DNA of 64,000 nucleotides from an uncultured Verrucomicrobia subdivision 3 bacterium (GTDB lineage: Bacteria > Verrucomicrobiota > Verrucomicrobiia > Limisphaerales > UBA11358), in contig CAINLR010000176.1 in the NCBI GenBank assembly GCA_903850425.1, positions 100,922 to 164,921 on the forward strand, read 5' to 3'. The notes beneath the pieces are model-generated. The model did not search any database and was not told the DNA's origin. It worked only from the letters and a program-made list of their open reading frames with translations. The position numbers were made by a program, and so were the translations under genes. Numbering within the stretch: position 1 is the stretch's first letter; each line of letters starts with the position of its first letter. Below, piece after piece: positions 1 through 64,000 of the stretch.

Positions 1-1202
1 ATACCCTGACCATCACCGCCAGCGGCGTGGTGTTGCGCGGCAGCGGTTCCGGCGCGAATGGCACGACCATCAACATGACCGGCGCACCGCACCTTGGATT
101 TTCCATCGGCAGCGGCGGCGCGGCCAACGTCATTGGCAATGCAATTCTCATCGCGGATGCGTATGTGCCGTCGGGAGCTTTTTCTTTTCATGTCCGCCAC
201 GCGGAAAATTTCAAGGCGGGCGACACGATTCTCATCAACCGGCCCGCCACGCCGGCTTGGGTGAAGTTCATGGGCATGGACACGCTGGTCCGCGATGGCC
301 AAGCTCAACACTGGGTCTCCGGTGAAATGCACACGGAGCGAACCATCAAAAGCGTTTCCGGCAACCGGCTCACACTCGACGTGCCGCTGGCCGATTCATT
401 TGATGCCAAATATCTCAACCCGCCCGGCGGCTCGGTGGTGAAGTGTGATCTTTCGTCGCGGCCAACCCAGATCGGCGTCGAGCATCTCCGCATCGTTTCA
501 CCGCCGCAAGCCGTGACCATCAATCAGCCGCATAACAAAGTGATGCGCATGGACGGCGCGGCGGACGCCTGGGTGCGTGATCTCAAGGTGGAAAATTCGG
601 TCAACAGCTTTTACTTCGGCGAACATACCAGCCGGATCACAATTGACGGCGTGGACATCCAGCACGCCGTGCCGAGCATTGGATCCGCCAAGCCGGAAGA
701 TTTCTGGGCGGGCGGCACGCAGACGCTCATCAACCGTTGCTCGGCCACCGGCGACAATGTTTTCTATTTCTCAACCGGCGCGCGGATGATGGGCCCGGTT
801 GTGGTGCTCAACTGCACATTCCACGGCAACGGCCACATTCAGCCGCACATGCGCTGGGGCACCGGCTTGCTTCTGGACAACTGCCAGGTGCCTGCGAGCG
901 GCATTGATTTGATGAATCGCGGCATCATGGGCTCCGGCCACGGTTGGACAATCGGCTGGTCGGTCGCGTGGAACTGCACCGCAAAATCTTTCCTCATCCA
1001 GCAACCGCCCGGTTCGATGAATTGGGCGATTGGCTGCCAAGGCTCCGCCGAAACCAGCGCCCAACCCGGCGACAAAGGCGGCGCAAAATTGGCCTCGGGA
1101 ATATTTGATTCGCACGGCACCCAAGTTGCCCCCGCAAGTCTGTATCTGGCGCAATTGCGTGAACGCCTCGGCGCACAGGCGCTGGCGAACATCGGCTATT
1201 GA
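1..1202 (+). CDS. Right-handed beta-helix (pectate-lyase-fold) protein, 5' end cut by window
   Basis: The reading frame is open from the first bases of the window, so the true start lies upstream; the visible part is about 400 residues ending at TGA 1200-1202. The protein is rich in Gly, Asn, Ser and Thr, with short repeating strands typical of parallel beta-helix proteins (for example SRITIDGVDIQ and GPVVVLNCTFHGNGH). Proteins of this fold are usually exported polysaccharide lyases, hydrolases or adhesins. I see no catalytic signature specific enough to name a substrate. No membrane anchor or sorting tail is visible at the C-terminus. The fold call is fairly safe and the function is open. 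Confidence 0.7.
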   Translation, partial: TLTITASGVVLRGSGSGANGTTINMTGAPHLGFSIGSGGAANVIGNAILIADAYVPSGAFSFHVRHAENFKAGDTILINRPATPAWVKFMGMDTLVRDGQAQHWVSGEMHTERTIKSVSGNRLTLDVPLADSFDAKYLNPPGGSVVKCDLSSRPTQIGVEHLRIVSPPQAVTINQPHNKVMRMDGAADAWVRDLKVENSVNSFYFGEHTSRITIDGVDIQHAVPSIGSAKPEDFWAGGTQTLINRCSATGDNVFYFSTGARMMGPVVVLNCTFHGNGHIQPHMRWGTGLLLDNCQVPASGIDLMNRGIMGSGHGWTIGWSVAWNCTAKSFLIQQPPGSMNWAIGCQGSAETSAQPGDKGGAKLASGIFDSHGTQVAPASLYLAQLRERLGAQALANIGY

Positions 1203-1400
1203 AGGCAAAGCGTTTTTTATCGCGCGCCGGTGCGTTTCTCAAAATGATCCGCCAAAAAATGATCCTCCATTGACTCTGCAATCGCCTGGCTGCAAGATCG
1301 GCAAATGGCCACCGCCAACCGTGAACTTGAGGCGCGATCTGTTGCAGATCGGGAAGTATCTTTGCCAGCGCGTCGAAAAGACGGTTTTCTCAATTGGGAT

Positions 1401-1739
1401 ATGGCCAAAGGGGCAGCATACAGCAAATCCATCCGCATTCTTGAAGTGCCGAAAATTTCTCGGAGAGGAATGCGTCTCATCTACGGACGCGGAGACCATT
1501 TTGGCAGACTTTCCTGCGGCCTCGATATGTTGCTGCGAAAAGACGGGCGATTGTTTGTTCTATTTTATTCTCCGGGCAAGCGCGTGATGTATCGTTCCTA
1601 CGAGCTAATCGGACTCAAGCTGCCCCCGCTGCCCGAGCGCGGGAAACTCTATGAGGACGATTGTGTGCCGGAAGTTCTGCGGGATCTTTACGAAGACTGG
1701 ACGACTGAGTGTATCGAGTATCCAGATGACATTGATTAA
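1401..1739 (+). CDS. Hypothetical protein (112 aa)
   Basis: I do not recognise this small protein. It is basic at the N-terminus and acidic at the C-terminus, which ends ECIEYPDDID. ATG 1401 is chosen because the residues after it look protein-like (SIRILEVPKI, LFVLFYSPGKRVMYRSYELI), while the 32 codons that would be added by ATG 1305 are low in hydrophobics and look untranslated. The stop at 1739 lies 12 bases before the next gene, so the two may be co-transcribed. The start is uncertain. Confidence 0.45.
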   Translation: MAKGAAYSKSIRILEVPKISRRGMRLIYGRGDHFGRLSCGLDMLLRKDGRLFVLFYSPGKRVMYRSYELIGLKLPPLPERGKLYEDDCVPEVLRDLYEDWTTECIEYPDDID

Positions 1740-1751
1740 ATATTATCGCAA

Positions 1752-2963
1752 ATGAAAACTCAACAAACTGTATTCAGCCACATTGTTCAAACCACCCGTC
1801 TTTCCCAAGAAACTGAAAATGTAGCCACGACTGCATTGTGCTTCATTCTCAATGAAAGACCGGAAGCTCGGATTGGATTTTTCAAACTTCTTGGTGGTGT
1901 CCTTTCGATAGAACTGCCCCACCTCAATTTCAAGACTCAACAATCCGAAGAAAACACAACGCAATCCGATTCTGCGGAGCTAACAGGTGAAAACACAAAA
2001 AAGCGGCGTGGCAAAGAACAAAGTCGGCCTGACATGGTGGGTTACGATGAAAACGAAAACGTGCCGATTGTTTATATTGAAAACAAGTTTTGGGCGGGAT
2101 TGACTGACAAGCAGCCTGTCTCCTATCTCAAGAATCTCGCAAAGCAACCGCATCCGACAATGTTGCTGGTGGTCGTTCCTGATCGGCGTAGCGAAGAAGT
2201 GTGGGGTGAAATGATGCGAAGGCTCACGAAGGAAAAAATCCCAACTGCCGAAGAAGCCGCGCCAAAAGGAATTATTCATTGCGCCAAAATCTCCTTGAAT
2301 TCGCACGAGCAAAAAATTGCGCTTACCTCGTGGGACACTGTAATCGCCAGCCTCAAAGACACGTCAAGTGACCCCGCTACACGAAATGACATTCAGCAAT
2401 TGCAGTCGCTTTGTATTCAGGAAGAAAATTCGTATCATCCGATTTCATCAGAAGAAGTGACCAATTTACGAACGCCTGACTTGGTTCGCCAGTTGAACAC
2501 AATCGTCAAAGAAGTCTCTGACAGGGCGTTTGCCAAAGCTGTTTTCCATGAAATCGGGAAGCGACGTGTTACTGGAAATAGTCAGGATGGAGCCGGTAAA
2601 TGGGTGGCGATTTTGCCGGATAATAGCTGTGGCCTTTGGTTTGGCCTAAATTTTAAGTGGTGGAGTGAATTCGGCTGCTCTCCACTCTGGGCTGCATTTT
2701 CAACGTCAAATTGGGGAAGGTCGCATGAAGTCAATAAACTGCTTAAACCGTGGGCAGACAAAAAAGGCATATTTGCAACAATTGATCAGGACGATGGGAA
2801 TTTTATTGTGGCAATAGACATACCGCATGATAAAGAAAAAGAGGATGTCATCTTGGCGATTGTGAAATTTTTCGCAGAAATTGGACATGAGTTGTCAGGT
2901 CTTTTGCCACGAAAAACCGATGCACAGACTGATGCTGTTGAACCAAATTTATCGCAAGGATGA
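1752..2963 (+). CDS. Protein with PD-(D/E)XK nuclease-like motif (403 aa)
   Basis: The N-terminal third carries a pattern typical of PD-(D/E)XK nucleases: RPDMVGYD with D94, then 16 residues later VYIENK with E110-x-K112, followed by a helix that could pack on the core. The remainder is mixed alpha/beta without a motif I know; the C-terminus contains a long helix and a conserved-looking WFGLNFKWWSEFGC stretch. Such proteins are common as defence or repair nucleases, but the target cannot be read from sequence. It lies 6 bases upstream of the degenerate polymerase-X-like gene and probably shares its transcript. The nuclease assignment rests on one motif and is moderately sure. Confidence 0.55.
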   Translation: MKTQQTVFSHIVQTTRLSQETENVATTALCFILNERPEARIGFFKLLGGVLSIELPHLNFKTQQSEENTTQSDSAELTGENTKKRRGKEQSRPDMVGYDENENVPIVYIENKFWAGLTDKQPVSYLKNLAKQPHPTMLLVVVPDRRSEEVWGEMMRRLTKEKIPTAEEAAPKGIIHCAKISLNSHEQKIALTSWDTVIASLKDTSSDPATRNDIQQLQSLCIQEENSYHPISSEEVTNLRTPDLVRQLNTIVKEVSDRAFAKAVFHEIGKRRVTGNSQDGAGKWVAILPDNSCGLWFGLNFKWWSEFGCSPLWAAFSTSNWGRSHEVNKLLKPWADKKGIFATIDQDDGNFIVAIDIPHDKEKEDVILAIVKFFAEIGHELSGLLPRKTDAQTDAVEPNLSQG

Positions 2964-2969
2964 AAAGCA

Positions 2970-4232
2970 ATGATGGACGGCGACCAATATGAAAATCTGA
3001 CGCTTGACGAAATGCGGGATTTCGTTCGCCGGCACGAGTGGACTTTTGCCAAGACCATGCCGCAGATTCCGCACGAGTATTTGCTGGAATGGAACGCGGA
3101 CAACCCGGACGAATACTTTCGGTTTATGATGACGGTTCGGCGGTTGGGCTATGACGACTACTTTTTCAAAACCAAGAATCGTTATGCGGACGTGGACGGC
3201 TACAAATACTGGACGATGGGCGAATACTTGAACACGTCTTGGGTTTTGAACCGGGCGAAATTGGACCGGTCGGAAAAGCCGCTGGCTCCCAATCCAGTTC
3301 CGTTCGTGCCCAAACTTACCACCGGCCCGCCGCATCCACGGGGCAGCAGGGTGAAAAGCCCGACGATTCCCTGCCAAGACGCAGAACGCATCGCGGCAGA
3401 AGTCGAGACTTTGCTGCGCGATTCCTGTGAGCGCATTGCGGTGACGGGAGACGTGCGCCAAAAGATTCCGTTGGTGCGGGAAATTTTATTTCTCGTGATT
3501 CCAAGATTTTCAGCCTGCGGCAATCAGTTCGATGAAAAGATGAAAATGCTGCAAACGGCGGGGCGGTTTAGAAAAGCAACGGAGCCGGAGACCTTCATTA
3601 TTGAAAACGGCGGCGTGCCGGTGAAGTTTTTGGCGGTGCGGGAACAGACATGGTTTCCGATGTTGTTCAAAACATCGAGTTGCCGGGATTGGGACATCAC
3701 CGTGGCGACAGCGGCAAAGGGACTGGGGCTGAAATGGTCTCCGGCGCGATGCGGCTTTGAAAATGTTGAATCGAAACGTCCGCTTCCGGTGAATTCAGAG
3801 GAGGATATTTTCGAGATCGTCAGGTTGCCCGTGACACCGCCCGAACGCAGGGCAATTCTTCCCGTGTTTGAAAGAAGGGAGTCAGGCAGGCCGCTCCCGA
3901 TGACGAAGGAAGAGGTCAGGGCTTTTGTGGCGAAATGTAGCTGGGTTGACACGCGCAGCGGCGGGGAACTTCACCAATACACTTTTAGAACCGGATTTGA
4001 TGAATTGGAATTTCTGCGCTTGGCGCAGTTTATTCGGCAGTATGGTTACGATGGAATGTATCTCGGAAAACTCTGGCGGTATCTGGATTTGGACGGGCTT
4101 TTCTACTTCACTTGCGGAGCTGGGCTGCGAACAACCACCATTTTGAACCGGAAACGGATGATGGAGCCGGAAAGACCGTGGATACAAAATCCGCAGGTCT
4201 GGGTGGAAAACTTCAAAGACCCAGAAGTGTAG
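2970..4232 (+). CDS. Protein with degenerate DNA polymerase X-type core between duplicated domains (420 aa)
   Basis: Two copies of one domain flank a middle domain. The N-terminal copy (about residues 10-105) has FVRRHEWTFAKTM, RRLGYDDYF and TSWVLNRAKL. The C-terminal copy (about 310-405) has FVAKCSWVDTRS, IRQYGYDGMY and TTTILNRKRM. The middle (about 130-300) resembles the palm and thumb of family X polymerases: CERIAVTGDVRQK stands where the family has a GS-R-R motif, and EEDIFEIVRLPVTPPERR matches the thumb segment of the type E-E-I-F-x-x-L-G-L-P-x-I-P-P-E-R. The paired metal-binding Asp residues are not present where expected, so catalysis is doubtful. The PD-(D/E)XK-like gene just upstream suggests a two-gene unit of unknown purpose. 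The fold assignment is from visual comparison. Confidence 0.55.
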   Translation: MMDGDQYENLTLDEMRDFVRRHEWTFAKTMPQIPHEYLLEWNADNPDEYFRFMMTVRRLGYDDYFFKTKNRYADVDGYKYWTMGEYLNTSWVLNRAKLDRSEKPLAPNPVPFVPKLTTGPPHPRGSRVKSPTIPCQDAERIAAEVETLLRDSCERIAVTGDVRQKIPLVREILFLVIPRFSACGNQFDEKMKMLQTAGRFRKATEPETFIIENGGVPVKFLAVREQTWFPMLFKTSSCRDWDITVATAAKGLGLKWSPARCGFENVESKRPLPVNSEEDIFEIVRLPVTPPERRAILPVFERRESGRPLPMTKEEVRAFVAKCSWVDTRSGGELHQYTFRTGFDELEFLRLAQFIRQYGYDGMYLGKLWRYLDLDGLFYFTCGAGLRTTTILNRKRMMEPERPWIQNPQVWVENFKDPEV

Positions 4233-4393
4233 GCAGATTTGACAATTTTGCACGGGTAACGCAAGGGCGGGCCAGGGCTGGATTGGATGACTCAACTGGG
4301 ACTGGGCGAGCGCAGCAACGATTGGAATGTCAAAATGATCCTTCATGTGCGTTTCTCCTTGAAGCGGCCGGTGATCTTCCGCAAGCTTTCCAC

Positions 4394-4485
4394 GTCAGGG
4401 CCCATGGAATGCGGACTTACGAACCCCGCTAGAGCCGGAAGGCAGCAACGGCAGTTTGCTCTGCGTCTGCCGTGGTCACCCTGAC
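4394..4485 (+). ncRNA. ffs: Small signal recognition particle RNA (4.5S type)
   Basis: The sequence contains the universally conserved domain IV of SRP RNA: GCC-GGAA-GGC tetraloop stem (4434-4443) followed by AGCAACGGCAG, with the asymmetric internal loop on the 5' side. The outer ends GTCAGGG (4394-4400) and CCCTGAC (4479-4485) pair, closing a hairpin of about 90 nt. A CTCTTTTT run follows at about 4489-4497 and would serve as a terminator. SRP RNA binds Ffh and targets membrane proteins to the translocon. Exact ends are approximate. Confidence 0.8.
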
Positions 4486-4638
4486 ACTCCTCTTTTTCGC
4501 TGGCGATCGGCGGCGCTGGTCGGGAGCGGCAGACCGACCCCAGTTTTTTTCAAGCGCCCTGCACGGGCGGCCGCCAAACGCCTTGCCGTTGAAAATTGCC
4601 GTTGACTCTTTCTCCGTTGGAACTATTAACTTTGCCGC

Positions 4639-5712
4639 ATGCGACGCCTCATCGTCAATCCGGGCACCGACAGTGAATGGGCAATGCCTTTGCCGGCGGG
4701 CGTGATCAAGGCGGGGCGCGGGCCGGAAAACGATCTTGTCTTGGAACACCCCTCCGTGTCAGACCAGCACTGCGAAATTACCAATCGCCATTCCGCCGTG
4801 ACCATCCGCGACCTCGGTTCGGCCAAGGGAACATTCATTGACGAGCAGCCGGTCACGGAATCGCTTTGGCTGACCGCACAGACCCTGCGGCTGGGCGATG
4901 TGCAATTGCGTTGGGAAGAAACGATTGCTCTCAACGAACGCCCGCCGGTGCTGATTGAGCGGTCGCCGGCGGAACTCACCAGCGACCGGCCGTTTCTCAA
5001 CCAGGTTCTGAGTGCGTTTAACTACCCTTTCCAGGGCGATGGCATGGTGCTCCTCTGCGTGGGTGTGCTGTTATTTTTCTTGATGAGTTTGGTCATGCTG
5101 ATTGTCCAGTTCGCCTTCTTGATCGGTGGCTTGGTAATGATTCTCCTCGCGCTTTACATGACCGGCTTTTTGACGGCGTATTTGCGCCGGGTCATCACCA
5201 GCACCGCCTTGGGCGATGCGACCATGCCGGATTGGCCGGACGTGGATGACTTTGCGGATGACATACTGCGGCCAGTTTTCCAGTTGCTGTCCACGGTGCT
5301 GATCAGCTTTGCCCCGGCCATCGGGTTGTTGGTTTACGCGGCCACCCACGATTACCGCAGCCTGAACTGGCTTGATTGGGCGCTACCTGGATGCGGCCTG
5401 CTGGGCTGCGTCTATTTTCCCATGGCCTTCCTGGCGGTGGCGATGTTCGATTCCGTGGGTGCGTTGAATCCGCTGCTGGTGATTCCTGCCATTTTCCGCG
5501 TGCTGCGTCATTACTGCCTGACCGTGCTGATGTTGGCGGCCATTTTGGTGCTGCGCTGGGTTGTGCTCGAGCGGTTGGCCGCCCATACCCGCTTCCTGCC
5601 GTTGCTTCCGGGAATCCTCATGAATTTTGTCGGACTCTATTTACTGGTGGTGGAAATGCGCATTCTCGGCCTGCTTTATCAGAATAAAAAAGTTGAACTG
5701 GACTGGTTCTAA
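4639..5712 (+). CDS. FHA-domain membrane protein (357 aa)
   Basis: Residues 1-95 form an FHA domain, with GRGPENDLVL, HPSVSDQHCEI and LGSAKGTFID containing the conserved Gly-Arg, Ser-x-x-His and Asn/Gly positions; this domain binds phosphothreonine. From about residue 130 on there are five or six hydrophobic segments, resembling DUF4013-type membrane proteins, so the FHA domain would sit at the cytoplasmic face. The phosphothreonine partner would have to come from a kinase; the large Ser/Thr kinase at 52.2-55.3 kb is in the same replicon, but no direct link is shown. The start ATG 4639 gives a complete first strand of the FHA fold. Confidence 0.8.
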   Translation: MRRLIVNPGTDSEWAMPLPAGVIKAGRGPENDLVLEHPSVSDQHCEITNRHSAVTIRDLGSAKGTFIDEQPVTESLWLTAQTLRLGDVQLRWEETIALNERPPVLIERSPAELTSDRPFLNQVLSAFNYPFQGDGMVLLCVGVLLFFLMSLVMLIVQFAFLIGGLVMILLALYMTGFLTAYLRRVITSTALGDATMPDWPDVDDFADDILRPVFQLLSTVLISFAPAIGLLVYAATHDYRSLNWLDWALPGCGLLGCVYFPMAFLAVAMFDSVGALNPLLVIPAIFRVLRHYCLTVLMLAAILVLRWVVLERLAAHTRFLPLLPGILMNFVGLYLLVVEMRILGLLYQNKKVELDWF

Positions 5713-5975
5713 ACGAGCCCGTCGGTGAACCACCGGCCCGGCGCGCGCCGTCGCCCGCAGCCATGGTTCGCCTGGAGAGAATGCGCTTTGCGCTTGCCGC
5801 CGTTTGTTTTTATTCCATAGTAACTGCCGCTGCCGCTAGGGCAATTCACGCACGGACAATTCGGAGTTGTTTCGAGCCAGGGCCTGGGGTTGAGGTGAGG
5901 GGGTGACACGGCGGGTGGCAGCAGCAACCCTGCATTGGCAAGCGTTGCCAGTGGTTGCAAATGCAATAGCTTGAT

Positions 5976-6051
5976 GGGCGTTTGGCACAGCGGTTAGCGC
6001 AACTCGTTTACACCGAGTAGGTCGGGGGTTCGAATCCCTCAACGCCCACCA
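5976..6051 (+). tRNA. tRNA-Val (anticodon TAC), CCA encoded
   Basis: A complete cloverleaf can be drawn. The acceptor GGGCGTT pairs with AACGCCC, the anticodon stem ACTCG/CGAGT encloses loop TTTACAC giving anticodon TAC, and the T arm is GGGGG-TTCGAAT-CCCTC. The discriminator base A is followed by an encoded CCA. It lies 121 bases left of the prophage end. No piece of it is repeated at the right end, so it is a neighbour of the prophage and not its attachment site. Confidence 0.93.
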
Positions 6052-6172
6052 TCTTCCGCAATCAAATTCTACAACACTCAAAACTTTGCAGGACTGGACA
6101 CGGCTTGATTTGGGTTGAAAGACGTTGATTTACACCGGGATGACTGCGATTTCAAAAAACAGCAGTTTCAAC

Positions 6173-6230
6173 TGAAAACTTGCAGTATCTGGACATTGGC
6201 AGCACCAATATCTGGACAAATAACTTGCAG
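6173..6230 (+). repeat. Left prophage end with two putative MuA-binding sites
   Basis: The prophage begins at TG 6173-6174 within TGAAAACTTGCAG (6173-6185). The motif AACTTGCAG recurs at 6222-6230, 45 bases further in. Between them TATCTGGACA occurs twice (about 6186-6195 and 6210-6219), and the related AATCTGGACA is found at the right end (about 43688-43697). The arrangement of spaced direct sites is typical of Mu-family ends. That transposase binds them is inferred. Confidence 0.7.
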
Positions 6231-6317
6231 ATTTAGTGAAACCGACCGTCCCAATTACCACTCACATTTAGAGACGCTGCAACTGCCGTGCAGACCGCCT
6301 GCACGCCCTCAGCAGAA

Positions 6318-8411
6318 TCAGATATACGCCCCGTCAAAATATTCGCTGAACGATACTTCCAGCCGATCATCGTCGCCGTATTGCAGATCTTCCACGCGGA
6401 ACAGTTTCTGCGCCCAGGCGGGCTGGCTACTGTGCGTGACGTCAATGATGTCCCCCGGTTCCAGCGCGACGCCGAGCACCGTCGTTTTGAGGATGCCAGT
6501 CCAGACCACATTGCTGGCTTCGCGCAAGAGCACCTGGCCGACCCGCTGCGCCTGCTGCTGGTTGTCAATCGCCGGATATTTCAGCGTCTGTTCGACCACG
6601 CCGTCGTTGCCGATCCGGGCCGCGCGATTGGCCTGGTCGGCGGCGTCGTCCAGATCCACCTCGGTTTCGGAATTGTAGGTGTTCTGATCGTGGAAAAACA
6701 ATTTGAGCCGGTTCGGCATCTGCGCGCGATCAATCAGCGTGCTCTGGAATGAATCTTTCAGGATGTTGCCTTCGTTGAACGAAAATATGCTCGTGTCGCT
6801 GGCGCGGGCCTTCATGACGAATTTTCCGCCGCTGAGGAAGAGATAAGCGCACGCGGCATCGCAGATCACTTGGATGTGTTCCTGGATGGGCTTGCGAAAA
6901 TCAATCGCGTAGTTTGTGGTGTAGCGCGGATTAGTCGTCATGCCGCTGGAATCGGTCCAGGTCACCGGGGTGTTGCAATACGTTTGGAACGCCACGGCCC
7001 GCACCCAGTCAATTTTGCCCGCATCAAATCCCTTCCCCCGGCCCTTTTCGGTCAGCAAATAGACCAAATGATCTGCCGGGCATTGGGTCCAGGCGCGCGT
7101 GTAGTAAGTATAGGTGGCGACGACGGACGCCGCCGCCGCGGGCGCGGTGACAAATTCGATGAATCCCTTGGTGGCATTCAGGTGGAAAACCGCGCCCGAT
7201 TGGTGGCTGGCATCCATTTGCGTCTGCGCCGTGCCATTAACCGTCACGGCCGACACCGCCGCGACGTCAGAATTAGCGAAGAGGAACCGTTTGGTGCTGC
7301 CATCGCCCGCCGCCAGCGTTTCCGCCGTGGCCGTGGTGACAATGAAGCCTGAATTGTCATACGTCCGGCATAACCGGCCCTGCACGCGGGCATTCAGGTT
7401 GAAGCTCGTGAAGATCGTGGAATTAAACAGGCGAAACACGAGGTAAGCGCAGCCGCTGTAGCCATAGACCGGGAAGGTGCGATCGTAGCTGGCCCGGATG
7501 TCCACCGGCACACTGATGTCCGGCGTGGCGTTGTAAATCGTCATGCTCGGCGCATACGTTACCGCGCCAATGCTGCCGCTCACCGCTTCTGCCTTGGTCT
7601 GCGCCGGATTGAGCGTGATCCCGATGTTAGGGGAGCCGGCGAAAAAGGAGGAATCCGTGTAAGTGATCCCGTTTACCAGGATATTCAGGTCCGCAGAGTC
7701 CACCGCACTGACCGGGCCGCTCGCCAGCACCACGATCTTGTTCGCGGCCTGCTGCACGGGGTTGCTGACCGTCAGATTTTTATCCTTCAACTGGGTGTAA
7801 GGCGAATTGCCCGCCACTGTCACTTCCCCCAAAATATCCGGCAGCGGAATCTCCGGCGAATTCTGGGTCATAAGCCCGTCGAAACCATATTTGCCGGTCT
7901 TGTTGCCCTGCCGCGCCAGCGTGGGCATCAGGAAGTGGGCGGCGATCGAGAAAACAATGGATACAATGATCCCGATGACCACTGACCAGCCCAGGGATTT
8001 ATCCGCCAACGCCCGCGCGAGAATTTCAGCGTCCGCCGGCTTCACCATCGCCACCGGCGTCATCCCCACGCGCCGCGCCAGGGTAAATCCATTTTCGATT
8101 CTACTCGGAGATCCGCGCAGCGAGTGCAGCAACTTGCCAGCGCCGAGCCACACCGCCACATGCCGGATGGCACCATCGGAATGCGCGAAAAAAATCACCT
8201 CGCCGCGCGTCAAATTCTTTTCCACGAACGGATGATCCGCCAGCAGCGTCTTCAACTCGCCGGGCCGTGGTTGGCTACTGGGCACCGGCGCGGTGAAGCC
8301 GGCTTCGCGCGTGAGCCAGAGGCACGTCAGGCCCACGCAATCCGCCCCGGCAAAGTTCCGCCCGCCATCCTTCCACGGAATGCCCACATATTGTTCATCG
8401 GCTTGTTTCAT
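6318..8411 (-). CDS. Tail-tip protein: NlpC/P60 domain, membrane segment and J-like host-recognition part (697 aa)
   Basis: This is the last tail gene before the left end. Residues about 10-110 look like an NlpC/P60 cysteine peptidase, with GADCVGLTC holding the Cys nucleophile and HVAVWLGAGKLLHS holding a candidate His; in phage tails this domain opens peptidoglycan during DNA entry. A hydrophobic stretch follows (GWSVVIGIIVSIVFSIAAHF, about 140-160), as in lambda gpI. The rest, from about 190 on, resembles the central tail-tip protein gpJ, with IQEHIQVICDAACAYLFLSG and an ending LQYGDDDRLEVSFSEYFDGA. Lambda encodes these three parts as genes K, I and J, so this appears to be a fusion. ATG 8411 is chosen because the longer frame upstream only shadows the neighbouring gene. 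Confidence 0.72.
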   Translation of the reverse strand: MKQADEQYVGIPWKDGGRNFAGADCVGLTCLWLTREAGFTAPVPSSQPRPGELKTLLADHPFVEKNLTRGEVIFFAHSDGAIRHVAVWLGAGKLLHSLRGSPSRIENGFTLARRVGMTPVAMVKPADAEILARALADKSLGWSVVIGIIVSIVFSIAAHFLMPTLARQGNKTGKYGFDGLMTQNSPEIPLPDILGEVTVAGNSPYTQLKDKNLTVSNPVQQAANKIVVLASGPVSAVDSADLNILVNGITYTDSSFFAGSPNIGITLNPAQTKAEAVSGSIGAVTYAPSMTIYNATPDISVPVDIRASYDRTFPVYGYSGCAYLVFRLFNSTIFTSFNLNARVQGRLCRTYDNSGFIVTTATAETLAAGDGSTKRFLFANSDVAAVSAVTVNGTAQTQMDASHQSGAVFHLNATKGFIEFVTAPAAAASVVATYTYYTRAWTQCPADHLVYLLTEKGRGKGFDAGKIDWVRAVAFQTYCNTPVTWTDSSGMTTNPRYTTNYAIDFRKPIQEHIQVICDAACAYLFLSGGKFVMKARASDTSIFSFNEGNILKDSFQSTLIDRAQMPNRLKLFFHDQNTYNSETEVDLDDAADQANRAARIGNDGVVEQTLKYPAIDNQQQAQRVGQVLLREASNVVWTGILKTTVLGVALEPGDIIDVTHSSQPAWAQKLFRVEDLQYGDDDRLEVSFSEYFDGAYI

Positions 8412-8434
8412 AATTGGGTCCAGCGTCACGCTGG

Positions 8435-10126
8435 CTACTGCGCCAGCACATTGACCATGTTTTGCAGTTCCAGATCGTTGAATCCGCCGTAATTTTCCGT
8501 GTTCAGCCGCGCGCAGCACGCGTTGAACGTCCGCGCGCAGCCCCGTTTGAGCGTGAACGTGTCGCCGCTGGCCGGGGCCACCGGCAGCGGCGCGCAAAAG
8601 AGTTCGCCGCTGAAACTCTGGAGCACCTGGCGCGACACGCCCTGGAGCGCCGCCGTGACATTGCCGCTGAACGTGAGCTGGCCATCCAGCCACCAATTCC
8701 GGCTGCCGGTGTAGGCGCTTACCTGCTGAAACATCAGGTAATAAAGCGTCTCCGCCCAGCGGCTGCGCACACAGATGCGCCAATAGCGTGCCGTGCTCGC
8801 TTTGGGGATCAGCACGTCAAATAATTGGCCGCCCACCTTGGGCACTTCAAAATAACTCTCAAACGTCCAGGTGCTGGCATCCGGCGAGGAAAAGAATTCA
8901 ATCAAGCGCACCCGCTGCTCCGCCTGCACCCAGTCAAAGCTCGACACCTGCCAGAGTTTGGGCGTCACCGCGCTGCCAAAATCAAATTGGATGTAAGGCT
9001 TCAGCGCGGCGTTTTTCAGGCCCGCCTGCGCATCGGGGATTTGGTAATACCCCTGCACCTGGGTGCCCCAATCGGCGGCATTCGTGAACTGCCAGCCCAG
9101 TCCGTTGCTGATTTTCACCCCTTTGGCTCCCACGCTCGTCTGGAGATACGCCACCAAGCCACTGCCTGCCGTCGTCAGATTCACCGCCGCCCCGCCCGGC
9201 GTGAGCGAGAGCCGGCACTGCAAATTCGTGGCGTCGCGGATGTAATAGGTGGTGAACAGGGCCAGCGGGGCCGGCGGCGTGGTGCCGGCGGCAAATGTCA
9301 GCGGCAGTCCCGTCGTCATGAAGTAATTGGTGGGATGGTTAAACACCACGTAATCCGTGGCTGGATTCACCGTGCAGGGAACGCCGCCTGACACCGGCCC
9401 TTCGCTGCTCGCCGTGATCGCCGCATCGGCCAGCGCATTCACCAGGTCCGCGCCATAACCGCTGCTGCTGCCCGTGTCCTGGGTCAGCGCCGCCGCCTTC
9501 ACATTGGTGAGGCTGCTGCCAGATCCGCACGTCCCCGCCAGCCGGTTTTCCGGCCGCCAGGGAATTTGCGTGCAGTTGTCATCGCCAAAGCGGAACCGGC
9601 AGCTCGCGTGCATATTCTCGCTCGGCAGCAGATAATTCAACGCCCCCAAACTGCTGCTGCAAGTGAATTGCAATGTGGCGGTGGTGATGCTGATGCTGTC
9701 CACCACGCCTGTGAAGAGCACCGCGCAATCATTCGTTGTCAGGCCCGGTTGGCCGAGCGGCACTTTGCGGATCACCACCGGCGTGTCATACCAGTTCACC
9801 AGGGCGAGCAGCGCGGCGAACTGGCTCGTCACATTGCTGGCGTTGATCTGGAGCTTGTCATCCTGGAATTTCGTGTCGCCCTTCACCACATCGCGCTTCA
9901 GCGGCCAATATTGATACGTCTGGGCCGTGCCGCGCGTCGCTCCCGGTTCCGGGGCATCGTTCGGCGCAAAAAACGCGAAGCCGTCCGGCGTGGTGCAGAG
10001 GCGGATAATGTTCGTGGTGCCCCACGGCGTGACGATGCTGGCGCTGAGATAGAATTCATAGAGTTCCACCCAGCCGGATTGCCCGGCGGCGGCGGAAGTG
10101 GAAACAGGTGACGTGAGCGTTTTCAT
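8435..10126 (-). CDS. Minor tail protein of the DUF2163/BR0599 type (563 aa)
   Basis: The N-terminal half resembles the DUF2163 family of tail-hub proteins, including CRFRFGDDNC, and the C-terminus (SGDTFTLKRGCARTFNACCA, then NYGGFNDLELQ) matches the BR0599-type Cys-rich end common in transducing siphophages and gene transfer agents. In the middle, about residues 200-430, sits an inserted beta-rich region that may be a carbohydrate-binding module. It lies between the LamG-containing tail protein and the tail-tip gene, which is the usual place for the hub. Many Cys residues suggest a metal or disulphide cluster. The family assignment is by eye. Confidence 0.65.
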   Translation of the reverse strand: MKTLTSPVSTSAAAGQSGWVELYEFYLSASIVTPWGTTNIIRLCTTPDGFAFFAPNDAPEPGATRGTAQTYQYWPLKRDVVKGDTKFQDDKLQINASNVTSQFAALLALVNWYDTPVVIRKVPLGQPGLTTNDCAVLFTGVVDSISITTATLQFTCSSSLGALNYLLPSENMHASCRFRFGDDNCTQIPWRPENRLAGTCGSGSSLTNVKAAALTQDTGSSSGYGADLVNALADAAITASSEGPVSGGVPCTVNPATDYVVFNHPTNYFMTTGLPLTFAAGTTPPAPLALFTTYYIRDATNLQCRLSLTPGGAAVNLTTAGSGLVAYLQTSVGAKGVKISNGLGWQFTNAADWGTQVQGYYQIPDAQAGLKNAALKPYIQFDFGSAVTPKLWQVSSFDWVQAEQRVRLIEFFSSPDASTWTFESYFEVPKVGGQLFDVLIPKASTARYWRICVRSRWAETLYYLMFQQVSAYTGSRNWWLDGQLTFSGNVTAALQGVSRQVLQSFSGELFCAPLPVAPASGDTFTLKRGCARTFNACCARLNTENYGGFNDLELQNMVNVLAQ

Positions 10127-10137
10127 ATTGCTTTTAA

Positions 10138-10208
10138 GTAGGAGACGAGGTGACGAGTCTCTAACTTTTCACCCGAATTGATTCGAGACTCCTCACGTCG
10201 TCTCCTAC
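10138..10208. repeat. Palindromic repeat, GAGACGAGGTGA variant, between two tail genes
   Basis: A pair of inverted halves, GTAGGAGACGAGGTGACGAG at the left and the complementary TCACGTCGTCTCCTAC at the right, encloses a short loop. The same half-unit recurs at 39010-39033. The sequence sits in the intergenic gap between the genes starting at 10126 and ending at 10224, and could fold into a long hairpin in the transcript. Confidence 0.75.
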
Positions 10209-10223
10209 TGGAAATAATATTCT

Positions 10224-11300
10224 TCATGCGATTGGCAACCCATATTGATAACCGAGTAAATTGTGCACCGCCTTGATCTGTGCGTCGCTCAACTGGCCGG
10301 GGAAGTAAAGGACGTGCGCGAGATCCGCATTCGCCATTGCGTTGCCGGGATTCATCGGAAACGTGCCGTCAAAATTCGCGCCCAATACCAGCGGGCCGCT
10401 CAGATTATATGCCACCGCCGCCCCGCTATAGACCGACGTGCCGTTCGTCCAGATTTTGGTCGAGGGTTCCAACGTAAAGGCCAGGCTGCGCCAGGTGTTG
10501 GCCGGACTGTTGGCCTGCACCAGCCCAGTGGCAACGCCCTTCCAGAGTTCATATTGGGATGAGGAGTTAATCATCACGCCCAGCGCATTGCCACTGCTCT
10601 GCGTCCCCACCGCAAACAACACTTGCGAGTTGGTGCTCGCCGAATGCCGCGCAATGAAGAACACCGTCACCGCCGGATTCGTGCCGCTCAGCGGCGTCAG
10701 ACTCGCCGCCGTCTTGGCCCATTCCGTGCCGCTGAAATGATAGTGCTGATATTGCGTGAGGAGGTCGCCGAGGTTCAGCGCCGTGCCGCTCTGCCAGACC
10801 GCGCGATACGCTTCCATCACATCCCACGTCGAGCCTTCGCGAATCACGCTGGCCAGGTGCTGCAGATAATATTCCCGGTTGGGGTCATACCACGCCACCG
10901 GTGCCACGCCCGCCGCCGCGCTCAGCTCGTCAAACTCCGGCAGCGCGCGGATCGGCGCGACTTCCTCCAGATCAATCTTCACCCCCGCCAGCATCGCCGC
11001 CCGCGCTTCCTTGAGCTGCGTGGCAAAGCGCACGCTGGCATTGCCGCCGCGCGTGATGTTGTCGCGAAACCAGAACGCGTCATACTGCCCGCCGCGCTGG
11101 CTGTTGAAGCTGCGCAGATATTTATACTCTGCCGCCTTCAGCGGGGCATGGCTCACCGTGAACTTGCGCTTGAAATTTTGCGCGCTCCAGTAGCTGCGCG
11201 CCGCCGTGTTGCCCGCCTCAAATTCATCGCGCAGCGTGCGGTCCAGCCGCTCAATTTCGAGCTGCTGAATCAAACCGAGTGGATACAAAACGTTGCTCAT
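10224..11300 (-). CDS. Tail protein with C-terminal LamG-like lectin domain (358 aa)
   Basis: The first 140 residues (LYPLGLIQQLEIERL, WSAQNFKRKFTVSHAPL, FWFRDNITRGG) resemble distal tail proteins of the DUF2460 kind, which connect the tail tube to the tip. From about residue 150 the chain becomes a concanavalin/LamG-type jelly roll with TVFFIARHSAS, WRSLAFTLEPST and VLGANFDGTFPMNPGNAMAN, and then a C-terminal helix DAQIKAVHNLLGYQYGL common to bacterial LamG-containing proteins. Such domains bind sugars, suggesting host-surface attachment. It follows the tape-measure gene, as expected for a tail-tip component. Confidence 0.65.
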   Translation of the reverse strand: MSNVLYPLGLIQQLEIERLDRTLRDEFEAGNTAARSYWSAQNFKRKFTVSHAPLKAAEYKYLRSFNSQRGGQYDAFWFRDNITRGGNASVRFATQLKEARAAMLAGVKIDLEEVAPIRALPEFDELSAAAGVAPVAWYDPNREYYLQHLASVIREGSTWDVMEAYRAVWQSGTALNLGDLLTQYQHYHFSGTEWAKTAASLTPLSGTNPAVTVFFIARHSASTNSQVLFAVGTQSSGNALGVMINSSSQYELWKGVATGLVQANSPANTWRSLAFTLEPSTKIWTNGTSVYSGAAVAYNLSGPLVLGANFDGTFPMNPGNAMANADLAHVLYFPGQLSDAQIKAVHNLLGYQYGLPIA

Positions 11301-11327
11301 AAATAATTGGGTCCAGCGTCACGCTGG

Positions 11328-13265
11328 TCACGCGGTCAGCCCTTTCACCGCGCTGCTGATGGCGGAATTGCGCTTCATTTGCTTGGTCACTTCCGTCACT
11401 GCGCCCTTGATGGAATTGCTCACGATGTTCGCCTGCGTTTCCGGCGTATGCTCAATCCGAATATGGATCACGCCGCCCGCGCTGCCGCCGCCGCTGTTTT
11501 CCAAATCGCTCGCATTGGTGATGGCCAGCCGCCGATTGCCCGCGTTGCCGACGACGGCATCCATGCCGCCGATGCTGCGGAACGTCGGCTTGGCCAGCAC
11601 CGTCAACATCTCCATGCCCGCCTCGCCCGCCACCACGTTGAACTTGGGAAAATAAGTTGCGGACGAAACCGACTGGATCCCGTTGGCCGCGTAATGCACG
11701 CCGCCCGTGGCGTTGGCCGTGGCCGTGCCACCGCTGCCGAAATAGGAGCTGGCCGATTTGATCGCATTCAAAATTTCCTGCTGAATGATCATCTCGGCAA
11801 TCTGCGTGAGGAACGAGGCCGCGAACTGGCCAAACGCTTCCTCGGCGGACTTCGTGCCATCCGCAAAGCTCACCAGGGCATTGGCCATGCCGCTCGCGAA
11901 CGACTGCGCCGCGCTGTCCGCCATCTGCTGCCACTGCTTGATGTGCAACGCCGAATCATCCACGGCTTTCTTTTGCAGTTCCGCGCCGGCGCGGGCCTTG
12001 GCGTTGAAGTTATCCACCGCTGCCTGGCTCAAACCCAGTTGCGTGGCCAGCTCGCGATATTGTTTGATGAGCGCCGCCGTGGTCTGGTCAATCGCCCTGA
12101 CCTTGCGCGCCTCGCCCGTGAGGTTTTCCAGTTCCACGCGGTTTTCCAAATCGCCCAATTGTTTCTGCACTGTGGCCGCCGCCTTGAGCGCCGATTCCTT
12201 CTCCTTTTCCACGCTCGCCTGCGCTGCCACGAGCTGGTGCTGCTGCGTCATCACATACGTCGTGAAATCATCGGCGGAAATCTTTTCCTGCTGCGCGAGT
12301 TTGTGCATCGCTTCCACCTTGAAGGTGTTTTCCTGCTCGGCGGAGAGCTGCCGTTTCTGGCCCAGCATGTTCTCATACTGGAAGAGGTCATCGTCAATCT
12401 GTTTGACGGCCTCGGCGTAAGCCTTGGACTGTTCGGCCCCCTGCACGCCCGCCAGCTTGGAATTATATTCCGTCATCGCGCCCTGTTCGGCCTTGCTGCC
12501 TTCCTGCGCGGTGAGGCCGCCGCTGCCCTTGAGATTGCCAATGTCAATCAGCCGCTGCTCATAGACTTCATGGGCCTTGCTGCGTTCGGCATCAAAATGG
12601 TCCATCGTCGCCCGGTGCATGTCGTCTTCCAACTTCCGCAACTTTTCGTAGTTGGAAATCTGCTCGCCGGAAATGCCGAGTTCAGAGAGCCGCGCTTGTG
12701 CCGAGCGCAAGGCTGAAGGCGTTCCAATGCTCAACAGCTTGGTGATGAATTCCCAGTCCGCCGGATTGATCAGCCGTTTGCCCAGCGCATCGTTGAGCGC
12801 GTTGAAATTGCGGGCGATGTTGCTCTGCGTCGCCGCGAACAGCGCCGCTTCGCTCTCCGCCTCGCTGACGCTCGCCCGCCACGTTTGCAAGGCCACCGCC
12901 CCGGTCACCACCAACGGCGTAAACGCCAGCATCCCCGTGCCAATTGCCGTCAGCGAAATCCCCAGCATGGACATGGCCTGCACCACGCGCGGCGTTTCCA
13001 TGGCCAGCACGCGCACGGGATTGATGCCAATGGCCAGCGCATCCGCCGAACTGCGCGCCACATGACCGAGTTCCATGTAAGCCATCCGGTTGCCGCCCAG
13101 CGCCGCCGTATGGCCTTGCATGGCCTGCTCGGCCTGTTTGATGACCGCCGTGGTCTTGGTGACCTCCTCGCCCACTTTCTTGATATCCGCCGCCGCCGGC
13201 GCGGCACTGCCCTCCGTTTGAATGGAGATCACATACTTGGCCGTGGCATTGCTGAGATCGGACAT
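11328..13265 (-). CDS. Tail tape-measure protein (645 aa)
   Basis: The protein is long, Ala-, Gln- and Glu-rich and largely helical, with coiled-coil stretches (about residues 200-430) and a hydrophobic segment near residues 85-130. The C-terminal part (KSAEEAFGQFAASFLTQIAEMIIQQ, about 470-500) matches the lambda tape-measure C-terminal family, followed by a Gly-rich tail with MEMLTVLAKPTFRSIGGMDAV. It sits directly downstream of the frameshifted tail chaperone, its standard partner, and upstream of the tip genes. At 645 residues it would predict a fairly short tail. Confidence 0.85.
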   Translation of the reverse strand: MSDLSNATAKYVISIQTEGSAAPAAADIKKVGEEVTKTTAVIKQAEQAMQGHTAALGGNRMAYMELGHVARSSADALAIGINPVRVLAMETPRVVQAMSMLGISLTAIGTGMLAFTPLVVTGAVALQTWRASVSEAESEAALFAATQSNIARNFNALNDALGKRLINPADWEFITKLLSIGTPSALRSAQARLSELGISGEQISNYEKLRKLEDDMHRATMDHFDAERSKAHEVYEQRLIDIGNLKGSGGLTAQEGSKAEQGAMTEYNSKLAGVQGAEQSKAYAEAVKQIDDDLFQYENMLGQKRQLSAEQENTFKVEAMHKLAQQEKISADDFTTYVMTQQHQLVAAQASVEKEKESALKAAATVQKQLGDLENRVELENLTGEARKVRAIDQTTAALIKQYRELATQLGLSQAAVDNFNAKARAGAELQKKAVDDSALHIKQWQQMADSAAQSFASGMANALVSFADGTKSAEEAFGQFAASFLTQIAEMIIQQEILNAIKSASSYFGSGGTATANATGGVHYAANGIQSVSSATYFPKFNVVAGEAGMEMLTVLAKPTFRSIGGMDAVVGNAGNRRLAITNASDLENSGGGSAGGVIHIRIEHTPETQANIVSNSIKGAVTEVTKQMKRNSAISSAVKGLTA

Positions 13266-13294
13266 GGCAGTTTTTAATTTTTAATTTTTAATTT

Positions 13295-13953
13295 TCAATT
13301 CCCGGCGGCCATCATGGCCGCGAACTCTTCCGCGCTCGCCGGGGCCTGGCTTACGGGCGTCTGCACGCCCGTTGCAACTTCATTGCTGAACTGCTGCAGC
13401 TCCGTTTTCAACTGCCGGTAAAGTTCCCGGCAACCGTCGCCGCTCTGCGCCGCCGCCGCGATGGCCAGCGCCCGCAGCTCCCGCCGCACCTGGGCCGCGC
13501 TGTGTCGCCGGTGCAACCAGAGCAGCCGGGCCGGCGAAGCGCGCAGTAATATATGGTGCGGATGATGACATTCGATCAGGTCGCACTCGGCGGCGTAGTA
13601 ATCGGCGTAAGTGGCGCGCTCACCGCCTGCGGATCGGTGGTCGCCGGGGCATCCGTCCGCAGAGACTTTTTTAGCGCGTCAATTCCATGCGTGAGTTGCA
13701 GCGCCACGTTGCGGATTTCCACCAGGCCATTCGGCGGCAGCTTGTCCAGGAGCGGTTGCTCGGTTTTGCCCACGGCATTTTCCAGCGTGTGGACCATTTC
13801 ATCCTCGACGCGTTTGAACGTGCTGCCGATGGCCGCGCGCCAACTGAGCGCATTAACAGTCACCGTTACCGGCGCGCCATCGCGACCCGCCGTGGTGATG
13901 CGTTTGAAGCCCTGCAAAACGTCGGCTTCCGTGACTAAGTTCGTTGGTTCCAT
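13295..13953 (-). CDS. Tail assembly chaperone, -1 frameshift product (about 219 aa)
   Basis: Frame 0 starts at ATG 13953 and ends at 13576. A second open frame, with no good start of its own, continues to TGA 13295 and encodes protein-like sequence (ATYADYYAAECDLIECHH, then LYRQLKTELQQF). The two frames overlap, and the overlap begins at the heptamer A-AAA-AAG on the minus strand (13672 to 13666), the classic slippery sequence for -1 frameshifting. Slipping there joins 96 codons of the first frame to 123 of the second. Lambda G/GT and most long-tailed phages use the same device to make two chaperone forms immediately upstream of the tape-measure gene, as here. Confidence 0.82.
13576..13953 (-). 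CDS. Tail assembly chaperone, unshifted form (125 aa)
   Basis: This is the short product of the frameshift gene, beginning MEPTNLVTEADVLQGF. The ATG at 13953 is chosen over the one 48 bases upstream because the extra residues are encoded by the adjacent palindromic repeat. The protein is likely to coat the tape-measure protein during tail assembly, by analogy with lambda gpG. It lies between the tail-tube gene and the tape measure. Confidence 0.75.
   Translation of the reverse strand: MEPTNLVTEADVLQGFKRITTAGRDGAPVTVTVNALSWRAAIGSTFKRVEDEMVHTLENAVGKTEQPLLDKLPPNGLVEIRNVALQLTHGIDALKKSLRTDAPATTDPQAVSAPLTPITTPPSAT
13666..13672 (-). promoter_or_regulatory. Programmed -1 ribosomal frameshift site A-AAA-AAG
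   Basis: In the zero frame the codons are CTA AAA AAG, so the heptamer A AAA AAG is correctly phased for simultaneous slippage. The -1 frame downstream is open for 123 codons. No obvious strong downstream pseudoknot was worked out. Confidence 0.8.
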
Positions 13954-13973
13954 ATGGTCCTTTCTTTTTATCT

Positions 13974-14032
13974 GGCAGCAGCCGACGTGAGTCGGCTCCA
14001 TTCAGTCAGAGCGGACGCACGTCCGCTGCTAC
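13974..14032. repeat. Palindromic repeat between tail tube and chaperone genes
   Basis: The left half contains GCAGCCGACGTGAGTCGGCT and the right half contains GCGGACGCACGTCCGCTGCT; each half is itself a small palindrome. It is one of eight related elements found in the prophage and sits in the gap after the stop of the tail-tube gene. Confidence 0.8.
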
Positions 14033-14040
14033 GGGGTTAA

Positions 14041-15303
14041 TCAATAAAACTTCAGCGCAAATTCGCTGTTGACGGCATCGGTCAGGTTGGCGCGTTCGGC
14101 GCTGTAAGTGATCGGCGTGGTGCGCAGGCCCTGGCGGTCGCCATAGCTCACGCTCTCTGGCACGCCGATGATCTGCACCTGAAACTTGTTGCCGGAATCC
14201 GTGCCGATCTTGCCCGTGATGGTGCGGCTCGTGGCGCTGTTCAGATCGTCCCAAACCGGCGACGTCGCTTCCACCACGCTTTCCGGGTCAATCGTCGCCT
14301 TCGTGGCGCGATCCGTGATGAGGAAGCCCGCCACGCCATTCACGCTGTTGGCATCCTCGCGTTTCGTCACCTTGGCCCCCAGGTCAAAATCCAGTTTGGT
14401 GAACACGGGCGAATAGCTACCCACCGTGCTGCCGCTGGCGCTGAAGACCGGCGGCTTGGTATTCAGAAACACCGCCGCCGTGTTGGCGTTGAACGTCAGG
14501 TTCAGCGTGGCCGTGGTGCCGGTGCCGCCGGTCACCGCATTGGCGCTGAGGCTGGGGCTGACCGAATATAGGCCCACTTGCGCCACCTTGATACCGGTGA
14601 TCTGGCCCGTGCTGCTCACCGCCGTCACCCGCGCCGAGGCCGTCACCGTTCCCGTGCCGCCGGCAATGGTTAGGATATCGCCGACCACATAGCCGGTGCC
14701 GGACGCCTGCACCGCCACGGTGGCCAGGTAATTGCCCGCCGCCGGCAGCGCCGCATCCACCACATCCACATAACTGCCGGTGAAACTGAAATCCAACTGG
14801 CCAAACTGCCCGGCCTGCAGGGAGCCTTTGACCGTGCCTTTGCAGCCGGTGATCTTGTGCAGCTTCAAGCCGCTGTAAAAATAGAACGTCACGCTCGCCC
14901 CGGTCGTGGCTGGCACCAGGGGCAGATAGGTCACATTGCCATCCCGCGCGCCGCCCGAGCTTTCGGCGGTGTAAGTCGGCGTCAGATCGCACGCCTGCAG
15001 CAGGCAGTCAATCTCCAGTTTGTTGGCCACGTAACCGGCGGAAATATCCGCCACCGCGCCCGTGGTGCGGTTCCCGCGCACTTCCACGCTGAAGTCAAAC
15101 GAGACTTCCGGCAGCGTGTTCGCGCCCGCCACCTTGCTGAAGGAGCCATCCGCCACCTGCCGCATGATGTGCGTGAACTTGGGGCCGAATTTGACCGTGT
15201 TGCGAATCATCGCAATCGTGTTCAAGCCGCCCGTGGGCACCGGGTCCACGCCGTAAGTGGTCTCGCTTTTCGCGAGCACCAGACCGAATACACTTCTTTC
15301 CAT
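14041..15303 (-). CDS. Major tail tube protein, siphovirus type, with inserted Ig-like or beta domain (420 aa)
   Basis: Residues 1-190 and 310-420 look like a tail-tube protein (MERSVFGLVLAKSETTYGVD; VSFDFSVEVRG; ending TDAVNSEFALKFY). Between them (about 195-290) lies a Gly/Thr/Ala-rich insert with AVQASGTGYVVGDILTIAGG, a repeated GTGYxVGDxLTIxGGTGT-like motif also seen in other virion decoration domains. The gene follows the tail terminator and precedes the chaperone, exactly as in lambda-like tails. No sheath gene is present, so the tail is non-contractile. Confidence 0.75.
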   Translation of the reverse strand: MERSVFGLVLAKSETTYGVDPVPTGGLNTIAMIRNTVKFGPKFTHIMRQVADGSFSKVAGANTLPEVSFDFSVEVRGNRTTGAVADISAGYVANKLEIDCLLQACDLTPTYTAESSGGARDGNVTYLPLVPATTGASVTFYFYSGLKLHKITGCKGTVKGSLQAGQFGQLDFSFTGSYVDVVDAALPAAGNYLATVAVQASGTGYVVGDILTIAGGTGTVTASARVTAVSSTGQITGIKVAQVGLYSVSPSLSANAVTGGTGTTATLNLTFNANTAAVFLNTKPPVFSASGSTVGSYSPVFTKLDFDLGAKVTKREDANSVNGVAGFLITDRATKATIDPESVVEATSPVWDDLNSATSRTITGKIGTDSGNKFQVQIIGVPESVSYGDRQGLRTTPITYSAERANLTDAVNSEFALKFY

Positions 15304-15393
15304 AGTTTGCTCTCTTTCTTTTCGTTGGCCGCTCGCGCAGCCGGGTTGGTTATTTGTTGATTCTCACTAACGACTGACCACTGACTACTGACT

Positions 15394-15843
15394 TCAGTAA
15401 TTCACACTGGGCTGCGCCTTCATCCGCCGATACTCCACCAGATAGGTGATCACCGTGCCGCCCGCCGGCTTGAGCACTTCTTCTGTGAACGGCATTTCGC
15501 CGTCATAGGTCACCTTGCTGGCCAGGCTGTTGAGCTGCTCATCCGCCTCAATCTTTTCCTGCACGAAGGCGGCCGCCTTGTCCGCCTGGTTATAGCCATC
15601 GTCCGGCGATTCGGTGAGGAGCTTGAACAGCACCGGAAACTGCATGTTGTAGCCGCGCTCATCCTGGTAAAGCACCCGCTCATCCCCGATCACCAGATGC
15701 AGCGCCGGCTTGATGCTTTCCAGCAGGAACAACGTCTGTTTGCGTTCCACCTTCAAAAACTTCTGTTCCGCGATCAGCGGCTGGCAGATGGCCAGCAGCC
15801 GCGCGATGATCTGCATCTTCACCGATTGAATATTGAGCGTCAT
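15394..15843 (-). CDS. Putative tail terminator protein (149 aa)
   Basis: A small mixed alpha/beta protein with MQIIARLLAICQPL at the N-terminus, VERKQTLFLLESIKPALHLV in the middle and GGTVITYLVEYRRMKAQP at the end. The size, position between the gp10-like protein and the tail tube, and the final beta-strand are those of gpU-type tail terminators, which cap the tail and join it to the head. No single residue motif proves it. Confidence 0.55.
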   Translation of the reverse strand: MTLNIQSVKMQIIARLLAICQPLIAEQKFLKVERKQTLFLLESIKPALHLVIGDERVLYQDERGYNMQFPVLFKLLTESPDDGYNQADKAAAFVQEKIEADEQLNSLASKVTYDGEMPFTEEVLKPAGGTVITYLVEYRRMKAQPSVNY

Positions 15844-15850
15844 ATTATCT

Positions 15851-15915
15851 GGTAGCAGCCGACGTGAGTCGGCTCAAACCGGTTTGGAAATGAGCGAACT
15901 CACGTTCGCTGCTAC
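15851..15915. repeat. Palindromic repeat upstream of the tail terminator gene
   Basis: Left half GGTAGCAGCCGACGTGAGTC, right half GAACTCACGTTCGCTGCTAC. It occupies the intergenic space between the gp10-like gene and the tail terminator gene and can fold into a hairpin. Confidence 0.8.
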
Positions 15916-15927
15916 GACATTTTGAGT

Positions 15928-16476
15928 TCATGGATTCGCCGCGACCTTCGCCGTGGCCGCGTTTATTTCTCCGGCAATGTCCGTGTCGTTCAGCGCCGGT
16001 CGCAGGAACGGTTTGCCCGCATAATTGATCCGGCGCGGATGCGCATGGACCGGGCTCACGCCCACGAAACCGGTCTTAAGTTTGGCGGCATTCTTCTTGC
16101 CGCCCTTGGCCAGCATCTGGTTTTTGCCATTCACCAGGTGCGTCACACGGTTGAACCCTTTCACCTGCACCGTGCCGTGAAAGCCAAATTCGTGATAGGC
16201 CGCGTAGGGAACATTGGTGCCGATCACGCCGGTCACCGTCTGCGCCGCCGTGGTGACTTCTTCCGTGATGGATCCGCGCAAACGCGTGGTGATGACATTC
16301 AGTTTCCCTGGGCGCGGCCCGCTCAGATAATTCGTCTGCGCGCGGCCCACCGCCAGCAGCAAGCCCGCTTCCAAGCCCTGACCCAGCGCCAGTAGCACGC
16401 GCTCATCCGTCGTCGCCAAGGAATTGATGACGGTCTGCTCGTTTGCGCGGATGATGCTGACTTTGATCATGGGCAA
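15928..16476 (-). CDS. HK97 gp10-like head-tail joining protein (182 aa)
   Basis: The sequence has the features of the gp10 family: an N-terminal helix rich in Ala and Leu (LLALGQGLEAGLLLAVGRAQ), TRLRGSITEEV, and the signature VPYAAYHEFGFHG, then a C-terminal GKPFLRPALND. Proteins of this family sit at the head-tail junction. The part coding for IGTNVPYAAYH (16193-16224) is matched at 27 of 32 bases by CRISPR spacer 6 of the array in this window. The gene stands between the connector gene and the tail terminator gene. Confidence 0.75.
   Translation of the reverse strand: MPMIKVSIIRANEQTVINSLATTDERVLLALGQGLEAGLLLAVGRAQTNYLSGPRPGKLNVITTRLRGSITEEVTTAAQTVTGVIGTNVPYAAYHEFGFHGTVQVKGFNRVTHLVNGKNQMLAKGGKKNAAKLKTGFVGVSPVHAHPRRINYAGKPFLRPALNDTDIAGEINAATAKVAANP
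16193..16224 (-). other. Protospacer-like match to spacer 6 (27/32)
   Basis: Spacer 6 of the array (63245-63276) aligns over its full 32 bases with five mismatches. In guide orientation the protospacer is on the minus strand and is followed by CGAATTTG. The target lies within the conserved VPYAAYH motif of the gp10-like gene, so the spacer probably came from a related phage. Confidence 0.85.
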
Positions 16477-16495
16477 TTAAAAATTAAAAACTCCC

Positions 16496-17197
16496 TCAGT
16501 TCAGCCAGCGCGTTTGATTTTTGAGCGTGGCCTGCACACTGGGCAGCAGATCCAATTTGGCGAACTGGGAGAGGCTGCCGCCTTCCCCGCTCACGCTGAC
16601 CAGGCCGAGCCGGTCGCGATTCTGAAACCAGTAAGTGATTTGTTCCACCGCCGCCCCTTCCAGATCATTCGGCAGCCAGGGGAGCGCCTGCCAATAACCG
16701 GTGCCATCGCCGGGCACATTGCCCGCGCCCACCAATTCCTGCGCCAACCAGGGCAAGTCCTGATGCAGCACGATCTCGCCGGTATTATAGATCGGGAGCG
16801 GGTCCCATTCCGGGGCCGTGGTAGCCGGCAAAATATAACCGCCGGTATAGGTCACGCGGCCGATGGCCTTTTCCACGCCGAGCGCGGTGCTGAGGGAGAG
16901 CACCGCTTTGCGGCGCAGCAAATAATCCACGTTCGTCTGTGGCAGCCAGCCGTCCGTCTCATTGGTTTTCAATTCCCACGCGCTGACCATTTCAATGGGG
17001 TAGAGCGGCGGCAAAATTTCCGTGTCGGCCCCGCCGAACTCGTATTGATAATCCACGGTGCGGGCAAAGGTGCGGTTGGTTTCATTTTCAAACCGGCCGG
17101 TCACGCGGGCCAGCCACAGGTTGAGCAACGCGTCATACTTGACGGTGGCCTCGTCCAATTGCAGCCGATTCTTAACGGTGGCGAGCGTGGTGAGCAT
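16496..17197 (-). CDS. Head-tail connector protein, gp6-like (233 aa)
   Basis: The N-terminus (MLTTLATVKNRLQLDEATVK, then YDALLNLWLARVTGRFENET) and the segment PPLYPIEMVSAWEL are characteristic of head-tail connector (phiE125 gp8/HK97 gp6) proteins. An insert of about 70 residues (around 120-185) rich in Trp and Pro separates the usual parts, making the protein longer than most relatives. It lies between the SGNH hydrolase gene and the gp10-like gene. Confidence 0.65.
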   Translation of the reverse strand: MLTTLATVKNRLQLDEATVKYDALLNLWLARVTGRFENETNRTFARTVDYQYEFGGADTEILPPLYPIEMVSAWELKTNETDGWLPQTNVDYLLRRKAVLSLSTALGVEKAIGRVTYTGGYILPATTAPEWDPLPIYNTGEIVLHQDLPWLAQELVGAGNVPGDGTGYWQALPWLPNDLEGAAVEQITYWFQNRDRLGLVSVSGEGGSLSQFAKLDLLPSVQATLKNQTRWLN

Positions 17198-17208
17198 ATT
17201 TGTATGAG

Positions 17209-19941
17209 TCAGTCCGTGCGAACGTCAATGCTATAGACCCAGATCGTGGCCTTGTTCGTGACCATCTGGAGATAAAACTGGTTGAGCATCACGTTTGTCG
17301 GGTTGAACCCGCTGCTGTAGGTGTTCGTGATCGTCACCTGATACACCACCGGCGAGGTCGGGCTGGCCACCGTGCTGATCATGGGATAGACGCCTGGCAA
17401 GGGCACCGGCCAGGCCAGGTCAAGGAAGTTGCCACCGCCTTGATACGGCGTGGTGCAGCCGTAGTAGTGCGCGTTCCATGCCAGCACCTCCGTGTTAGTC
17501 GAAAGGAAAGTAACCCGCGTGTAAATGTTCGTCTTGCCCCAGAACATCGAGGTGGGAATGGAGAAGAGCGAACTGTTGCCCGCCCCGCCGCTGGTGTTCG
17601 TGGCCGTGCCCAGCAGCGCGATGTAATTGACGAAAAACGCTTTGGTGTTGTCCGAAGTGCCGCTGGAGCCGAGCTGCGTCGGTGTGGGGTTCAGTGTGAA
17701 ATAATCGAAGCCAAAGCGCGCCGTGTTCGTGATGGTGCTAATGACTGTGTTGGTGATGTTGTTGGTGATGTAAGTGGTGCCGCCGCCGCCAGCCGCGACA
17801 TTGGCCGGCGTGAGTTGCGCCACCCAGTTGGTCAGCGCCGCCGCCAGCAACAGCGCACCATTCGTCTGCGGATGCACACCATCTGCGCAGATGCCGTTGG
17901 GAAATGCCAGCCCGTTGACCAACCACACTCCGCCATTCGTCGTCAGCACGTTATTCGTGCCAACCTCCACTTGCGCGGCCACGTCAAATATGCCGGACAA
18001 TGGCGGCGGACAGGTTCTAAGCCAGGTGTTGATCGCGGCCCGCGGTGCCCCCATGGTGTCGGTTTCGTGGAACGCCGACTGATACCGGTCATCCACTTTT
18101 GCCGTCACGGCCGCACTGGGAATCCCTTTCAAAGTGATGCTCCCACTGGTCGCGGTGAACAACCAATTGTTGGTAGCGCAGTCGCCCGCCCCATAATTAA
18201 CCAGCGTGTCATTCCCGCCATTGTTCGTTGTCCAGAGATAAGTCCAGCCGTTGGTCACCGACAAAGTGTAGGTGCCGCCACCCGTATAAGTCGCGCCCGC
18301 CGGCACCAAATTTACCAGGCTGACGCGCGGCGTGATCGTCGTCTGATATACCGAAACGCCATTGGTAGCATACGAAACCCATAGTTGCGTCATCAGGTTT
18401 GTCATGCGACTAAAGGTCGAATCCAGTGCAAGATCGTTGAAACCCAGTTCGTCTAGCACTATGTCACAACTTTTGAGAGTCAAATCCTTGTGCACATTCG
18501 CGTTGGTCTGTTCATAAGTGATCGCATTGCCAAACCAGTTCATCGCCACTGAGGGATAGTTCGTCCCAACCGCCTTGGCAAAGTAACCCTGATAAGTGCC
18601 GGAGGCGTTCGCCTGGCTGGAGCTGCTCACACTGACGCTATCACCAATAAAGGCGATGGCATGGCCGATGCCACTACTAAGGATCGCGCACGGGGCAAAG
18701 TTGTAATACAAGCTGGTGACCCCATCCGCCACTGGAATCGTATTGGTGAGCGCCGCAAACCCAATGTCATTTGTGCCCAACAAACTGCCGCTCTCCATCG
18801 CCGTGCCTCCGAACAAATCCACGTTGCCGTTCTGCGCCGCTGAACTGACGATATAGCCCATTGGCGCACTGGGAACACTCGCCCATTGGCGCATTCGGAA
18901 CTTGGTGTTAGCCGGAATGAATAGCTGCATCCGATCGGCCTGAACCATGGCGTTGGTCTGACAAATAACATTCGTCTGCCCGCCAAACGTAAAGAAGTGA
19001 AACACCCCATTTGGGTATTCGACTAACGACTGGATAGTCACCGGACTCATGTTCGTCGAATATGACTGCCAGTTGTTATTGGCGGGACCGGCTTGTTGGC
19101 CAACCAATCCATTGTAATTCGCATACACCACGGTCAAGTCATTGATCGGGGTCGGCCCTGTGCGATAGGTAATCAAACTCACCTCATTGGTGGCCCGCCA
19201 GCGCAGACTATTGGTATTACCATAAGCCAGCTCGTAGGCGGCAAAGCCGTCAATGGCGTTAGCCACAAACGTGCCCACGACCGAGTTCCGATAATTAAGA
19301 TTCACGTTTTGCTGGCCGTTGGTAACGGCCCCACCAAAACTGATTACGGGCCAAATCTGACTGGGATTGATCGTCGTCAATTGATTGCTGCTCAGCCCGG
19401 TGATATTGGTGATCAACTGCTTGGTGAAATACGTGTTTGGCACCATGCAGTTGGTGATGTTCACCACGCCGAGGTTGTAGCCCACCGCAATGCTGAAGGG
19501 ATCACGCCCGCTGATCAGCGGCAGCGCCACGGTGTAGTTTTGCGGATCCAGCACGATGCTGAAAAAACCATTCGTGGCCGTGATCGTCTTGGACGGCCCG
19601 GCGGCGAGGCCATTGTTATTGATGAGAATGGTGCTGTCGGGAATAAAGGAAATCTTGGTGGTGAGTCCGTTCTGGCCGGTGAGGTCAAGCAGATTGCCCG
19701 TCACCGTTGTCACCGCCGGCGTTGCAATGGCGCTGCACAGGATCAGCAACGCGACTGCCAGGCGCACATTGCGCCGAACCCAGGCATCCGGCAAACCCAG
19801 CGCTTCCCCCGGCGTGAGCTCGCCCGCGCATTCTTGCGGCAGCGCGCGCGGCGCGGGCGACTTCAGCGCGCGATCGTTCGGCGGCTGCGCCAGCATTCCC
19901 GTTCGCAGGTTCAATTTCTGCTTTCTGCTTTCTGCTTTCAT
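17209..19941 (-). CDS. Large phage protein with SGNH/GDSL hydrolase domain (910 aa)
   Basis: The N-terminus has a hydrophobic segment (VRLAVALLILCSAIATPAV, about residues 53-71) that could act as signal or anchor. A beta-rich region rich in Asn and Thr follows. The middle (about 450-720) carries the SGNH signature in order: AFIGDSVSVS with the Ser nucleophile, LDELGFNDLA with Asn, and ADGVHPQTNG with the Asp-x-x-His pair. Such enzymes de-acylate sugars or esters, so it may process host surface polysaccharide. The C-terminal part is again beta-rich. Its place between the capsid and connector genes is unusual for a fibre, and it may be an added accessory gene. ATG 19941 is used; the longer frame upstream is unsupported. 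Confidence 0.65.
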   Translation of the reverse strand: MKAESRKQKLNLRTGMLAQPPNDRALKSPAPRALPQECAGELTPGEALGLPDAWVRRNVRLAVALLILCSAIATPAVTTVTGNLLDLTGQNGLTTKISFIPDSTILINNNGLAAGPSKTITATNGFFSIVLDPQNYTVALPLISGRDPFSIAVGYNLGVVNITNCMVPNTYFTKQLITNITGLSSNQLTTINPSQIWPVISFGGAVTNGQQNVNLNYRNSVVGTFVANAIDGFAAYELAYGNTNSLRWRATNEVSLITYRTGPTPINDLTVVYANYNGLVGQQAGPANNNWQSYSTNMSPVTIQSLVEYPNGVFHFFTFGGQTNVICQTNAMVQADRMQLFIPANTKFRMRQWASVPSAPMGYIVSSAAQNGNVDLFGGTAMESGSLLGTNDIGFAALTNTIPVADGVTSLYYNFAPCAILSSGIGHAIAFIGDSVSVSSSSQANASGTYQGYFAKAVGTNYPSVAMNWFGNAITYEQTNANVHKDLTLKSCDIVLDELGFNDLALDSTFSRMTNLMTQLWVSYATNGVSVYQTTITPRVSLVNLVPAGATYTGGGTYTLSVTNGWTYLWTTNNGGNDTLVNYGAGDCATNNWLFTATSGSITLKGIPSAAVTAKVDDRYQSAFHETDTMGAPRAAINTWLRTCPPPLSGIFDVAAQVEVGTNNVLTTNGGVWLVNGLAFPNGICADGVHPQTNGALLLAAALTNWVAQLTPANVAAGGGGTTYITNNITNTVISTITNTARFGFDYFTLNPTPTQLGSSGTSDNTKAFFVNYIALLGTATNTSGGAGNSSLFSIPTSMFWGKTNIYTRVTFLSTNTEVLAWNAHYYGCTTPYQGGGNFLDLAWPVPLPGVYPMISTVASPTSPVVYQVTITNTYSSGFNPTNVMLNQFYLQMVTNKATIWVYSIDVRTD

Positions 19942-20040
19942 ATTTGTTTTCAAAGGGAAGTGGCACCGGAGATCGGAGAGATGCTCCGATGCCACCGTTA
20001 AGCCGCGACGCGGGACCAAGCGCGAGCGGCAAAGTTGTTT

Positions 20041-20328
20041 CTATTCGGCTGGCCAGTGCCAGGTGTTGCCGGCGTGATCCGCGTCATCGCGCCAGGGCGC
20101 GGACTGCACGGGCTGAAGGCCCGCACCGGTGTCCACGGCCAGATCCACCACGCGGCTTTCCAGCTCGGTATAAACCGCCGTGACGGTGGCGGCATTCACC
20201 TGGCCATTCGCCGGCCAGATATAATTCACCACGTCGCCCACTTGCGGCGCGGGGTCCGGCGCGAGGATTTCCTCGGCGGCATTTACTACCCCGGCTTCGG
20301 TCGTAACTTTTTTGGCTTTGCGTCCCAT
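20041..20328 (-). CDS. Small phage head-region protein (95 aa)
   Basis: The short acidic protein starts MGRKAKKVTTEAGVVNAAEE and contains VGDVVNYIWPANGQVNAATV, which reads like a small beta-barrel of the kind found in head decoration or accessory proteins. It directly follows the capsid gene in the direction of transcription. I do not recognise the family. The start at 20328 excludes poor-quality sequence upstream. Confidence 0.5.
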   Translation of the reverse strand: MGRKAKKVTTEAGVVNAAEEILAPDPAPQVGDVVNYIWPANGQVNAATVTAVYTELESRVVDLAVDTGAGLQPVQSAPWRDDADHAGNTWHWPAE

Positions 20329-20411
20329 AAAAAATTGAATTCGATTCGAGTTAAAATTGCAGAGGTGAAGCGGTGAGCCACACGGTTTCCCGGTGGCCCA
20401 CCGCAAGGTGG

Positions 20412-21848
20412 TCAGCTCGCGCTCAACTGGAGCGAGGCGCTCGCCTTTTGACCCATCAGATGGATGTCGAAGCGTTCCAACGCGCGGACGCCGACTTCAT
20501 CCGTGGCGAAGTAAACGTCGCGGCTGGTCTGCACATCCATGCCCCGGCGCTCGCCGAAATACCACCAGGAGAAATCACCGAAGTGAACCTGGTAGGCGTT
20601 GAGCGTGGCGCTGGTGGAATACACCGGCATGATCGGCACCCAGACGATGGGGAAGCCGTCGAACGTGGCCGAGCCGTCCGGCATCCGCACATAAGGCACC
20701 ACCGTGGCGCTCGTGTTGAAGCTGACGAACAGCGTGTCCATCGTGGGATGCGCGTAATACTTGGCCGTCTTCAAAATCGCGCCGGTCGGCAGCGCGCGGA
20801 TGGCGCGCATGTTGGCCAGCGTGATCTTGTCGGACGAACTGTTCGTCGCGGTCAATTGCAGCTTGGTGGAATCCGTCGTGGCCTGGGCGCCCACGCCGCT
20901 GATGCTGTTATAAGTGCCGGAACCGTCACCCAGGAACAGGCAGGTATCTTCCCAATACGCCATCTCGCGGGCGATGTAGCGGGCCACAAACTGACCCACG
21001 GCGAAGATGCTGTCCTCGTCAATTTCCGACGGGATGCGCACGATGCCGCCGGCCTTGCCGGGCGTGAACGTGACCCACTCGGACTGCGGCACTTTTTCCG
21101 TGACACTGCCGGAAACCGCGATGAAGGCGAACTGCGGCTCACCCGTTTTCAAGCGTGGCAGTTTCATGGAATTGCCGGCGAGCGGATAGACCGTGCAGGC
21201 TTTGCGGGCCGTGCCATACACATACACCAGTTCAATGATCTGGTTGGCATAGGCAACCGGTAGCGGAATATCCGTGGCCGCGATCGCCGCCTTGGTTTCC
21301 ACGCCGATGAACTCACAGGCTTTGGCCACGAGGCTGTTGGTTTCGCCACCTTTGAGCTTGTTATCCTGGAGCGCTTTTAGCACGAACATGCTGCCCAGAT
21401 ACTTCGCGCACTGCTCGCCCACCATGGCGACACCATTGACCATGCGCACGCACTCCGTCTCACCGCTCTGCACGCGCTTGCTGAGTTTGCGGAGCTGCGC
21501 TTCCAAGGCATCATTCCGATCCTTCTCGGTTTTGAGCAGGTTGGGCAATGACTTAAACGCCGCGAATCCACCTTCCGCCGAGTTAATATCCTTCAAGCCC
21601 GGAATGAACGTAGCCAGGTCTTTCAACTCGCCGAGGATCTTGTCGAACTCTTTGACTTGATCTTCGGTGAGGCCGGCGATGTAGCACGCCTGACTGCGTT
21701 TGGCCATGGCGATCTGGCTGAGCTGATAGCCCGCCACGAGCAGCACACCCAAGCCGAGCGGAGCGCCGAGCGCCGTGATGGCCACGGCCAGCAAACACAC
21801 CGCCGCGAGTGCGAGCGTGTGCTTATGTTGTTTGAGGAACTTATTCAT
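20412..21848 (-). CDS. Major capsid protein, HK97 fold, with hydrophobic N-terminal extension (478 aa)
   Basis: Residues about 170-478 match HK97-type capsid proteins: VKLPRLKTGEP-type strand, EIDEDSIFAVGQFVARYIAREM (E-loop/spine helix region), CLFLGDGSGTYNSISG, MRAIRALPTG and a C-terminal P-domain strand VGVRALERFDIHLMGQKA. The first 60 residues include two hydrophobic segments (TLALAAVCLLAVAITALG and LGLGVLLVAGYQLSQIA), followed by a coiled-coil (about 65-130) like the scaffolding delta-domain of HK97 gp5. The membrane-like leader is odd and would be removed by the prohead protease encoded immediately upstream. Confidence 0.85.
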   Translation of the reverse strand: MNKFLKQHKHTLALAAVCLLAVAITALGAPLGLGVLLVAGYQLSQIAMAKRSQACYIAGLTEDQVKEFDKILGELKDLATFIPGLKDINSAEGGFAAFKSLPNLLKTEKDRNDALEAQLRKLSKRVQSGETECVRMVNGVAMVGEQCAKYLGSMFVLKALQDNKLKGGETNSLVAKACEFIGVETKAAIAATDIPLPVAYANQIIELVYVYGTARKACTVYPLAGNSMKLPRLKTGEPQFAFIAVSGSVTEKVPQSEWVTFTPGKAGGIVRIPSEIDEDSIFAVGQFVARYIAREMAYWEDTCLFLGDGSGTYNSISGVGAQATTDSTKLQLTATNSSSDKITLANMRAIRALPTGAILKTAKYYAHPTMDTLFVSFNTSATVVPYVRMPDGSATFDGFPIVWVPIMPVYSTSATLNAYQVHFGDFSWWYFGERRGMDVQTSRDVYFATDEVGVRALERFDIHLMGQKASASLQLSAS

Positions 21849-21871
21849 AATGTTGTTTCTTTCTTTTTTCC

Positions 21872-21894
21872 GTAGCAGCGGACGTGAGTCCGCT
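21872..21894. repeat. Half-unit palindromic repeat upstream of the capsid gene
   Basis: GTAGCAGCGGACGTGAGTCC with inner arms AGCGGAC and GTCCGCT. It lies in the short gap between the protease and the capsid gene. Confidence 0.7.
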
Positions 21895-21906
21895 CATTTG
21901 TTTTGG

Positions 21907-22635
21907 TTACTTGAGCAGTTGCGCCAGTCCGCTGGTGAGCAGCCGGCATTTCATTTGCACCAATGCGTGCGACGCGTTAATCCCCTCGCCAGCGTCGCTT
22001 CCTGGGGCGGGAGGATTCGGGTTCTCATCACTGCAAAATTGTTTTAGCCAGGTGCGCAGTTCGCGCAGATCGGATTTCTCAATCGCGCCGGCGGCGAACG
22101 CCTTGCTGAGATTGCTGGCGGCCGGATTGGCTGGCACCACGGTGAGCGCGATTTCCAGCAGATCGCACTCGGTATAGGTGCGGTCGGGCGTGCCATTGCT
22201 GCCGCCGTTATTCCAATCCAGCGGAATGAACCCAACCGATTGCGTGGGCAGGAAGCCGGCCTTGGCCATGTCATACGCCACCTTGCCCAGGGGATTTGCC
22301 ACCGCGAAGAGCACGTCGTTTTCCAGCCGGCCATTCTTGACCTCGTAACGAACGGCCCGGCCGAGCACGAAGCCCACACTGGAATAGTTGTGGCAGTCCG
22401 TGATCACCGGATTGCTTTTGAAGTTGTCGAAATTCTTCCACGCCGTGGGCAGGATGGATTCGTTGTAGCGATCCACCGTGTCATCGGTGGCGATGTAGGA
22501 AATGATCGGCTGATCGCCCGCCACCGCCTTGGACTCCATGTGCAACCCGGCGGAAAGCCCGAGGCTGCCATCCTTGAATGTGACGAGCCGATTACCAAAT
22601 TCAGCCTTAATTTTCTCTAAGTTTAATTGCTTCAT
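21907..22635 (-). CDS. Prohead protease, HK97 family (242 aa)
   Basis: The protein contains the catalytic elements of the HK97 prohead protease family (peptidase U35/S78): the DDTVDRYNESILPTAW segment, His82 in DCHNYSSVGFVLG, and Ser133 in PTQSVGFIPLDW. It would cleave the scaffold part of the capsid protein during head maturation. A Pro-rich linker and a short helical C-terminus follow. It sits between portal and capsid genes in the standard order. The DNA coding for residues 75-85, including His82, is an exact match to CRISPR spacer 7 in the same contig. Confidence 0.88.
   Translation of the reverse strand: MKQLNLEKIKAEFGNRLVTFKDGSLGLSAGLHMESKAVAGDQPIISYIATDDTVDRYNESILPTAWKNFDNFKSNPVITDCHNYSSVGFVLGRAVRYEVKNGRLENDVLFAVANPLGKVAYDMAKAGFLPTQSVGFIPLDWNNGGSNGTPDRTYTECDLLEIALTVVPANPAASNLSKAFAAGAIEKSDLRELRTWLKQFCSDENPNPPAPGSDAGEGINASHALVQMKCRLLTSGLAQLLK
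22381..22412 (+). other. Self-targeted protospacer: exact match to spacer 7 (32/32)
   Basis: The plus-strand sequence GGAATAGTTGTGGCAGTCCG and its 12 following bases are identical to the guide-orientation sequence of spacer 7 (63313-63344). The 3' flank is TGCTTTTG. It lies over the catalytic His codon of the prohead protease gene. Confidence 0.97.
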
Positions 22636-22782
22636 AGGTTCAATGAGTTGCGAGTTGGGGGTGAGCGGTAAAATTTAGGCCTTGCAGAGCCGCCGCAGGG
22701 CCTTGCAACGACGATTCCAGCGAGGGCGTGACTTGGGAGGGTGGCGTTCCCGTCGCGCGCAAATCGAATTCTAGGCGTTCGT

Positions 22783-25056
22783 TCACTGTGCGCCTCCCTT
22801 CTGGGTCTGAAATTCGTCGTAGCTCAGGAACTTCGCCGGCTGGAAATGCTTTTGCCCTTTCACCGCATAGCCCACGCAACGGCAGTTGATGGTCTCGCCG
22901 GGAGCGCCGAGCGGGTCGCCGGGGTAGCTGCAACCGTTCGGCCAGACTTCGCCGATGGGAATGCCATTCTTTTCCTGGCTCACCTGTTCGTTGAGCGTGT
23001 GGGTGAGGCGGGTATTCTCCAGATGCGAGGTCAGCCAGCCCTTGCGCGTGATCCCCGCGCGAACCATGGCATTGTTTCGGCCGCTGTTGATGGCCACATT
23101 CGTTTCGGTGAGCGCAATGACATCGGCGCGGGCGTCCGTGGTGTTATAGACTTCCTTGATGCGCGCGGCCATTTGATCGTAGCTCTCGCCGTCCTTCAGT
23201 CCCTGTTCCAACGAAGAGCGCACACGTTCCCACGTCGTCTGGTTGATGTCTTTGATCACCGGTTCCCGCTGGGCGAGAAACTTGATGGCATCGGCCGGCG
23301 CGAGCTTGAAGTTCGCCAGGTCAATTTCCTGCCAGAGCTGATTGCCGCCAAATTCCAGATCATCCAGCAGCAGCGGTTTCAATTTCTCAATCAGCTTCCC
23401 GTCTTCATTGGCCGAGTTCCAGAGGTCATTCAGATCTTTGGTAGCAGCCGACGTGAGGAGGCTCTTATTCGTTTCCAACTTCGCGAGCAAACGGCTCCGC
23501 TGTTCAAAAAAGAATTTGGCAATCTTCCCGCGCTTGATCCGCACGCTGCCGGCAATGCTCTCTTCAAAGCCATTGGGCGCATTGCAGACGTGTGCCGGCG
23601 CAGTCAGCAGTTTGCGGATACCAGTCGCCGATTTGAGCGTGCGCAAGAAAGCTTGTTCCGGATCCGTTGGATTGTTCGCATCGTTGCCCACTTCCGGCGG
23701 CTCAGTGGCGCCATCATTGCCGACGCTTTGCAGGTTGAACGGCAGATAACTCGTGTCGCCCCAGGAATATTCCGGGAAGCCCAGATCATACGTCTGGGTG
23801 ATGTCATTCAGCGGAATACCCATGCCGAACGCCTTGCCCGCCGCATCCAACCGATCCCGCCGCGCTTCCTGCATGATCGGCTGGCTGTCCACGTCGAACC
23901 ACAATTCCAACGCCGGATCAAACCGCTTCACCAGGGGACCGAACGCCGCTTCCAACTGCCGGCAATAATTGCTGACCGTGTTTTCGATGAACACCCGGCG
24001 ATCCTGCTGCTGGCTGCCGCCGCTGCTGCTGCCGCTCGCGCCGCCGGCCTTGCCGCCACTCGCCGTCTCAATGCCCGCCATGCTCGGCGGCACTTTGAAA
24101 ATCGAAAAGATTTCTTCGCGGGAATATTTCCGGTTCGCCAGGAACTCCATGTCCGCATTCGAGATGGCCGGCTTTTCCATCTTGGCACCGCCCCAGAGAA
24201 AGAGCGGACGATCCGCCGTTCCCGCCGCCCGCTTGCGCTCGCGCAACGCCGCCATGATCTGCTCGCGCTCCGTTTGTTCCACTTGCTGATCCGTGGTGAT
24301 GATCACGCCGGTATCGGCATTGTTCATCATCAATCCCTTCATGAACTGCGCCGCCGCGTAATCCGTCATCGCCGCCAGCCCGGCCACCACCATGGGCGAC
24401 ATGCCGCGCCAAAATAAAAATGGATTGAACGTGCGATGATGAATCACTTCCGTGGGCACCAGCATTTCGCTCGGCAGCGGACTCATCAGCGGCGAACCGG
24501 TGTAACGCCACGCGGTCAGATCATAGCCTTGCACCACATGCCAGAACATCGCCGGATCCAGCGCCAGCATCTTGGCCACCTTGCCATTGCGGCCCGCGAG
24601 GTCCACCGGCTCGTCATAGCGATCCAGCGGCGTGACGAAAAATTCTCCGCGCAATGCTTTCCAAGAAACGATGTGCGCCCAGAACAACGCCCGGTCCATC
24701 GTGGGATGCGGATGATTGAACAGATCCACCACCGCGCCGGATTCAATGATATTTTCGCCGAGCACCTTTTTCTTGAAGCCGGCCTTGGCGCCGCGTTCCA
24801 ACTGGCGCTGAGCGGAAGCTGGCACCAGGGAAATGCGCAACGGGATCTGCGCGACATTCTCCGCCAGGCAACTGATGGCCGTATAGACGGAAGCCGATTG
24901 CGAGTAAGGCGAGTGCATCGTCGCACCCCGGCCATCGGACATATCGTTGCCGGTAAGGAACTGCTGGATGGCGGGCGAGGCGGATTTCTTTTCCGGCAGC
25001 GTGGCGAGCTTGAACGCGTTGCCGGTGAAGGGCGAAAATGTGAGGTTGTTTTTCAT
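22783..25056 (-). CDS. Portal protein fused to MuF head-morphogenesis domain (757 aa)
   Basis: Residues 1-430 are an HK97-type portal: YTAISCLAENVAQIPLRI, IHHRTFNPFLFWRGMSPM and YSREEIFSIFKVPPSMAG are typical. A Gly/Ser-rich loop (ASGGKAGGASGSSSGGSQQQ) interrupts it. The C-terminal 150 residues are the MuF/gp7 domain (ALTETNVAINSGRNNAMVRA, then PGETINCRCVGYAV). In Mu the two parts are the separate genes gp29 and gp30; here they are one chain. Codons near 23441-23464 derive from a palindromic repeat (residues LLTSAAT), and codons near 23636-23667 (TDPEQAFLRTL) match spacer 4. Confidence 0.85.
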   Translation of the reverse strand: MKNNLTFSPFTGNAFKLATLPEKKSASPAIQQFLTGNDMSDGRGATMHSPYSQSASVYTAISCLAENVAQIPLRISLVPASAQRQLERGAKAGFKKKVLGENIIESGAVVDLFNHPHPTMDRALFWAHIVSWKALRGEFFVTPLDRYDEPVDLAGRNGKVAKMLALDPAMFWHVVQGYDLTAWRYTGSPLMSPLPSEMLVPTEVIHHRTFNPFLFWRGMSPMVVAGLAAMTDYAAAQFMKGLMMNNADTGVIITTDQQVEQTEREQIMAALRERKRAAGTADRPLFLWGGAKMEKPAISNADMEFLANRKYSREEIFSIFKVPPSMAGIETASGGKAGGASGSSSGGSQQQDRRVFIENTVSNYCRQLEAAFGPLVKRFDPALELWFDVDSQPIMQEARRDRLDAAGKAFGMGIPLNDITQTYDLGFPEYSWGDTSYLPFNLQSVGNDGATEPPEVGNDANNPTDPEQAFLRTLKSATGIRKLLTAPAHVCNAPNGFEESIAGSVRIKRGKIAKFFFEQRSRLLAKLETNKSLLTSAATKDLNDLWNSANEDGKLIEKLKPLLLDDLEFGGNQLWQEIDLANFKLAPADAIKFLAQREPVIKDINQTTWERVRSSLEQGLKDGESYDQMAARIKEVYNTTDARADVIALTETNVAINSGRNNAMVRAGITRKGWLTSHLENTRLTHTLNEQVSQEKNGIPIGEVWPNGCSYPGDPLGAPGETINCRCVGYAVKGQKHFQPAKFLSYDEFQTQKGGAQ
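23441..23464 (-). repeat. Palindromic repeat half-unit inside the portal-MuF gene
   Basis: GTAGCAGCCGACGTGAGGAG followed by GCTC lies in frame inside the gene and adds the residues LLTSAAT to the protein. It belongs to the same family as the copies at 27960 and 35588. Confidence 0.75.
23636..23667 (+). other. Protospacer-like match to spacer 4 (28/32)
   Basis: Spacer 4 (63109-63140) aligns without gaps with four mismatches. The spacer itself translates to MDPEQAFLRTL and the gene to TDPEQAFLRTL. The 3' flank in guide orientation is TGGATTGT. Confidence 0.88.
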
Positions 25057-25066
25057 GCGTCGCTGG

Positions 25067-26497
25067 TCAGCCTACAAGTGCGCCCATTTCCATTTTGGTT
25101 TTGCCCGCGTGTAGCGCGAGCGCCAGCGCCCAGAAACGATCTGAGTGGCCATTCTTGCCGCGATCCGCCGCGAACCGCACATTGCCCGAGGCCGTGGTTT
25201 CTTTCTTGATCGCGCGCAAGTCCGCCCGGATGGCGTTGTCGTTGGGAATGCGCACCGTGCGATCTTCAAAGGAGGCTTTCAGCGGATAGGCAAGTTCCTC
25301 TTTCACCGCGCCGGTGAACGCCACGCCTTCCACTTTGTATTTGCCAAATTTCTGCGCCGCGCGTTCGGCGAACTGCCGGCCAATGCCCGTCTGGTCAATG
25401 CAGCAGCGTTGCACCTGGGGAAGTGAGAGCAGACCGTAGAGCACATGTTCCTGCGCTTCGAAGGTCTCTGCCTTCAGCGTGAGCAGCCGTCGCGTGTAAT
25501 AAACTTCGCCGAGTTTTTCCACCACCCAGATGGCGGTGAAATCATGATCGCGGCCCACGTCCACACCGATGTAGAGCTTGCCCTTGGCATCCGCCAAATC
25601 CGTTTCCCATTTTTCTTCCGGCTTGTATTCGCCGTTGGCAATCAGGTCGTAGCTGAGGAACGCGCTGTTATCGTCGCTCGGCTGGCACATGTATTCCTGC
25701 ATGAATGTGTCTTCGTCCGCGCAGCCTGCCTTGATGAAATTGAAATAGGCCGCTTCATCCATGCCCTGGCGCTCATCGGCCAGCGGCAGTTTCTTTTGCA
25801 GCTTGTAGAGAAAGCCTTCGTCCAACGCCGTCTGCAGCGAGACCGTGTGCAGCGAGAATCCTTTCGGGTTGCCCTTGTGCTTGACCTCATTCACCAGCTC
25901 GTTGAAGAAGTTGGCCGAACCGCGATGTGTGCTGAAAATGGAAAGTCCGCCGCCCCACGTAATGCCGGGATAGGCGATGCTGTAAAGCTTGCGCGGATCG
26001 GGATGCAAACCAAATTCGTCTAGTGTGCGACCGCCGCGCTTGCCCGCCTGCGCATCCGGGTTGGAAGACATGCTGTGCGCCCGGAGTCCGTTCGCGAATG
26101 CCAGGACGAACGCCGTCGCGCCCTTTTCATCAATCACCATCTGCCCGAGGTCTTTCGCGCCCAGATTCAGCAGCGTTGCAAAGCCCTTGCAATCCTCCAG
26201 AAACAGCCGGGCCTGAATGTCGTCGCGCGAGCTGATCCAGTGATCCAGCTTGGAATCCGCCTGCGATTTGTCTCGCACAATCTTGTAGCCCTCGCTCCAC
26301 GTCCAACCGATCTGCCGGGATTTCTCAGCGATCTTCAGACGCGAATTATCCAGCACCCAGTCCGCCTGGTAAGCCAGCAGCACCGGCTCCCGTCCGTCCG
26401 CCGTGGGCACCGGGAAACGCTGGCACTGCCCCACGAAGTCCGGCAGCACATAGGCCGGGCGGACTTCACAGAATCGGGTTTGACGTTTGGGTGCCAT
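25067..26497 (-). CDS. Terminase large subunit (Mu gp28-like, 476 aa)
   Basis: An ATPase-nuclease that packages phage DNA. LAYQADWVLDNSRLKIAEKS followed by RQIGWTWSE is the adenine-binding and Walker A-like region (about residues 40-70), GRTLDEFGL near residue 158 is the Walker B Asp-Glu, and GVDVGRDHDFTAIWVVE (about 305-322) is the first acidic motif of the RNase-H-fold nuclease. The arrangement and the RQIG signature are those of Mu gp28 proteins. It lies between the small subunit and the portal gene. Confidence 0.85.
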   Translation of the reverse strand: MAPKRQTRFCEVRPAYVLPDFVGQCQRFPVPTADGREPVLLAYQADWVLDNSRLKIAEKSRQIGWTWSEGYKIVRDKSQADSKLDHWISSRDDIQARLFLEDCKGFATLLNLGAKDLGQMVIDEKGATAFVLAFANGLRAHSMSSNPDAQAGKRGGRTLDEFGLHPDPRKLYSIAYPGITWGGGLSIFSTHRGSANFFNELVNEVKHKGNPKGFSLHTVSLQTALDEGFLYKLQKKLPLADERQGMDEAAYFNFIKAGCADEDTFMQEYMCQPSDDNSAFLSYDLIANGEYKPEEKWETDLADAKGKLYIGVDVGRDHDFTAIWVVEKLGEVYYTRRLLTLKAETFEAQEHVLYGLLSLPQVQRCCIDQTGIGRQFAERAAQKFGKYKVEGVAFTGAVKEELAYPLKASFEDRTVRIPNDNAIRADLRAIKKETTASGNVRFAADRGKNGHSDRFWALALALHAGKTKMEMGALVG

Positions 26498-26502
26498 GGA
26501 AA

Positions 26503-27057
26503 TTAAAGCATCGCCGCCGCATCTTCGATTTGTTTGAGCGTGTCCTGGGTGAGACCGCCCTTGGTTTTGGCCGCGCCGAGCGCCGCTTCGATCTTCGCCT
26601 TCTGCTCGCGCACCTGGTCTTTGTATTTGTTCAGCTCCAGCGCGCCCTTGCTGAGCTTGGCGAGGCTGTTGACGATGTTCGCGTAATTCTCCGGCTTGTC
26701 CGCCAGCAGTTCTTTCAAGCTGCCGATGTCGAAATCTGTGAGCGCCTCATAGAGCTGTGAGGCCGCCAGGTGCAACGTGGCTTCATGGAGCTGGCTGCCT
26801 TGGTTCTGTTTGACGATCTCCATGGCGAACTCGCGTTTGGCCGCCATCTCATCCAGCCGGCATTGCTGGCCGAGCCAGTCCTGGTAACCGCCATCGCGCC
26901 AGTTGGTGACGTTCTGCTCATTCACGCCGGGGATGCCTTGCGTGGCCAGATACGTCATCACGGCCACTGCCGGCATTCCGTCGCGCAACATGCGGTTCAC
27001 TTGCGTGCGCACTTCAAACGGGGCGCGGGCGATCTTTCCTGTGCGGGCGTTGCTCAT
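26503..27057 (-). CDS. Mu gp27-like protein, DUF3486, probable small terminase subunit (184 aa)
   Basis: The N-terminal helix-turn-helix region (APFEVRTQVNRMLRDGMPA, then VTNWRDGGYQDWL) followed by a long helical part (KSKGALELNKYKD-like; KAKIEAALGA) is the pattern of DUF3486/Mu gp27, which recognises phage DNA for packaging. It stands immediately upstream of the large subunit, with 5 bases between them, supporting a two-subunit terminase. Confidence 0.78.
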   Translation of the reverse strand: MSNARTGKIARAPFEVRTQVNRMLRDGMPAVAVMTYLATQGIPGVNEQNVTNWRDGGYQDWLGQQCRLDEMAAKREFAMEIVKQNQGSQLHEATLHLAASQLYEALTDFDIGSLKELLADKPENYANIVNSLAKLSKGALELNKYKDQVREQKAKIEAALGAAKTKGGLTQDTLKQIEDAAAML

Positions 27058-27297
27058 TTATTTGACTTCCACGATGTCGAACCGATGAACACACGCCGGC
27101 CGAAAGACGGTGTTGGTATCGGCAAAATTATCTTTGAGCTCATACGTCGCGTCATCCACTTCCACGGTTTCCCCAACGCTCATCAGCTCACTGATCTTCG
27201 TGAGCTGGAGTTGAATGCCCGCCTGCACATCCTTGAACTGCTCTTTCAGGGCGAGCAGCGTTTGCACGGCTTTTACTTTGGTATTGTTACGCGGCAT
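27058..27297 (-). CDS. Small phage protein (79 aa), possible Mu gp26/gp25 counterpart
   Basis: The protein is a helix followed by an acidic beta part (MPRNNTKVKAVQTLLALKEQ; then VGETVEVDDATYELKDNF). Its stop is adjacent to the start of the gp27-like gene and its start overlaps the end of the gene before it by 11 bases, so it is translated in the same run. I do not know its function. Small helical proteins are found at this position in Mu-like phages. Confidence 0.6.
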   Translation of the reverse strand: MPRNNTKVKAVQTLLALKEQFKDVQAGIQLQLTKISELMSVGETVEVDDATYELKDNFADTNTVFRPACVHRFDIVEVK

Positions 27298-27547
27298 AGT
27301 GTTGCTCGTAATACGTCACGCCCAGCGCGTGGATGCGATACATCGTCGCGGTGACCAGCGGATCCTTCACTTCGATCAGCAGGCCGTTGTCGCTGACGAA
27401 TTGGAGTTCTTCCACCACTTCGTGCAGCGTGTAGTCGTAGCCCGCCTTCTTCGCGTCGCGATGGATGCGCTGCGCGCTCACCGCCAGCGGACGCACGGCA
27501 TACGCCTGCAGCAAAATCTCTTTCCGAATGTCATTCTTGCGGTCCAT
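27287..27547 (-). CDS. Small winged-helix-like phage protein (86 aa)
   Basis: The sequence (IRKEILLQAYAVRPLAVSAQ; YTLHEVVEELQFVSDNGLL; TMYRIHALGVTYYEQHY) suggests a winged helix with three helices and a hairpin. Similar short proteins precede the terminase genes in Mu-like phages. It overlaps the next gene by 11 bases, suggesting coupled translation. Confidence 0.6.
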   Translation of the reverse strand: MDRKNDIRKEILLQAYAVRPLAVSAQRIHRDAKKAGYDYTLHEVVEELQFVSDNGLLIEVKDPLVTATMYRIHALGVTYYEQHYAA

Positions 27548-27552
27548 AAAAA

Positions 27553-27948
27553 TTATTCCTGATTCGCGCGCTTCTCGAACCGGCCCCGGATGAAGGCCAG
27601 CGTTTCGCGCATCTCCGAGAGATCATGTGCCAGTTCCTTCCACTGCCGGGCGTTGCTCAACATCAATTCTTCAAAGCGTTCGTCATGGGCATCCACGCGT
27701 TTTTCCAGCGCGTAAAAGCGCGCGTTCAATTCCTTCTTCGTGTGGCCGTTCACCTGGTAAATCTCGCTGCGCAGCGCCTTCTGATTGTCGGAAAGTTCCT
27801 TGCCAATGCTCGGCTTGCGCCCAAACACTTTCTTGGTGAGGATCACAAACGAGAGCACCGCAATGCCCAGCGTGATGAAGCCAATCAAGCCCACGAGCCA
27901 CTTCATCGTGCCAGCCAGCGGAAGATCAATGACAGTTTGCGCGAGCAT
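27553..27948 (-). CDS. Small membrane protein with coiled coil, candidate holin or spanin (131 aa)
   Basis: One strong membrane segment near the N-terminus (WLVGLIGFITLGIAVLSFVI, about residues 17-36) is followed by a charged helical region of about 90 residues with heptad spacing. Membrane-anchored coiled coils in this position, between lysis-like genes and terminase, are typical of Mu gp25 or of Rz-type spanins and holins. A role in lysis is an inference from position. Confidence 0.55.
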   Translation of the reverse strand: MLAQTVIDLPLAGTMKWLVGLIGFITLGIAVLSFVILTKKVFGRKPSIGKELSDNQKALRSEIYQVNGHTKKELNARFYALEKRVDAHDERFEELMLSNARQWKELAHDLSEMRETLAFIRGRFEKRANQE

Positions 27949-27952
27949 GGTT

Positions 27953-28717
27953 TTATTTCGTAGGAGCCGACGTGAGGAGGCTCAAATGTTGCCGGTAAGT
28001 TTCCAAAATGTGATCGTGTTTCACTGCACTCCAGAGCGCGATGGGATCCTTGATGAACCGGTAGGCATCCCACAGCATCAGCGCATCCGTGCAGAGATGA
28101 TTCACCAGGGAACGGCCAATGACGAAATCGCCGAGCAGCGGCAGCATTACTTCATTCTGCGTGTGCCAGTAGCGCAGCACGAAGCCCGGCAGCGGCAGAT
28201 GCGGCACCAGATCATATTCATTCACCACCCGGAACGTGCGGTCACCCAGATCGGCGCTATATGCTTTGGCCCATTGCGTGTTGCCAATGCGCGGCCCGCC
28301 GAACGTATAAACGCCGCTCACATGTATCATCCGATCATGGCACGCCAGCGCGAACAGTTGTGCCAGCGCTCCGCCGAGCGAATGGCCCGTGACATAAAAC
28401 TGCGGCGAGGCGATGCCCGAACTCACCATCCGGCTCAAAGCCTCGCGCGTGGCCGTTAATAGGGGCCGAAGTATTTCCTGCAAATCGCCATTGAACCCGG
28501 CATGGACACAGCCGCATACCGTGTGCGACTGCCAGAACTTTCCGTCTTGAATCCAATCCTTGATTTCCTTGCTGCCCCGGAACGCCACGATCACCGCATC
28601 ATCATCCACCGTCACCAGCGCCTGGGCATCCGTGCGCTGTGCCGACACCGTGCAGTCGGCGTAGGCACGCGCGGAAGCCGCTGCGAGGCGAGTAGCGAGG
28701 GTGGCGGAGAAGGTCAC
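27953..28717 (-). CDS. Lipase class 3 family protein (about 254 aa)
   Basis: The protein has the class 3 lipase core: IVAFRGSKEIKDWIQD (oxyanion region), HAGF, FYVTGHSLGGALAQLFALAC with the nucleophile elbow G-H-S-L-G, YTFGGPRIGN, and VVNEYDLVPHLPL with the Asp. A candidate third-residue His is in RSLVNHLCTD. It would hydrolyse acyl esters of lipids. Its place in the likely lysis region suggests an action on host membrane lipids, which is inference. The GTG start at 28717 is chosen because the longer frame reads against a neighbouring lipoprotein gene; the 3' end includes a palindromic repeat coding for LSLLTSAPTK. Confidence 0.7.
   Translation of the reverse strand: MTFSATLATRLAAASARAYADCTVSAQRTDAQALVTVDDDAVIVAFRGSKEIKDWIQDGKFWQSHTVCGCVHAGFNGDLQEILRPLLTATREALSRMVSSGIASPQFYVTGHSLGGALAQLFALACHDRMIHVSGVYTFGGPRIGNTQWAKAYSADLGDRTFRVVNEYDLVPHLPLPGFVLRYWHTQNEVMLPLLGDFVIGRSLVNHLCTDALMLWDAYRFIKDPIALWSAVKHDHILETYRQHLSLLTSAPTK
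27960..27984 (-). repeat. Palindromic repeat half-unit at the 3' end of the lipase gene
   Basis: GTAGGAGCCGACGTGAGGAG followed by GCTCA forms the last codons of the lipase gene. It belongs to the same family as 23441 and 35588. Confidence 0.75.
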
Positions 28718-28739
28718 TGGAATTAAAAACTCAGGCGGA

Positions 28740-29234
28740 CTACTTCCCCGCGCTGGGCACGATCGGCACCGCCACGGCCGCATTGGCGGTGGTTGGCAAG
28801 GCCAGCGTGGGATTCGCCGCCTGGTTCGTCCAATACGTGCCATTGATGGGCACATGCGCGCCGCCCAGCAGCGTCTGCACGGCCTGTGTGCCCACGGCCA
28901 CCGTGTAAGTGCTGCCGGCGCTGCCAAAGAAACCGCCCTTGCCGGCGATCTCATAGCTGGTCACCACGTCCGGCTCAATGAAGCGGATGGTGCCGTTGGT
29001 ATCCTGCGCCGTGGTGATTGGGATGGTGGTGACGCCCACGAAGACCGATTGATAGCCCAGCGAATATTGGCCCGTGACCGGGTCTTGCACCAGGCCGAGT
29101 TTCTTGCCGCTGCCGGCAATATGGACCACATGCGTGCTTACCGGCTTGGTGGCCAGGTTCGTGGCCGTGCAACCCGCTTGCGTGAGCGCCAGCGCGGCCA
29201 CCGCCGCGAGGCAAAGGAGAGTGGATATTTTCAT
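28740..29234 (-). CDS. Predicted lipoprotein (164 aa), phage accessory
   Basis: A typical lipoprotein signal (MKISTLLCLAAVAALALTQ, then AGC) is followed by a small beta-rich domain with VTGQYSLGYQSVFVGVTTIP and TYTVAVGTQAV. It is followed after 22 bases by the lipase gene. Outer-membrane lipoproteins of phage origin often act in lysis or in blocking superinfection. No specific family is recognised. Confidence 0.6.
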   Translation of the reverse strand: MKISTLLCLAAVAALALTQAGCTATNLATKPVSTHVVHIAGSGKKLGLVQDPVTGQYSLGYQSVFVGVTTIPITTAQDTNGTIRFIEPDVVTSYEIAGKGGFFGSAGSTYTVAVGTQAVQTLLGGAHVPINGTYWTNQAANPTLALPTTANAAVAVPIVPSAGK

Positions 29235-29579
29235 AGTTCGGTTTTTAATTTTGAATTTTTAATGTTGAATTGCGGTGGGACCGGGGGAAAGACAGTGGCC
29301 GAGGCGCGGAAATACATGAAACGCTTCCTTCCCTGCCAAGGAGCAGCAGGCATTGGCAGCCACTGAAAGTGTTGGTTTGGTCCCAAAGTTCACGCGCCCA
29401 TCATGGAGTCACAATTAGACATCTGGAGGGGTATCGAAGAATAATTAGAGAAAAGTTTTGCCCGCGCCGAACCCCCATCCCACCCAATGAATTCAAGGTT
29501 TACCCAGCGGAATGGGCCGTCCGCATTTCAAATTTTGAATTGTGAATTTTGAATTCCCTGCCACGCTGCGGTTACGCCT
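29235..29579. other. Intergenic space between divergent accessory genes
   Basis: This 345-base stretch separates the leftward lipoprotein gene from the rightward TPR gene, so promoters for both should lie here. It begins and ends with AT-rich tracts of the type TTTTTAATTTTGAATTTTT that recur between prophage genes (near 13271, 16485, 34610 and 34855). No ORF or RNA gene was recognised. Confidence 0.5.
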
Positions 29580-30164
29580 ATGAATAATCTTACCCGCCTA
29601 CTCGGCTCGCTCGCGCTTGCCGCCCTGCTGGCCACCACCGCTGAGAGCCAGACCGCCCACGATTATTTCACGAACGGCATGGCAAAAAAACAGGCCGGCG
29701 ACCTGCCGGGCGCGCTGGCCGACTTGAATAAAGCCATTGAACTCAACTCCAATAGTGCGGCGGCCTACTGCCTGCGCGGCGAGCTGCGCCAAACCAGCTT
29801 GTTATGGTCCGGGGCCATGGCTGACTTCAATAAAGCCATTGAACTGCGGCCCGATGACCTGACCTACTATATGCGCGGCACCTTGAAGCAAGCCAAGGGC
29901 GAGCTGGCCGGCGCGCTGGCCGATTATAACCAGGCCATTGCGCTGGCCCGCTCTGCCAAGCCCGCTGACAAACGCATCAGAGAGTTTCTCGCGTTCGTTT
30001 ATGACCACCGCGGCACGGTGAAATACCGGCTGGACGATGCCGCCGGGGCGCGCGCTGATTACACCAAAGCCATTGAACTTGACCCAATCAATGAGCCCGC
30101 TCGCAATGCCCTAAGCGCGCTCAAGGAAAGCGAACTCAAAAAAGAAAAAAGGGCAGGCCCGTAG
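29580..30164 (+). CDS. Secreted TPR-repeat protein (194 aa), phage accessory
   Basis: A signal peptide (LLGSLALAALLATTAESQ) is followed by four tetratricopeptide-like repeats with the pattern A-L-A-D-x-N-K-A-I-E-L (GALADLNKAIELNSNSAAAY, GAMADFNKAIELRPDDLTYY, and two more). TPR repeats bind other proteins, and this one would act in the periplasm. It is the only rightward gene inside the leftward late block and lies tail-to-tail with the next gene, as expected of an independently added cargo gene. Confidence 0.72.
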   Translation: MNNLTRLLGSLALAALLATTAESQTAHDYFTNGMAKKQAGDLPGALADLNKAIELNSNSAAAYCLRGELRQTSLLWSGAMADFNKAIELRPDDLTYYMRGTLKQAKGELAGALADYNQAIALARSAKPADKRIREFLAFVYDHRGTVKYRLDDAAGARADYTKAIELDPINEPARNALSALKESELKKEKRAGP

Positions 30165-30172
30165 GCCTGCCC
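30138..30172 (-). terminator. Rho-independent terminator for the gene ending at 30194
   Basis: On the minus strand GGGCAGGC (30172-30165), a 6-base loop and GCCTGCCC (30158-30151) form an 8-bp stem followed by TTTTTTCTTTTTT. The T tract lies inside the end of the TPR gene on the opposite strand. Confidence 0.85.
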
Positions 30173-30193
30173 GGCACTGCCCGGCCATGTCAT

Positions 30194-31321
30194 TCAGTGG
30201 CCGAAGATTGTGTGGCGCGGCGGTTTTCCTGAGCCTTCCCCATGCCCGCCGAGGCCGCTATGCTCATTCTCATCGTCGATCTGTATCCGAATATCAAGAA
30301 CGCCTTGCTCTCGGTCGGGCGTCCGACTTTCTGGCCGGCCATCGTTAACCGGCAAGATTGGATGTGCCGACGGCCAGGCGGGCGGCGGATTGGGGAATGA
30401 TGGGTCCAGTGACGGTCCCGTAATCACCGGCACCGTCGGCACCGCATTAGTGCCGGGGCTGGGGAACGTGGGGAACTTGTTCGTGACGGCGTCGGGGATG
30501 TAACAAAGGTTCAGATAAAGGCTGTCATTGGTGCCAAAAATGGAGGCGGTTTCGATTGCTGGATTCAGCACATAGCCCGGTTCAAATTCACACCAATCGT
30601 CGCCGAGATTCATATAGACCAGGGTGTTTTCAAAATAGACGCCATTGGCGTTCGTGGCCGGCCAGACTTCCGTGACCATGGCGCACGGCCAGTTGTAGGT
30701 GAGGTTCGTCACGGCAGACGGAAAGCGGCAGACGATGACATCATTGCTGAAGACCGGCCAACTGGGTGCCAGGTTGGTGATTTGCAAGCCGTGGCCGCAA
30801 GCCAGCGTCCATTCTGGAATGACATGGACCATGTCCGCCGTGGACGCATCCGGCGCGGTCAGCATGGTGATGTAGTAACGGTGCTCAATCCGCACCAGGC
30901 GAAAGAACTCCGCGTCATTCGTCGTGGCGACTTCCACCACCTCGCCGTCTATGACCGGCTCCACGATGGTCCACGGGGCCAGCAAATCCAGCGTGTGTTC
31001 CAAGTAAAACAGGCCGTTGCTGTAGCCATTCACAATGAGATGCGTCTCGTTGGTCCACTGGAGCGTGGGCGGATCTTCCGGGCCGAGCGTGGCCAGGGTG
31101 TAATCAAACGTGCGGGCCGGAGTCGTGGGCGTGTCCAGCGGCGTCTGGCGGCTGGCGGCCAGGCGCGCCGGCCGGGCCGGGGCGCTGAACGTGGGCAGCG
31201 GCGGCGGCGGCGTGATTTTTTTGAGGAGGTTGGGGTTGCTGCCGGCACGGGCGGTGAACGCCAGGCTGGCGGCGAGCGTGAGCGTGAGGGTGAGGAGACA
31301 AGTAATACGTGTTATTTTCAT
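30194..31321 (-). CDS. Secreted hypothetical protein (375 aa), phage accessory
   Basis: A signal peptide (MKITRITCLLTLTLTLAASL, then AFTARA) precedes a Pro-rich linker and a beta-rich body in which Thr, Asn and Trp are frequent. The segment NGLFYLEHTLDLLAPWTIVE resembles the short repeat found in Verrucomicrobia secreted proteins that reads like LQSSTDLVNWTTV. No catalytic motif was found. ATG 31321 is chosen because it begins the signal peptide. The gene lies between two terminators and is thus its own unit. It may be a lysogenic-conversion gene. Confidence 0.6.
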   Translation of the reverse strand: MKITRITCLLTLTLTLAASLAFTARAGSNPNLLKKITPPPPLPTFSAPARPARLAASRQTPLDTPTTPARTFDYTLATLGPEDPPTLQWTNETHLIVNGYSNGLFYLEHTLDLLAPWTIVEPVIDGEVVEVATTNDAEFFRLVRIEHRYYITMLTAPDASTADMVHVIPEWTLACGHGLQITNLAPSWPVFSNDVIVCRFPSAVTNLTYNWPCAMVTEVWPATNANGVYFENTLVYMNLGDDWCEFEPGYVLNPAIETASIFGTNDSLYLNLCYIPDAVTNKFPTFPSPGTNAVPTVPVITGPSLDPSFPNPPPAWPSAHPILPVNDGRPESRTPDREQGVLDIRIQIDDENEHSGLGGHGEGSGKPPRHTIFGH

Positions 31322-31406
31322 GGGATAGTCCGTGTTGGTTAGTTGATTAACGCGAACCACCCTACCCAATGAAGTGGACATCCAGCGGGGTATCCCCCTG
31401 CGCACG

Positions 31407-31431
31407 AAAAAACCCGCCGAACGCTCGGCGG
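31407..31431 (-). terminator. Rho-independent terminator downstream of the 162-aa lipoprotein gene
   Basis: On the minus strand CCGCCGA-GCGT-TCGGCGG is followed by GTTTTTT. It would end transcription from the 31584-32072 gene. Confidence 0.75.
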
Positions 31432-31435
31432 ATTA

Positions 31436-31469
31436 TCTAACTTAGAATGCCCATTTGTCCCACGTGGGA
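31436..31469. repeat. 34-bp repeat, copy 1, with GTCCCACGTGGGAC palindrome
   Basis: TCTAACTTAGAATGCCCATT and the following 14 bases repeat at 32079-32112 with one difference. The copy contains the perfect 14-bp palindrome GTCCCACGTGGGAC. The two copies flank the 162-aa lipoprotein gene in direct orientation. Confidence 0.88.
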
Positions 31470-31583
31470 CGTTTCAAACACGGCGGCGATGGCGGCGGAC
31501 GCGATCCCGATCGCGAGCTATCAGCAGTCCGAGCCACGCGGCCCGGAGAAAACAAATCACCGCCAAGCTGCCGACGATCCAGA

Positions 31584-32072
31584 TCATTTGAACGGCAGTC
31601 CCGTCATCGGGTTTATCGCGCGTGGATCACTAGATGGCAGCGGTAGCCCGGTTTGGGGATCAATCCCGGTTGTTGGAACTGCACTCTTTATAACTTTGTG
31701 AGCGTCCAAAAATTTCTGAAGCTCATCCGCCTGGATTTTTGTGTCATCGACAAGGCAACTGATTTCAGTGGTTTTACCTGCATTTGTGCTGGTGAAATAA
31801 ATGACTGGAAAGTTCGTCCGATCCAACCCGCCGTTGTGGTTCACATATTCAACAATGACATCAAACGATCCTTTTTCGAGCAGTAATTTGGACCAGAGCG
31901 AATCTTCGCCAATGATTTTGCTGAAGCCAATCACTCTTAACTGCAAATCCTTTTGCAGGATCCCTACGGCGGCTCGGCGCTTCATCACATCCCCATTAAC
32001 GTAAGGCTTACCGCAGCCAGCAAAAAGGGCTACTGCAATCAGCGTGCAGACGTTTTTAAGCCAATTCTTCAT
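31584..32072 (-). CDS. Predicted lipoprotein (162 aa), flanked by direct repeats
   Basis: The lipoprotein signal is MKNWLKNVCTLIAVALFAGC. The body is a small alpha/beta domain (VMKRRAAVGILQKDLQLRVI; SFDVIVEYVNHNGG), ending in the Pro-rich repeats GIDPQTGLPLPSS and AINPMTGLPF. It is more AT-rich to the eye than the surrounding phage genes. It has a repeat copy on both sides and a terminator, as in a phage moron (an independently transcribed extra gene). The function is unknown; surface exclusion would be one possibility. Confidence 0.65.
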   Translation of the reverse strand: MKNWLKNVCTLIAVALFAGCGKPYVNGDVMKRRAAVGILQKDLQLRVIGFSKIIGEDSLWSKLLLEKGSFDVIVEYVNHNGGLDRTNFPVIYFTSTNAGKTTEISCLVDDTKIQADELQKFLDAHKVIKSAVPTTGIDPQTGLPLPSSDPRAINPMTGLPFK

Positions 32073-32078
32073 ATTTTC

Positions 32079-32112
32079 TCTAATTTAGAATGCCCATTTG
32101 TCCCACGTGGGA
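32079..32112. repeat. 34-bp repeat, copy 2, upstream of the lipoprotein gene
   Basis: It is the same sequence as 31436-31469 apart from one base. It lies a few bases before the start of the leftward lipoprotein gene, so it probably contains its promoter or operator. Confidence 0.85.
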
Positions 32113-32181
32113 GGTTTGGAAAGTTATTGGACTTATCCACATGGACCGCCATTGTCCAACCCGCCGCCCTAAACTCCGCCC

Positions 32182-32352
32182 ATGATCACTGGGAAAGAAC
32201 CGGAGTTTGACCACGACGAAATGCTGGAATTGGCTGAGGAATTGGAACGGCGAGCACATGAGATCAGGCAGCGCCTCTGCGCCGATTGCGGATTGTGCGG
32301 CGCGCGTCCTCTTCAATCTTGTCAGCGGCCTGGTCAATCTTGGCGGAATTAG
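32182..32352 (+). CDS. Possible small phage protein (56 aa), overlaps antisense RHH gene
   Basis: The first 31 residues (MITGKEPEFDHDEMLELAEE, then LERRAHEIRQRL) look like a genuine acidic helical protein, and two CxxC-like pairs follow (CADCGLC). The last 89 bases run antisense to the end of the 32264-32533 gene. Either a short real gene or the remains of one. Confidence 0.4.
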   Translation: MITGKEPEFDHDEMLELAEELERRAHEIRQRLCADCGLCGARPLQSCQRPGQSWRN

Positions 32353-32533
32353 CAGCGATTTCATATTCCACTTGGGCGCGCTCGGCTGGCGTTAAGTAAT
32401 TCATCAACGCCTTGCGGACAATATCCGATTTGTTCGTCATGCCAGCTTTCGCCTTGCGCTCTAGCGCGGCGAAAAGTTGCCGTGGCAAGGTGAACGAAGT
32501 GGAAGCCGTGTTTGGATCGGGCTGGTTGGCCAT
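32264..32533 (-). CDS. Ribbon-helix-helix protein (89 aa), probable phage regulator
   Basis: The sequence SFTLPRQLFAALERKAKAGM followed by TNKSDIVRKALMNYL is a ribbon-helix-helix fold: a short strand, two helices and a turn. A coiled C-terminal extension (QVEYEIAANSAKIDQAADKI) could give higher-order assembly. It is transcribed divergently from a second RHH gene with a 25-bp palindrome between, and so may autoregulate and may set the switch between early and late transcription in place of a Mu-type repressor. Confidence 0.7.
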   Translation of the reverse strand: MANQPDPNTASTSFTLPRQLFAALERKAKAGMTNKSDIVRKALMNYLTPAERAQVEYEIAANSAKIDQAADKIEEDARRTIRNRRRGAA

Positions 32534-32584
32534 GAACGGAGGCTATATTAACAAAAAATATTTTTCCACGTTTTTTGTTGACGG

Positions 32585-32609
32585 GGGTATAATATTGGAT
32601 ATTATACCC
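32585..32609. promoter_or_regulatory. 25-bp palindromic operator between divergent RHH genes
   Basis: The arms GGGTATAATAT (32585-32595) and ATATTATACCC (32599-32609) are perfect inverted repeats around TGG. Each arm carries a TATAAT hexamer, so it overlaps probable -10 boxes reading both ways. It lies 4 bases before the GTG of the rightward RHH gene and about 50 bases before the leftward one. Confidence 0.82.
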
Positions 32610-32612
32610 ACA

Positions 32613-32801
32613 GTGAAACAACGAAAGACCAAATTCAGCAGCGATGTTCCGACCAGTGTTCTAATCCCCGAGCCACTGCAACGCGCTGTGCAAAAGCGTG
32701 CGACTGCCGAAGAGCGGAGTTTTAGCGCCGTGGTTCGCCGGGCGTTGAAAAAGGAGCTTGGGCTTCCGCTAGACGAAGAACCAATGAGGGCAGGACGATG
32801 A
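32613..32801 (+). CDS. Ribbon-helix-helix protein (62 aa), first gene of the early operon
   Basis: TSVLIPEPLQRAVQKRATAE followed by ERSFSAVVRRALKKEL has the strand-helix-turn-helix pattern of Arc/CopG regulators. The GTG at 32613 is chosen because it directly follows the palindromic operator; the longer frame upstream runs through the operator and the opposite gene. It overlaps the next gene by 4 bases (ATGA). Confidence 0.68.
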   Translation: MKQRKTKFSSDVPTSVLIPEPLQRAVQKRATAEERSFSAVVRRALKKELGLPLDEEPMRAGR

Positions 32802-32998
32802 AAATCATTCTTGAGCTAAAGCACTGTGATGGGTTTTGCCTGGAGCAATTGCTCAGTGAAGTCACCATCCGGCGTGAGCAAGAGGAGCATTGGACTGGTC
32901 GCCGAGTGCGCACGCAACAGATGAATGTGCTTGGGCGGATCGTCGGAAAACGAGCCAGCCGAACGATTACCAGCCGGCTTCAGGAGATCTCCAAATGA
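32798..32998 (+). CDS. Small early phage protein (66 aa)
   Basis: The protein is short and basic (MKIILELKHCDGFCLEQLLS; RVRTQQMNVLGRIVGKRASR) and mostly helical. It overlaps both neighbours by ATGA, so it is translationally coupled within the early operon. I do not recognise it. Confidence 0.55.
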   Translation: MKIILELKHCDGFCLEQLLSEVTIRREQEEHWTGRRVRTQQMNVLGRIVGKRASRTITSRLQEISK

Positions 32999-33492
32999 CT
33001 ACCTGCACGGAAACCAATTGCCCGCGCCTGGGCCTGCGCGCGTCCGCCCCCATGATGCGTTACGAACTGGGCCGGTTTAATTTGACGGATCGCGAGCGCA
33101 CGCTGGCCGGTCTGATCTTGAGTTTGTCCTGGGATGAAGGCATCGCCGCCGTGCGCATTACCGTGCTGGATGAATTTGAAAAGCTCACCGGCCTGGCCGC
33201 CAACCACGTGAGCGAAACGCTGCACGATCTCTCGGCCTTGATGCGCGTGGTGATCATCCAGGAGGTTGACGGTGGCAAGCTCTACTCGCTGAACCATCAC
33301 ACCGAGAACTGGCAGGCCAAACCCCGCGTGAGCCGCGTGACGATGCTGGACACCATCAACCGCGTCCGGGAATACAACGGCATCCAACGTGAAACCGAGG
33401 GCCAGCTAAATTTTAAGTTCTCGGCCGTCACCCATTTTTTGCGCGCAGCGACTCCCGAAAAAGGAGTCATCCCAAACAAGGAGGCGATATGA
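32995..33492 (+). CDS. Early phage protein with winged-helix-like part (165 aa)
   Basis: The ATG at 32995 overlaps the preceding stop as ATGA, which decides the start. The middle (LTDRERTLAGLILSLSWDEG; LTGLAANHVSETLHDLSALM) reads like a winged helix of replication or regulatory proteins that respond to a bound partner. The C-terminus is basic. A regulatory role in the early operon is likely, and the family was not recognised. Confidence 0.55.
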   Translation: MTTCTETNCPRLGLRASAPMMRYELGRFNLTDRERTLAGLILSLSWDEGIAAVRITVLDEFEKLTGLAANHVSETLHDLSALMRVVIIQEVDGGKLYSLNHHTENWQAKPRVSRVTMLDTINRVREYNGIQRETEGQLNFKFSAVTHFLRAATPEKGVIPNKEAI

Positions 33493-33809
33493 TCCATGCT
33501 ATCACCGTCAAGAAAGCGGAGTTATTGGCTGCTCTTCGTAAACAGCCACAACATAATGTCAACGTCACGGGGAGAGAGCGGACCGATGCTGGATTCAAGG
33601 TCGCGGAAGGCTTGGCAAATTATCCAGCCGCGCTCCGTGAACAATGTCCGAAACTCTCCAGCGTCTGCCATATCTCGATAGCCGTGGATAAGGCCACGCT
33701 CGCGCATCCGCTGCAAAAGTTCTTCCAAGCGGTCAAGGTCAGCGTTCGCGCCGCCTGCATCGCTTTCCGGTTGGTCCATGCCGCCGAGTCTTCCAAACGC
33801 ACTAACTAA
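33489..33809 (+). CDS. Hypothetical early phage protein (106 aa)
   Basis: The start is strongly supported: AGGAGG sits 6 bases before ATG 33489, which itself overlaps the previous stop. The first 18 residues (MIHAITVKKAELLAALRK) resemble the beginning of a widespread family of small phage proteins, but the following sequence does not, so the gene may be truncated or altered. A 97-codon frame on the opposite strand (33522-33815) is also protein-like. Confidence 0.45.
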   Translation: MIHAITVKKAELLAALRKQPQHNVNVTGRERTDAGFKVAEGLANYPAALREQCPKLSSVCHISIAVDKATLAHPLQKFFQAVKVSVRAACIAFRLVHAAESSKRTN

Positions 33810-33814
33810 TTTCA

Positions 33815-34438
33815 ATGAGCAATCTAATCACAAAAAAACACAGCGCCGTCGGCAAGTGGATTCAGCAGGCGATCACCCAACACGAAGCGTTCTACAGCGG
33901 TTTCAATAAACTCAAAGAACATGCCCTGAACGCCGGCATCTTCTTTTTGTCGGCCCAGCAGGCATCGGAGCATGGCGAGTTTGAATCCGAACTGATCGCG
34001 TGCGAAGGCAAGATTTCCCGCACCACGGTCTATCGCTACATCGCCTTTGCCAATGAGGTCTTGGAATGGACCAAGGCGGAAAATCCCAAGCTCACCAGCA
34101 TGGATGATTTGCGCAAGGCGGCCGTGAAGATTGTGCTGCAAAGCCCCAAGGGTTACATCGCGCTATGCCGGCAGCTCTCACTGATGCGCAAGTTCGGCGA
34201 GTATGACGAGGTGAAATACAAGGCCAAGAAGCTTCTCGGCCAGGGCCAGATTGAATTCAACTTTGCGGACCTGGCCACCTCGGTGGAACAGCTCACCCAT
34301 TTCGGCGACGCCAATTACACCTTCAAATATCCCGAGGGCGTGGATGAAACCGAATTCATCAATACCGTGGAACTCAAGCTGGAAGCCGCGCTGAGCACCA
34401 TCCGCCGCCTCAAGAAAACTCAAACCGTTGACGTATGA
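33815..34438 (+). CDS. Early phage protein, helical DNA-binding-like (207 aa)
   Basis: It begins MSNLITKKHSAVGKWIQQAI. The part GKISRTTVYRYIAFANEVLE looks like a helix-turn-helix, and the composition resembles DUF3102-type phage proteins. It ends KKTQTVDV and overlaps the next gene by ATGA. It is possibly involved in replication or regulation. Confidence 0.55.
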   Translation: MSNLITKKHSAVGKWIQQAITQHEAFYSGFNKLKEHALNAGIFFLSAQQASEHGEFESELIACEGKISRTTVYRYIAFANEVLEWTKAENPKLTSMDDLRKAAVKIVLQSPKGYIALCRQLSLMRKFGEYDEVKYKAKKLLGQGQIEFNFADLATSVEQLTHFGDANYTFKYPEGVDETEFINTVELKLEAALSTIRRLKKTQTVDV

Positions 34439-34608
34439 GCGAAACCAAACACGGCCTCACCCGGTGCCCCAAGTGCAAAGAGTTTCACGATGCCACCTGG
34501 GGCTGGAAGCAATGCGAGCGGCAGCAATATTGGGTGCGCCGCAGCGAAGCCCGCTACCGCCGCTCCGCGCCGCGCTGTGCCACCGGGCCGGACGGCCGGC
34601 CGGTCTGA
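34435..34608 (+). CDS. Small zinc-ribbon-like protein (57 aa)
   Basis: This short gene is coupled to the previous one by an ATGA overlap at 34435. It encodes HGLTRCPKCKEFHDATWGWK with CPKC as half of a possible zinc site and two further Cys. The rest is Arg-rich, suggesting nucleic-acid binding. Confidence 0.5.
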   Translation: MSETKHGLTRCPKCKEFHDATWGWKQCERQQYWVRRSEARYRRSAPRCATGPDGRPV

Positions 34609-34627
34609 GTTTTTAATTTTGATTTTT

Positions 34628-34855
34628 ATGACCCGCCTCACTGAAAACTCGCAATGCGCCAAGATCCTCCGCCGGCTGCAACAATCGCCCGGCGAGATGG
34701 TGCCCATGCCTGAACTGGTGGCCGTGAGCGGCAGCTACAACATCCACAGCCGCGTGGATGAGCTGCGCAGCAAGCACGGCATTGAGATCCACAATGAAGT
34801 GGATCTGACCGTCAAGCCGCACATCAGCCGCTACTGGGTTCCCGCTGCGGCCTGA
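34628..34855 (+). CDS. Small helix-turn-helix protein (75 aa)
   Basis: NSQCAKILRRLQQSPGEMVP, then MPELVAVSGSYNIHSRVDEL and RSKHGIEIHNE, is a winged-helix pattern found in small proteins of Mu-like phages that bear a helix-turn-helix near the transposase gene. The wing is formed by HISRYWVP. It could regulate the early operon. Confidence 0.65.
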   Translation: MTRLTENSQCAKILRRLQQSPGEMVPMPELVAVSGSYNIHSRVDELRSKHGIEIHNEVDLTVKPHISRYWVPAAA

Positions 34856-34888
34856 ATTTTGAATTTTTAATTTTGAATTTTTAATTGA

Positions 34889-35152
34889 ATGCCCATCGCT
34901 GAATTCAACTTCGATTTTCTGACGCCTACGGGCATTTCCGAGATCCGCGAACTCTGCCAGCACGCCTATGCGGCCGGCTGGATGCAGCGCGGGCCGGTGA
35001 ACACTGAAGCCCAGATCAATGCCTGGCGGCGGGCCACCATTGGCAGCAAATATTTCGGGACCAAGCGCGACTCGGGAATCCCTTCCCCTCTCCCCCTCGG
35101 GGGAGAGGGCCAGGGTGAGGGGGCCAGCCGCATCAACACCACGACACCATGA
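34889..35152 (+). CDS. Small phage protein with repeat-derived C-terminus (87 aa)
   Basis: The first 60 residues (MPIAEFNFDFLTPTGISEIR; then ELCQHAYAAGWMQRG) look genuine. From about residue 65 the coding sequence consists of the palindromic CCCCTCTCCCCCTCGGGGGA element, giving PSPLPLGGEGQGEGA. Its natural end has probably been replaced by the inserted repeat. It overlaps the next gene by 4 bases. Confidence 0.5.
   Translation: MPIAEFNFDFLTPTGISEIRELCQHAYAAGWMQRGPVNTEAQINAWRRATIGSKYFGTKRDSGIPSPLPLGGEGQGEGASRINTTTP
35085..35121. repeat. Palindromic CCCTCTCC...GGAGAGGG repeat within a small gene
   Basis: CCCCTCTCCCCCTCGGGGGA continues with GAGGGCCAGGGTGAGGG. A close relative occurs at 37611-37643 near the end of the transposase gene. 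Repeats of this type are dispersed in many bacterial genomes. Confidence 0.8.
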
Positions 35153-35316
35153 AACTTGCAACCAAAATCAAAATGCATTGGATCCTCTGGACCAGCCTGG
35201 CCGCCGTGCTGCTGGTCTGCGCGCTGGGCATGTTCGCCGCGCTGATTGGCTGGGGTGCGCTCGAACAATTCTGCGCCGACGCCCTCAACGACAGCGACGC
35301 GGTTACTGACCACTGA
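35149..35316 (+). CDS. Small single-pass membrane protein (55 aa)
   Basis: One membrane segment (WILWTSLAAVLLVCALGMFA, about residues 11-30) lies between a basic N-terminus and an acidic C-terminus. It overlaps the preceding gene by ATGA. It could be an early membrane-active phage protein. No family is recognised. Confidence 0.5.
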   Translation: MKLATKIKMHWILWTSLAAVLLVCALGMFAALIGWGALEQFCADALNDSDAVTDH

Positions 35317-35324
35317 TCACTGGT

Positions 35325-35516
35325 ATGAGCGCCACCACCTCCAAAGTTTCCCCGGAACGCGCCGCCCTGGTGCAAAAGTTCAACCGCGAACTCGGCTGGT
35401 CTTTCCCGGAAGACATCGGCCTGACGGGGCTGGCGATCATGGCCACCTACGCCCGGTCGCGCCGACCGGACATTGCCGATGAAATCCAAGCCCTGGTCGC
35501 CAAGCTCTCCAAATAA
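35325..35516 (+). CDS. Small early phage protein (63 aa)
   Basis: The protein is helical (VSPERAALVQKFNRELGWSF; MATYARSRRPDIADEIQALV). It lies 7 bases upstream of the transposase gene. I do not recognise it. Confidence 0.5.
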   Translation: MSATTSKVSPERAALVQKFNRELGWSFPEDIGLTGLAIMATYARSRRPDIADEIQALVAKLSK

Positions 35517-35523
35517 TTATTTT

Positions 35524-37776
35524 ATGAACGCACTGCTCGAAATCTCCAGCAGGACCACTGAGCCGCCAGTCGCGGAAATCAATCTCGGTAGCAGCCGACG
35601 TGAGGAGGCTCAAACTGGAACTCCGCCGGAAGTCAGAGCGGACTCACGTCCGCTGCTACAGGATTACTTTGGCGCGGCGGACATCGCCCGCGCCCTGGGC
35701 ATGGAGGGCGAGGCCGGCAAGAAAAAGATCAAGCGCACCGCCGCCATTGAGAAATGGCCGAGCCAGATGGATGGCAACAAACTCGTCTTCATCCCGCCGG
35801 CCGCCATCGCCGAACTGATCATCGCCGAGCCCGCCACTTGTCACCCGTCACCCGTCACACCCGTCGTTCGCTTCAGCGACCTCAGCCACAGCGACGAAGC
35901 GCGCACCAAAGTGCTGTTGCGCGAAACCGCCGTGAAATTGCTCACGCAAAATCTTTCGCTCGGCAAGGAAGTAGCCTTGCAGCTCGTGGCCGCGCAGATG
36001 CAAAAAGACCATCCGCTATTCCCCATCAGCACGCGCAGCCTGCGCACCTGGTTCGACAACTACAACGCCAGCGGCATTGACGCCCTGGTGGAACAGAAGC
36101 GCGGCAAGGTGGGCAAGAAACCTTACGCGGCCCAGTTGGAAGAACATCATCTGCTCGCCGCCGCCGCGGCCAGCGTGGAACGCGGGATCAAAGGCCGCTT
36201 GAACATGGCCCGTGGCTTCCGTGATTCTTTGTTGAACAATCCTTCGATCACGGGACCAAGCCGCCTCTGGATGCATGGCGATAACGCCAGCAAATCTTAC
36301 GTGCCGCCGAGCATCCGCGATGCGATCCACGCCCGCGTGGCACCGCTCACGGCCCGTCTGATCCAGCAGGGACCGAAGGCGGTCAAGCTGGATGGCCCTT
36401 ACACGGAATGTTCTTACGAGAATATCCCAGCCGGCCGCGCCTTCACCGCCGATGATATGACGGCCAACTGCTACGTGTGGTGCGAGTGGGCCAACGAACA
36501 AGGCTTCCTGCTCATCCGGCCGCAGATCCTCGCCGCCATGGACGTGGGATCAATGGCCTGGCTCAACATCCGCGCTGTGATGCGCCCCAAAGGGCAATAC
36601 ACCAAGGATGACGTCTGGGGATTAGTCGGTGATATTTTTGACGATTACGGATTGTTTGAAGAAGCGATCTTCGAAGGCGGCATCTGGCAATCCAATGTGG
36701 TGACCGGCCATCAGACCGGGCTGGATGATGACACGCGCTTTGGCGGGCTGAAATCCCTGGGCGTGAAACTGCATCACACCCGCACGCCGCGTGGCAAGAT
36801 CATTGAAACGGCGTTCAACAATCTCCAGCACGCGGCCGATACCGTGCGCGGCTTCTGCGGCCGCATGGAAATGAAGGACTGCCCCGAGGACACCAAGGCC
36901 AACCTCGCCGCCGTGCGCGCCGGCCATGCGCATCCGCGCGAATTCTTCCTGCACATCAACGAATACACCAAGCATCTGGAAGCCGTGATGAACGCGCTGA
37001 ACCACGAGCGCAACGACGGCAAGATTCTGCGCGGCCTGGCCCCGGTGGATAAATGGGCGGAGGACAAGCCCGCGCTGGCCGTGATGCCGGATGACTTCAA
37101 ATGGATGTATCGCGCGGCCTATCGCGTCGTAGCGGCCACGCGCAACGGCATCCGCATCACCGTGGGTAGTGGCAAATACCAGACGCACTACACTTACGCG
37201 AATCCTGAGAAGCTGGAAGTTCAACGCGGCCGTCGCGTGGTGGCCTTCTGGAATGATTACGACCCAGACACCGATGCCGTGATCTACACCATGCGCAACG
37301 GCAAGCCGGACAAATTCATCTGTGTGGCCACGCGCGTGATGGAGATTGGCCGGCTGGATGCCAGCAGCGCCGACATGGGCCGCGAACAGGCCCGGAAGAA
37401 ACTCTCCATGCAGCTCGTGCGCTCCCAGAAGGCGAGCCTGGCCCCGTTCCTCACGCGCCGCGAACGCGTGGTCACCGCGCCGGCCACGAGTGAAGTGCAT
37501 CAGAAATTGCAGATGGTCAAGGCCGACAACCTGGTGAAGCGCAAAGCCGCCGCCACCGTGCGCAAATTCGAAGGCGACGCCAGCGAGCTGCTGAACGCTG
37601 GGCGCGTTTCCCCCTCTCCTGGGGGAGAGGGCCGGGGTGAGGGCGGACAAACCTCTAACCGCATTTCCGCCGTTGAGCAGCCCGCCTGCAACGACGTTGA
37701 ACCCATCGTAGAAACCCCGCGCCAGCCGGTTGAAACTGCGGAATGCCTGGACAGCCTGGACGATTTTTTAGCCTGA
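35524..37776 (+). CDS. Mu-type transposase, MuA-like (750 aa)
   Basis: This is the DDE recombinase for integration and replicative transposition. The N-terminal Mu DNA-binding domain (DYFGAADIARALGMEGEAGK, then IEKWPSQMDG) binds the phage ends. The catalytic core runs from about residue 300, with D340 in AAMDVGSMAWL, E384 in IFEGGIWQSN where most relatives have Asp-Asn-Gly, and E428 in PRGKIIETAFNNLQ. The Mu_transpos_C beta-barrel follows (about 515-610). The C-terminal tail, which in Mu contacts MuB, includes sequence from a dispersed repeat. Residues 22-46 are encoded by another repeat. ATG 35524 is chosen because the longer frame overlaps the preceding gene. Confidence 0.88.
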   Translation: MNALLEISSRTTEPPVAEINLGSSRREEAQTGTPPEVRADSRPLLQDYFGAADIARALGMEGEAGKKKIKRTAAIEKWPSQMDGNKLVFIPPAAIAELIIAEPATCHPSPVTPVVRFSDLSHSDEARTKVLLRETAVKLLTQNLSLGKEVALQLVAAQMQKDHPLFPISTRSLRTWFDNYNASGIDALVEQKRGKVGKKPYAAQLEEHHLLAAAAASVERGIKGRLNMARGFRDSLLNNPSITGPSRLWMHGDNASKSYVPPSIRDAIHARVAPLTARLIQQGPKAVKLDGPYTECSYENIPAGRAFTADDMTANCYVWCEWANEQGFLLIRPQILAAMDVGSMAWLNIRAVMRPKGQYTKDDVWGLVGDIFDDYGLFEEAIFEGGIWQSNVVTGHQTGLDDDTRFGGLKSLGVKLHHTRTPRGKIIETAFNNLQHAADTVRGFCGRMEMKDCPEDTKANLAAVRAGHAHPREFFLHINEYTKHLEAVMNALNHERNDGKILRGLAPVDKWAEDKPALAVMPDDFKWMYRAAYRVVAATRNGIRITVGSGKYQTHYTYANPEKLEVQRGRRVVAFWNDYDPDTDAVIYTMRNGKPDKFICVATRVMEIGRLDASSADMGREQARKKLSMQLVRSQKASLAPFLTRRERVVTAPATSEVHQKLQMVKADNLVKRKAAATVRKFEGDASELLNAGRVSPSPGGEGRGEGGQTSNRISAVEQPACNDVEPIVETPRQPVETAECLDSLDDFLA
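35588..35659. repeat. Palindromic repeat inside the transposase gene
   Basis: GTAGCAGCCGACGTGAGGAG at the left and CGGACTCACGTCCGCTGCTA at the right form the full unit. It is translated as SSRREEAQ...ADSRPLL at the N-terminus of the transposase, just before the DNA-binding domain, where an insertion can be tolerated. Confidence 0.82.
37611..37643. repeat. Palindromic CCCTCTCC...GGAGAGGG repeat near the transposase C-terminus
   Basis: CCCCTCTCCTGGGGGAGAGG continues with GCCGGGGTGAGGG, giving SPSPGGEGRGEGG in the protein. It belongs to the same family as 35085-35121. Confidence 0.8.
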
Positions 37777-37816
37777 CGAATTAACCCCACAACAACAACG
37801 AACCACGAGGACCAAC

Positions 37817-39007
37817 GTGAGCACCATTACCGAAAATCCCACTATTGCCCCAGCCACTGCCGAAGAACCCGTGCCGCAACTGAACAACGGCAACAACGTC
37901 CGCGCCAGTTGGAATCTGAGCCTAGACCACATCCGCGCCAACATCCAGACCTATGGCACCGAAGCCAAGGCCGCGCTGATCACCGCCTATCTCTGGTGCA
38001 TTGACCCGCGCCATCCGCTCGCCAAGCCGGACTTCGCCAAGCGCGTGGGCACGAGCGACAACACCCTCTACAAGCTCTACACCGGCAAATATAACCATCC
38101 CACCACGGGCGATAAAATGGGGCCGAGCGCGGAACTGGTGCGCAACATCGCCAAGTTTCTGGAGCTGGAAAAAGAACGGTTCACCAGCGGCGAAACGAAG
38201 CTGGTCATCACCCCCACGTTGAAGAAGATCGTCACCGCGTGCGATCTGGCGCGTGAAAGCCAGTCCATCGTGTTCGTGGTGGGCCCGTCGCACGTCGGCA
38301 AAACGTGGGCATTGGAGCGGCATTACACGCCGAACAATAATCATGGCCGAACCATCTACACGCGTCTGCAAGCCGCCAGCGGATTGGGCGGGATGATCCG
38401 CCGCATGGCCGAGAGCGTGGGCGTGAGCCCCAAGTCCAACACCGCTGATCTAGTGCGCCGCATCAAGGATGCCGTCACCGAAGACATGCTGTGGATCGTG
38501 GATGAAGTCCATTTGCTGAGCCACACTTACCGCGCCGGCAGTTTCCACAACTGCATGGAGGTCTTGCGCGAGATCCACGATGAAACCCGCATGGGCATGG
38601 TCCTGAGCTTCACCTTGCTGGACCAGGTGAAAGCCGCATCCCAAAAGGAGCTGCAACAGCTCTGGCGCCGGGGCGTGCATAAAGTGATGTTGCCGGCCAT
38701 GCCCACCAAGGGCGACATCGCGGCCATCCTCCAACACAACGGACTGGAATTTCCCGCCACGGATTTGAAGATCAGCGTCGCCTTCAAGGATGCCAGCAAC
38801 CGCAAGCAGGTGATTGAGGAAACGCCCTACGAAATCCTGCGCCAAGTGGCCAAGAATGAAGCGCTGCTGGCGATCACCGAACGCCTGCGCTACGCCCGCA
38901 AGCTGGCCAACAAGGCCGGCGAGAAACTGGACTGGAAACATTTCGTCACCGCCCACCTGCTGATCGCCAAACAGAGCGAGCCGGAAGGTGAGTGGGACAC
39001 CAAATAA
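37817..39007 (+). CDS. AAA ATPase, MuB-like transposition target protein (396 aa)
   Basis: MuB binds target DNA and stimulates MuA. Residues 25-115 contain a helix-turn-helix (PDFAKRVGTSDNTLYKLYTG). The AAA core has Walker A GPSHVGKT near residue 157 and Walker B MLWIVDEVH near residue 218, then ELQQLWRRGVHKVMLP. The C-terminal helical domain ends at HFVTAHLLIAKQSEPEGEWD. It starts at GTG 37817 after the repeated leader AGGACCAAC and follows the transposase by 40 bases. Confidence 0.85.
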   Translation: MSTITENPTIAPATAEEPVPQLNNGNNVRASWNLSLDHIRANIQTYGTEAKAALITAYLWCIDPRHPLAKPDFAKRVGTSDNTLYKLYTGKYNHPTTGDKMGPSAELVRNIAKFLELEKERFTSGETKLVITPTLKKIVTACDLARESQSIVFVVGPSHVGKTWALERHYTPNNNHGRTIYTRLQAASGLGGMIRRMAESVGVSPKSNTADLVRRIKDAVTEDMLWIVDEVHLLSHTYRAGSFHNCMEVLREIHDETRMGMVLSFTLLDQVKAASQKELQQLWRRGVHKVMLPAMPTKGDIAAILQHNGLEFPATDLKISVAFKDASNRKQVIEETPYEILRQVAKNEALLAITERLRYARKLANKAGEKLDWKHFVTAHLLIAKQSEPEGEWDTK

Positions 39008-39009
39008 CC

Positions 39010-39033
39010 GTAGGAGACGAGGTGACGAGTCTC
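39010..39033. repeat. Palindromic repeat half-unit after the MuB-like gene
   Basis: GTAGGAGACGAGGTGACGAG followed by TCTC is the same as the left half of the element at 10138. It lies in the gap after MuB. Confidence 0.7.
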
Positions 39034-39069
39034 AAATCAACCAACAGCAGAAACAACGAAAGGACCAAC

Positions 39070-39357
39070 ATGCCAAAATCACAAATTCACCCAAATCAGC
39101 CCGTCGTCATTGACCGTAATGGCGATGCTAGGTTCAAGGAAAACGCAATTGTTCGGATGCTTTTAGATCATGGCGGCTTCGATATGAACAAGCTCGCGCT
39201 GATGAGATTTGACCAGGAAGATCGCGAACAGTTCGCGCAGCTAATCGGCTATTCCGTCTCTGGATTTTCTGAACTCAGCTATGCCAGCACTCAAAAATGC
39301 GAGCAGGCATTTGATGATCTAAAAGCCCTTCAAACCACCAAAAAACCAACCAAATAG
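39070..39357 (+). CDS. Hypothetical early phage protein (95 aa)
   Basis: ATG 39070 is preceded by AGGACCAAC, the leader that also precedes the MuB-like gene and three others, so this start is preferred over a longer frame from 38992. The protein is mixed (AIVRMLLDHGGFDMNKLALM; RFDQEDREQFAQLIGYSVSG) and ends in a basic TTKKPTK tail. Its function is unknown. Confidence 0.55.
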   Translation: MPKSQIHPNQPVVIDRNGDARFKENAIVRMLLDHGGFDMNKLALMRFDQEDREQFAQLIGYSVSGFSELSYASTQKCEQAFDDLKALQTTKKPTK

Positions 39358-39364
39358 GACCAAT

Positions 39365-39658
39365 ATGGCAAAGATTTCAACGAAGGAACCGGCAGACCGC
39401 CTATTCAAAATGGAGCTTTCCCACGCGGAAGTGATTGCCCTGGTGAACTGGCACACGGCACAGGTCAAAAACACCACCAAGCGCTTTGGCGCTGCCGCGA
39501 TGGAAATGCAGAAATTCAACGTCATTCCGAATGGGAAAAATCTGAAATCCCTTCACACCCTGGCTAAAGAACAGATTGAAAGCCATGCCGCCCGAGGTCG
39601 GGAATTGATCGGGATCATCAAGATCCAAAACTGCAACCAACAGCAACCAACCAAATAG
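39365..39658 (+). CDS. Hypothetical early phage protein (97 aa)
   Basis: A helical protein (LFKMELSHAEVIALVNWHTA; GKNLKSLHTLAKEQIESHAA). The stop-leader-start segment CAACCAAATAGGACCAAYATG is nearly identical at both of its ends, so gene duplication of the junction or a shared translation signal is likely. Its function is unknown. Confidence 0.55.
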   Translation: MAKISTKEPADRLFKMELSHAEVIALVNWHTAQVKNTTKRFGAAAMEMQKFNVIPNGKNLKSLHTLAKEQIESHAARGRELIGIIKIQNCNQQQPTK

Positions 39659-39665
39659 GACCAAC

Positions 39666-39989
39666 ATGAAAGACAAGGAAGAATTGAAAGAAGACGCCGG
39701 CCTGGTGCGGGATCTCGTGGCCATGTGCGGCGTGGATTTCCCCACCAACTTCGAACGCGATCTGCGCGACGGCCTTTTCCGCAAGGCATTCACGCTGGTG
39801 CCCAAGATGGAAACGCATCACGTCCGCCGCATCAATGAAGCGCTGTGCGAGATGGATTTCCCCAGCGAAGTGGCGCTGGGCTTGCGCCAGGCCACGCTCA
39901 CCCGCCTCGCCCGCCATCACGATCTGAAAGCGTTCCGCAAAGTGGAAATGCCCAAGGTCAGCGTGCCGTCGAAAACCCAGCATAATTGA
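39666..39989 (+). CDS. Hypothetical early phage protein (107 aa)
   Basis: It begins MKDKEELKEDAGLVRDLVAM and has further helical sequence (HHVRRINEALCEMDFPSEVA; RQATLTRLARHHDLKAFRKV). It is preceded by the AGGACCAAC leader. The family was not recognised. Confidence 0.55.
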   Translation: MKDKEELKEDAGLVRDLVAMCGVDFPTNFERDLRDGLFRKAFTLVPKMETHHVRRINEALCEMDFPSEVALGLRQATLTRLARHHDLKAFRKVEMPKVSVPSKTQHN

Positions 39990-39993
39990 CCTT

Positions 39994-40428
39994 ATGCATA
40001 TCTCGAAAATCACCATTGGCCGGCTGTTCAACCTGGGCAACTACGAACACATCCGCTACGAGTTGACCGTGGACGTGCAGCCCGGCGAAGCCACGGCGGC
40101 CCTGCGCGGCACTGAGAATCTGTTGCGTGCGCTCAACCCCAAGCGCCCCAGCGGCGTGGCGACGGATTCGGAACTCGCCCAGGCGAAAAGCAAGATTGAG
40201 CTGATCCGCTCCATGACCGATGAAGCCGTCCGCCGCAATTACGGCATGTCCAAATACGGCTGCATTCGGAAATTTACCGCCGATCTGGCGGATGCCGTCT
40301 CCAAAACCGAGCACTGGAATGCCCGCCAACGCGCCGCGCGCAAACGGTTCGATGATCTCGGCGGTGCCAGCCAATACCGCGATGCCAAACTGGACTGGCA
40401 GGACTTTGATGAGGATTACTATGAATAA
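39994..40428 (+). CDS. Hypothetical early phage protein (144 aa)
   Basis: The N-terminal strand-rich part (HISKITIGRLFNLGNYEHIR; YELTVDVQPGEATAAL) resembles small single-stranded-DNA-binding or replication accessory proteins of phages. The rest is helical and basic (KYGCIRKFTADLADAVSKTE), ending in an acidic DEDYYE tail. It overlaps the next gene by 8 bases. Confidence 0.5.
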   Translation: MHISKITIGRLFNLGNYEHIRYELTVDVQPGEATAALRGTENLLRALNPKRPSGVATDSELAQAKSKIELIRSMTDEAVRRNYGMSKYGCIRKFTADLADAVSKTEHWNARQRAARKRFDDLGGASQYRDAKLDWQDFDEDYYE

Positions 40429-40921
40429 AATCCTGATCAAGAAAGTTAGCAAGCCGGGTGTGGATTCGGAGATGTTTCGTGCTTACAAAGACGACGGGGC
40501 AGAGCCATCAGCACGGACCACACTAAAGGTTTCGGCGAGTGCCACGGGCGGCACTGAGTTTGGTGCCATCCGCTGCGCCGCCAAGGCGTTCAAACGCTAC
40601 GTGGAACCCGGCGGCGATCTGAATGAGATCGAAACCCGCATCAAGCTGACTCCCGACCAGCATATTGACTATCTCTGGGTAGCGGAACTCTCGCCCAAAA
40701 GCCCGTGCGATCATACTCATCCGATGGCCAATCATTCATGGATCAGTGCTGCCATGGGCTTGCCAGATTCAGAACAAAGCGTGTTAGTCCATGCCCCGGA
40801 TGCCGATGAACCAGTCTGGCTCGGTTTTCACGATGGCGAATGCTGGCGCTGGGCCAGCGCTGAGCGCATCGAGACGGAAGTGACGCACTGGATGACCATC
40901 CCGGAACCGCCAACGGCATGA
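40421..40921 (+). CDS. DUF551-like phage protein (166 aa)
   Basis: The C-terminal 60 residues (WISAAMGLPDSEQSVLVHAP, then VWLGFHDGECWRWA and VTHWMTIPEPP) match the DUF551 pattern common in phages. The N-terminal part is unfamiliar. ATG 40421 overlaps the previous stop and is preferred over the longer frame. Confidence 0.65.
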   Translation: MNKILIKKVSKPGVDSEMFRAYKDDGAEPSARTTLKVSASATGGTEFGAIRCAAKAFKRYVEPGGDLNEIETRIKLTPDQHIDYLWVAELSPKSPCDHTHPMANHSWISAAMGLPDSEQSVLVHAPDADEPVWLGFHDGECWRWASAERIETEVTHWMTIPEPPTA

Positions 40922-41349
40922 AAGCTATCAGCCTCCATCAGCCCTGGGCATCGGCCGTGGCCTTTGGCGTGAAGACAATTGAGACGCGCGGCTGGCGGAC
41001 GAATCATTTAGGGCCAATCGCTATCCATGCTGCCAAACGCAAGACTCCAGGTCAGTGCGGCATCTACAAGTATTTGATAGCTACTCATGACGACATTCTG
41101 CTGGCGTTTAGCGAACAAATGATCGCATTCGAGTTTGACGATCTGCCCTTTGGCGCGGTCATCGCGACCGCGCAGATTCGTGCCGTTGGCAACATGAGTT
41201 TTCTAGATCTGGAAAAATTATCGGATGCTGAGCTTGCATTGGGAGATTATTCGGCCGGGCGCTTTTTCTGGAAATTAACGGACGTCGTTAAACTGCAAAA
41301 ACCGATCCCGGCCATCGGCCATCAGGGGTTTTTCAACGTGGAACTATGA
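40918..41349 (+). CDS. ASCH-domain protein (143 aa)
   Basis: The sequence AISLHQPWASAVAFGVKTIE, then TRGWRTNHLGPIAIHAAKR and PFGAVIATAQI, is a good match to ASCH domains, which have a PUA-like fold and are thought to bind RNA or modified nucleotides. It is coupled to the genes on both sides by ATGA overlaps. Its role in the phage is unknown. Confidence 0.75.
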   Translation: MKAISLHQPWASAVAFGVKTIETRGWRTNHLGPIAIHAAKRKTPGQCGIYKYLIATHDDILLAFSEQMIAFEFDDLPFGAVIATAQIRAVGNMSFLDLEKLSDAELALGDYSAGRFFWKLTDVVKLQKPIPAIGHQGFFNVEL

Positions 41350-41612
41350 AAACGATCATCAACATCGGCGGCCGGCAATGGATCGCCCCAGATGCCGCCA
41401 AGGCCGCGAAAGTGGCTGACCTGCTGAACGATTTCCAGCCGATCAACCGCGATTGGCGAAACTCCAAAAAGACCATCTACGTGATTGGCCGCGGCGCCGA
41501 TCACCAAGTGTCCATTCAGGGAATTCCCGAGGATATCCACCTGGTTAAAAACATCCAGGACGCGGTGAAATTGCGCGATGCGAGTGATGAGAAATCACTA
41601 GATACGATATGA
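41346..41612 (+). CDS. Hypothetical early phage protein (88 aa)
   Basis: A small alpha/beta protein (MKTIINIGGRQWIAPDAAKA; KKTIYVIGRGADHQVSIQGI). It overlaps both neighbours by 4 bases. It is one of a run of small proteins of unknown function that could include an anti-CRISPR. Confidence 0.5.
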   Translation: MKTIINIGGRQWIAPDAAKAAKVADLLNDFQPINRDWRNSKKTIYVIGRGADHQVSIQGIPEDIHLVKNIQDAVKLRDASDEKSLDTI

Positions 41613-41845
41613 GCTGCGAGCGCAAATGGAAATCCAAGCTGGCCATCAAAAATGGGGTGCAGACGTCTTCGTTCGTGGAGCAATATACCTTTGATCGGGC
41701 GGATGTCGTTGCCCATCTGGAGAAACTCAGCCGCCGGGCTGAATCGCTGGATCTAGGCAACAAACGCTTGAAAGAGCTGCTGGAGGCCGCGCTGAAGGGT
41801 TCCACGGCCAATAAAGTGACGATTACTAAGACTATCCTGTCATGA
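41609..41845 (+). CDS. Hypothetical early phage protein (78 aa)
   Basis: It starts MSCERKWKSKLAIKNGVQTS and contains a coiled-coil-like helix (RADVVAHLEKLSRRAESLDL; KRLKELLEAALKG). It is coupled to neighbours by ATGA overlaps. Its function is unknown. Confidence 0.5.
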   Translation: MSCERKWKSKLAIKNGVQTSSFVEQYTFDRADVVAHLEKLSRRAESLDLGNKRLKELLEAALKGSTANKVTITKTILS

Positions 41846-42318
41846 GCGTCGCCGAACTCATTGAAAACGTCCTGCGCGCCATCCTGGCAGCCTTCTATCG
41901 GGATCGCGCCGAGGATTTCTTCCGGGATCGCCACGCGCTCACCCGCGCCATTGCCCGTTACGGCGTGGAATGCCACTCGCGCGGATGGGAGTTCAGCACC
42001 CTCAGCATCCAGACGGAACTGCTCGCGCTGCTCAACCAGATCCGGAAACAGAAGGCGGACATCAAATATCTGCCGGTTTATCTGGAAGGCGCAGTAGATC
42101 GCCACATCCGCGTGCGGGCCGAGGAGCTGAGCGCCCATGCCAAGCTGGGGCGCAACATCGTCAAACGCACCGTGGGCGGCATCCAGCCGGCCGCTGTGCG
42201 CGAGGCCACGGCCGTGGAAACGCTGGCCGCGCTCTACAAAGCCCAGCGTCGCGTCAAAGCCCAGCGCAAATCGGCCCTGAAACCCATCGTCAAAGAAGCC
42301 CAGCAATCTCTGTTATGA
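41842..42318 (+). CDS. Hypothetical helical phage protein (158 aa)
   Basis: The protein is nearly all helical and basic (MSVAELIENVLRAILAAFYR; RIRKQKADIK-like; KSALKPIVKEAQQSLL). It overlaps neighbours by ATGA. No family is recognised. Confidence 0.5.
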   Translation: MSVAELIENVLRAILAAFYRDRAEDFFRDRHALTRAIARYGVECHSRGWEFSTLSIQTELLALLNQIRKQKADIKYLPVYLEGAVDRHIRVRAEELSAHAKLGRNIVKRTVGGIQPAAVREATAVETLAALYKAQRRVKAQRKSALKPIVKEAQQSLL

Positions 42319-42581
42319 ACCAATATCAGACCCCATTGCCCACGACGCGCCCGCCGATTGAGCGCTTTCATCAGATCGTGGCAATGCTCCGGGTTGGTTA
42401 CCCCAAGCCGATTCAGCACATTGCCGACGAATTGGAAGTGGACCGCAAAACGATCGAACGCGACGTGGAATTCATGGTAGATCGCCTGCTGCTGCCCATA
42501 GACCAGACCCGGTGTGGTCTGATCCTGACCCGCAAGCTGAAGATCTGCCCGATCTGTGTGAAGCAATTGAGTGATGAGTAA
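42315..42581 (+). CDS. Small helix-turn-helix protein (88 aa), possible Aca-like regulator
   Basis: ERFHQIVAMLRVGYPKPIQH followed by IADELEVDRKTIERDVEFMV is a DeoR/HTH_11-type helix-turn-helix, and a CPICVKQ end may bind metal. ATG 42315 overlaps the previous stop. Anti-CRISPR operons usually contain an HTH regulator (Aca) next to the inhibitor gene, which makes the small neighbours of this gene worth testing. That reading is inference. Confidence 0.65.
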   Translation: MNQYQTPLPTTRPPIERFHQIVAMLRVGYPKPIQHIADELEVDRKTIERDVEFMVDRLLLPIDQTRCGLILTRKLKICPICVKQLSDE

Positions 42582-42584
42582 TAT

Positions 42585-42797
42585 ATGAGCACTTTTACCA
42601 AACTCGCGATCGGGGCGGTCGAACTGGACGTGCTGCAGGCAGATGGCTGGCAGCTCGAAATGCAGGGTCCAGAAACCGCCTTGGGCTGGATGTGCGTGTT
42701 TATTCGTGGCCGCGAACGTAAAGCTGTTGTGCTTTCCAATGACATGGAGCGCTGGCCTGATCCCATCGTGCCAGATGGTCAAATGACTTTGATATGA
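42585..42797 (+). CDS. Hypothetical small phage protein (70 aa)
   Basis: A beta-rich protein (FTKLAIGAVELDVLQADGWQ; GWMCVFIRGRERKAVVLSND) of unknown family, immediately after the HTH gene and overlapping the GemA-like gene by ATGA. The size and position fit an anti-CRISPR candidate, but nothing in the sequence proves it. Confidence 0.5.
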   Translation: MSTFTKLAIGAVELDVLQADGWQLEMQGPETALGWMCVFIRGRERKAVVLSNDMERWPDPIVPDGQMTLI

Positions 42798-43303
42798 GCA
42801 GCCGCGCCCAGCAAATCCTGATCAAACGTGCCCAGCAGCAGGCCGCCTTGACCGATGCTGAATACCGCGATGCCATCGCCCTGGTGAGCGGCATGGAAGA
42901 TTGCCGTTCCAGCAAGGATCCCCGCCTCACCGATGGCCATGTGGACAAGCTGCTCAGCTACATCGAAGCCATCTACTGGATGAACGTGGATGCCGGCAGC
43001 TTGCAGCCATCATGCAAGCCCGGTGCAGTGTTCCGGGAACGCGGTTTCTGGGCCACTAAAAACCGCACCGGCAACACCAGCCGGGACCGCTACACCGAAG
43101 CCCACTTCACTCGCGAAGTCGCCGATCTGGAAGCCGAGCTGAACACGCTGGGCTTTGGCCTCAAATACCTGGCTGCCATCCAGAACAATATCCGCCCCTT
43201 CAGCCTGATCAAATACGCCGGCGCTCTCAAACGCACGCTTGCCAGCAAACGCAAAAAGGCCGATGCTGCCGCTACCGTTGACGACGACGCCGACCCCTAC
43301 TGA
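42794..43303 (+). CDS. GemA-like (Mu gp16, DUF1018) protein (169 aa)
   Basis: The N-terminus (QILIKRAQQQAALTDAEYRD, then AIALVSGMEDCRSSKDPRLT and DGHVDKLLSYIEAI) follows the pattern of the GemA family: a basic helix, D-x-x-Y-R-x-x-L, then a D-x-E/H-x-x-x-L helix. GemA proteins of Mu modulate host gene expression and DNA topology. The C-terminal part binds unknown partners. It is placed late in the early operon, as in Mu. Confidence 0.6.
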   Translation: MSSRAQQILIKRAQQQAALTDAEYRDAIALVSGMEDCRSSKDPRLTDGHVDKLLSYIEAIYWMNVDAGSLQPSCKPGAVFRERGFWATKNRTGNTSRDRYTEAHFTREVADLEAELNTLGFGLKYLAAIQNNIRPFSLIKYAGALKRTLASKRKKADAAATVDDDADPY

Positions 43304-43311
43304 GGACCAAT

Positions 43312-43617
43312 ATGCTTGAAATCGACAAAATGACTTTCACCACGAAGCCTGATGCGATTAACCCGCACGTGAAGAACGTAGTTGGTTCCATCCAATGGAA
43401 TGGCCTGCGCTCCGTGGACGTCACTGAGAACATCCCTCAATCGGCGGTTGAATGGGCATTAAAGCTACAGATCTGGGATGAAGTATATGGTGAACTGATT
43501 CCCCTGATTGGCCACCTCAAAGCCACCGCCCTGATCCATGCGCCATTCAGCGCGCGGCCGGAGTTGGATCGGGTGTTGAACAAGCTAAATGCTCTGCTGG
43601 AGTTCCCTCGGAAGTGA
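43312..43617 (+). CDS. Hypothetical phage protein (101 aa), last gene before the right end
   Basis: It starts at ATG 43312 after the AGGACCAAT leader. The protein is small and mixed (DKMTFTTKPDAINPHVKNVV; VEWALKLQIWDEVYGELIPL) and ends 114 bases from the prophage end. The family was not recognised. Confidence 0.5.
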   Translation: MLEIDKMTFTTKPDAINPHVKNVVGSIQWNGLRSVDVTENIPQSAVEWALKLQIWDEVYGELIPLIGHLKATALIHAPFSARPELDRVLNKLNALLEFPRK

Positions 43618-43699
43618 AGCCGTCCGTCCGTCTCTAATTCTGATGGTGTTTTCGCCAGTCCCTCTTCGCTAAGTTTGATTCCTGCCAAATCTGGACAAA

Positions 43700-43731
43700 C
43701 TGCAACTTAATGTACGGTCTGCAACTTTTCA
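43700..43731 (-). repeat. Right prophage end with two putative MuA-binding sites
   Basis: CTGCAACTT occurs at 43700-43708 and at 43719-43727, a spacing of 19 bases, and the element ends with TTTTCA at 43731. Read from the end inward this is TGAAAAGTTGCAG, differing from the left end at one base. Closely spaced sites at one end and widely spaced sites at the other are also seen in phage Mu. Confidence 0.7.
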
Positions 43732-44883
43732 GTTCTCAATACACAAAGTTCCATCCCGCCGCAGTTTCATCACGCGTCCGCGCCATTCCACCTTATTGCC
43801 GGCGAAGGCGCTGAACCAGAGGGCCACCTGCAAAAGATCTTTCACCGGCACCAGCCACGCAGGCGAAACCAGCTTGCGCTCCGGCGTAAACCGGCGTTGC
43901 AGATTTTGCGCGAGGCCAATGCGGATGAGCAGAAAAGCCAGCGCGGTCAACGGGGCACAAATAGTTAGGGTCGTTGCCAGCGAAACCAGCAGCCAAAGCA
44001 ACGGCCACAATGTGGCGTTGGCCAGGAGGCTGAAAAAATAGGGCAGGGGCTGGCAGACGCGGACGGTGCGCGCCCAGCGGAGTTGATGTTTCCAGACCTG
44101 CGACCAGTTCATCGGCGCATCCCAGCAGTCCACCACGACCGGGCAGAGCGCGATGTGGTGGCCGTTTTTCGCGATGCGATGACCAAGTTGGTAATCGTCG
44201 GCCAGGCTATCCGCGAGGGCTTGGAAGCCGCCGATCTCGCCCAGTGCCTTGCGGCGCACGAGAATCGCCGCACCCAGCGCAAAGTCGAGCGGCTTGAGCG
44301 TGGCCGATTGCAGCACCTGGCTCCAAAAATCGGCATTGATGGCAATCGCTTCCCAGCGCATTGCCGTCGAGGTCGGATTCGCGAGCCGGTAAAAGCAATT
44401 CACCAGCGCCGTCTTTTCATCGCGCAAAGGGGCAATGAAACTGGCAAGTAAATCCAGCGGCACGCGCACGTCGGCGTCGCTGATGAGAATCAAATCGTAG
44501 TGCGCGAGTTTTTCCAGTTGGGCGAGTTTGGCCGCTTTTGCATTGGTGCCGGTGAGATTATGGCAGACGACGAGTTGCGCGTTGGGATTTGGATTTTTGG
44601 CAAGCAGATCGTGGACGATGACACAAACCGGATCATTGGCATCCGCGACACCAAAAAGAATTTCAAGTGGCCCGGCGTAATTTTGTTTGAGCCAAGACTC
44701 CAGCGAGGCAGCGGTGGTTTCGTCGCAACCTTTGAGCGGCTTGAGGATGGAAATGGCGGGAGCGAAACCAGGCACGGCGATCGTTTGATGCAGCGGAAAC
44801 TTTCGCGCGGCGAGCCATTGCCAGCACGCAATCGCGACGCTCAACAGGGCCAACGCAAAAAAAATCAGGCGCAACAAATTCAC
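43729..44883 (-). CDS. Family 2/21 glycosyltransferase, HpnI-like (384 aa), 3' end altered by prophage
   Basis: A membrane glycosyltransferase like ceramide glucosyltransferases and HpnI, which add a sugar to a lipid or hopanoid carrier. The N-terminal membrane segment (LLRLIFFALALLSVAIACWQ) precedes the GT domain with PAISILKPLKG, ILISDADVRVP (DxD), LGAAILVRRKALGEIGGF and DDYQLGHRIAKNG, then QLRWARTVRV (the Q-x-x-R-W motif). Two or three C-terminal membrane segments follow. The start is GTG 44883. The stop TGA (43731-43729) is made of prophage end bases. Joining the flanks directly would add VETAVF before a stop. Whether the enzyme was affected is unknown. Confidence 0.78.
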   Translation of the reverse strand: MNLLRLIFFALALLSVAIACWQWLAARKFPLHQTIAVPGFAPAISILKPLKGCDETTAASLESWLKQNYAGPLEILFGVADANDPVCVIVHDLLAKNPNPNAQLVVCHNLTGTNAKAAKLAQLEKLAHYDLILISDADVRVPLDLLASFIAPLRDEKTALVNCFYRLANPTSTAMRWEAIAINADFWSQVLQSATLKPLDFALGAAILVRRKALGEIGGFQALADSLADDYQLGHRIAKNGHHIALCPVVVDCWDAPMNWSQVWKHQLRWARTVRVCQPLPYFFSLLANATLWPLLWLLVSLATTLTICAPLTALAFLLIRIGLAQNLQRRFTPERKLVSPAWLVPVKDLLQVALWFSAFAGNKVEWRGRVMKLRRDGTLCIEN

Positions 44884-44904
44884 CGCCGGTGAGAAAACTC
44901 GGAA

Positions 44905-46980
44905 TCAGGTGCTGAGGCCCGCCGCTTTGGCCTCGGGATGTTCGTCAATGATGAGGACGCCGTGCGGCAGGAGATCGTAGTTGCCAACGATGTTGGTGCC
45001 GGTGAGAAAATCGTGCATGGGCTTGTAAAACTGGATGCGCACGGGAGAGTTCTGGTGGTTGAGCAGAAAATACATGCGGACGCCCTCTTTTTCGCGCATG
45101 GAAACTTCAATGTTTTCCGGCACTTTCAACAGCGGATGCAGGCCGGTGGTCTGGCGCAGCCACACGACGAGGTCGTTGTAAAAATGCTGATGGCTCTGGG
45201 TGCCGATGTAAATGGCTTTGCCGAGGCCAAACGTGTTGAGGGTGATCGCAGCCTTGCCGGCGTAAAAGTCTTTCGTGTAGGTCGCCAGAATCTGGCAGCC
45301 CTTCGTTTCAATCAGGTCGCACCACATTTTGGCGGGGTGCAGGTGGCTGGTCGGAAACGCGCCTTTGAAGGTGAGATGGTTCTCTTCGCTCGGCGGCAAC
45401 GTGTCAAACTCCTGCACTTCGAGGCCGAAAAGATCCGTCAGGTCATGCGGAAAACCGGTGGTGGGCACGAGGTTGTTTTCGTCCACGAGGCCGGTGTTGA
45501 AGGTGCTGATGAGGGTGCCGCCGTTTTGCACGAACAGTTTCAGGCGGTCGGAATCGTTGGCGGAAAGCAGGTGCAGCGAGGGCGCAAAAACAATTTTGTA
45601 TTTCGACAGGTCTTCGGACGGGCGCGCAAAATCCACCAGAATGTTGCGGTCGTGCAGCGCGTTGTAGATGAGTTGAATGTGCTCGCGGAGACTGTAAAAC
45701 TTATTTGGCTGGTTGGGTTGTTGCAGCACCCAGTCGTTGTCGTGCGAGTAAAGAATGCAGGTTTCGGGGGTCACCTTGGTGCCTTGCAACGACGGCGCGA
45801 GCAGTTTGAGTTCTTCGCTGAGGTGGCTGATTTCGTCGTAAATGCGGCGGCTGCCTTCGAGATTATGTGGCAGCACGGCCCCGTGAAATTTTTCCGACCC
45901 CATGCGTGGCTGCCGCCAGCGGAAAAACAGGACGGCGGTCGCGCCGCGGGAAATGAGTTGATAGGTGAACATCCGCAGCACGCCGGGACGCACGAGAGAA
46001 TTGACTTCCTGCCAGTTGACGTTGCCGGCTTTTTGTTCCATCACCCAGAAGCCGCTGTCCCCGTCCGGCGTGCGAACGTCCGTCTTTTTGAGCGACCGGA
46101 GCATGTCAATCTCGCAGGCGATTTCCGACGGTTTGGCTTTGATGGCCGCCGTGCTTTCGATGGAGACAAAGTCGAGGACTTCGGCGACATCGAAGTGGTC
46201 GAAGCGATGACGCAAGGCGCGGAGGTTGGTGGTGACAGGCCGGTTGGGCGTGATTTCGCGCAGAATGTTCGCCTGCATTTTGACGAACTGCACGATGGTG
46301 TCGCTGCAAAAACGGTTCCAGTCCAGGACGAGCGCGGGATTGTGCTGGGTGGGCGAGGCCATCGGCATGGGCACCTGGTTCCACGCGGAGACAATTTGTC
46401 CCCAGTGGCGCAACCCCATGCGTTCATTGAGACGTTCAATGGTTTCGTATTTGGCTTCGAGCCAGAGATGCCAGTCGCGGCGCGCATCCTCGTTGAAGGC
46501 GGCCTCGGTGAAATTGCCGCCGAGGCTGTTGTCAATCTGCCAGGCGATGAGCTGCGGATGACTGCCCAGCACGCGCGCCATGTTTTCGACGAGGCGCTTG
46601 GAGTAATTCCAATAGACTTCGCTGTTCAAGCAGACGGCGCGGCGGGTGCCTTCGTGCTTGGTCAGGCCGTGATCATCGAGCGGGAGGATGCCCGGATGCT
46701 TTTTGGCGAGCCAGAGGGGTGGGGCGGCGGTCGGCGTGGCGAGCACCACTTGGATGCCGTATTCCCCCATCACGGTCATCACGCGCTTGAGCCAGTCGAA
46801 ATCGAACTTGCCGTCCTCGGTTTCGCACAAGCCCCAGGAAAATTCGGCGATGCGGATGACGTTGAAGCCGGCGGCGGTCATCAACTCGGCGTCGGCGCGC
46901 CATTGCGCCTCGGGGTTTTCGGCGGTGCCGCCGAACGGGAAGACCCAATGTTCCGGGTAATAATCAACGCCGAAATACAT
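44905..46980 (-). CDS. Beta-galactosidase family GH42 (691 aa) with altered acid/base residue
   Basis: The fold is GH42: MYFGVDYYPEHW at the start, FNVIRIAEFSWG, LATPTAAPPLWLAKKHPG, and the nucleophile in GFWVMEQKAGNVNW (E315). The usual acid/base motif is Asn-Glu, but here the protein reads AWQIDNSLGGNFTE, with Ser152 in place of Glu. The nearby E159 could substitute, as may be true of a subgroup, or the specificity may differ. The trimerisation and C-terminal domains are complete. ATG 46980 is chosen because it begins the conserved N-terminus. The gene lies 21 bases upstream of the glycosyltransferase, so they may be co-transcribed. Confidence 0.8.
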   Translation of the reverse strand: MYFGVDYYPEHWVFPFGGTAENPEAQWRADAELMTAAGFNVIRIAEFSWGLCETEDGKFDFDWLKRVMTVMGEYGIQVVLATPTAAPPLWLAKKHPGILPLDDHGLTKHEGTRRAVCLNSEVYWNYSKRLVENMARVLGSHPQLIAWQIDNSLGGNFTEAAFNEDARRDWHLWLEAKYETIERLNERMGLRHWGQIVSAWNQVPMPMASPTQHNPALVLDWNRFCSDTIVQFVKMQANILREITPNRPVTTNLRALRHRFDHFDVAEVLDFVSIESTAAIKAKPSEIACEIDMLRSLKKTDVRTPDGDSGFWVMEQKAGNVNWQEVNSLVRPGVLRMFTYQLISRGATAVLFFRWRQPRMGSEKFHGAVLPHNLEGSRRIYDEISHLSEELKLLAPSLQGTKVTPETCILYSHDNDWVLQQPNQPNKFYSLREHIQLIYNALHDRNILVDFARPSEDLSKYKIVFAPSLHLLSANDSDRLKLFVQNGGTLISTFNTGLVDENNLVPTTGFPHDLTDLFGLEVQEFDTLPPSEENHLTFKGAFPTSHLHPAKMWCDLIETKGCQILATYTKDFYAGKAAITLNTFGLGKAIYIGTQSHQHFYNDLVVWLRQTTGLHPLLKVPENIEVSMREKEGVRMYFLLNHQNSPVRIQFYKPMHDFLTGTNIVGNYDLLPHGVLIIDEHPEAKAAGLST

Positions 46981-47076
46981 AATTTTTTCCTTTCGTCGGG
47001 TTGGCTTGACACTAAAAGCAAACGGCCGGGCTGGCAACCTAATTCGCTGCGCGGCGGTGGAAAAGATTCCGGGAAA

Positions 47077-47886
47077 TTATTTCCCGAGCAGCCCGCCGAG
47101 GCCTTTCTTCAATTTATCCACGCCTTCGCTGACGGCTTTCTGGCCGCTGTTGGTGACGCCGGAGAGGATCGAGTTGGCCGCCCCGCCCAGCAGGTTTTTG
47201 GCGTTATCGCCCACCGCCTTAATGGTGTCGGCGGAAACTTCTTTCAGCACCTTCTGGGTGAGTTCGCCGGCGGTGATCCCTTCAGGACCCTGGCCGAGAT
47301 TGCTGAAATGAATATCCGGAATCGTCACGGTGATTTCCTTGACGTCCACGCCGGGGATGCCGGTGATGCTGGCATGAACCTTGGCACCGCTGATGAGAAA
47401 ATCGTCCACCTGCAGTTTCCTGGCCGCCCCGGTTGGCTTGCCGGCCGGGCTGGTTTCGGGTTTGGTTCCGGCGCTGGCCCCGGCCGTTTCGTTCACGTTG
47501 TCCATGATCTTTTTGAGGTTGTTCGCCCCAAACGGATTGCCTTCAAAGGTGATTTCGGCGGCGCGCACTTCGACGGAGTGAATGATGATTTTATCCGCCA
47601 TGATCGAGCGGGGCACGATGCTGACGGCGGCCTTGCCCACGCTGATGGCCTGCGTGGTTTTGAAGCCGTCCGGGTTGCCGAGCACGAGGCCGTTGATGCC
47701 CGCCGAGCCGCCCAGGAGCGAGAGATTCACGGAATCCACGGTCAGCTTGGTCTGCGTCATTTTCGGGCCGACGGTTTCGAGGCCGGTCTTGACGATTTTA
47801 TCCAGGGAGAATCCCACCACGATGACGCCGACGACGATGAGGGCCAGCACGCCGATGACCAGCCAGAGAATAATTTTCTTTATCAT
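47077..47886 (-). CDS. AsmA-like membrane-anchored protein (269 aa)
   Basis: An N-terminal membrane anchor (IILWLVIGVLALIVVGVIVV) is followed by a periplasmic domain with VDSVNLSLLGGSAGINGLVL and IMADKIIIHSVEVRAAEITF, which is the AsmA/DUF748 pattern. Such proteins act in outer-membrane lipid transport or assembly. The C-terminus is an amphipathic Lys/Gly-rich helix. Confidence 0.65.
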   Translation of the reverse strand: MIKKIILWLVIGVLALIVVGVIVVGFSLDKIVKTGLETVGPKMTQTKLTVDSVNLSLLGGSAGINGLVLGNPDGFKTTQAISVGKAAVSIVPRSIMADKIIIHSVEVRAAEITFEGNPFGANNLKKIMDNVNETAGASAGTKPETSPAGKPTGAARKLQVDDFLISGAKVHASITGIPGVDVKEITVTIPDIHFSNLGQGPEGITAGELTQKVLKEVSADTIKAVGDNAKNLLGGAANSILSGVTNSGQKAVSEGVDKLKKGLGGLLGK

Positions 47887-47937
47887 AATTCTAAAAAAGT
47901 GCCGTTCTGCCGGCGGGTTGCAAGGGAAAAATGAGGG

Positions 47938-48324
47938 TTAAGCCGCGAGCAAGCGGCGCACGCACACGGTCAATTCCTGAATTTGATACGGCTTGCTTAG
48001 AAATTCGTTCGGCTTGACCGGCGCATCGGCGAACACCTGGCCGTCCACGGTGCCGCTGACGAGAATCATCTTCTGCCGGGGGTTGAGCCGCCGGCATTCG
48101 CGGATCAAATCCATGCCGCTCATGCGGCCCATGGCATAATCGGTGATGATGACTTCCGGAAACCCGGCGGCAAACTCCTTGAGCGCCACTTCGGGATCGC
48201 GGAACGTCCGCACAGTGCAGCCCAGCGGTTGCAGGATGACTTCGGCCAGTTCGAGCAGCATCGGCTCATCGTCCACCACAAAGATGGTGAGTTTAGCGGC
48301 CACAGGGCTCTTGAATGATTTCAT
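47938..48324 (-). CDS. Response regulator receiver domain, stand-alone (128 aa)
   Basis: A CheY-type receiver: acidic pair in IFVVDDEPMLLELAEV, phospho-accepting Asp in VIITDYAMGRMSG, the Thr/Ser position in MILVSGTV, and Lys in FLSKPYQI. There is no output domain, so it works through a partner. Its kinase is not in the window. Confidence 0.85.
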   Translation of the reverse strand: MKSFKSPVAAKLTIFVVDDEPMLLELAEVILQPLGCTVRTFRDPEVALKEFAAGFPEVIITDYAMGRMSGMDLIRECRRLNPRQKMILVSGTVDGQVFADAPVKPNEFLSKPYQIQELTVCVRRLLAA

Positions 48325-48481
48325 GGGCTGCAGGCAAAACGATCACTTGACCCCAACGAAGCTACCTACCGAACCAACGCGGAGCAAGCCTCAATCGCAG
48401 AATTGGATTGCTTCCCGGGCCAGTTGCAACTAACCTTCGCGCCGGTGATAAATCGTCTCTCTGCAAGGAACTGATGTCGTT

Positions 48482-49921
48482 ATGAAAAAAAAATCAGCGT
48501 CCGTGACGCCCCCCGAAAAGACCGTCGAAAAAGCCCCGCCCGCCAAGGCCGCCCCACCGGTGGCCACCGCCAAAGCCAAATCCGCCCCGGGCAAACCGCT
48601 CCTCCAAACCGCCGTGGCCGCCGCCAAAAAATTTCTCAAATCCAAGTCCGCCGCCAAACCCGCGCCCGCCGCCGAACCCGACACGGAAATTGACGCCACC
48701 ACGGTCGTCCGCCGCACTTATACGCGCAAAAAGAAAACCGACGTGCCGGCCATTTTGCTGGAAGGCGATGCGCCCGCCGCGGCCACCGCCAGCGGTCCCG
48801 GCGAAAAATTTTCCCTCGGGTCCACGCCGCCCGCCCAGAGTTTTTCCGGCGGCGAACTGCCCGAAGCCTATGGCACCAAGAAGCTTTTTCTGGCCGCCCG
48901 CGACCCGCACTGGCTTTACGCCCACTGGGATCTCACCCGCGAGCAACAGGTGGAACTGAACGCGCAGTCCACCGACGGCCATCTGATCCTCCGCATTTTC
49001 ACCGGCAAAATCGAAGGCCATCCCGCCTACGAAATTCATGTCCACCCCGAATCGCGACACTGGTTCGCGCACGTTGAACGCGCGGGCAATTCCTACGCCG
49101 CCGAACTCGGCTATTATTCCGCCCTGGGCAAATGGACGCGCGTCGCCATCTCGAGCGGCACGGTCACGCCGCCCGATGCGGTGTCAGCGGAGCACGAGGC
49201 GGAATTCGCCACCATTCCATTTGAATTTCCGTTCGCCAAACTCATGCAGATCATCGAGGACGCCGTGCGCGATAACTTGCCGCTGGCCCAAGCCATCGAG
49301 GAACTGCGTCGCGCCGGGCACCCCGATTTGCCGCGCTTCAGCCATTCAGCCATCCTTGCCCGCCCTGGCACGCCGCCGCCGCCCAGCCCGCCGCGCGCTT
49401 GGACGCTGGAGCAGGAACGCGCCCTGGAAAAAATCATCAGCATTGACGAAACGCGCCGCGTTTGGATGGGCTCACTCGAAATCACTGAACTCATTCGCCG
49501 CCGTCTGGCGCACGACGTTTACCCGCCCAACGTCACTTCGCCGACCGCCGCCTTTGGCATTTCCAGCCCCGGCATTTCCGGTGAAAGCAGCCCGTTCGGC
49601 GGTGGCGGTGCCGGAGCTACGGAGGCCAGGGGATTTTGGTTCAACGTCAATGCCGAGTTGATTATCTATGGCGCCACCGAGCCCGGCGCGAAGGTCACGC
49701 TCGGCGGCCACGAAATTAAATTGCGCACCGACGGCACGTTCAGTTTCCGGTTCGCTTTGCCCGATGGAAAATACGATCTGCCCGCCGTGGCCGTTTCGGC
49801 CAGTGGCGACGACGCGCGCGCCGCCGACTTGAAATTCAGCCGCGAGACGCAGTATCTCGGCGACGTCGGCGCGACGCCGCAAGACCCCGCCCTCCAGCCG
49901 CCGTTGCCTGACAACATCTGA
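48482..49921 (+). CDS. DUF4912 protein (479 aa)
   Basis: A Lys/Ala/Pro-rich N-terminus of about 100 residues precedes the DUF4912 domain (about 125-245): LPEAYGTKKLFLAARDPHWL, then YAHWDLTREQQVEL and HWFAHVERAGNSYAAELGYY. A C-terminal beta-sandwich (FWFNVNAELIIYGATEPGAK, VTLGGHEIKL) follows. DUF4912 genes are often found directly before GH57 alpha-glucan genes, as here, hinting at a part in glycogen metabolism. The function is not established. Confidence 0.8.
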   Translation: MKKKSASVTPPEKTVEKAPPAKAAPPVATAKAKSAPGKPLLQTAVAAAKKFLKSKSAAKPAPAAEPDTEIDATTVVRRTYTRKKKTDVPAILLEGDAPAAATASGPGEKFSLGSTPPAQSFSGGELPEAYGTKKLFLAARDPHWLYAHWDLTREQQVELNAQSTDGHLILRIFTGKIEGHPAYEIHVHPESRHWFAHVERAGNSYAAELGYYSALGKWTRVAISSGTVTPPDAVSAEHEAEFATIPFEFPFAKLMQIIEDAVRDNLPLAQAIEELRRAGHPDLPRFSHSAILARPGTPPPPSPPRAWTLEQERALEKIISIDETRRVWMGSLEITELIRRRLAHDVYPPNVTSPTAAFGISSPGISGESSPFGGGGAGATEARGFWFNVNAELIIYGATEPGAKVTLGGHEIKLRTDGTFSFRFALPDGKYDLPAVAVSASGDDARAADLKFSRETQYLGDVGATPQDPALQPPLPDNI

Positions 49922-49925
49922 GCTT

Positions 49926-50162
49926 ATGGACGCGCCTGAACGCGGAGCCTTGAAGCTGGTGTGGTTCATTGCGGCGGCACTTGTCCTGGTCAGTCTGGTG
50001 GAGATCGGACTTTATTTGACGGTGTGTTGGGTGCCCCAGCCGCCCCAGCCCGTGGCGATTTTGCCCCTGGTGTGGAAATCCATTCCGGCCTGGCTGGGAG
50101 TGATTATTTTGATCAAGGCCAAAGCGCTTGCGGAGTGGATTTCTGAAAGGCTGGACTTGTAA
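49926..50162 (+). CDS. Small two-segment membrane protein (78 aa)
   Basis: Two hydrophobic segments (LVWFIAAALVLVSLVEIGLY and ILPLVWKSIPAWLGVIILIK) make up most of the chain. It starts 4 bases after the DUF4912 gene, so it is probably co-translated with it. The family is unknown. Confidence 0.6.
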   Translation: MDAPERGALKLVWFIAAALVLVSLVEIGLYLTVCWVPQPPQPVAILPLVWKSIPAWLGVIILIKAKALAEWISERLDL

Positions 50163-50422
50163 TTCCAGCGCCAGTTTTCCGGCCGTTCACCGCTGAAGAA
50201 ACCAACGGCGTTTCCTGGCTGGAAACGCCACCCCTTGAGGTTTGTCCGCCGGTTGGCCTCGTGTGTTTTTTCATTCAGGCCGTGGCGGGATCGCCGTTTC
50301 AAATACTTTCATGGTCCAGCATCACCTTGGCCCCGCCCCAACGGGCAAAGGATTTGGCATTTTAGTTTGACGACTCTCGACTATTCCATTCCACTTTGCG
50401 GGTCTCGTATCATTGAATTGTC

Positions 50423-51997
50423 ATGCAAGGTTATCTCTCCATCGTCCTGCACGCGCATCTGCCCTTTGTGCGCCATCCGGAACATGAAAAGTTCCTGGAA
50501 GAAAGCTGGCTGTTCGAAGCCATCACCGAAACCTACCTGCCGCTGGTTCACATGCTGGATGGCTGGTGGCGTGATCAACTCGAGGCGCGCATCACGCTGT
50601 CGCTCTCCCCCACGCTCTGCACGATGCTGCAAGACGAACTGCTTCGGCACCGCTACGAGAAACATCTCGACGGCCTCATTGATCTCGCCGAAAAAGAAAT
50701 CCACCGCACGCATTGGGATCGCACCTTCCGCGACCTGGCCTGGATGTATCACCATAAATTCACCGTGGCGCGGGAGACGTGGCGGCGGCACGAAGGCAAC
50801 TTGGTCAAGGCCTTCAAAAAATTTCAGGACGCCCGGCAGATCGAAATCATCACCACTGCGGCGACACATGGCTTGCTGCCGCTGATGGCCGGTCATCCGT
50901 CGTCCGTCCGCGCGCAGATTTTGACGGCGCGCGATCACTACCGCAGTTGTTTCGGTCGCGATCCGCGCGGCATCTGGCTACCGGAATGCGCCTACGCGAC
51001 GGGCGTCGAAGAGTTTTTGCAGGAGGCGAACATCCGCTGGTTCACGCTCGACACGCACGGGATTCTGCACGCCAAACCGCGTCCGCGCTTCGGCACCTTC
51101 GCGCCAATCTTCACGCCCAACGGCGTCGCTGCATTCGGGCGCGACTACGATTCCTCGCGGCAGGTCTGGAGCAAGCACGAAGGTTATCCCGGCGACGCGC
51201 GCTACCGCGATTTCTACCGCGACATCGGTTTCGATCTCGATCTCGACTACGTCAAACCGCATCTGCCATCGCCGGACAATCGCGGCTTCACCGGCATGAA
51301 GTATTACCGCATCACCGGCGGCGCGGGGCAAAAGGAAATTTACCAGCGCGATCACGCGCTCAAGGCGGCGAGCGAACACGCCGCGCACTTCATCGGCGAA
51401 CGCCTCACGCAGATTCAGAAGCTCGAAGGCCTGCTCGACCGTCCGCCCATCATTGTCGCGCCTTATGACGCCGAACTTTTTGGCCACTGGTGGTATGAAG
51501 GGCCGGAGTTTCTGGACTTCGTCGCGCGCAAAGCCCTGCACGAGCATAAAAAACTTTCGCTCATCGCGCCCGGCGAATATCTGCACCGCCACGCCACGAA
51601 CCAGGTCGCCACGCCCGGCGCCTCGAGCTGGGGCGAAGAAGGTTACTGGCGCGTGTGGCTCAACGAGACGAACGAGTGGATTTATCCGCATCTGCAAGTC
51701 GCGCAGGAACGGATGACCGCGCTCGCCGAAAAATTTCCGCAGGCCGATGGCTTGACAGCCCGCGCACTAAAACAGGCTGCGCGCGAACTGCTCCTGGCGC
51801 AGGCGAGCGACTGGCCGTTCATCCTCCGCGCCGGCACGAGTCCCGACTATGCGCGCCGCCGCGTGAAAGATCATCTGCTGCGTTTCATCGCGCTGCATGA
51901 CCAGCTCACCGCGACCGGCGTGGACGAAAAATGGCTGACCGAAATCGAGTCGCGCGACAATCTTTTTCCCGATGTGAGCTGGAACTATTGGAAGTGA
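50423..51997 (+). CDS. Glycoside hydrolase family 57, 1,4-alpha-glucan branching enzyme type (524 aa)
   Basis: The GH57 motifs are in order: HAHLPFVRHPEHEKFLEE at the start, LSLSPTLCTML, HGLLPLM, GIWLPECAY with nucleophile E188, and APYDAELFGHWWYEGPEFL with acid/base D349, then WGEEGYWRVWLNETNEWIY. The length and the motif GHWWYEG are those of branching-type GH57 proteins that form alpha-1,6 branches in glycogen. It follows the DUF4912 gene and the small membrane gene and may form one unit with them. Confidence 0.85.
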   Translation: MQGYLSIVLHAHLPFVRHPEHEKFLEESWLFEAITETYLPLVHMLDGWWRDQLEARITLSLSPTLCTMLQDELLRHRYEKHLDGLIDLAEKEIHRTHWDRTFRDLAWMYHHKFTVARETWRRHEGNLVKAFKKFQDARQIEIITTAATHGLLPLMAGHPSSVRAQILTARDHYRSCFGRDPRGIWLPECAYATGVEEFLQEANIRWFTLDTHGILHAKPRPRFGTFAPIFTPNGVAAFGRDYDSSRQVWSKHEGYPGDARYRDFYRDIGFDLDLDYVKPHLPSPDNRGFTGMKYYRITGGAGQKEIYQRDHALKAASEHAAHFIGERLTQIQKLEGLLDRPPIIVAPYDAELFGHWWYEGPEFLDFVARKALHEHKKLSLIAPGEYLHRHATNQVATPGASSWGEEGYWRVWLNETNEWIYPHLQVAQERMTALAEKFPQADGLTARALKQAARELLLAQASDWPFILRAGTSPDYARRRVKDHLLRFIALHDQLTATGVDEKWLTEIESRDNLFPDVSWNYWK

Positions 51998-52184
51998 CGG
52001 TGACGAGTGGCCGATGCTGCAAAGGTGCTACGGTTTACCCGGCGGCTTAACCGCCTTCAGAAGGTTTCTGCCAGTTGGCAAAGCCGCAATCAGCGGAGCT
52101 CGTGCGATCGCTCTGGGTCAGCCAACGGCTGCAATTCCTCAATCGCCGCGTTGCTTCTTACTTCCTCGGTCAAGCGGAATCACC

Positions 52185-55100
52185 CTATTTGGGCAGGAAG
52201 GGAGCCAGGCTGGCTCGGAACTTTTCGGTGTCCACAAAATAAACCGTCCCATTGCCATCGCCCCCGGCCAGCAATTTTCCGTTCGGACTATAGGCGGCTT
52301 GCAGGGTGGAGCCGCTGTTGAAAGGCAAGGCAGCTTCCAAATCTGATTTGTCAGGCAGATAAGTCGAGTATTCGCGCCCGGACGGTGCCAGGGCTGAACA
52401 ACCGGAGGCGGTCGTCTTCACTTCCTTAAAGTCAGAAAAACGTCTTATCCGGACGCGTCCATGGAGCGGTGAGAAAGCGTAACCAAACGTCTCTCCAATC
52501 GGATCGAGATAGACATGCAGCTCCCACATTTTATCAACCGTTTCGTGCCAAAGGTCGTGCCCGGTTGCCGTATCATACACATGGATCTCAGTATTCGGTC
52601 CGCGGCTCCAGGCCACGATGTATTTGGCGCCAAAGGGAAACGCGAGATCCCGGAGAATCCAGTTCGGGGCAGATTGCTCCAGCAATAGTCTGGGTTCGAC
52701 TGCGGTTTCCAAGGCATACAACCGCCAAATTCTCAGCTTCGGTTGCTCATAATCTTCGCGGCGCACGAGCAACAACCGGCCCTGACCATCCCACTGCAGT
52801 TGGTCAAAGTAGCCCAGTTGCAGTTTCCATCGCTGCAAAGTATCGCCCGTGGTCACATCGTATAGAATCGCTTCGGTCCCGGCCGAGAAAACAAAGCGGG
52901 TGCTGGTCGGGTCGAAACAGCCGCCCGCGCTATCGGCTGTCGCCCCGGTGGGCACCTCGATCACATGCAGTAAAGTTCGGGTGCTGATCCGCCAAATGCC
53001 GACGTGCCAGTCATCGGTCAAGGCGGCGATAAGGTCGTTGTTCTGCGAAAACCAGACTTTCCTGGCCGTTGCCGCCAGCCCCGCCAGGCAATGGATTCCG
53101 TGGTCGGGATGAAGTTCAATCAGGCCAAGCGCCGCCGATCCTATTCCGCGCAGGCCGCCACAGACCAGCCGTTTTCCGGTGGCATCGAACGCGAGCACGC
53201 TGGTGGCACCGACCGTGAAACCGGGAAGTAGCAGCAGGGACCGCCCGCTGGCGACATCCCAGAGCTGGGCCGAATCCAGAGTGGATGAGGCCATGGTCAA
53301 ACCGTCCGGGCTGAAGGCAAGGGCGCAAATCGTCCAATTGGCAACGCGACAAAAGGTGCGGGGCAATTGGCGTCGCAGATCCCAAATGACAATGCCGCTT
53401 CCCGAATCGGCGGCCGCCAAAAGCCATGACTTTGCCGCCCGGCCTGGATCATAGGGCACCAACCGATCCAACGTGAATGACAGCGATGTGATGGGATTTC
53501 CCCGCAAGGCCGGATGTAGCAAGGCCATTTCCGCGCACGACGGCACGGCGTAAACCCGGATGATTCCATGGGTGTCGCCGCAGGCCAACAGCGAGCCGTC
53601 CGGCGCGAAAGCCATGGCCGTTGGATCCACCGCCAGCCGGCCGGTCAACTTGCCCGTGCTGCTATTCCAAACCAGCACCTGTCCTTGGATGACGGCAGCG
53701 ACTGCGTCCCCGTTCGGACTGAGTGCGAGGATCGGCTGGCGGTTCGTGAAGGCATCGGCGGATTCGGTGGTTTTGAATTCCTGGCGGACTTTGTTGGTCA
53801 GCAGATCGCGCAGCACCAGCCGATTAGAAATAAGGGTCAATTGAATCGGCTCGTTTTCTCGCGTCCAGCACACCGGCCCCTCGCTCCTTGAAGCCAGCCG
53901 GGTAACGACTCCGTTGGTGTCCATGAGGAGGCCTGGATCACCCTCCGCGCCCGCCACCACGACGCGGCCGTCCGGCGCAAACGCGGCCGAGGAAGCCGAC
54001 ATGTTTGTTTCTGTATGGACCACTTTGCCATCCCAGTTCGCTAGCAACGGTGGCACTTGCTCCAGTAGCTCCTGGTCTGTCTTGACCGCGGCGGCCCGCT
54101 CCAACTGCGACCAACTGTTGGAAAACCAGCCCAGTTGACGAGGTTGCATCTGGGCAATCTGCAGTTCCATCAACACATGCCGGCGATCGTCTTGCGCCGC
54201 GCGGTCCTTGAAATAAAAAAGGCTGGCAATGAAACCGGTCAAAACAAACGCCGCCAGGATGCCGCCGATGATCCGGCGCGCTTGGTGCAGTGACCGCTGC
54301 AATCTCAGCAGGTGCAGGGCCTCACCATTCAGAATCGAATCCAGATCGGCCCGCATTTGCGCCGCGCTGGCATAGCGTCTGGCGGAATCGCCTTCGCACG
54401 CGTGCAAGATCACTTGATTGACGGCATTGAGCTGGACGCGTTGGGGAGAATTCGCCCATTCGTCGGGCAACGTGGGAAATTCTTTCGCGCCGAGTCCGGT
54501 GGTCATTTCATACAGCACCTTGCCCAACGCATAAATATCCGCCTGCACCCGGCCGGGGCCTTCACGGGCCACGAACCCTTCCGTGCCCACAAACGAACAT
54601 TCCGTGTCGGCCAGCGTCACCAAACCAATATCCGCCAATTTCACCGCGCCATTGACAAAAATAATGTTGGCCGGCTTGATGTCGCGATGCACCAGTTGGT
54701 GCTGGTGGAGGTGATGCAGGGCAGCAGCGAGTTCGGAGGCGATGGTGAGGCATTGGTTGATCGGCAGGCAATGACGTGAACCGTCCGCTGAATTATCATC
54801 GCCGACGGGAGACCGGAGGATGCTGCGCAACGTCTTTGGGGAATACTGGTCGGGATTGATGGGCCTTGGTGTCGCCCCGGACGGAGTGATTGAGCTGCTC
54901 CCCGGATCATCGAGTAACTGCGCCCCGGTGTCATGGTTGGCATCATCGGCCAACTCCATGACGTAATAAAAAAATCCGGCCTGATCGTTTCGTCCAACTT
55001 GCAGCACATCCACAAACCCGGGGTGTTCGCGGGAAATGGGTTCAAAGCGTTGGATGCCTTCGAACTCGCGGAGGAAGGGCCGTTCCTCGGAAAAATTGGC

Positions 55101-55274
55101 GCGATAAACCACCTTCACCGCGCGGTAGGTGCCCATCAGATTTTGGGCCAGCCAGACCTCGCCATACCCACCGGTGGCAATGCAGCGCAACAATTGGTGA
55201 TCTGGCACCTGCGGCACAGGTCGCTCCTTGAAGCCAGCCCGGCCCACCGCAAAACTTGAAGTTCCCGGGTTCAT
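52185..55274 (-). CDS. Ser/Thr protein kinase with C-terminal WD40 repeats (1029 aa)
   Basis: Residues about 27-320 are a eukaryote-like kinase: glycine loop IATGGYGEVWLAQ, Lys in YRAVKVVYR, HRDIKPANIIF, and the metal motif as ADIGLVTLAD rather than DFG, then GTEGFVAREG and ADIYALGKVLYEMTTG. A membrane segment (IIGGILAAFVLTGFIASLFY, about 336-355) precedes an outside region of WD40-like repeats (for example PICALAFSPDGLTMASSTL-type units such as LAFSPDG and LWDVASGR). The DFG change may affect metal binding, but many bacterial kinases have DIG. It lies next to a sigma factor, a pairing frequent in Verrucomicrobiota and Planctomycetota. Confidence 0.85.
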   Translation of the reverse strand: MNPGTSSFAVGRAGFKERPVPQVPDHQLLRCIATGGYGEVWLAQNLMGTYRAVKVVYRANFSEERPFLREFEGIQRFEPISREHPGFVDVLQVGRNDQAGFFYYVMELADDANHDTGAQLLDDPGSSSITPSGATPRPINPDQYSPKTLRSILRSPVGDDNSADGSRHCLPINQCLTIASELAAALHHLHQHQLVHRDIKPANIIFVNGAVKLADIGLVTLADTECSFVGTEGFVAREGPGRVQADIYALGKVLYEMTTGLGAKEFPTLPDEWANSPQRVQLNAVNQVILHACEGDSARRYASAAQMRADLDSILNGEALHLLRLQRSLHQARRIIGGILAAFVLTGFIASLFYFKDRAAQDDRRHVLMELQIAQMQPRQLGWFSNSWSQLERAAAVKTDQELLEQVPPLLANWDGKVVHTETNMSASSAAFAPDGRVVVAGAEGDPGLLMDTNGVVTRLASRSEGPVCWTRENEPIQLTLISNRLVLRDLLTNKVRQEFKTTESADAFTNRQPILALSPNGDAVAAVIQGQVLVWNSSTGKLTGRLAVDPTAMAFAPDGSLLACGDTHGIIRVYAVPSCAEMALLHPALRGNPITSLSFTLDRLVPYDPGRAAKSWLLAAADSGSGIVIWDLRRQLPRTFCRVANWTICALAFSPDGLTMASSTLDSAQLWDVASGRSLLLLPGFTVGATSVLAFDATGKRLVCGGLRGIGSAALGLIELHPDHGIHCLAGLAATARKVWFSQNNDLIAALTDDWHVGIWRISTRTLLHVIEVPTGATADSAGGCFDPTSTRFVFSAGTEAILYDVTTGDTLQRWKLQLGYFDQLQWDGQGRLLLVRREDYEQPKLRIWRLYALETAVEPRLLLEQSAPNWILRDLAFPFGAKYIVAWSRGPNTEIHVYDTATGHDLWHETVDKMWELHVYLDPIGETFGYAFSPLHGRVRIRRFSDFKEVKTTASGCSALAPSGREYSTYLPDKSDLEAALPFNSGSTLQAAYSPNGKLLAGGDGNGTVYFVDTEKFRASLAPFLPK

Positions 55275-55449
55275 TCGGCTGCGACATTAGCGGAAGCCAC
55301 CAGCGATGGAAAGCGAGAAAAGTTTGCCTAAAATCGGCAGGAGCCACAATGCGCCGAACTGCAAAAACAATCTTGCCGACCTTTGCCACCTTCTCTTAAG
55401 CCCATGTCTCAACGCCGGCCACCAGATAGAACCTCGTAAATCATAGTCT

Positions 55450-56079
55450 TTATCCGAAGCGCTGCCCCAAATTCTTGAGAATGGCTTGGAGATCCTTCCC
55501 CGCTCGATGCTTGATCAAATAAACCTGGGCGATATTTTTTCCCAACATGCGGGACACTTCCTTGACGGGCTTTTGCTGAATGGTCAGGAGATGAAACACC
55601 TGGTAATGCTCCGCCTTGATCGTCCGTTGCAGTTCCGCCAGGGCCTGGCCCAGCAGTTGAGCGCGCCATTCCTCGTCGCATATTTTCTCCAGATTCGCTC
55701 CTTGCAGGTCGGGAATGCGCTCGATGGTCGGCGTGGTATCCGTGGACTCGGCCGTCATCTGGCTGGACGAATTCAATGGCATGCGCTTCTTGATTTGGTC
55801 CAGGATTCGCCAGCGCGCCATCGTCAGCAGCCAACCGTGGAATGAGCCGCGCGCCGGATCGGCTTCAAACGCCCCGATGTTCTTCGAGACGGATGACATG
55901 GTTTCCTGCAACACCTCCTGCGCTTCTTCCTCCCGCAAGCCGGCTTTTCTGGCCACGCCCATGATGAGACCTCGATACAGATCGTAAAACTCCTGCCAGC
56001 GATCCAAGTCGTCGAGATTTTTCAGTCGGGCCACCAGCGTCCAGCTTGTCTTTAGGTCGTCATCGGGAATGTTCATCAT
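55450..56079 (-). CDS. RNA polymerase sigma factor, ECF type (209 aa)
   Basis: Region 2 (WQEFYDLYRGLIMGVARKAG, then EVLQETMSSV and GSFHGWLLTMARWRILDQIK) and region 4 (VFHLLTIQQKPVKEVSRMLG, then QVYLIKHRAGKDL) are typical of ECF sigma factors. It is transcribed in the same direction as the kinase gene downstream, 175 bases away, and is likely to work with it in a signal pathway. Confidence 0.85.
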   Translation of the reverse strand: MMNIPDDDLKTSWTLVARLKNLDDLDRWQEFYDLYRGLIMGVARKAGLREEEAQEVLQETMSSVSKNIGAFEADPARGSFHGWLLTMARWRILDQIKKRMPLNSSSQMTAESTDTTPTIERIPDLQGANLEKICDEEWRAQLLGQALAELQRTIKAEHYQVFHLLTIQQKPVKEVSRMLGKNIAQVYLIKHRAGKDLQAILKNLGQRFG

Positions 56080-56405
56080 AGCACCTTTACCACTCTATAC
56101 ACGCTGGGTCCCGCCATTACTTTCAAGAAATTATTAAAAACCACCGCCTTTTGCCTGGCGGCTTCCGCCAGACTGTCGCTCACAACTCGAATCGCACGGT
56201 TTTTTGAAAGATCTTCTGAAATGGATCGTGGTAGGCGGTATGCAGTCGAACAGTTGCACGATCAATTTCTTGGCGGACGAACAATTCCGGTTTCTACCGC
56301 GTTCGTGATACGCGGCGATCTGCCTTATTCATCGCAACTGCCCACCGTCCGCAAAATGATTTTTCGGTCAATATACAAAGCAAAAAGCACCCCCCAAAAA
56401 AACAC
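56080..56405. other. Intergenic region between sigma factor and TM2 gene
   Basis: These 326 bases separate the divergent sigma-factor and TM2 genes and should hold both promoters. A small hairpin TGGCGGCTTCCGCCA lies near 56155-56170. No gene was recognised; the short open frame from 56221 has no protein-like features. Confidence 0.5.
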
Positions 56406-56747
56406 ATGAATAATACTCCGCCACAAGTCCCAACTGTCAGCGCGCCGCCGTCACCGAGTTCAAGAGACTTGATGCGATTCGAGAACGAGAAGAAATCAGC
56501 CGGGGTGGCTTTGTGTCTCTGCTGGGTGCTGGGCATGTTCGGCGCGCATCGCTTTTACATGGGGCGTCCGCACGGTGCCACCATGCTGATCATCGCGCTC
56601 GTTTCCTTCCCCCTCTGCTTTGTGATCATCGGGTTTGCTGGTTTTGTCGTGGTTTGGGTTTGGATGGTTATTGACCTCTTTTCTGTTTCGAGATGGTCGA
56701 AAGAATACAACACGGCGCTATTGACGAAAATCCAGTCGGGCCAGTGA
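56406..56747 (+). CDS. TM2-domain membrane protein (113 aa)
   Basis: An N-terminal Pro-rich part (VPTVSAPPSPSS) precedes a TM2 domain: KKSAGVALCLCWVLGMFGAH, RFYMGRPHGATMLII and WVWMVIDLFSV. TM2 proteins have two membrane helices joined by a short loop with a conserved G-x-H-R-F-Y. The function is unknown. Confidence 0.8.
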   Translation: MNNTPPQVPTVSAPPSPSSRDLMRFENEKKSAGVALCLCWVLGMFGAHRFYMGRPHGATMLIIALVSFPLCFVIIGFAGFVVVWVWMVIDLFSVSRWSKEYNTALLTKIQSGQ

Positions 56748-57196
56748 AAAATAGCTGGCTGGTAGCCGGCTCAGTGCGTCAAGCGAACGCAGGTCGCACA
56801 GCGTCCGGTCGGTCGCCGCGCCAACGGATGCAATTCAGCCGCTTCGCGGTTTTTGAAATCCTCGATTCTCATTGCGCTCTGGTTGGTGCCACCGGACCAT
56901 GTCCCGCCGGCGCGATTGAACCGCGAAACAAACCGGCTTGCCTTTGACTTTGCAACGTGCGTAATATGTCCCCGCAACGACGCATGGCAGCAGGTTTGGA
57001 CCTTCTTAAACGATCTCCATTTGCCTTTTGCGGATAGTCTGTCGTTGCGGTCGGTTTTTGGGCTGCCTCGCGAGCCCTCAGTAGTGGTGTCCGTCACGTC
57101 TGCTTTCACCAAAAGGCGCTGCGGGCGTTCATGCACCGCGTGACCGGGTGATGGCTAAGTAGCGAAGTCAAGCAAACACCAATATTGGCAATGGTT
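56748..57196. other. Gene-free region between TM2 gene and tRNA-Phe half
   Basis: About 450 bases. Open frames on both strands (56771-57136 minus, 56853-57143 plus) overlap each other and lack family features. I see no RNA gene or clear repeat in it. Confidence 0.45.
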
Positions 57197-57237
<41 letters not shown>

Positions 57238-57747
57238 CAAAACGCCATTTCTTCATTTTTCTCGCGCTTTCTCCTCTTATCAAACCGTTGTAAATAAAGA
57301 ACTTTCGTTTCTAGCGTTTTCTGGCCTTATCTCGTTTTGCTTCAAAAAATGGCGCGCGGTATACAATGGAGGGATGCAATGCCGAGGACTTATCAAAGCG
57401 CGTGGCCGACATTTTGCCTGACGATTTATTCAAAATGGCGAAGCCAGTTTGCTTTTGCCGGGAACACAAAGAGGATTGCATTTCAGCTTCCGAGCTCTGC
57501 CAACCAGGGTTTATTTAATCGCTCAGCCAAGCAATTCAAGAAAAATCTGCTCGCCATCCTCAAGGGTCGGGCGCATAGTCACTTTCAAACTAAATCGGGT
57601 TTAATGGATGTGAACAATTCATTTGGCAACTGCCGGGACGGGCTTGTTTGCGGCTTCGATCTCAGCCAAGACTCCAGCGGAGAGTTATCGCGCTGCGCTA
57701 ACCAATTGTATCAATTAGCAAGGTTGTTGATCCCGGCGGAATTTTGG
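57238..57747. other. Region between tRNA-Phe half and tracrRNA gene
   Basis: About 510 bases, more AT-rich than the flanks. The only plausible gene is the 50-codon frame at 57366. A longer frame (57337-57876) runs through the tracrRNA gene and has no protein-like features, so it is not annotated. No integrase gene or complete repeat was found. Confidence 0.45.
57366..57518 (+). CDS. Possible small Cys-rich protein (50 aa)
   Basis: ATG 57366 opens a frame encoding LSKRVADILPDDLFKMAKPV followed by CFCREHKEDCISASELC, which looks like real coding sequence with a possible metal-binding cluster of Cys and His. It lies upstream of the tracrRNA and may be the remains of a larger gene. No family is recognised. 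Confidence 0.35.
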   Translation: MEGCNAEDLSKRVADILPDDLFKMAKPVCFCREHKEDCISASELCQPGFI

Positions 57748-57777
57748 AAAATAAAAATGGGGCGTGCGAAACGCCCC
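57748..57777 (-). terminator. Terminator of the tracrRNA
   Basis: On the minus strand GGGGCGT-TTCGC-ACGCCCC forms a 7-bp stem followed by ATTTTTATTTT. Confidence 0.88.
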
Positions 57778-57880
57778 GTGCAAGAGTTGCGGTTAATGTC
57801 AGGCTCGTCTTGGGACTTACGCTCTCTAGCCGACCGATTCTTGCGAACCGCTGACCCGCAGGTTTTGATCTCGTGAAAAG
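57748..57880 (-). ncRNA. tracrRNA, divergent from cas9
   Basis: On the minus strand, CACGAGATCAAAAC (57875-57862) contains a 12-nt perfect complement to the start of the crRNA repeat, GTTTTGATCTCG. It is followed by about 85 nt with possible stems (GCGGTT with AACCGC, or GCAAGA with TCTTGC) and then a strong terminator. A TTGACA box lies on the minus strand at 57907-57902, about 16 bases before TATTTC, which would place the RNA start just before the anti-repeat. The remainder of the repeat, including its C9 run, has no visible partner, so the duplex would be unusually short. The ends are estimates. Confidence 0.78.
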
Positions 57881-57907
57881 AAATAACCCACTCAAAAAAT
57901 ATGTCAA
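57880..57907 (-). promoter_or_regulatory. Putative tracrRNA promoter overlapping the cas9 start
   Basis: TTGACA on the minus strand occupies 57907-57902 and so overlaps the cas9 start codon (57901-57903). A weak -10 (TATTTC or TTATTT) follows after 15-16 bases. Transcription of the RNA and translation of cas9 would therefore share sequence. Confidence 0.55.
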
Positions 57908-60900
57908 CTGTGGAATACAAACTGAATCCATTACCCAAGGCAGAGCCGCCTTACGATTGGAAGAACGATCCATTTTACACCGATGCGGTCGCTTTGGGGA
58001 TTGATATTGGACTCGAAGGAATAGGTGTATGGCTGCGTAAAGGCTGGAAGCCGATTTATACCCGGACATTTCTTTTTGAGACACCCGATGCCGCACCTTT
58101 GGAAGGTAGGCGTGGCTTGCGGGCGGGACGCCGATGCCGCCAAGCAGAACGGCGGCGCGAAGTGGCGCTGAAAAAATTCTGCGACGATTTTGGTCTGCCT
58201 TGGGTGGAGATTACAGACAAGGGACGCGATGACGGCCCGTTTCGTTTCCGGTGGATTGCCACGCGCAAGGATGTTGAAGGTTTGCGCGATGCCCGGGCTT
58301 TTTCGGCCTGCTTGCGGCATATCATACGGCATCGTGGCTATGACTGGCACGCGCCTGAAGATGGTGGTGATTATCCGTGGGGCGACGAAGCGAAAGCAAA
58401 GGACGCGATTGAATGGGCGAAGACGGCGTTTTGCCAGCAAGAACATGCTGACAAACTCCGCTACATCCTGACTGATTGCGGGTGGGCAGACAAAGAACGC
58501 CAAGCTTTTGAAACCGCGCTGAATCATGCTGTGGAAAAATACAAGACCCAGGGCATTGACGCCGTGCTGGCCGAACATTTTTCCCAACCCAAAAACAATC
58601 TCCGCTTCCCTGCCCGGCGTCATAACTTTCCACGCGAGATGGTTTGGGCGCATTTGACGGACATTGTTCAAAAGCACCCGCAATTTGTCGGCGGAGTGGA
58701 ACGCGTGAAAGAAGCGTTGAACCAACTCCACGAAATCATTAACGACCACCGCAAAGAACCTGGCGCATTGGCACTTCGCAAAGTCAATCGTTGCCCACTG
58801 GCGGAAATTTTATTCAATGGGTCTGCCCCAAAATGTGATTCCAGCAAGAACCGGCACATTCGCCGATTCAAACTTTTAGAATTCCTCGCTACGCGCACTT
58901 TTGTTCGCAAAGACGGCACGCGGATTCTGGCAAGCCGGGGGTTGTTCGGTTGGTTGCTGGACGACTTGCTTGAAGCGGACATTCAAGCGCTGGACTCAAA
59001 TGGAAAAATCCAGCGGGGGAAAATATCCATGCGGGAATTCAAAAAACAATTCGTCGCCAAGCATGATTCGACCGGCGAGACTGAACTGGCGGGCGACACG
59101 CAATCCCATAATGGCGAGTTTTTCATTCAGCTTACGGATTTGCTCTGGCCGAAAATGTCAGAGCTTGGCGGGCGCGCTTCACTTTGCGCGCGCAGCGCAG
59201 AGGCATTATTTGATTACGCCAAGAAAGAAGGATTTGATGCCGCTCAGATCGCTGTCCGCCTCAAAGACAAACGCTTTGAACGTGCCGGAAAGAAAATGAG
59301 CTTCTACGAAATTCGGCAGACGGCGGCGGCGGGTTTTGGAATTTACAAGCAGGTTGAATTTCTGCTTGGCCGGTGGAAGAAAAATGCCAAGCCCGGCGAC
59401 AAGCCCGCCGTGCCCGGCAAGCTCCGGCAGGTTTTTGCACAGTTGATCAAAGACGGAATCCTGCCGCCGGACAAAACTGCGCCGGATTATGTCGTCGTCG
59501 AAACTGTCGGCGATATTCCGCGCAACCGTGAACAGGCAAAAGAAATTCAAGAAGCGCAAGCTGCCCGTCGCAAATTCAAAGACAAGCTCCGTGAGCAATT
59601 CAAAGATTTTGAGCGCGGCAATTTAAGCTGGGAAGAAACCAACAAACGCTTGCTCCTTTACGACCAGCAGCGCGGCATTTGTCCTTATACCGGCGATTCA
59701 CTTGGCGAAAACCCACTGGCTCACGATTTGGAAATTGATCACGTTTTTCCACGGACGCGCGGCGGTATCAGCGAAATGGTCAACCTTGTGCTCACGCATC
59801 GAAAAACCAACGGCGAAATAAAGCGGGAGCAAACTCCATACGAGGCATTTGGCGGCAAAAATAATTCCCCGCAATGGCGGGAGATTCGCGACCGGGTTCT
59901 CAAAATGCAATGGAATGGACAGAAGCGTGAATTTTTCCTCCGTTCGGAAGACACGCCGCCGGATTGGGGAAACATGACGCGCGTGGCGCAACTTGCCCGG
60001 CAACTTCGCTTTGAAGTTGCCCGCTGGATGGATATTGCCGACGACGACGCGAAAGTGCGTCAATTCATCGGCACGCCCACGGGATACCAAACCAGCGTTT
60101 GCCGCGAGGCGTGGGGCGACAAGTTGCCCGAAGATTTCTGGCCGAAAAAAAATCGCGACAACTTGCGGCATCACATGTGGGACGCTGCGATTCTTTCCCA
60201 TATCCCGCCGGGCAAAGGTTTGAACCATGTCCGGTGTCACGGGATTTTTTGGAGCGAAACCAATCGGGGCAATATCAAATTGCTCGCGTTGCCGCAACTT
60301 GGGCCTGATTTGAAACAGTTCGAGAAAGAAACTGCCGGGTTATGCCTTGTGGCAAAGATTCAGCCGGCACATAACAAGCAATCGCGCTTCCAGCAAACCA
60401 TTTACAGTCCACCGGATGAGAATGGTCTGATGTGGGCGCGTGATCCGATTGAAAAACTCGCGGACAAACCCAAGCTGCTTGAACTGCTTCGTGACGCTGG
60501 CATTGATGAGAAGCAACTGCCTGCCAGCCGGTTCAATGAATGGCAGGAGAAGCGGCAGGCTCAATTTTTCACGCGGGAAGAAGCTTTGTCAGCGGTTGAA
60601 GCTCTGGCTCTGCCGACTGACAATCAAATCCTTGTCGCGGTTTTTGAGGAATGGTGGACTGACCGGCTCAAAGGCGATAAAAAGCGCGTCACTGATAAAT
60701 CTCTCCGCGCCCTGCTTGCCAAAGCCCGCGTGCCGAAAGCGCTGGTGACAGATCAGCAATTGGCGGGTGTCCTGATAAACCGCGGCAATCCCGGCCCGCT
60801 CACCCGCAAGGATGGCACAATTATCCGTGGCATCAGCGGGTCGGCCAGCACCATGACACCGATGGCTGTCATCCCTCATCGGAATCACGAAGGCGAAACC

Positions 60901-61689
60901 ATCGGCTTTAAACTCGCAACGGAAACATTCATTCGCGCGGAAATCTGGACGACGGAGAAGCGCGACAAAAATGGCGAAGTGGTCAAAGACGAAGATGGCA
61001 AACCACTGTTGGATTATCACCGCCGCCTTATCCCACATCCGCGCGGTTTGAAAAATCTTGGATTGCGGAAAATGCAATGCACAGGCGAGCGGCTGGCTTG
61101 GGAACGGGCTTTGACAGACGCGGAAATCATCGAGCTTGGCTTGAAAGAAAATGCCGAGGTTAAGCGGCTGCGGAAGAATTATGACAAGGCCGTCAAATTC
61201 CAAGAGAAAGAAATTTCAAAATCCAAAGTCGCTGAATCCGAACTAACTTTGGCCAACGCCAAGGCTATGCCGCTAAAACCGAAACCTCCGGTGATTTCCT
61301 TGCGAAAGATTTTTACGGGTCTGCCGCCGCTCGCCAAACGCTTGAAGGCTGCCGATGGGACAGATGTTAGCCGTTTTGCAAAAGGCGATTTAATGCTCGT
61401 TCCGCTGACGCAGGACGCAGAGATTTGCCAGCCGAAACAAGCTCCCTACCGCAAGTTCTGGTTTCGTGTAGCCGCACTAAAAACCAATGGTCAAATTCAA
61501 TTACTGATTGCGGAAAGAAAGCAAACCAAGCCGCTGACAGACCAAGAAATCAAAGACGGGGAAAAACTTACACCGGATCAGGATTGGCTGATAAAAGCTG
61601 GAGTGAAACAGCCGGGCGATGACGCAGTGATCGCTTTTTTGCTCCGGCACACGCACGGACATGATCAACCACCTCATTCTGCTAAGTGA
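57901..61689 (+). CDS. cas9: Cas9, type II-C (1262 aa)
   Basis: This is the RNA-guided DNA nuclease. RuvC-I is at GIDIGLEGIGVWL (D35), after a 30-residue N-terminal extension. The Arg-rich bridge helix is about residues 70-95 (GRRGLRAGRRCRQAERRREV). RuvC-II is DYVVVETVGD (E534), the HNH domain has LEIDHVFPRTRGG (D613, H614) with N628 and N637 at exactly the spacings of H840, N854 and N863 in the Streptococcus enzyme, and RuvC-III is LRHHMWDAAILSHIP (H758, D761). All nuclease residues are thus present. The C-terminal 450 residues include the wedge and PAM-interacting parts. There is no csn2 or cas4, so the locus is II-C. It overlaps cas1 by 29 bases. No clear Shine-Dalgarno precedes ATG 57901. 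Confidence 0.95.
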   Translation: MSTVEYKLNPLPKAEPPYDWKNDPFYTDAVALGIDIGLEGIGVWLRKGWKPIYTRTFLFETPDAAPLEGRRGLRAGRRCRQAERRREVALKKFCDDFGLPWVEITDKGRDDGPFRFRWIATRKDVEGLRDARAFSACLRHIIRHRGYDWHAPEDGGDYPWGDEAKAKDAIEWAKTAFCQQEHADKLRYILTDCGWADKERQAFETALNHAVEKYKTQGIDAVLAEHFSQPKNNLRFPARRHNFPREMVWAHLTDIVQKHPQFVGGVERVKEALNQLHEIINDHRKEPGALALRKVNRCPLAEILFNGSAPKCDSSKNRHIRRFKLLEFLATRTFVRKDGTRILASRGLFGWLLDDLLEADIQALDSNGKIQRGKISMREFKKQFVAKHDSTGETELAGDTQSHNGEFFIQLTDLLWPKMSELGGRASLCARSAEALFDYAKKEGFDAAQIAVRLKDKRFERAGKKMSFYEIRQTAAAGFGIYKQVEFLLGRWKKNAKPGDKPAVPGKLRQVFAQLIKDGILPPDKTAPDYVVVETVGDIPRNREQAKEIQEAQAARRKFKDKLREQFKDFERGNLSWEETNKRLLLYDQQRGICPYTGDSLGENPLAHDLEIDHVFPRTRGGISEMVNLVLTHRKTNGEIKREQTPYEAFGGKNNSPQWREIRDRVLKMQWNGQKREFFLRSEDTPPDWGNMTRVAQLARQLRFEVARWMDIADDDAKVRQFIGTPTGYQTSVCREAWGDKLPEDFWPKKNRDNLRHHMWDAAILSHIPPGKGLNHVRCHGIFWSETNRGNIKLLALPQLGPDLKQFEKETAGLCLVAKIQPAHNKQSRFQQTIYSPPDENGLMWARDPIEKLADKPKLLELLRDAGIDEKQLPASRFNEWQEKRQAQFFTREEALSAVEALALPTDNQILVAVFEEWWTDRLKGDKKRVTDKSLRALLAKARVPKALVTDQQLAGVLINRGNPGPLTRKDGTIIRGISGSASTMTPMAVIPHRNHEGETIGFKLATETFIRAEIWTTEKRDKNGEVVKDEDGKPLLDYHRRLIPHPRGLKNLGLRKMQCTGERLAWERALTDAEIIELGLKENAEVKRLRKNYDKAVKFQEKEISKSKVAESELTLANAKAMPLKPKPPVISLRKIFTGLPPLAKRLKAADGTDVSRFAKGDLMLVPLTQDAEICQPKQAPYRKFWFRVAALKTNGQIQLLIAERKQTKPLTDQEIKDGEKLTPDQDWLIKAGVKQPGDDAVIAFLLRHTHGHDQPPHSAK

Positions 61690-62557
61690 GGAGCAAGACT
61701 TGCACGTCACGGATGGCAAGCTGATTTCCGGCCATCGGAAAATTGCCATTGATACGCTGGGTAGCATCCAGTGTTTTTCCGCCGGTTGCCGCTGGTCACA
61801 GACGGCGCTGGAATTGTTGGTCAGTCAATGCCCGGTCATCATGTCGCGCTGGGACAAGCAGCAGAAGAAATGGAAAACTTTCAGCTTGGCACCGCGCGCG
61901 CGGTATGTGAACCCGACTGCACTTTGGAAACTCTGCCGTCTTTCGCCGCAACGCGCCACGCAGCTTGCCAGCGGTTTGTTGTGGACCAAGGTTTGCAACC
62001 AACATGAAATGCTCCGCAGCTTTGATCCGCGTCTGGCGGAGAAACCGCAACTGCGGGAAAATTCTTTCAACCGGATTTTGCGGTTGGAAGCCAGTTACGC
62101 CCGGTTTTTCTGGCCGCGCTATTTTGCTGCTTTGTCCACAGACTTGTTTGAACGGGAAAAACGCAAGGCCACGCATCCCATCAATGCCGCTCTCAATTAC
62201 GGCTACGGTTTTTTGTATCACGCACTGGAATGGCAATGTCTCGCCAGCGGGCTTGATCCCACCGTGGGTATCATCCACAAGCTGCGCCGCAGCCGGCCCA
62301 GTCTGGCCTGTGATTTGATTGAGCCGTTGCGTTGCACCGTGGAATTGACCGTGGTGCGGCATCTTGATGATTTGCAGGAACCCAGGCGGCTGGCTGGGCA
62401 TTTTGCCGAGTTGTTTGAAACGCCGTTTCATTATCGCGGCGGCAAATTCAGGCTGCGCTCCATCCTCCGGCTGATGGTGGAATCATTTGCGCGCGGCCTG
62501 GACGGCAAGGAACCTTTTCACCCCTTTCTTCTCCATGCTCGTGATGCTTGCCTATGA
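61661..62557 (+). CDS. cas1: Cas1 integrase (298 aa)
   Basis: Cas1 with Cas2 inserts new spacers. The metal-binding residues are visible: E143 in RILRLEASYARFFW, H206 in TVGIIHKLRRS, and D218/E221 in LACDLIEPLRC. The N-terminal beta-domain is complete. ATG 61661 lies inside the end of cas9 and is kept because the N-terminal strand MINHLILLSEEQDL matches Cas1 starts. The gene overlaps cas2 by 23 bases, so the three genes are translated as one run. Confidence 0.93.
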   Translation: MINHLILLSEEQDLHVTDGKLISGHRKIAIDTLGSIQCFSAGCRWSQTALELLVSQCPVIMSRWDKQQKKWKTFSLAPRARYVNPTALWKLCRLSPQRATQLASGLLWTKVCNQHEMLRSFDPRLAEKPQLRENSFNRILRLEASYARFFWPRYFAALSTDLFEREKRKATHPINAALNYGYGFLYHALEWQCLASGLDPTVGIIHKLRRSRPSLACDLIEPLRCTVELTVVRHLDDLQEPRRLAGHFAELFETPFHYRGGKFRLRSILRLMVESFARGLDGKEPFHPFLLHARDACL

Positions 62558-62831
62558 CACGCCGGAGCAACGGCACCAGAATTTTCTGCGCAAGGAATTC
62601 GAGCGCATGGGTGGCGTGCGGGTGCAATACAGCATTTATTTGTTCACCGGCGAGCCGCACGAGTGCGACCGTGTCATCCGCTACATGCAACGGGTTGCCA
62701 AGGGAATTCCGGGCGATGTGAGGTTGTTGCCGATGGAAGAATCCACTTGGGCGGCGCAAATCATCATTGCCGAGGTCACGGAAAACACTCAGAGAATCGC
62801 TGAATTACAGGAGTTTGTGAAAGTGTGGTAG
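62535..62831 (+). CDS. cas2: Cas2 (98 aa)
   Basis: A typical small ferredoxin-like Cas2: MLVMLAYDTPEQRHQNFLRK with Asp8 at the usual position, then VQYSIYLFTGEPHECDRVIR and DVRLLPMEESTW. ATG 62535 is chosen because it directly begins the first strand; the longer frame starts inside cas1. Cas2 bridges the Cas1 dimers during spacer insertion. The array begins 37 bases after the stop. Confidence 0.92.
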   Translation: MLVMLAYDTPEQRHQNFLRKEFERMGGVRVQYSIYLFTGEPHECDRVIRYMQRVAKGIPGDVRLLPMEESTWAAQIIIAEVTENTQRIAELQEFVKVW

Positions 62832-62835
62832 GCAA

Positions 62836-62858
62836 AACCCGCTCGTAAAGAGCGGGTT
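62836..62858 (-). terminator. Hairpin between cas2 and the array, possible terminator
   Basis: AACCCGCTC-GTAAA-GAGCGGGTT forms a 9-bp stem. On the minus strand it is followed by TTGCC after GGGTT, so the T run is short. It lies where a leftward array transcript would end. Confidence 0.5.
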
Positions 62859-62868
62859 CTGCGCCACG

Positions 62869-64000
62869 AATACCAAATTGCCCGGGGGGGGGCGAGATCA
62901 AAACAGGGCTTTGGACCAGAACCGGTCGCAATGGCTAATACCAAATTGCCCGGGGGGGGGCGAGATCAAAACGAATATGTGTTGGACGCCCAGAGGGTGG
63001 TGAAAATACCAAATTGCCCGGGGGGGGGCGAGATCAAAACCAAGCTAGTTGCGCGTGTTATTCGCCCCCGGTAATACCAAATTGCCCGGGGGGGGGCGAG
63101 ATCAAAACATGGATCCAGAACAAGCTTTTCTGCGCACGCTAATACCAAATTGCCCGGGGGGGGGCGAGATCAAAACAGGCGACTCGCTTCGAGTTGGCGG
63201 CGGCAATGAATACCAAATTGCCCGGGGGGGGGCGAGATCAAAACTGATACGCTGCGTAGGGAATGTTCGTGCCGATAATACCAAATTGCCCGGGGGGGGG
63301 CGAGATCAAAACATCCGGTGATCACGGACTGCCACAACTATTCCAATACCAAATTGCCCGGGGGGGGGCGAGATCAAAACAAGCTCCCGGAGTGGATGCA
63401 GGAGGGAACTCCAATACCAAATTGCCCGGGGGGGGGCGAGATCAAAACTGACCGGGGTGGCCACGCTGGCTCGACCGAGCAATACCAAATTGCCCGGGGG
63501 GGGGCGAGATCAAAACTCAATCAGCTTCAGCGGGACGGGCTTGGTTTTAATACCAAATTGCCCGGGGGGGGGCGAGATCAAAACACCGCTCCACGGTCGT
63601 GTCGGCGAAGCGGAACAATACCAAATTGCCCGGGGGGGGCGAGATCAAAACTGGCCAGCGTGATGGTGTAGGGGTAGCCCGTCAATACCAAATTGCCCGG
63701 GGGGGGGCGAGATCAAAACGGTGAAGTGCTGACCAACGAGGACCGTGCCCGAATACCAAATTGCCCGGGGGGGGGCGAGATCAAAACGTGCTGCTGCACC
63801 ATGCGGCGGGCTTTGGCGCAATACCAAATTGCCCGGGGGGGGGCGAGATCAAAACAGCTGACAACCTGGATACCGCGAAGCGATTAAAATACCAAATTGC
63901 CCGGGGGGGGGCGAGATCAAAACCTACTCGCCATGAGCGGCACCGTGGCCACCTAAATACCAAATTGCCCGGGGGGGGGCGAGATCAAAACCGGATGCAC
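62869..64000 (-). CRISPR. CRISPR array, 17 repeats of 36 bp, 16 complete 32-bp spacers, continues past window
   Basis: The repeat begins AATACCAAATTGCCC, has nine G and ends CGAGATCAAAAC. Starts are 62869, 62937, 63005, 63073, 63141, 63209, 63277, 63345, 63413, 63481, 63549, 63617, 63684, 63752, 63820, 63888 and 63956. All spacers between are exactly 32 bp. The repeat at 63617 has eight G and is 35 bp. Complementarity with the tracrRNA shows the guide orientation is the minus strand, where the repeat starts GTTTTGATCTCG, so transcription is leftward toward cas2 and the leader lies beyond 64000. Spacer 7 matches the resident prophage exactly; spacers 4 and 6 match it closely. I found no match by eye for the others. 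Confidence 0.98.

Follow-up and report, generated by a model that had tools for sequence, protein, structure and literature searches.

The CRISPR system of Pseudomonas aeruginosa PA14 that matches the phage DMS3 is reportedly of type I-F. In an excerpt of the published account, an imperfect spacer match in PA14 lysogens of the Mu-like DMS3 selects for a changed spacer, for changed cas genes or for loss of the locus (PMC11406979). The locus described here is similar in that one of its spacers matches a Mu-like transposable prophage of the same assembled genome. However, the match here is exact, the nuclease is Cas9, and the spacer, cas genes and locus, which are mutated or deleted in the DMS3 lysogens of that excerpt, are all intact. 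Self-targeting genomes have also served to find Cas9 inhibitors, as an excerpt of PMC6990116 describes. Our genome shares with them an intact Cas9 and an exact spacer against its own prophage, but it yielded no acr or aca homolog in two libraries (NCBIfam and Pfam) and its host is uncultured.

The system resembles type II-C in that cas9, cas1 and cas2 are its only genes, the array lies beside cas2, the tracrRNA gene precedes cas9 and the repeats are 36 nt long. It differs from type II-C in its 32-nt spacers, in a tracrRNA that begins with a 12-nt anti-repeat, in its predicted location on a tRNA-Phe island, and in a Cas9 that aligns to solved Cas9s mainly over RuvC-II, HNH and RuvC-III. Cas9d (type II-D) was the best NCBIfam model by score (159.5 bits), yet this score lies under the cut-off of 375, and the 1262 aa of the Cas9 studied here stand against 747 aa for the Cas9d in an excerpt of PMC11706934. 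Judged by titles and the first lines of abstracts, none of the papers listed from the searched library describes a system of this kind.

The window analysed in this study comes from a bacterium that probably belongs to the Verrucomicrobiota and forms the final 64 kb of contig C176, which ends within the CRISPR array. The self-match involves the following elements.

63313..63344, minus (crRNA strand): spacer 7, exact match to 22381-22412, anti-repeat orientation
22381..22412, plus: spacer 7 protospacer, with the PAM-side flank TGCTTTTG at 22413-22420
21907..22635, minus: prohead protease gene holding the spacer 7 target (Pfam Peptidase_S78, E 2.7e-07)

Comparison of the window with itself showed that spacer 7 and its target agree in 32 of 32 bases on opposite strands, and the expected number of such matches was 0.00 in 100 dinucleotide shuffles. 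When up to 3 mismatches were allowed, only the spacer itself and 22381-22412 were found in the whole genome (6,888,713 bases in 197 contigs). The target covers the protease codons PVITDCHNYS, including H82 as counted on the translation. The original prediction, that spacer 7 equals the prophage over all 32 bases and targets the catalytic-His region of a prohead protease, thus held in both parts. The prophage lies about 14 kb from the Cas9 system, and the spacer 7 target about 41 kb from the array.

The genome has what marks a self-targeting lysogen, an exact protospacer together with intact cas genes, and a working Cas9 system with such a match is expected to cut its own chromosome. An exact match with spacer, cas genes and locus all intact points to a block of Cas9, a silent system, a flank that is not a PAM, or a mixture of cells. 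Our first choice, with a probability of roughly 0.35, is that a prophage-borne block of Cas9, a predicted anti-CRISPR, lets the cell survive.

The prophage and its neighbours are arranged as follows.

5976-6051: tRNA-Val, left neighbour of the prophage
6066..43743, no strand assigned: Mu-like prophage of about 37.7 kb between tRNA-Val and hpnI, a site that is empty in same-genus loci
35473..37776, plus: phage transposase, MuA-like (phrog_310, E 4.7e-27)
37817..39007, plus: DNA transposition protein, MuB-like ATPase (phrog_296, E 3e-26; Pfam AAA_22)
43729-44883: hpnI, right neighbour of the prophage

Judged by its genes, this insert is a Mu-like transposable prophage. It also encodes a terminase, a portal protein with a Mu-F domain, the Peptidase_S78 protease, a Phage_capsid protein and a tape measure protein; a Pfam scan of 35473-37776 gave no transposase domain. 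ARAGORN called a tRNA-Ala at 37417-37494 within the transposase gene, which is probably false. hpnI was detected at E 1e-80 or better in 32 of 49 genomes of the genus, this one included. ARAGORN was run on 14 of 30 hpnI loci and found tRNA-Val in 11 (none in L191, L192 and L197); it lay within about 30 bp of the hpnI end in 8 of these 11 and about 110 to 430 bp away in L187, L194 and L199. Because tRNA-Val and hpnI stand side by side in these same-genus loci, the empty site is known and the prophage can be placed at about 6066-43743. The tetranucleotide CAAA flanks the insert on both sides. To its right, the order hpnI, transporter-like frame, response regulator, DUF4912 and GH57 is kept in 4 of 8 same-genus stretches (L239, L241, L243 and L246) and in part in the other four, where all labels other than hpnI are our own reading. 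To the left beyond tRNA-Val, three frames were compared with the 8 stretches and gave no match. The earlier claim of a real and integrated prophage is borne out by this Mu-like gene content and by the adjacency of tRNA-Val and hpnI in same-genus genomes. The region 29580-32072 of the prophage holds cargo genes, by eye for TPR-like and secreted-looking proteins with no relatives in the compared phage loci and for a lipoprotein-like frame with a weak relative in L015 and L022. The prophage frames 33489-33809, 38992-39357, 39365-39658, 39994-40428, 41346-41612 and 43312-43617 likewise lack relatives in these phage loci and are the first candidates for the predicted inhibitor.

The Cas9 system occupies the right end of the window.

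57755..57873, minus: predicted tracrRNA, with a 12-nt anti-repeat at 57862-57873, hairpins and a terminator
57901..61689, plus: cas9, 1262 aa, RuvC and HNH motifs present
61661..62557, plus: cas1 (Pfam PF01867)
62487..62831, plus: cas2 (Pfam PF09827), given as the open frame, whose true start may be further in
62832..62868, plus: 37-nt stretch from cas2 to the first repeat, with a hairpin seen by eye
62869..63991, minus: part of the array in the window, 17 repeats, each of 36 nt apart from one of 35 nt, and 16 whole spacers

The reading frames of cas9, cas1 and cas2 are all intact. The nuclease residues of Cas9 were located by motif (D35, E534, D613/H614 and H757/D761), and Pfam HNH_4 matched. 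Membership in type II is indicated by the cas_Csn1 model (134 bits, cut-off 100), and the gene content, cas9, cas1 and cas2 without csn2 or cas4, is that of subtype II-C (by family scan in the window, by reading of frames in the related loci L222 and L223). Cas1 scored above the cut-off of the general cas1 model and below that of the type II model cas1_NMENI (71.6 bits, cut-off 120). The best solved Cas9 (8ja0) aligned over RuvC-II, HNH and RuvC-III only. Among the candidates sharing most words, which were those scored, the protein collection held 57 Cas9 relatives, 24 of them at 55% identity or more. A relative passing E 1e-60 is encoded by 7 of the 320 genomes of the order that were searched, all from different genera, and within its own genus only this genome had this Cas9 at that threshold. 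Comparison with the cas9 of L011 gave a dN/dS of about 0.08 over 928 codons, with synonymous sites near saturation, a sign of strong purifying selection on cas9.

The tracrRNA lies on the minus strand immediately before cas9. Its 12-nt anti-repeat, CGAGATCAAAAC, is identical in the window, L011, L012 and L222; the stretches that follow it are similar as well, with a paired change in one stem noted by eye. The repeat start that pairs with it, GTTTTGATCTCG, was present in the arrays of the window, L222 and L223, so that both sides of the pairing were seen in the window and L222. Since the anti-repeat and the matching repeat start are conserved, the short guide duplex is the design of the clade rather than a defect. 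An impaired guide duplex, which the original prediction had offered as one way to survive, was ruled out on this ground; its account of complete Cas9 nuclease residues and of Cas1, Cas2 and a tracrRNA gene agrees with the motifs and families found here. The same genome carries a second Cas9 system on contig C28 (L004, 7336-9028 and 9004-12357), whose 7 repeats enclose 6 spacers of 29-30 nt; these 6 spacers gave no match below 7 mismatches in the window prophage.

The array continues from C176 into contig C81 through a 16-base overlap, with 7 further repeats there, and the joined array has 24 repeats and 23 spacers, every spacer being 32 nt. The earlier reading of the array therefore covered only part of it, and missed both the continuation on C81 and two imperfect matches to the prophage.

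23636..23667, plus: target of spacer 4 (63109-63140) in the portal gene, 4 mismatches, flank TGGATTGT
16193..16224, minus: target of spacer 6 (63245-63276) in the neck/tail-completion gene, 5 mismatches, flank CGAATTTG

When the 23 spacers were compared with the window up to position 62860 at no more than 9 mismatches, only spacers 7 (0 mismatches), 4 (4) and 6 (5) matched, all three in the prophage, and 40 sets of shuffled spacers gave nothing below 8 mismatches. Three of the 4 mismatches of spacer 4 are synonymous and one changes a residue of the portal protein, (M/T)DPEQAFLRT; 4 of the 5 of spacer 6 are synonymous and one changes a residue of the neck protein, IGTN(I/V)PYAAY. Because these matches lie in the prophage and differ from it mostly at synonymous sites, we infer that the array is likely a record of repeated meetings with the resident phage lineage. 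Each of the two spacers has two mismatches near the PAM side (positions 2 and 9 in spacer 4; 6 and 9 in spacer 6), which would be expected to weaken cutting. At the divergence of spacers 4 and 6 (9 of 64 positions), an exact 32-mer has a probability of about 0.008. Such a match is improbable at that distance, and spacer 7 therefore likely derives from the resident phage itself or from a very near relative of it.

Searches for further targets, some of them meant to reveal the PAM, were made at several scales. The whole 6.9-Mb genome was searched with spacer 7, and the other 22 spacers were applied to a smaller part. Other transposase loci on C129 (8,488 of 8,488 bases), C90 (11,911 of 15,910) and C130 (20,000 of 29,671) held no target at 7 mismatches or fewer, and a search for further target prophages found one PF04860 portal gene in the genome. 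In 112 of 121 loci (1.45 Mb, some overlapping and some bacterial), the spacers met 9 sites with 5 to 8 mismatches. The terminase of a different subgroup of these Mu-like phages is matched by spacer 1 with at least 3 mismatches. A protein-level scan gave 77 matches against 5 with reversed spacers, and most of the 77 are this terminase site. The viral collection contained no exact copy (0 matches) of 20-21-nt seeds taken from spacers 4, 6, 1 and 7, and the 5 spacers of L222 and L223 had no target at 8 mismatches or fewer beyond their own arrays.

The stretch from cas2 to the first repeat measures 37 nt in the window, L222 and L223, three diverged loci, and is perhaps an anchor for spacer integration. 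Repeats with a changed G-run are commoner on C81 (4 of 7) than on C176 (1 of 17; Fisher p 0.014). The constant stretch at the cas2 end and the more frequent changes at the far end both agree with spacer addition at the cas2 end. In type II-C systems, the array acquires its new spacers at the repeat that is transcribed last, according to an excerpt of PMC12080349. If these rules hold here, spacers 1 to 7 on the cas2 side, which include 1, 4, 6 and 7, would be the newest.

Two further features suggest that the system itself is mobile.

56919..57237, plus: direct repeat of 319 bp (80%) of the C81 region with tRNA-Phe and the 5' end of the integrase
57197..57237, plus: 5' piece of tRNA-Phe, 41 nt, 41/41 identical to the intact tRNA-Phe on C81, predicted left end of the island

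On C81, an intact tRNA-Phe adjoins a tyrosine integrase (PF00589), and a DUF5906 protein with a Toprim match under its cut-off lies between integrase and array. Across the 16-base join of C176 and C81, an integrase beside an intact tRNA thus faces a tRNA piece at the opposite end, as in an integrative element. Cas9, Cas1, Cas2 and the array are accordingly predicted to lie on a mobile island integrated at tRNA-Phe, whose size of about 15 kb rests on the same join. The original prediction did not include this island. The 319-bp repeat, with its partial integrase and tRNA, hints that an earlier element had entered this site and that integration was in tandem. On C81, the array is directly followed (L005 reverse complement, from 482) by the apparent C-terminal part of a frame without a start, presumably of a trypsin-like protease; this may be a real truncation or an assembly join.

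In the reading that we prefer, the Cas9 island would have met the phage lineage repeatedly and stored spacers, and spacer 7 would have been taken from the resident phage itself or from a very near relative. The flank TGCTTTTG would work as a PAM, prophage and spacer 7 would share the same cells, and Cas9 would be expressed; a product of the prophage, the predicted anti-CRISPR, would then stop Cas9 from cutting. No anti-CRISPR or aca family was found in 15 distinct small prophage frames (10 run against NCBIfam and 10 against Pfam, 5 in both), where RHH and weak HTH families were the only matches. Single-sequence folding of two lineage-specific prophage proteins produced only low-confidence models (pLDDT 62.7 and 48.1). 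An RNA anti-CRISPR in the form of a repeat decoy, an idea taken from an excerpt of PMC11656645, was also considered and rejected. No CRISPR-repeat decoy was found in the prophage, and the only full 12-nt copy of the pairing part of the repeat beyond the array is that of the tracrRNA.

The best of the competing explanations, though itself unlikely, is that the sequence is a consensus of different cells, in which lysogens that lack spacer 7 or an active Cas9 and prophage-free carriers of the spacer were joined by assembly. The genome is in 197 contigs with 3.7% contamination, the assembly looks like one made from short reads, and short reads cannot link sites 41 kb apart. C176 breaks inside the 1.6-kb array at the overlap to C81; the L223 array also reaches a contig end and the L222 array adjoins one. 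However, one unbroken contig spans both prophage junctions and spacer 7, and this contig should have been interrupted if alleles with an empty site or without the spacer were frequent, provided that assemblers behave as we suppose. In addition, if each allele is present in more than half of the cells, some cells hold both.

Less probable than such a mixture is an escape of the phage by its flank, in which TGCTTTTG would be no PAM for this Cas9 and the exact match would be harmless. Cas9d and Cas9c2 enzymes use NGG, NRC or NAR (PMC9755519, from an excerpt). Three sister phages (L015, L016 and L046), which have 5 to 9 mismatches at the spacer 7 site, read TGG where the resident phage reads TGC, an Ala against a Ser codon by our own reading; TGG also stands beside the spacer 4 target, and a fourth sister phage, L013, reads TCT. 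Under an NGG rule, the resident TGC would thus be an escape. On the other hand, TGC would fit NRC, and NGG does not explain the CGA beside the spacer 6 site, since its Glu codon lies in the motif YHEFG, which we take to be conserved (one site was read here). The flanks of the three prophage targets (TGGATTGT, CGAATTTG and TGCTTTTG) share G2, T5 and T6, that is NGNNTT. Three shared positions occur in 1.5% of random triples (chance about 0.015), the motif having been chosen after the flanks were seen. This common flank weakly favours a valid PAM at the exact target over a lost one. NGNNTT fits none of the listed spacer 1 sites, of which the nearest relatives (3 mismatches; L154, L156 and L160) are flanked by CCGCCA.

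It is more doubtful still that the Cas9 operon or the array is silent, or strongly regulated, in lysogens so that no cutting takes place. The island is a predicted recent acquisition, and among the 320 genomes of the order no other member of the genus has this Cas9 at E 1e-60 or better, so its expression here cannot be taken for granted. Against silence, the TTGACA box of the tracrRNA promoter is kept in L011 and L012, cas9 is under purifying selection, and recent spacers would imply past activity. A chimeric contig, with the array end joined to the wrong chromosome, would fit the fall in G+C from about 0.59 to 0.53 across 50-58 kb and the absence of the genes after GH57 (kinase, sigma factor and TM2 protein) from same-genus stretches, but it is very improbable because the island explains the change in G+C, with the tRNA-Phe piece at 57197 and the tRNA-Phe and integrase of C81 fitting as the two ends of one insertion.

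Joined with the predicted island, the preferred reading of a prophage-borne block leads to a broader and tentative picture of two mobile elements at war. An integrative island, whose Cas9 belongs to an uncharacterised clade and naturally uses a guide duplex of 12 bases, would have recorded a Mu-like lineage three times, and the resident phage may carry an unrecognised inhibitor of this clade that allows it to persist under an exact guide. Genomes in which an intact Cas9 faces an exact self-match are a productive source of new Cas9 inhibitors. The divergent Cas9 clade, its very short natural guide duplex and the small, defined set of phage genes make this Cas9 and a matching inhibitor testable. 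If the tRNA-Phe island is confirmed, the self-match would represent a conflict between mobile elements rather than autoimmunity of the host.
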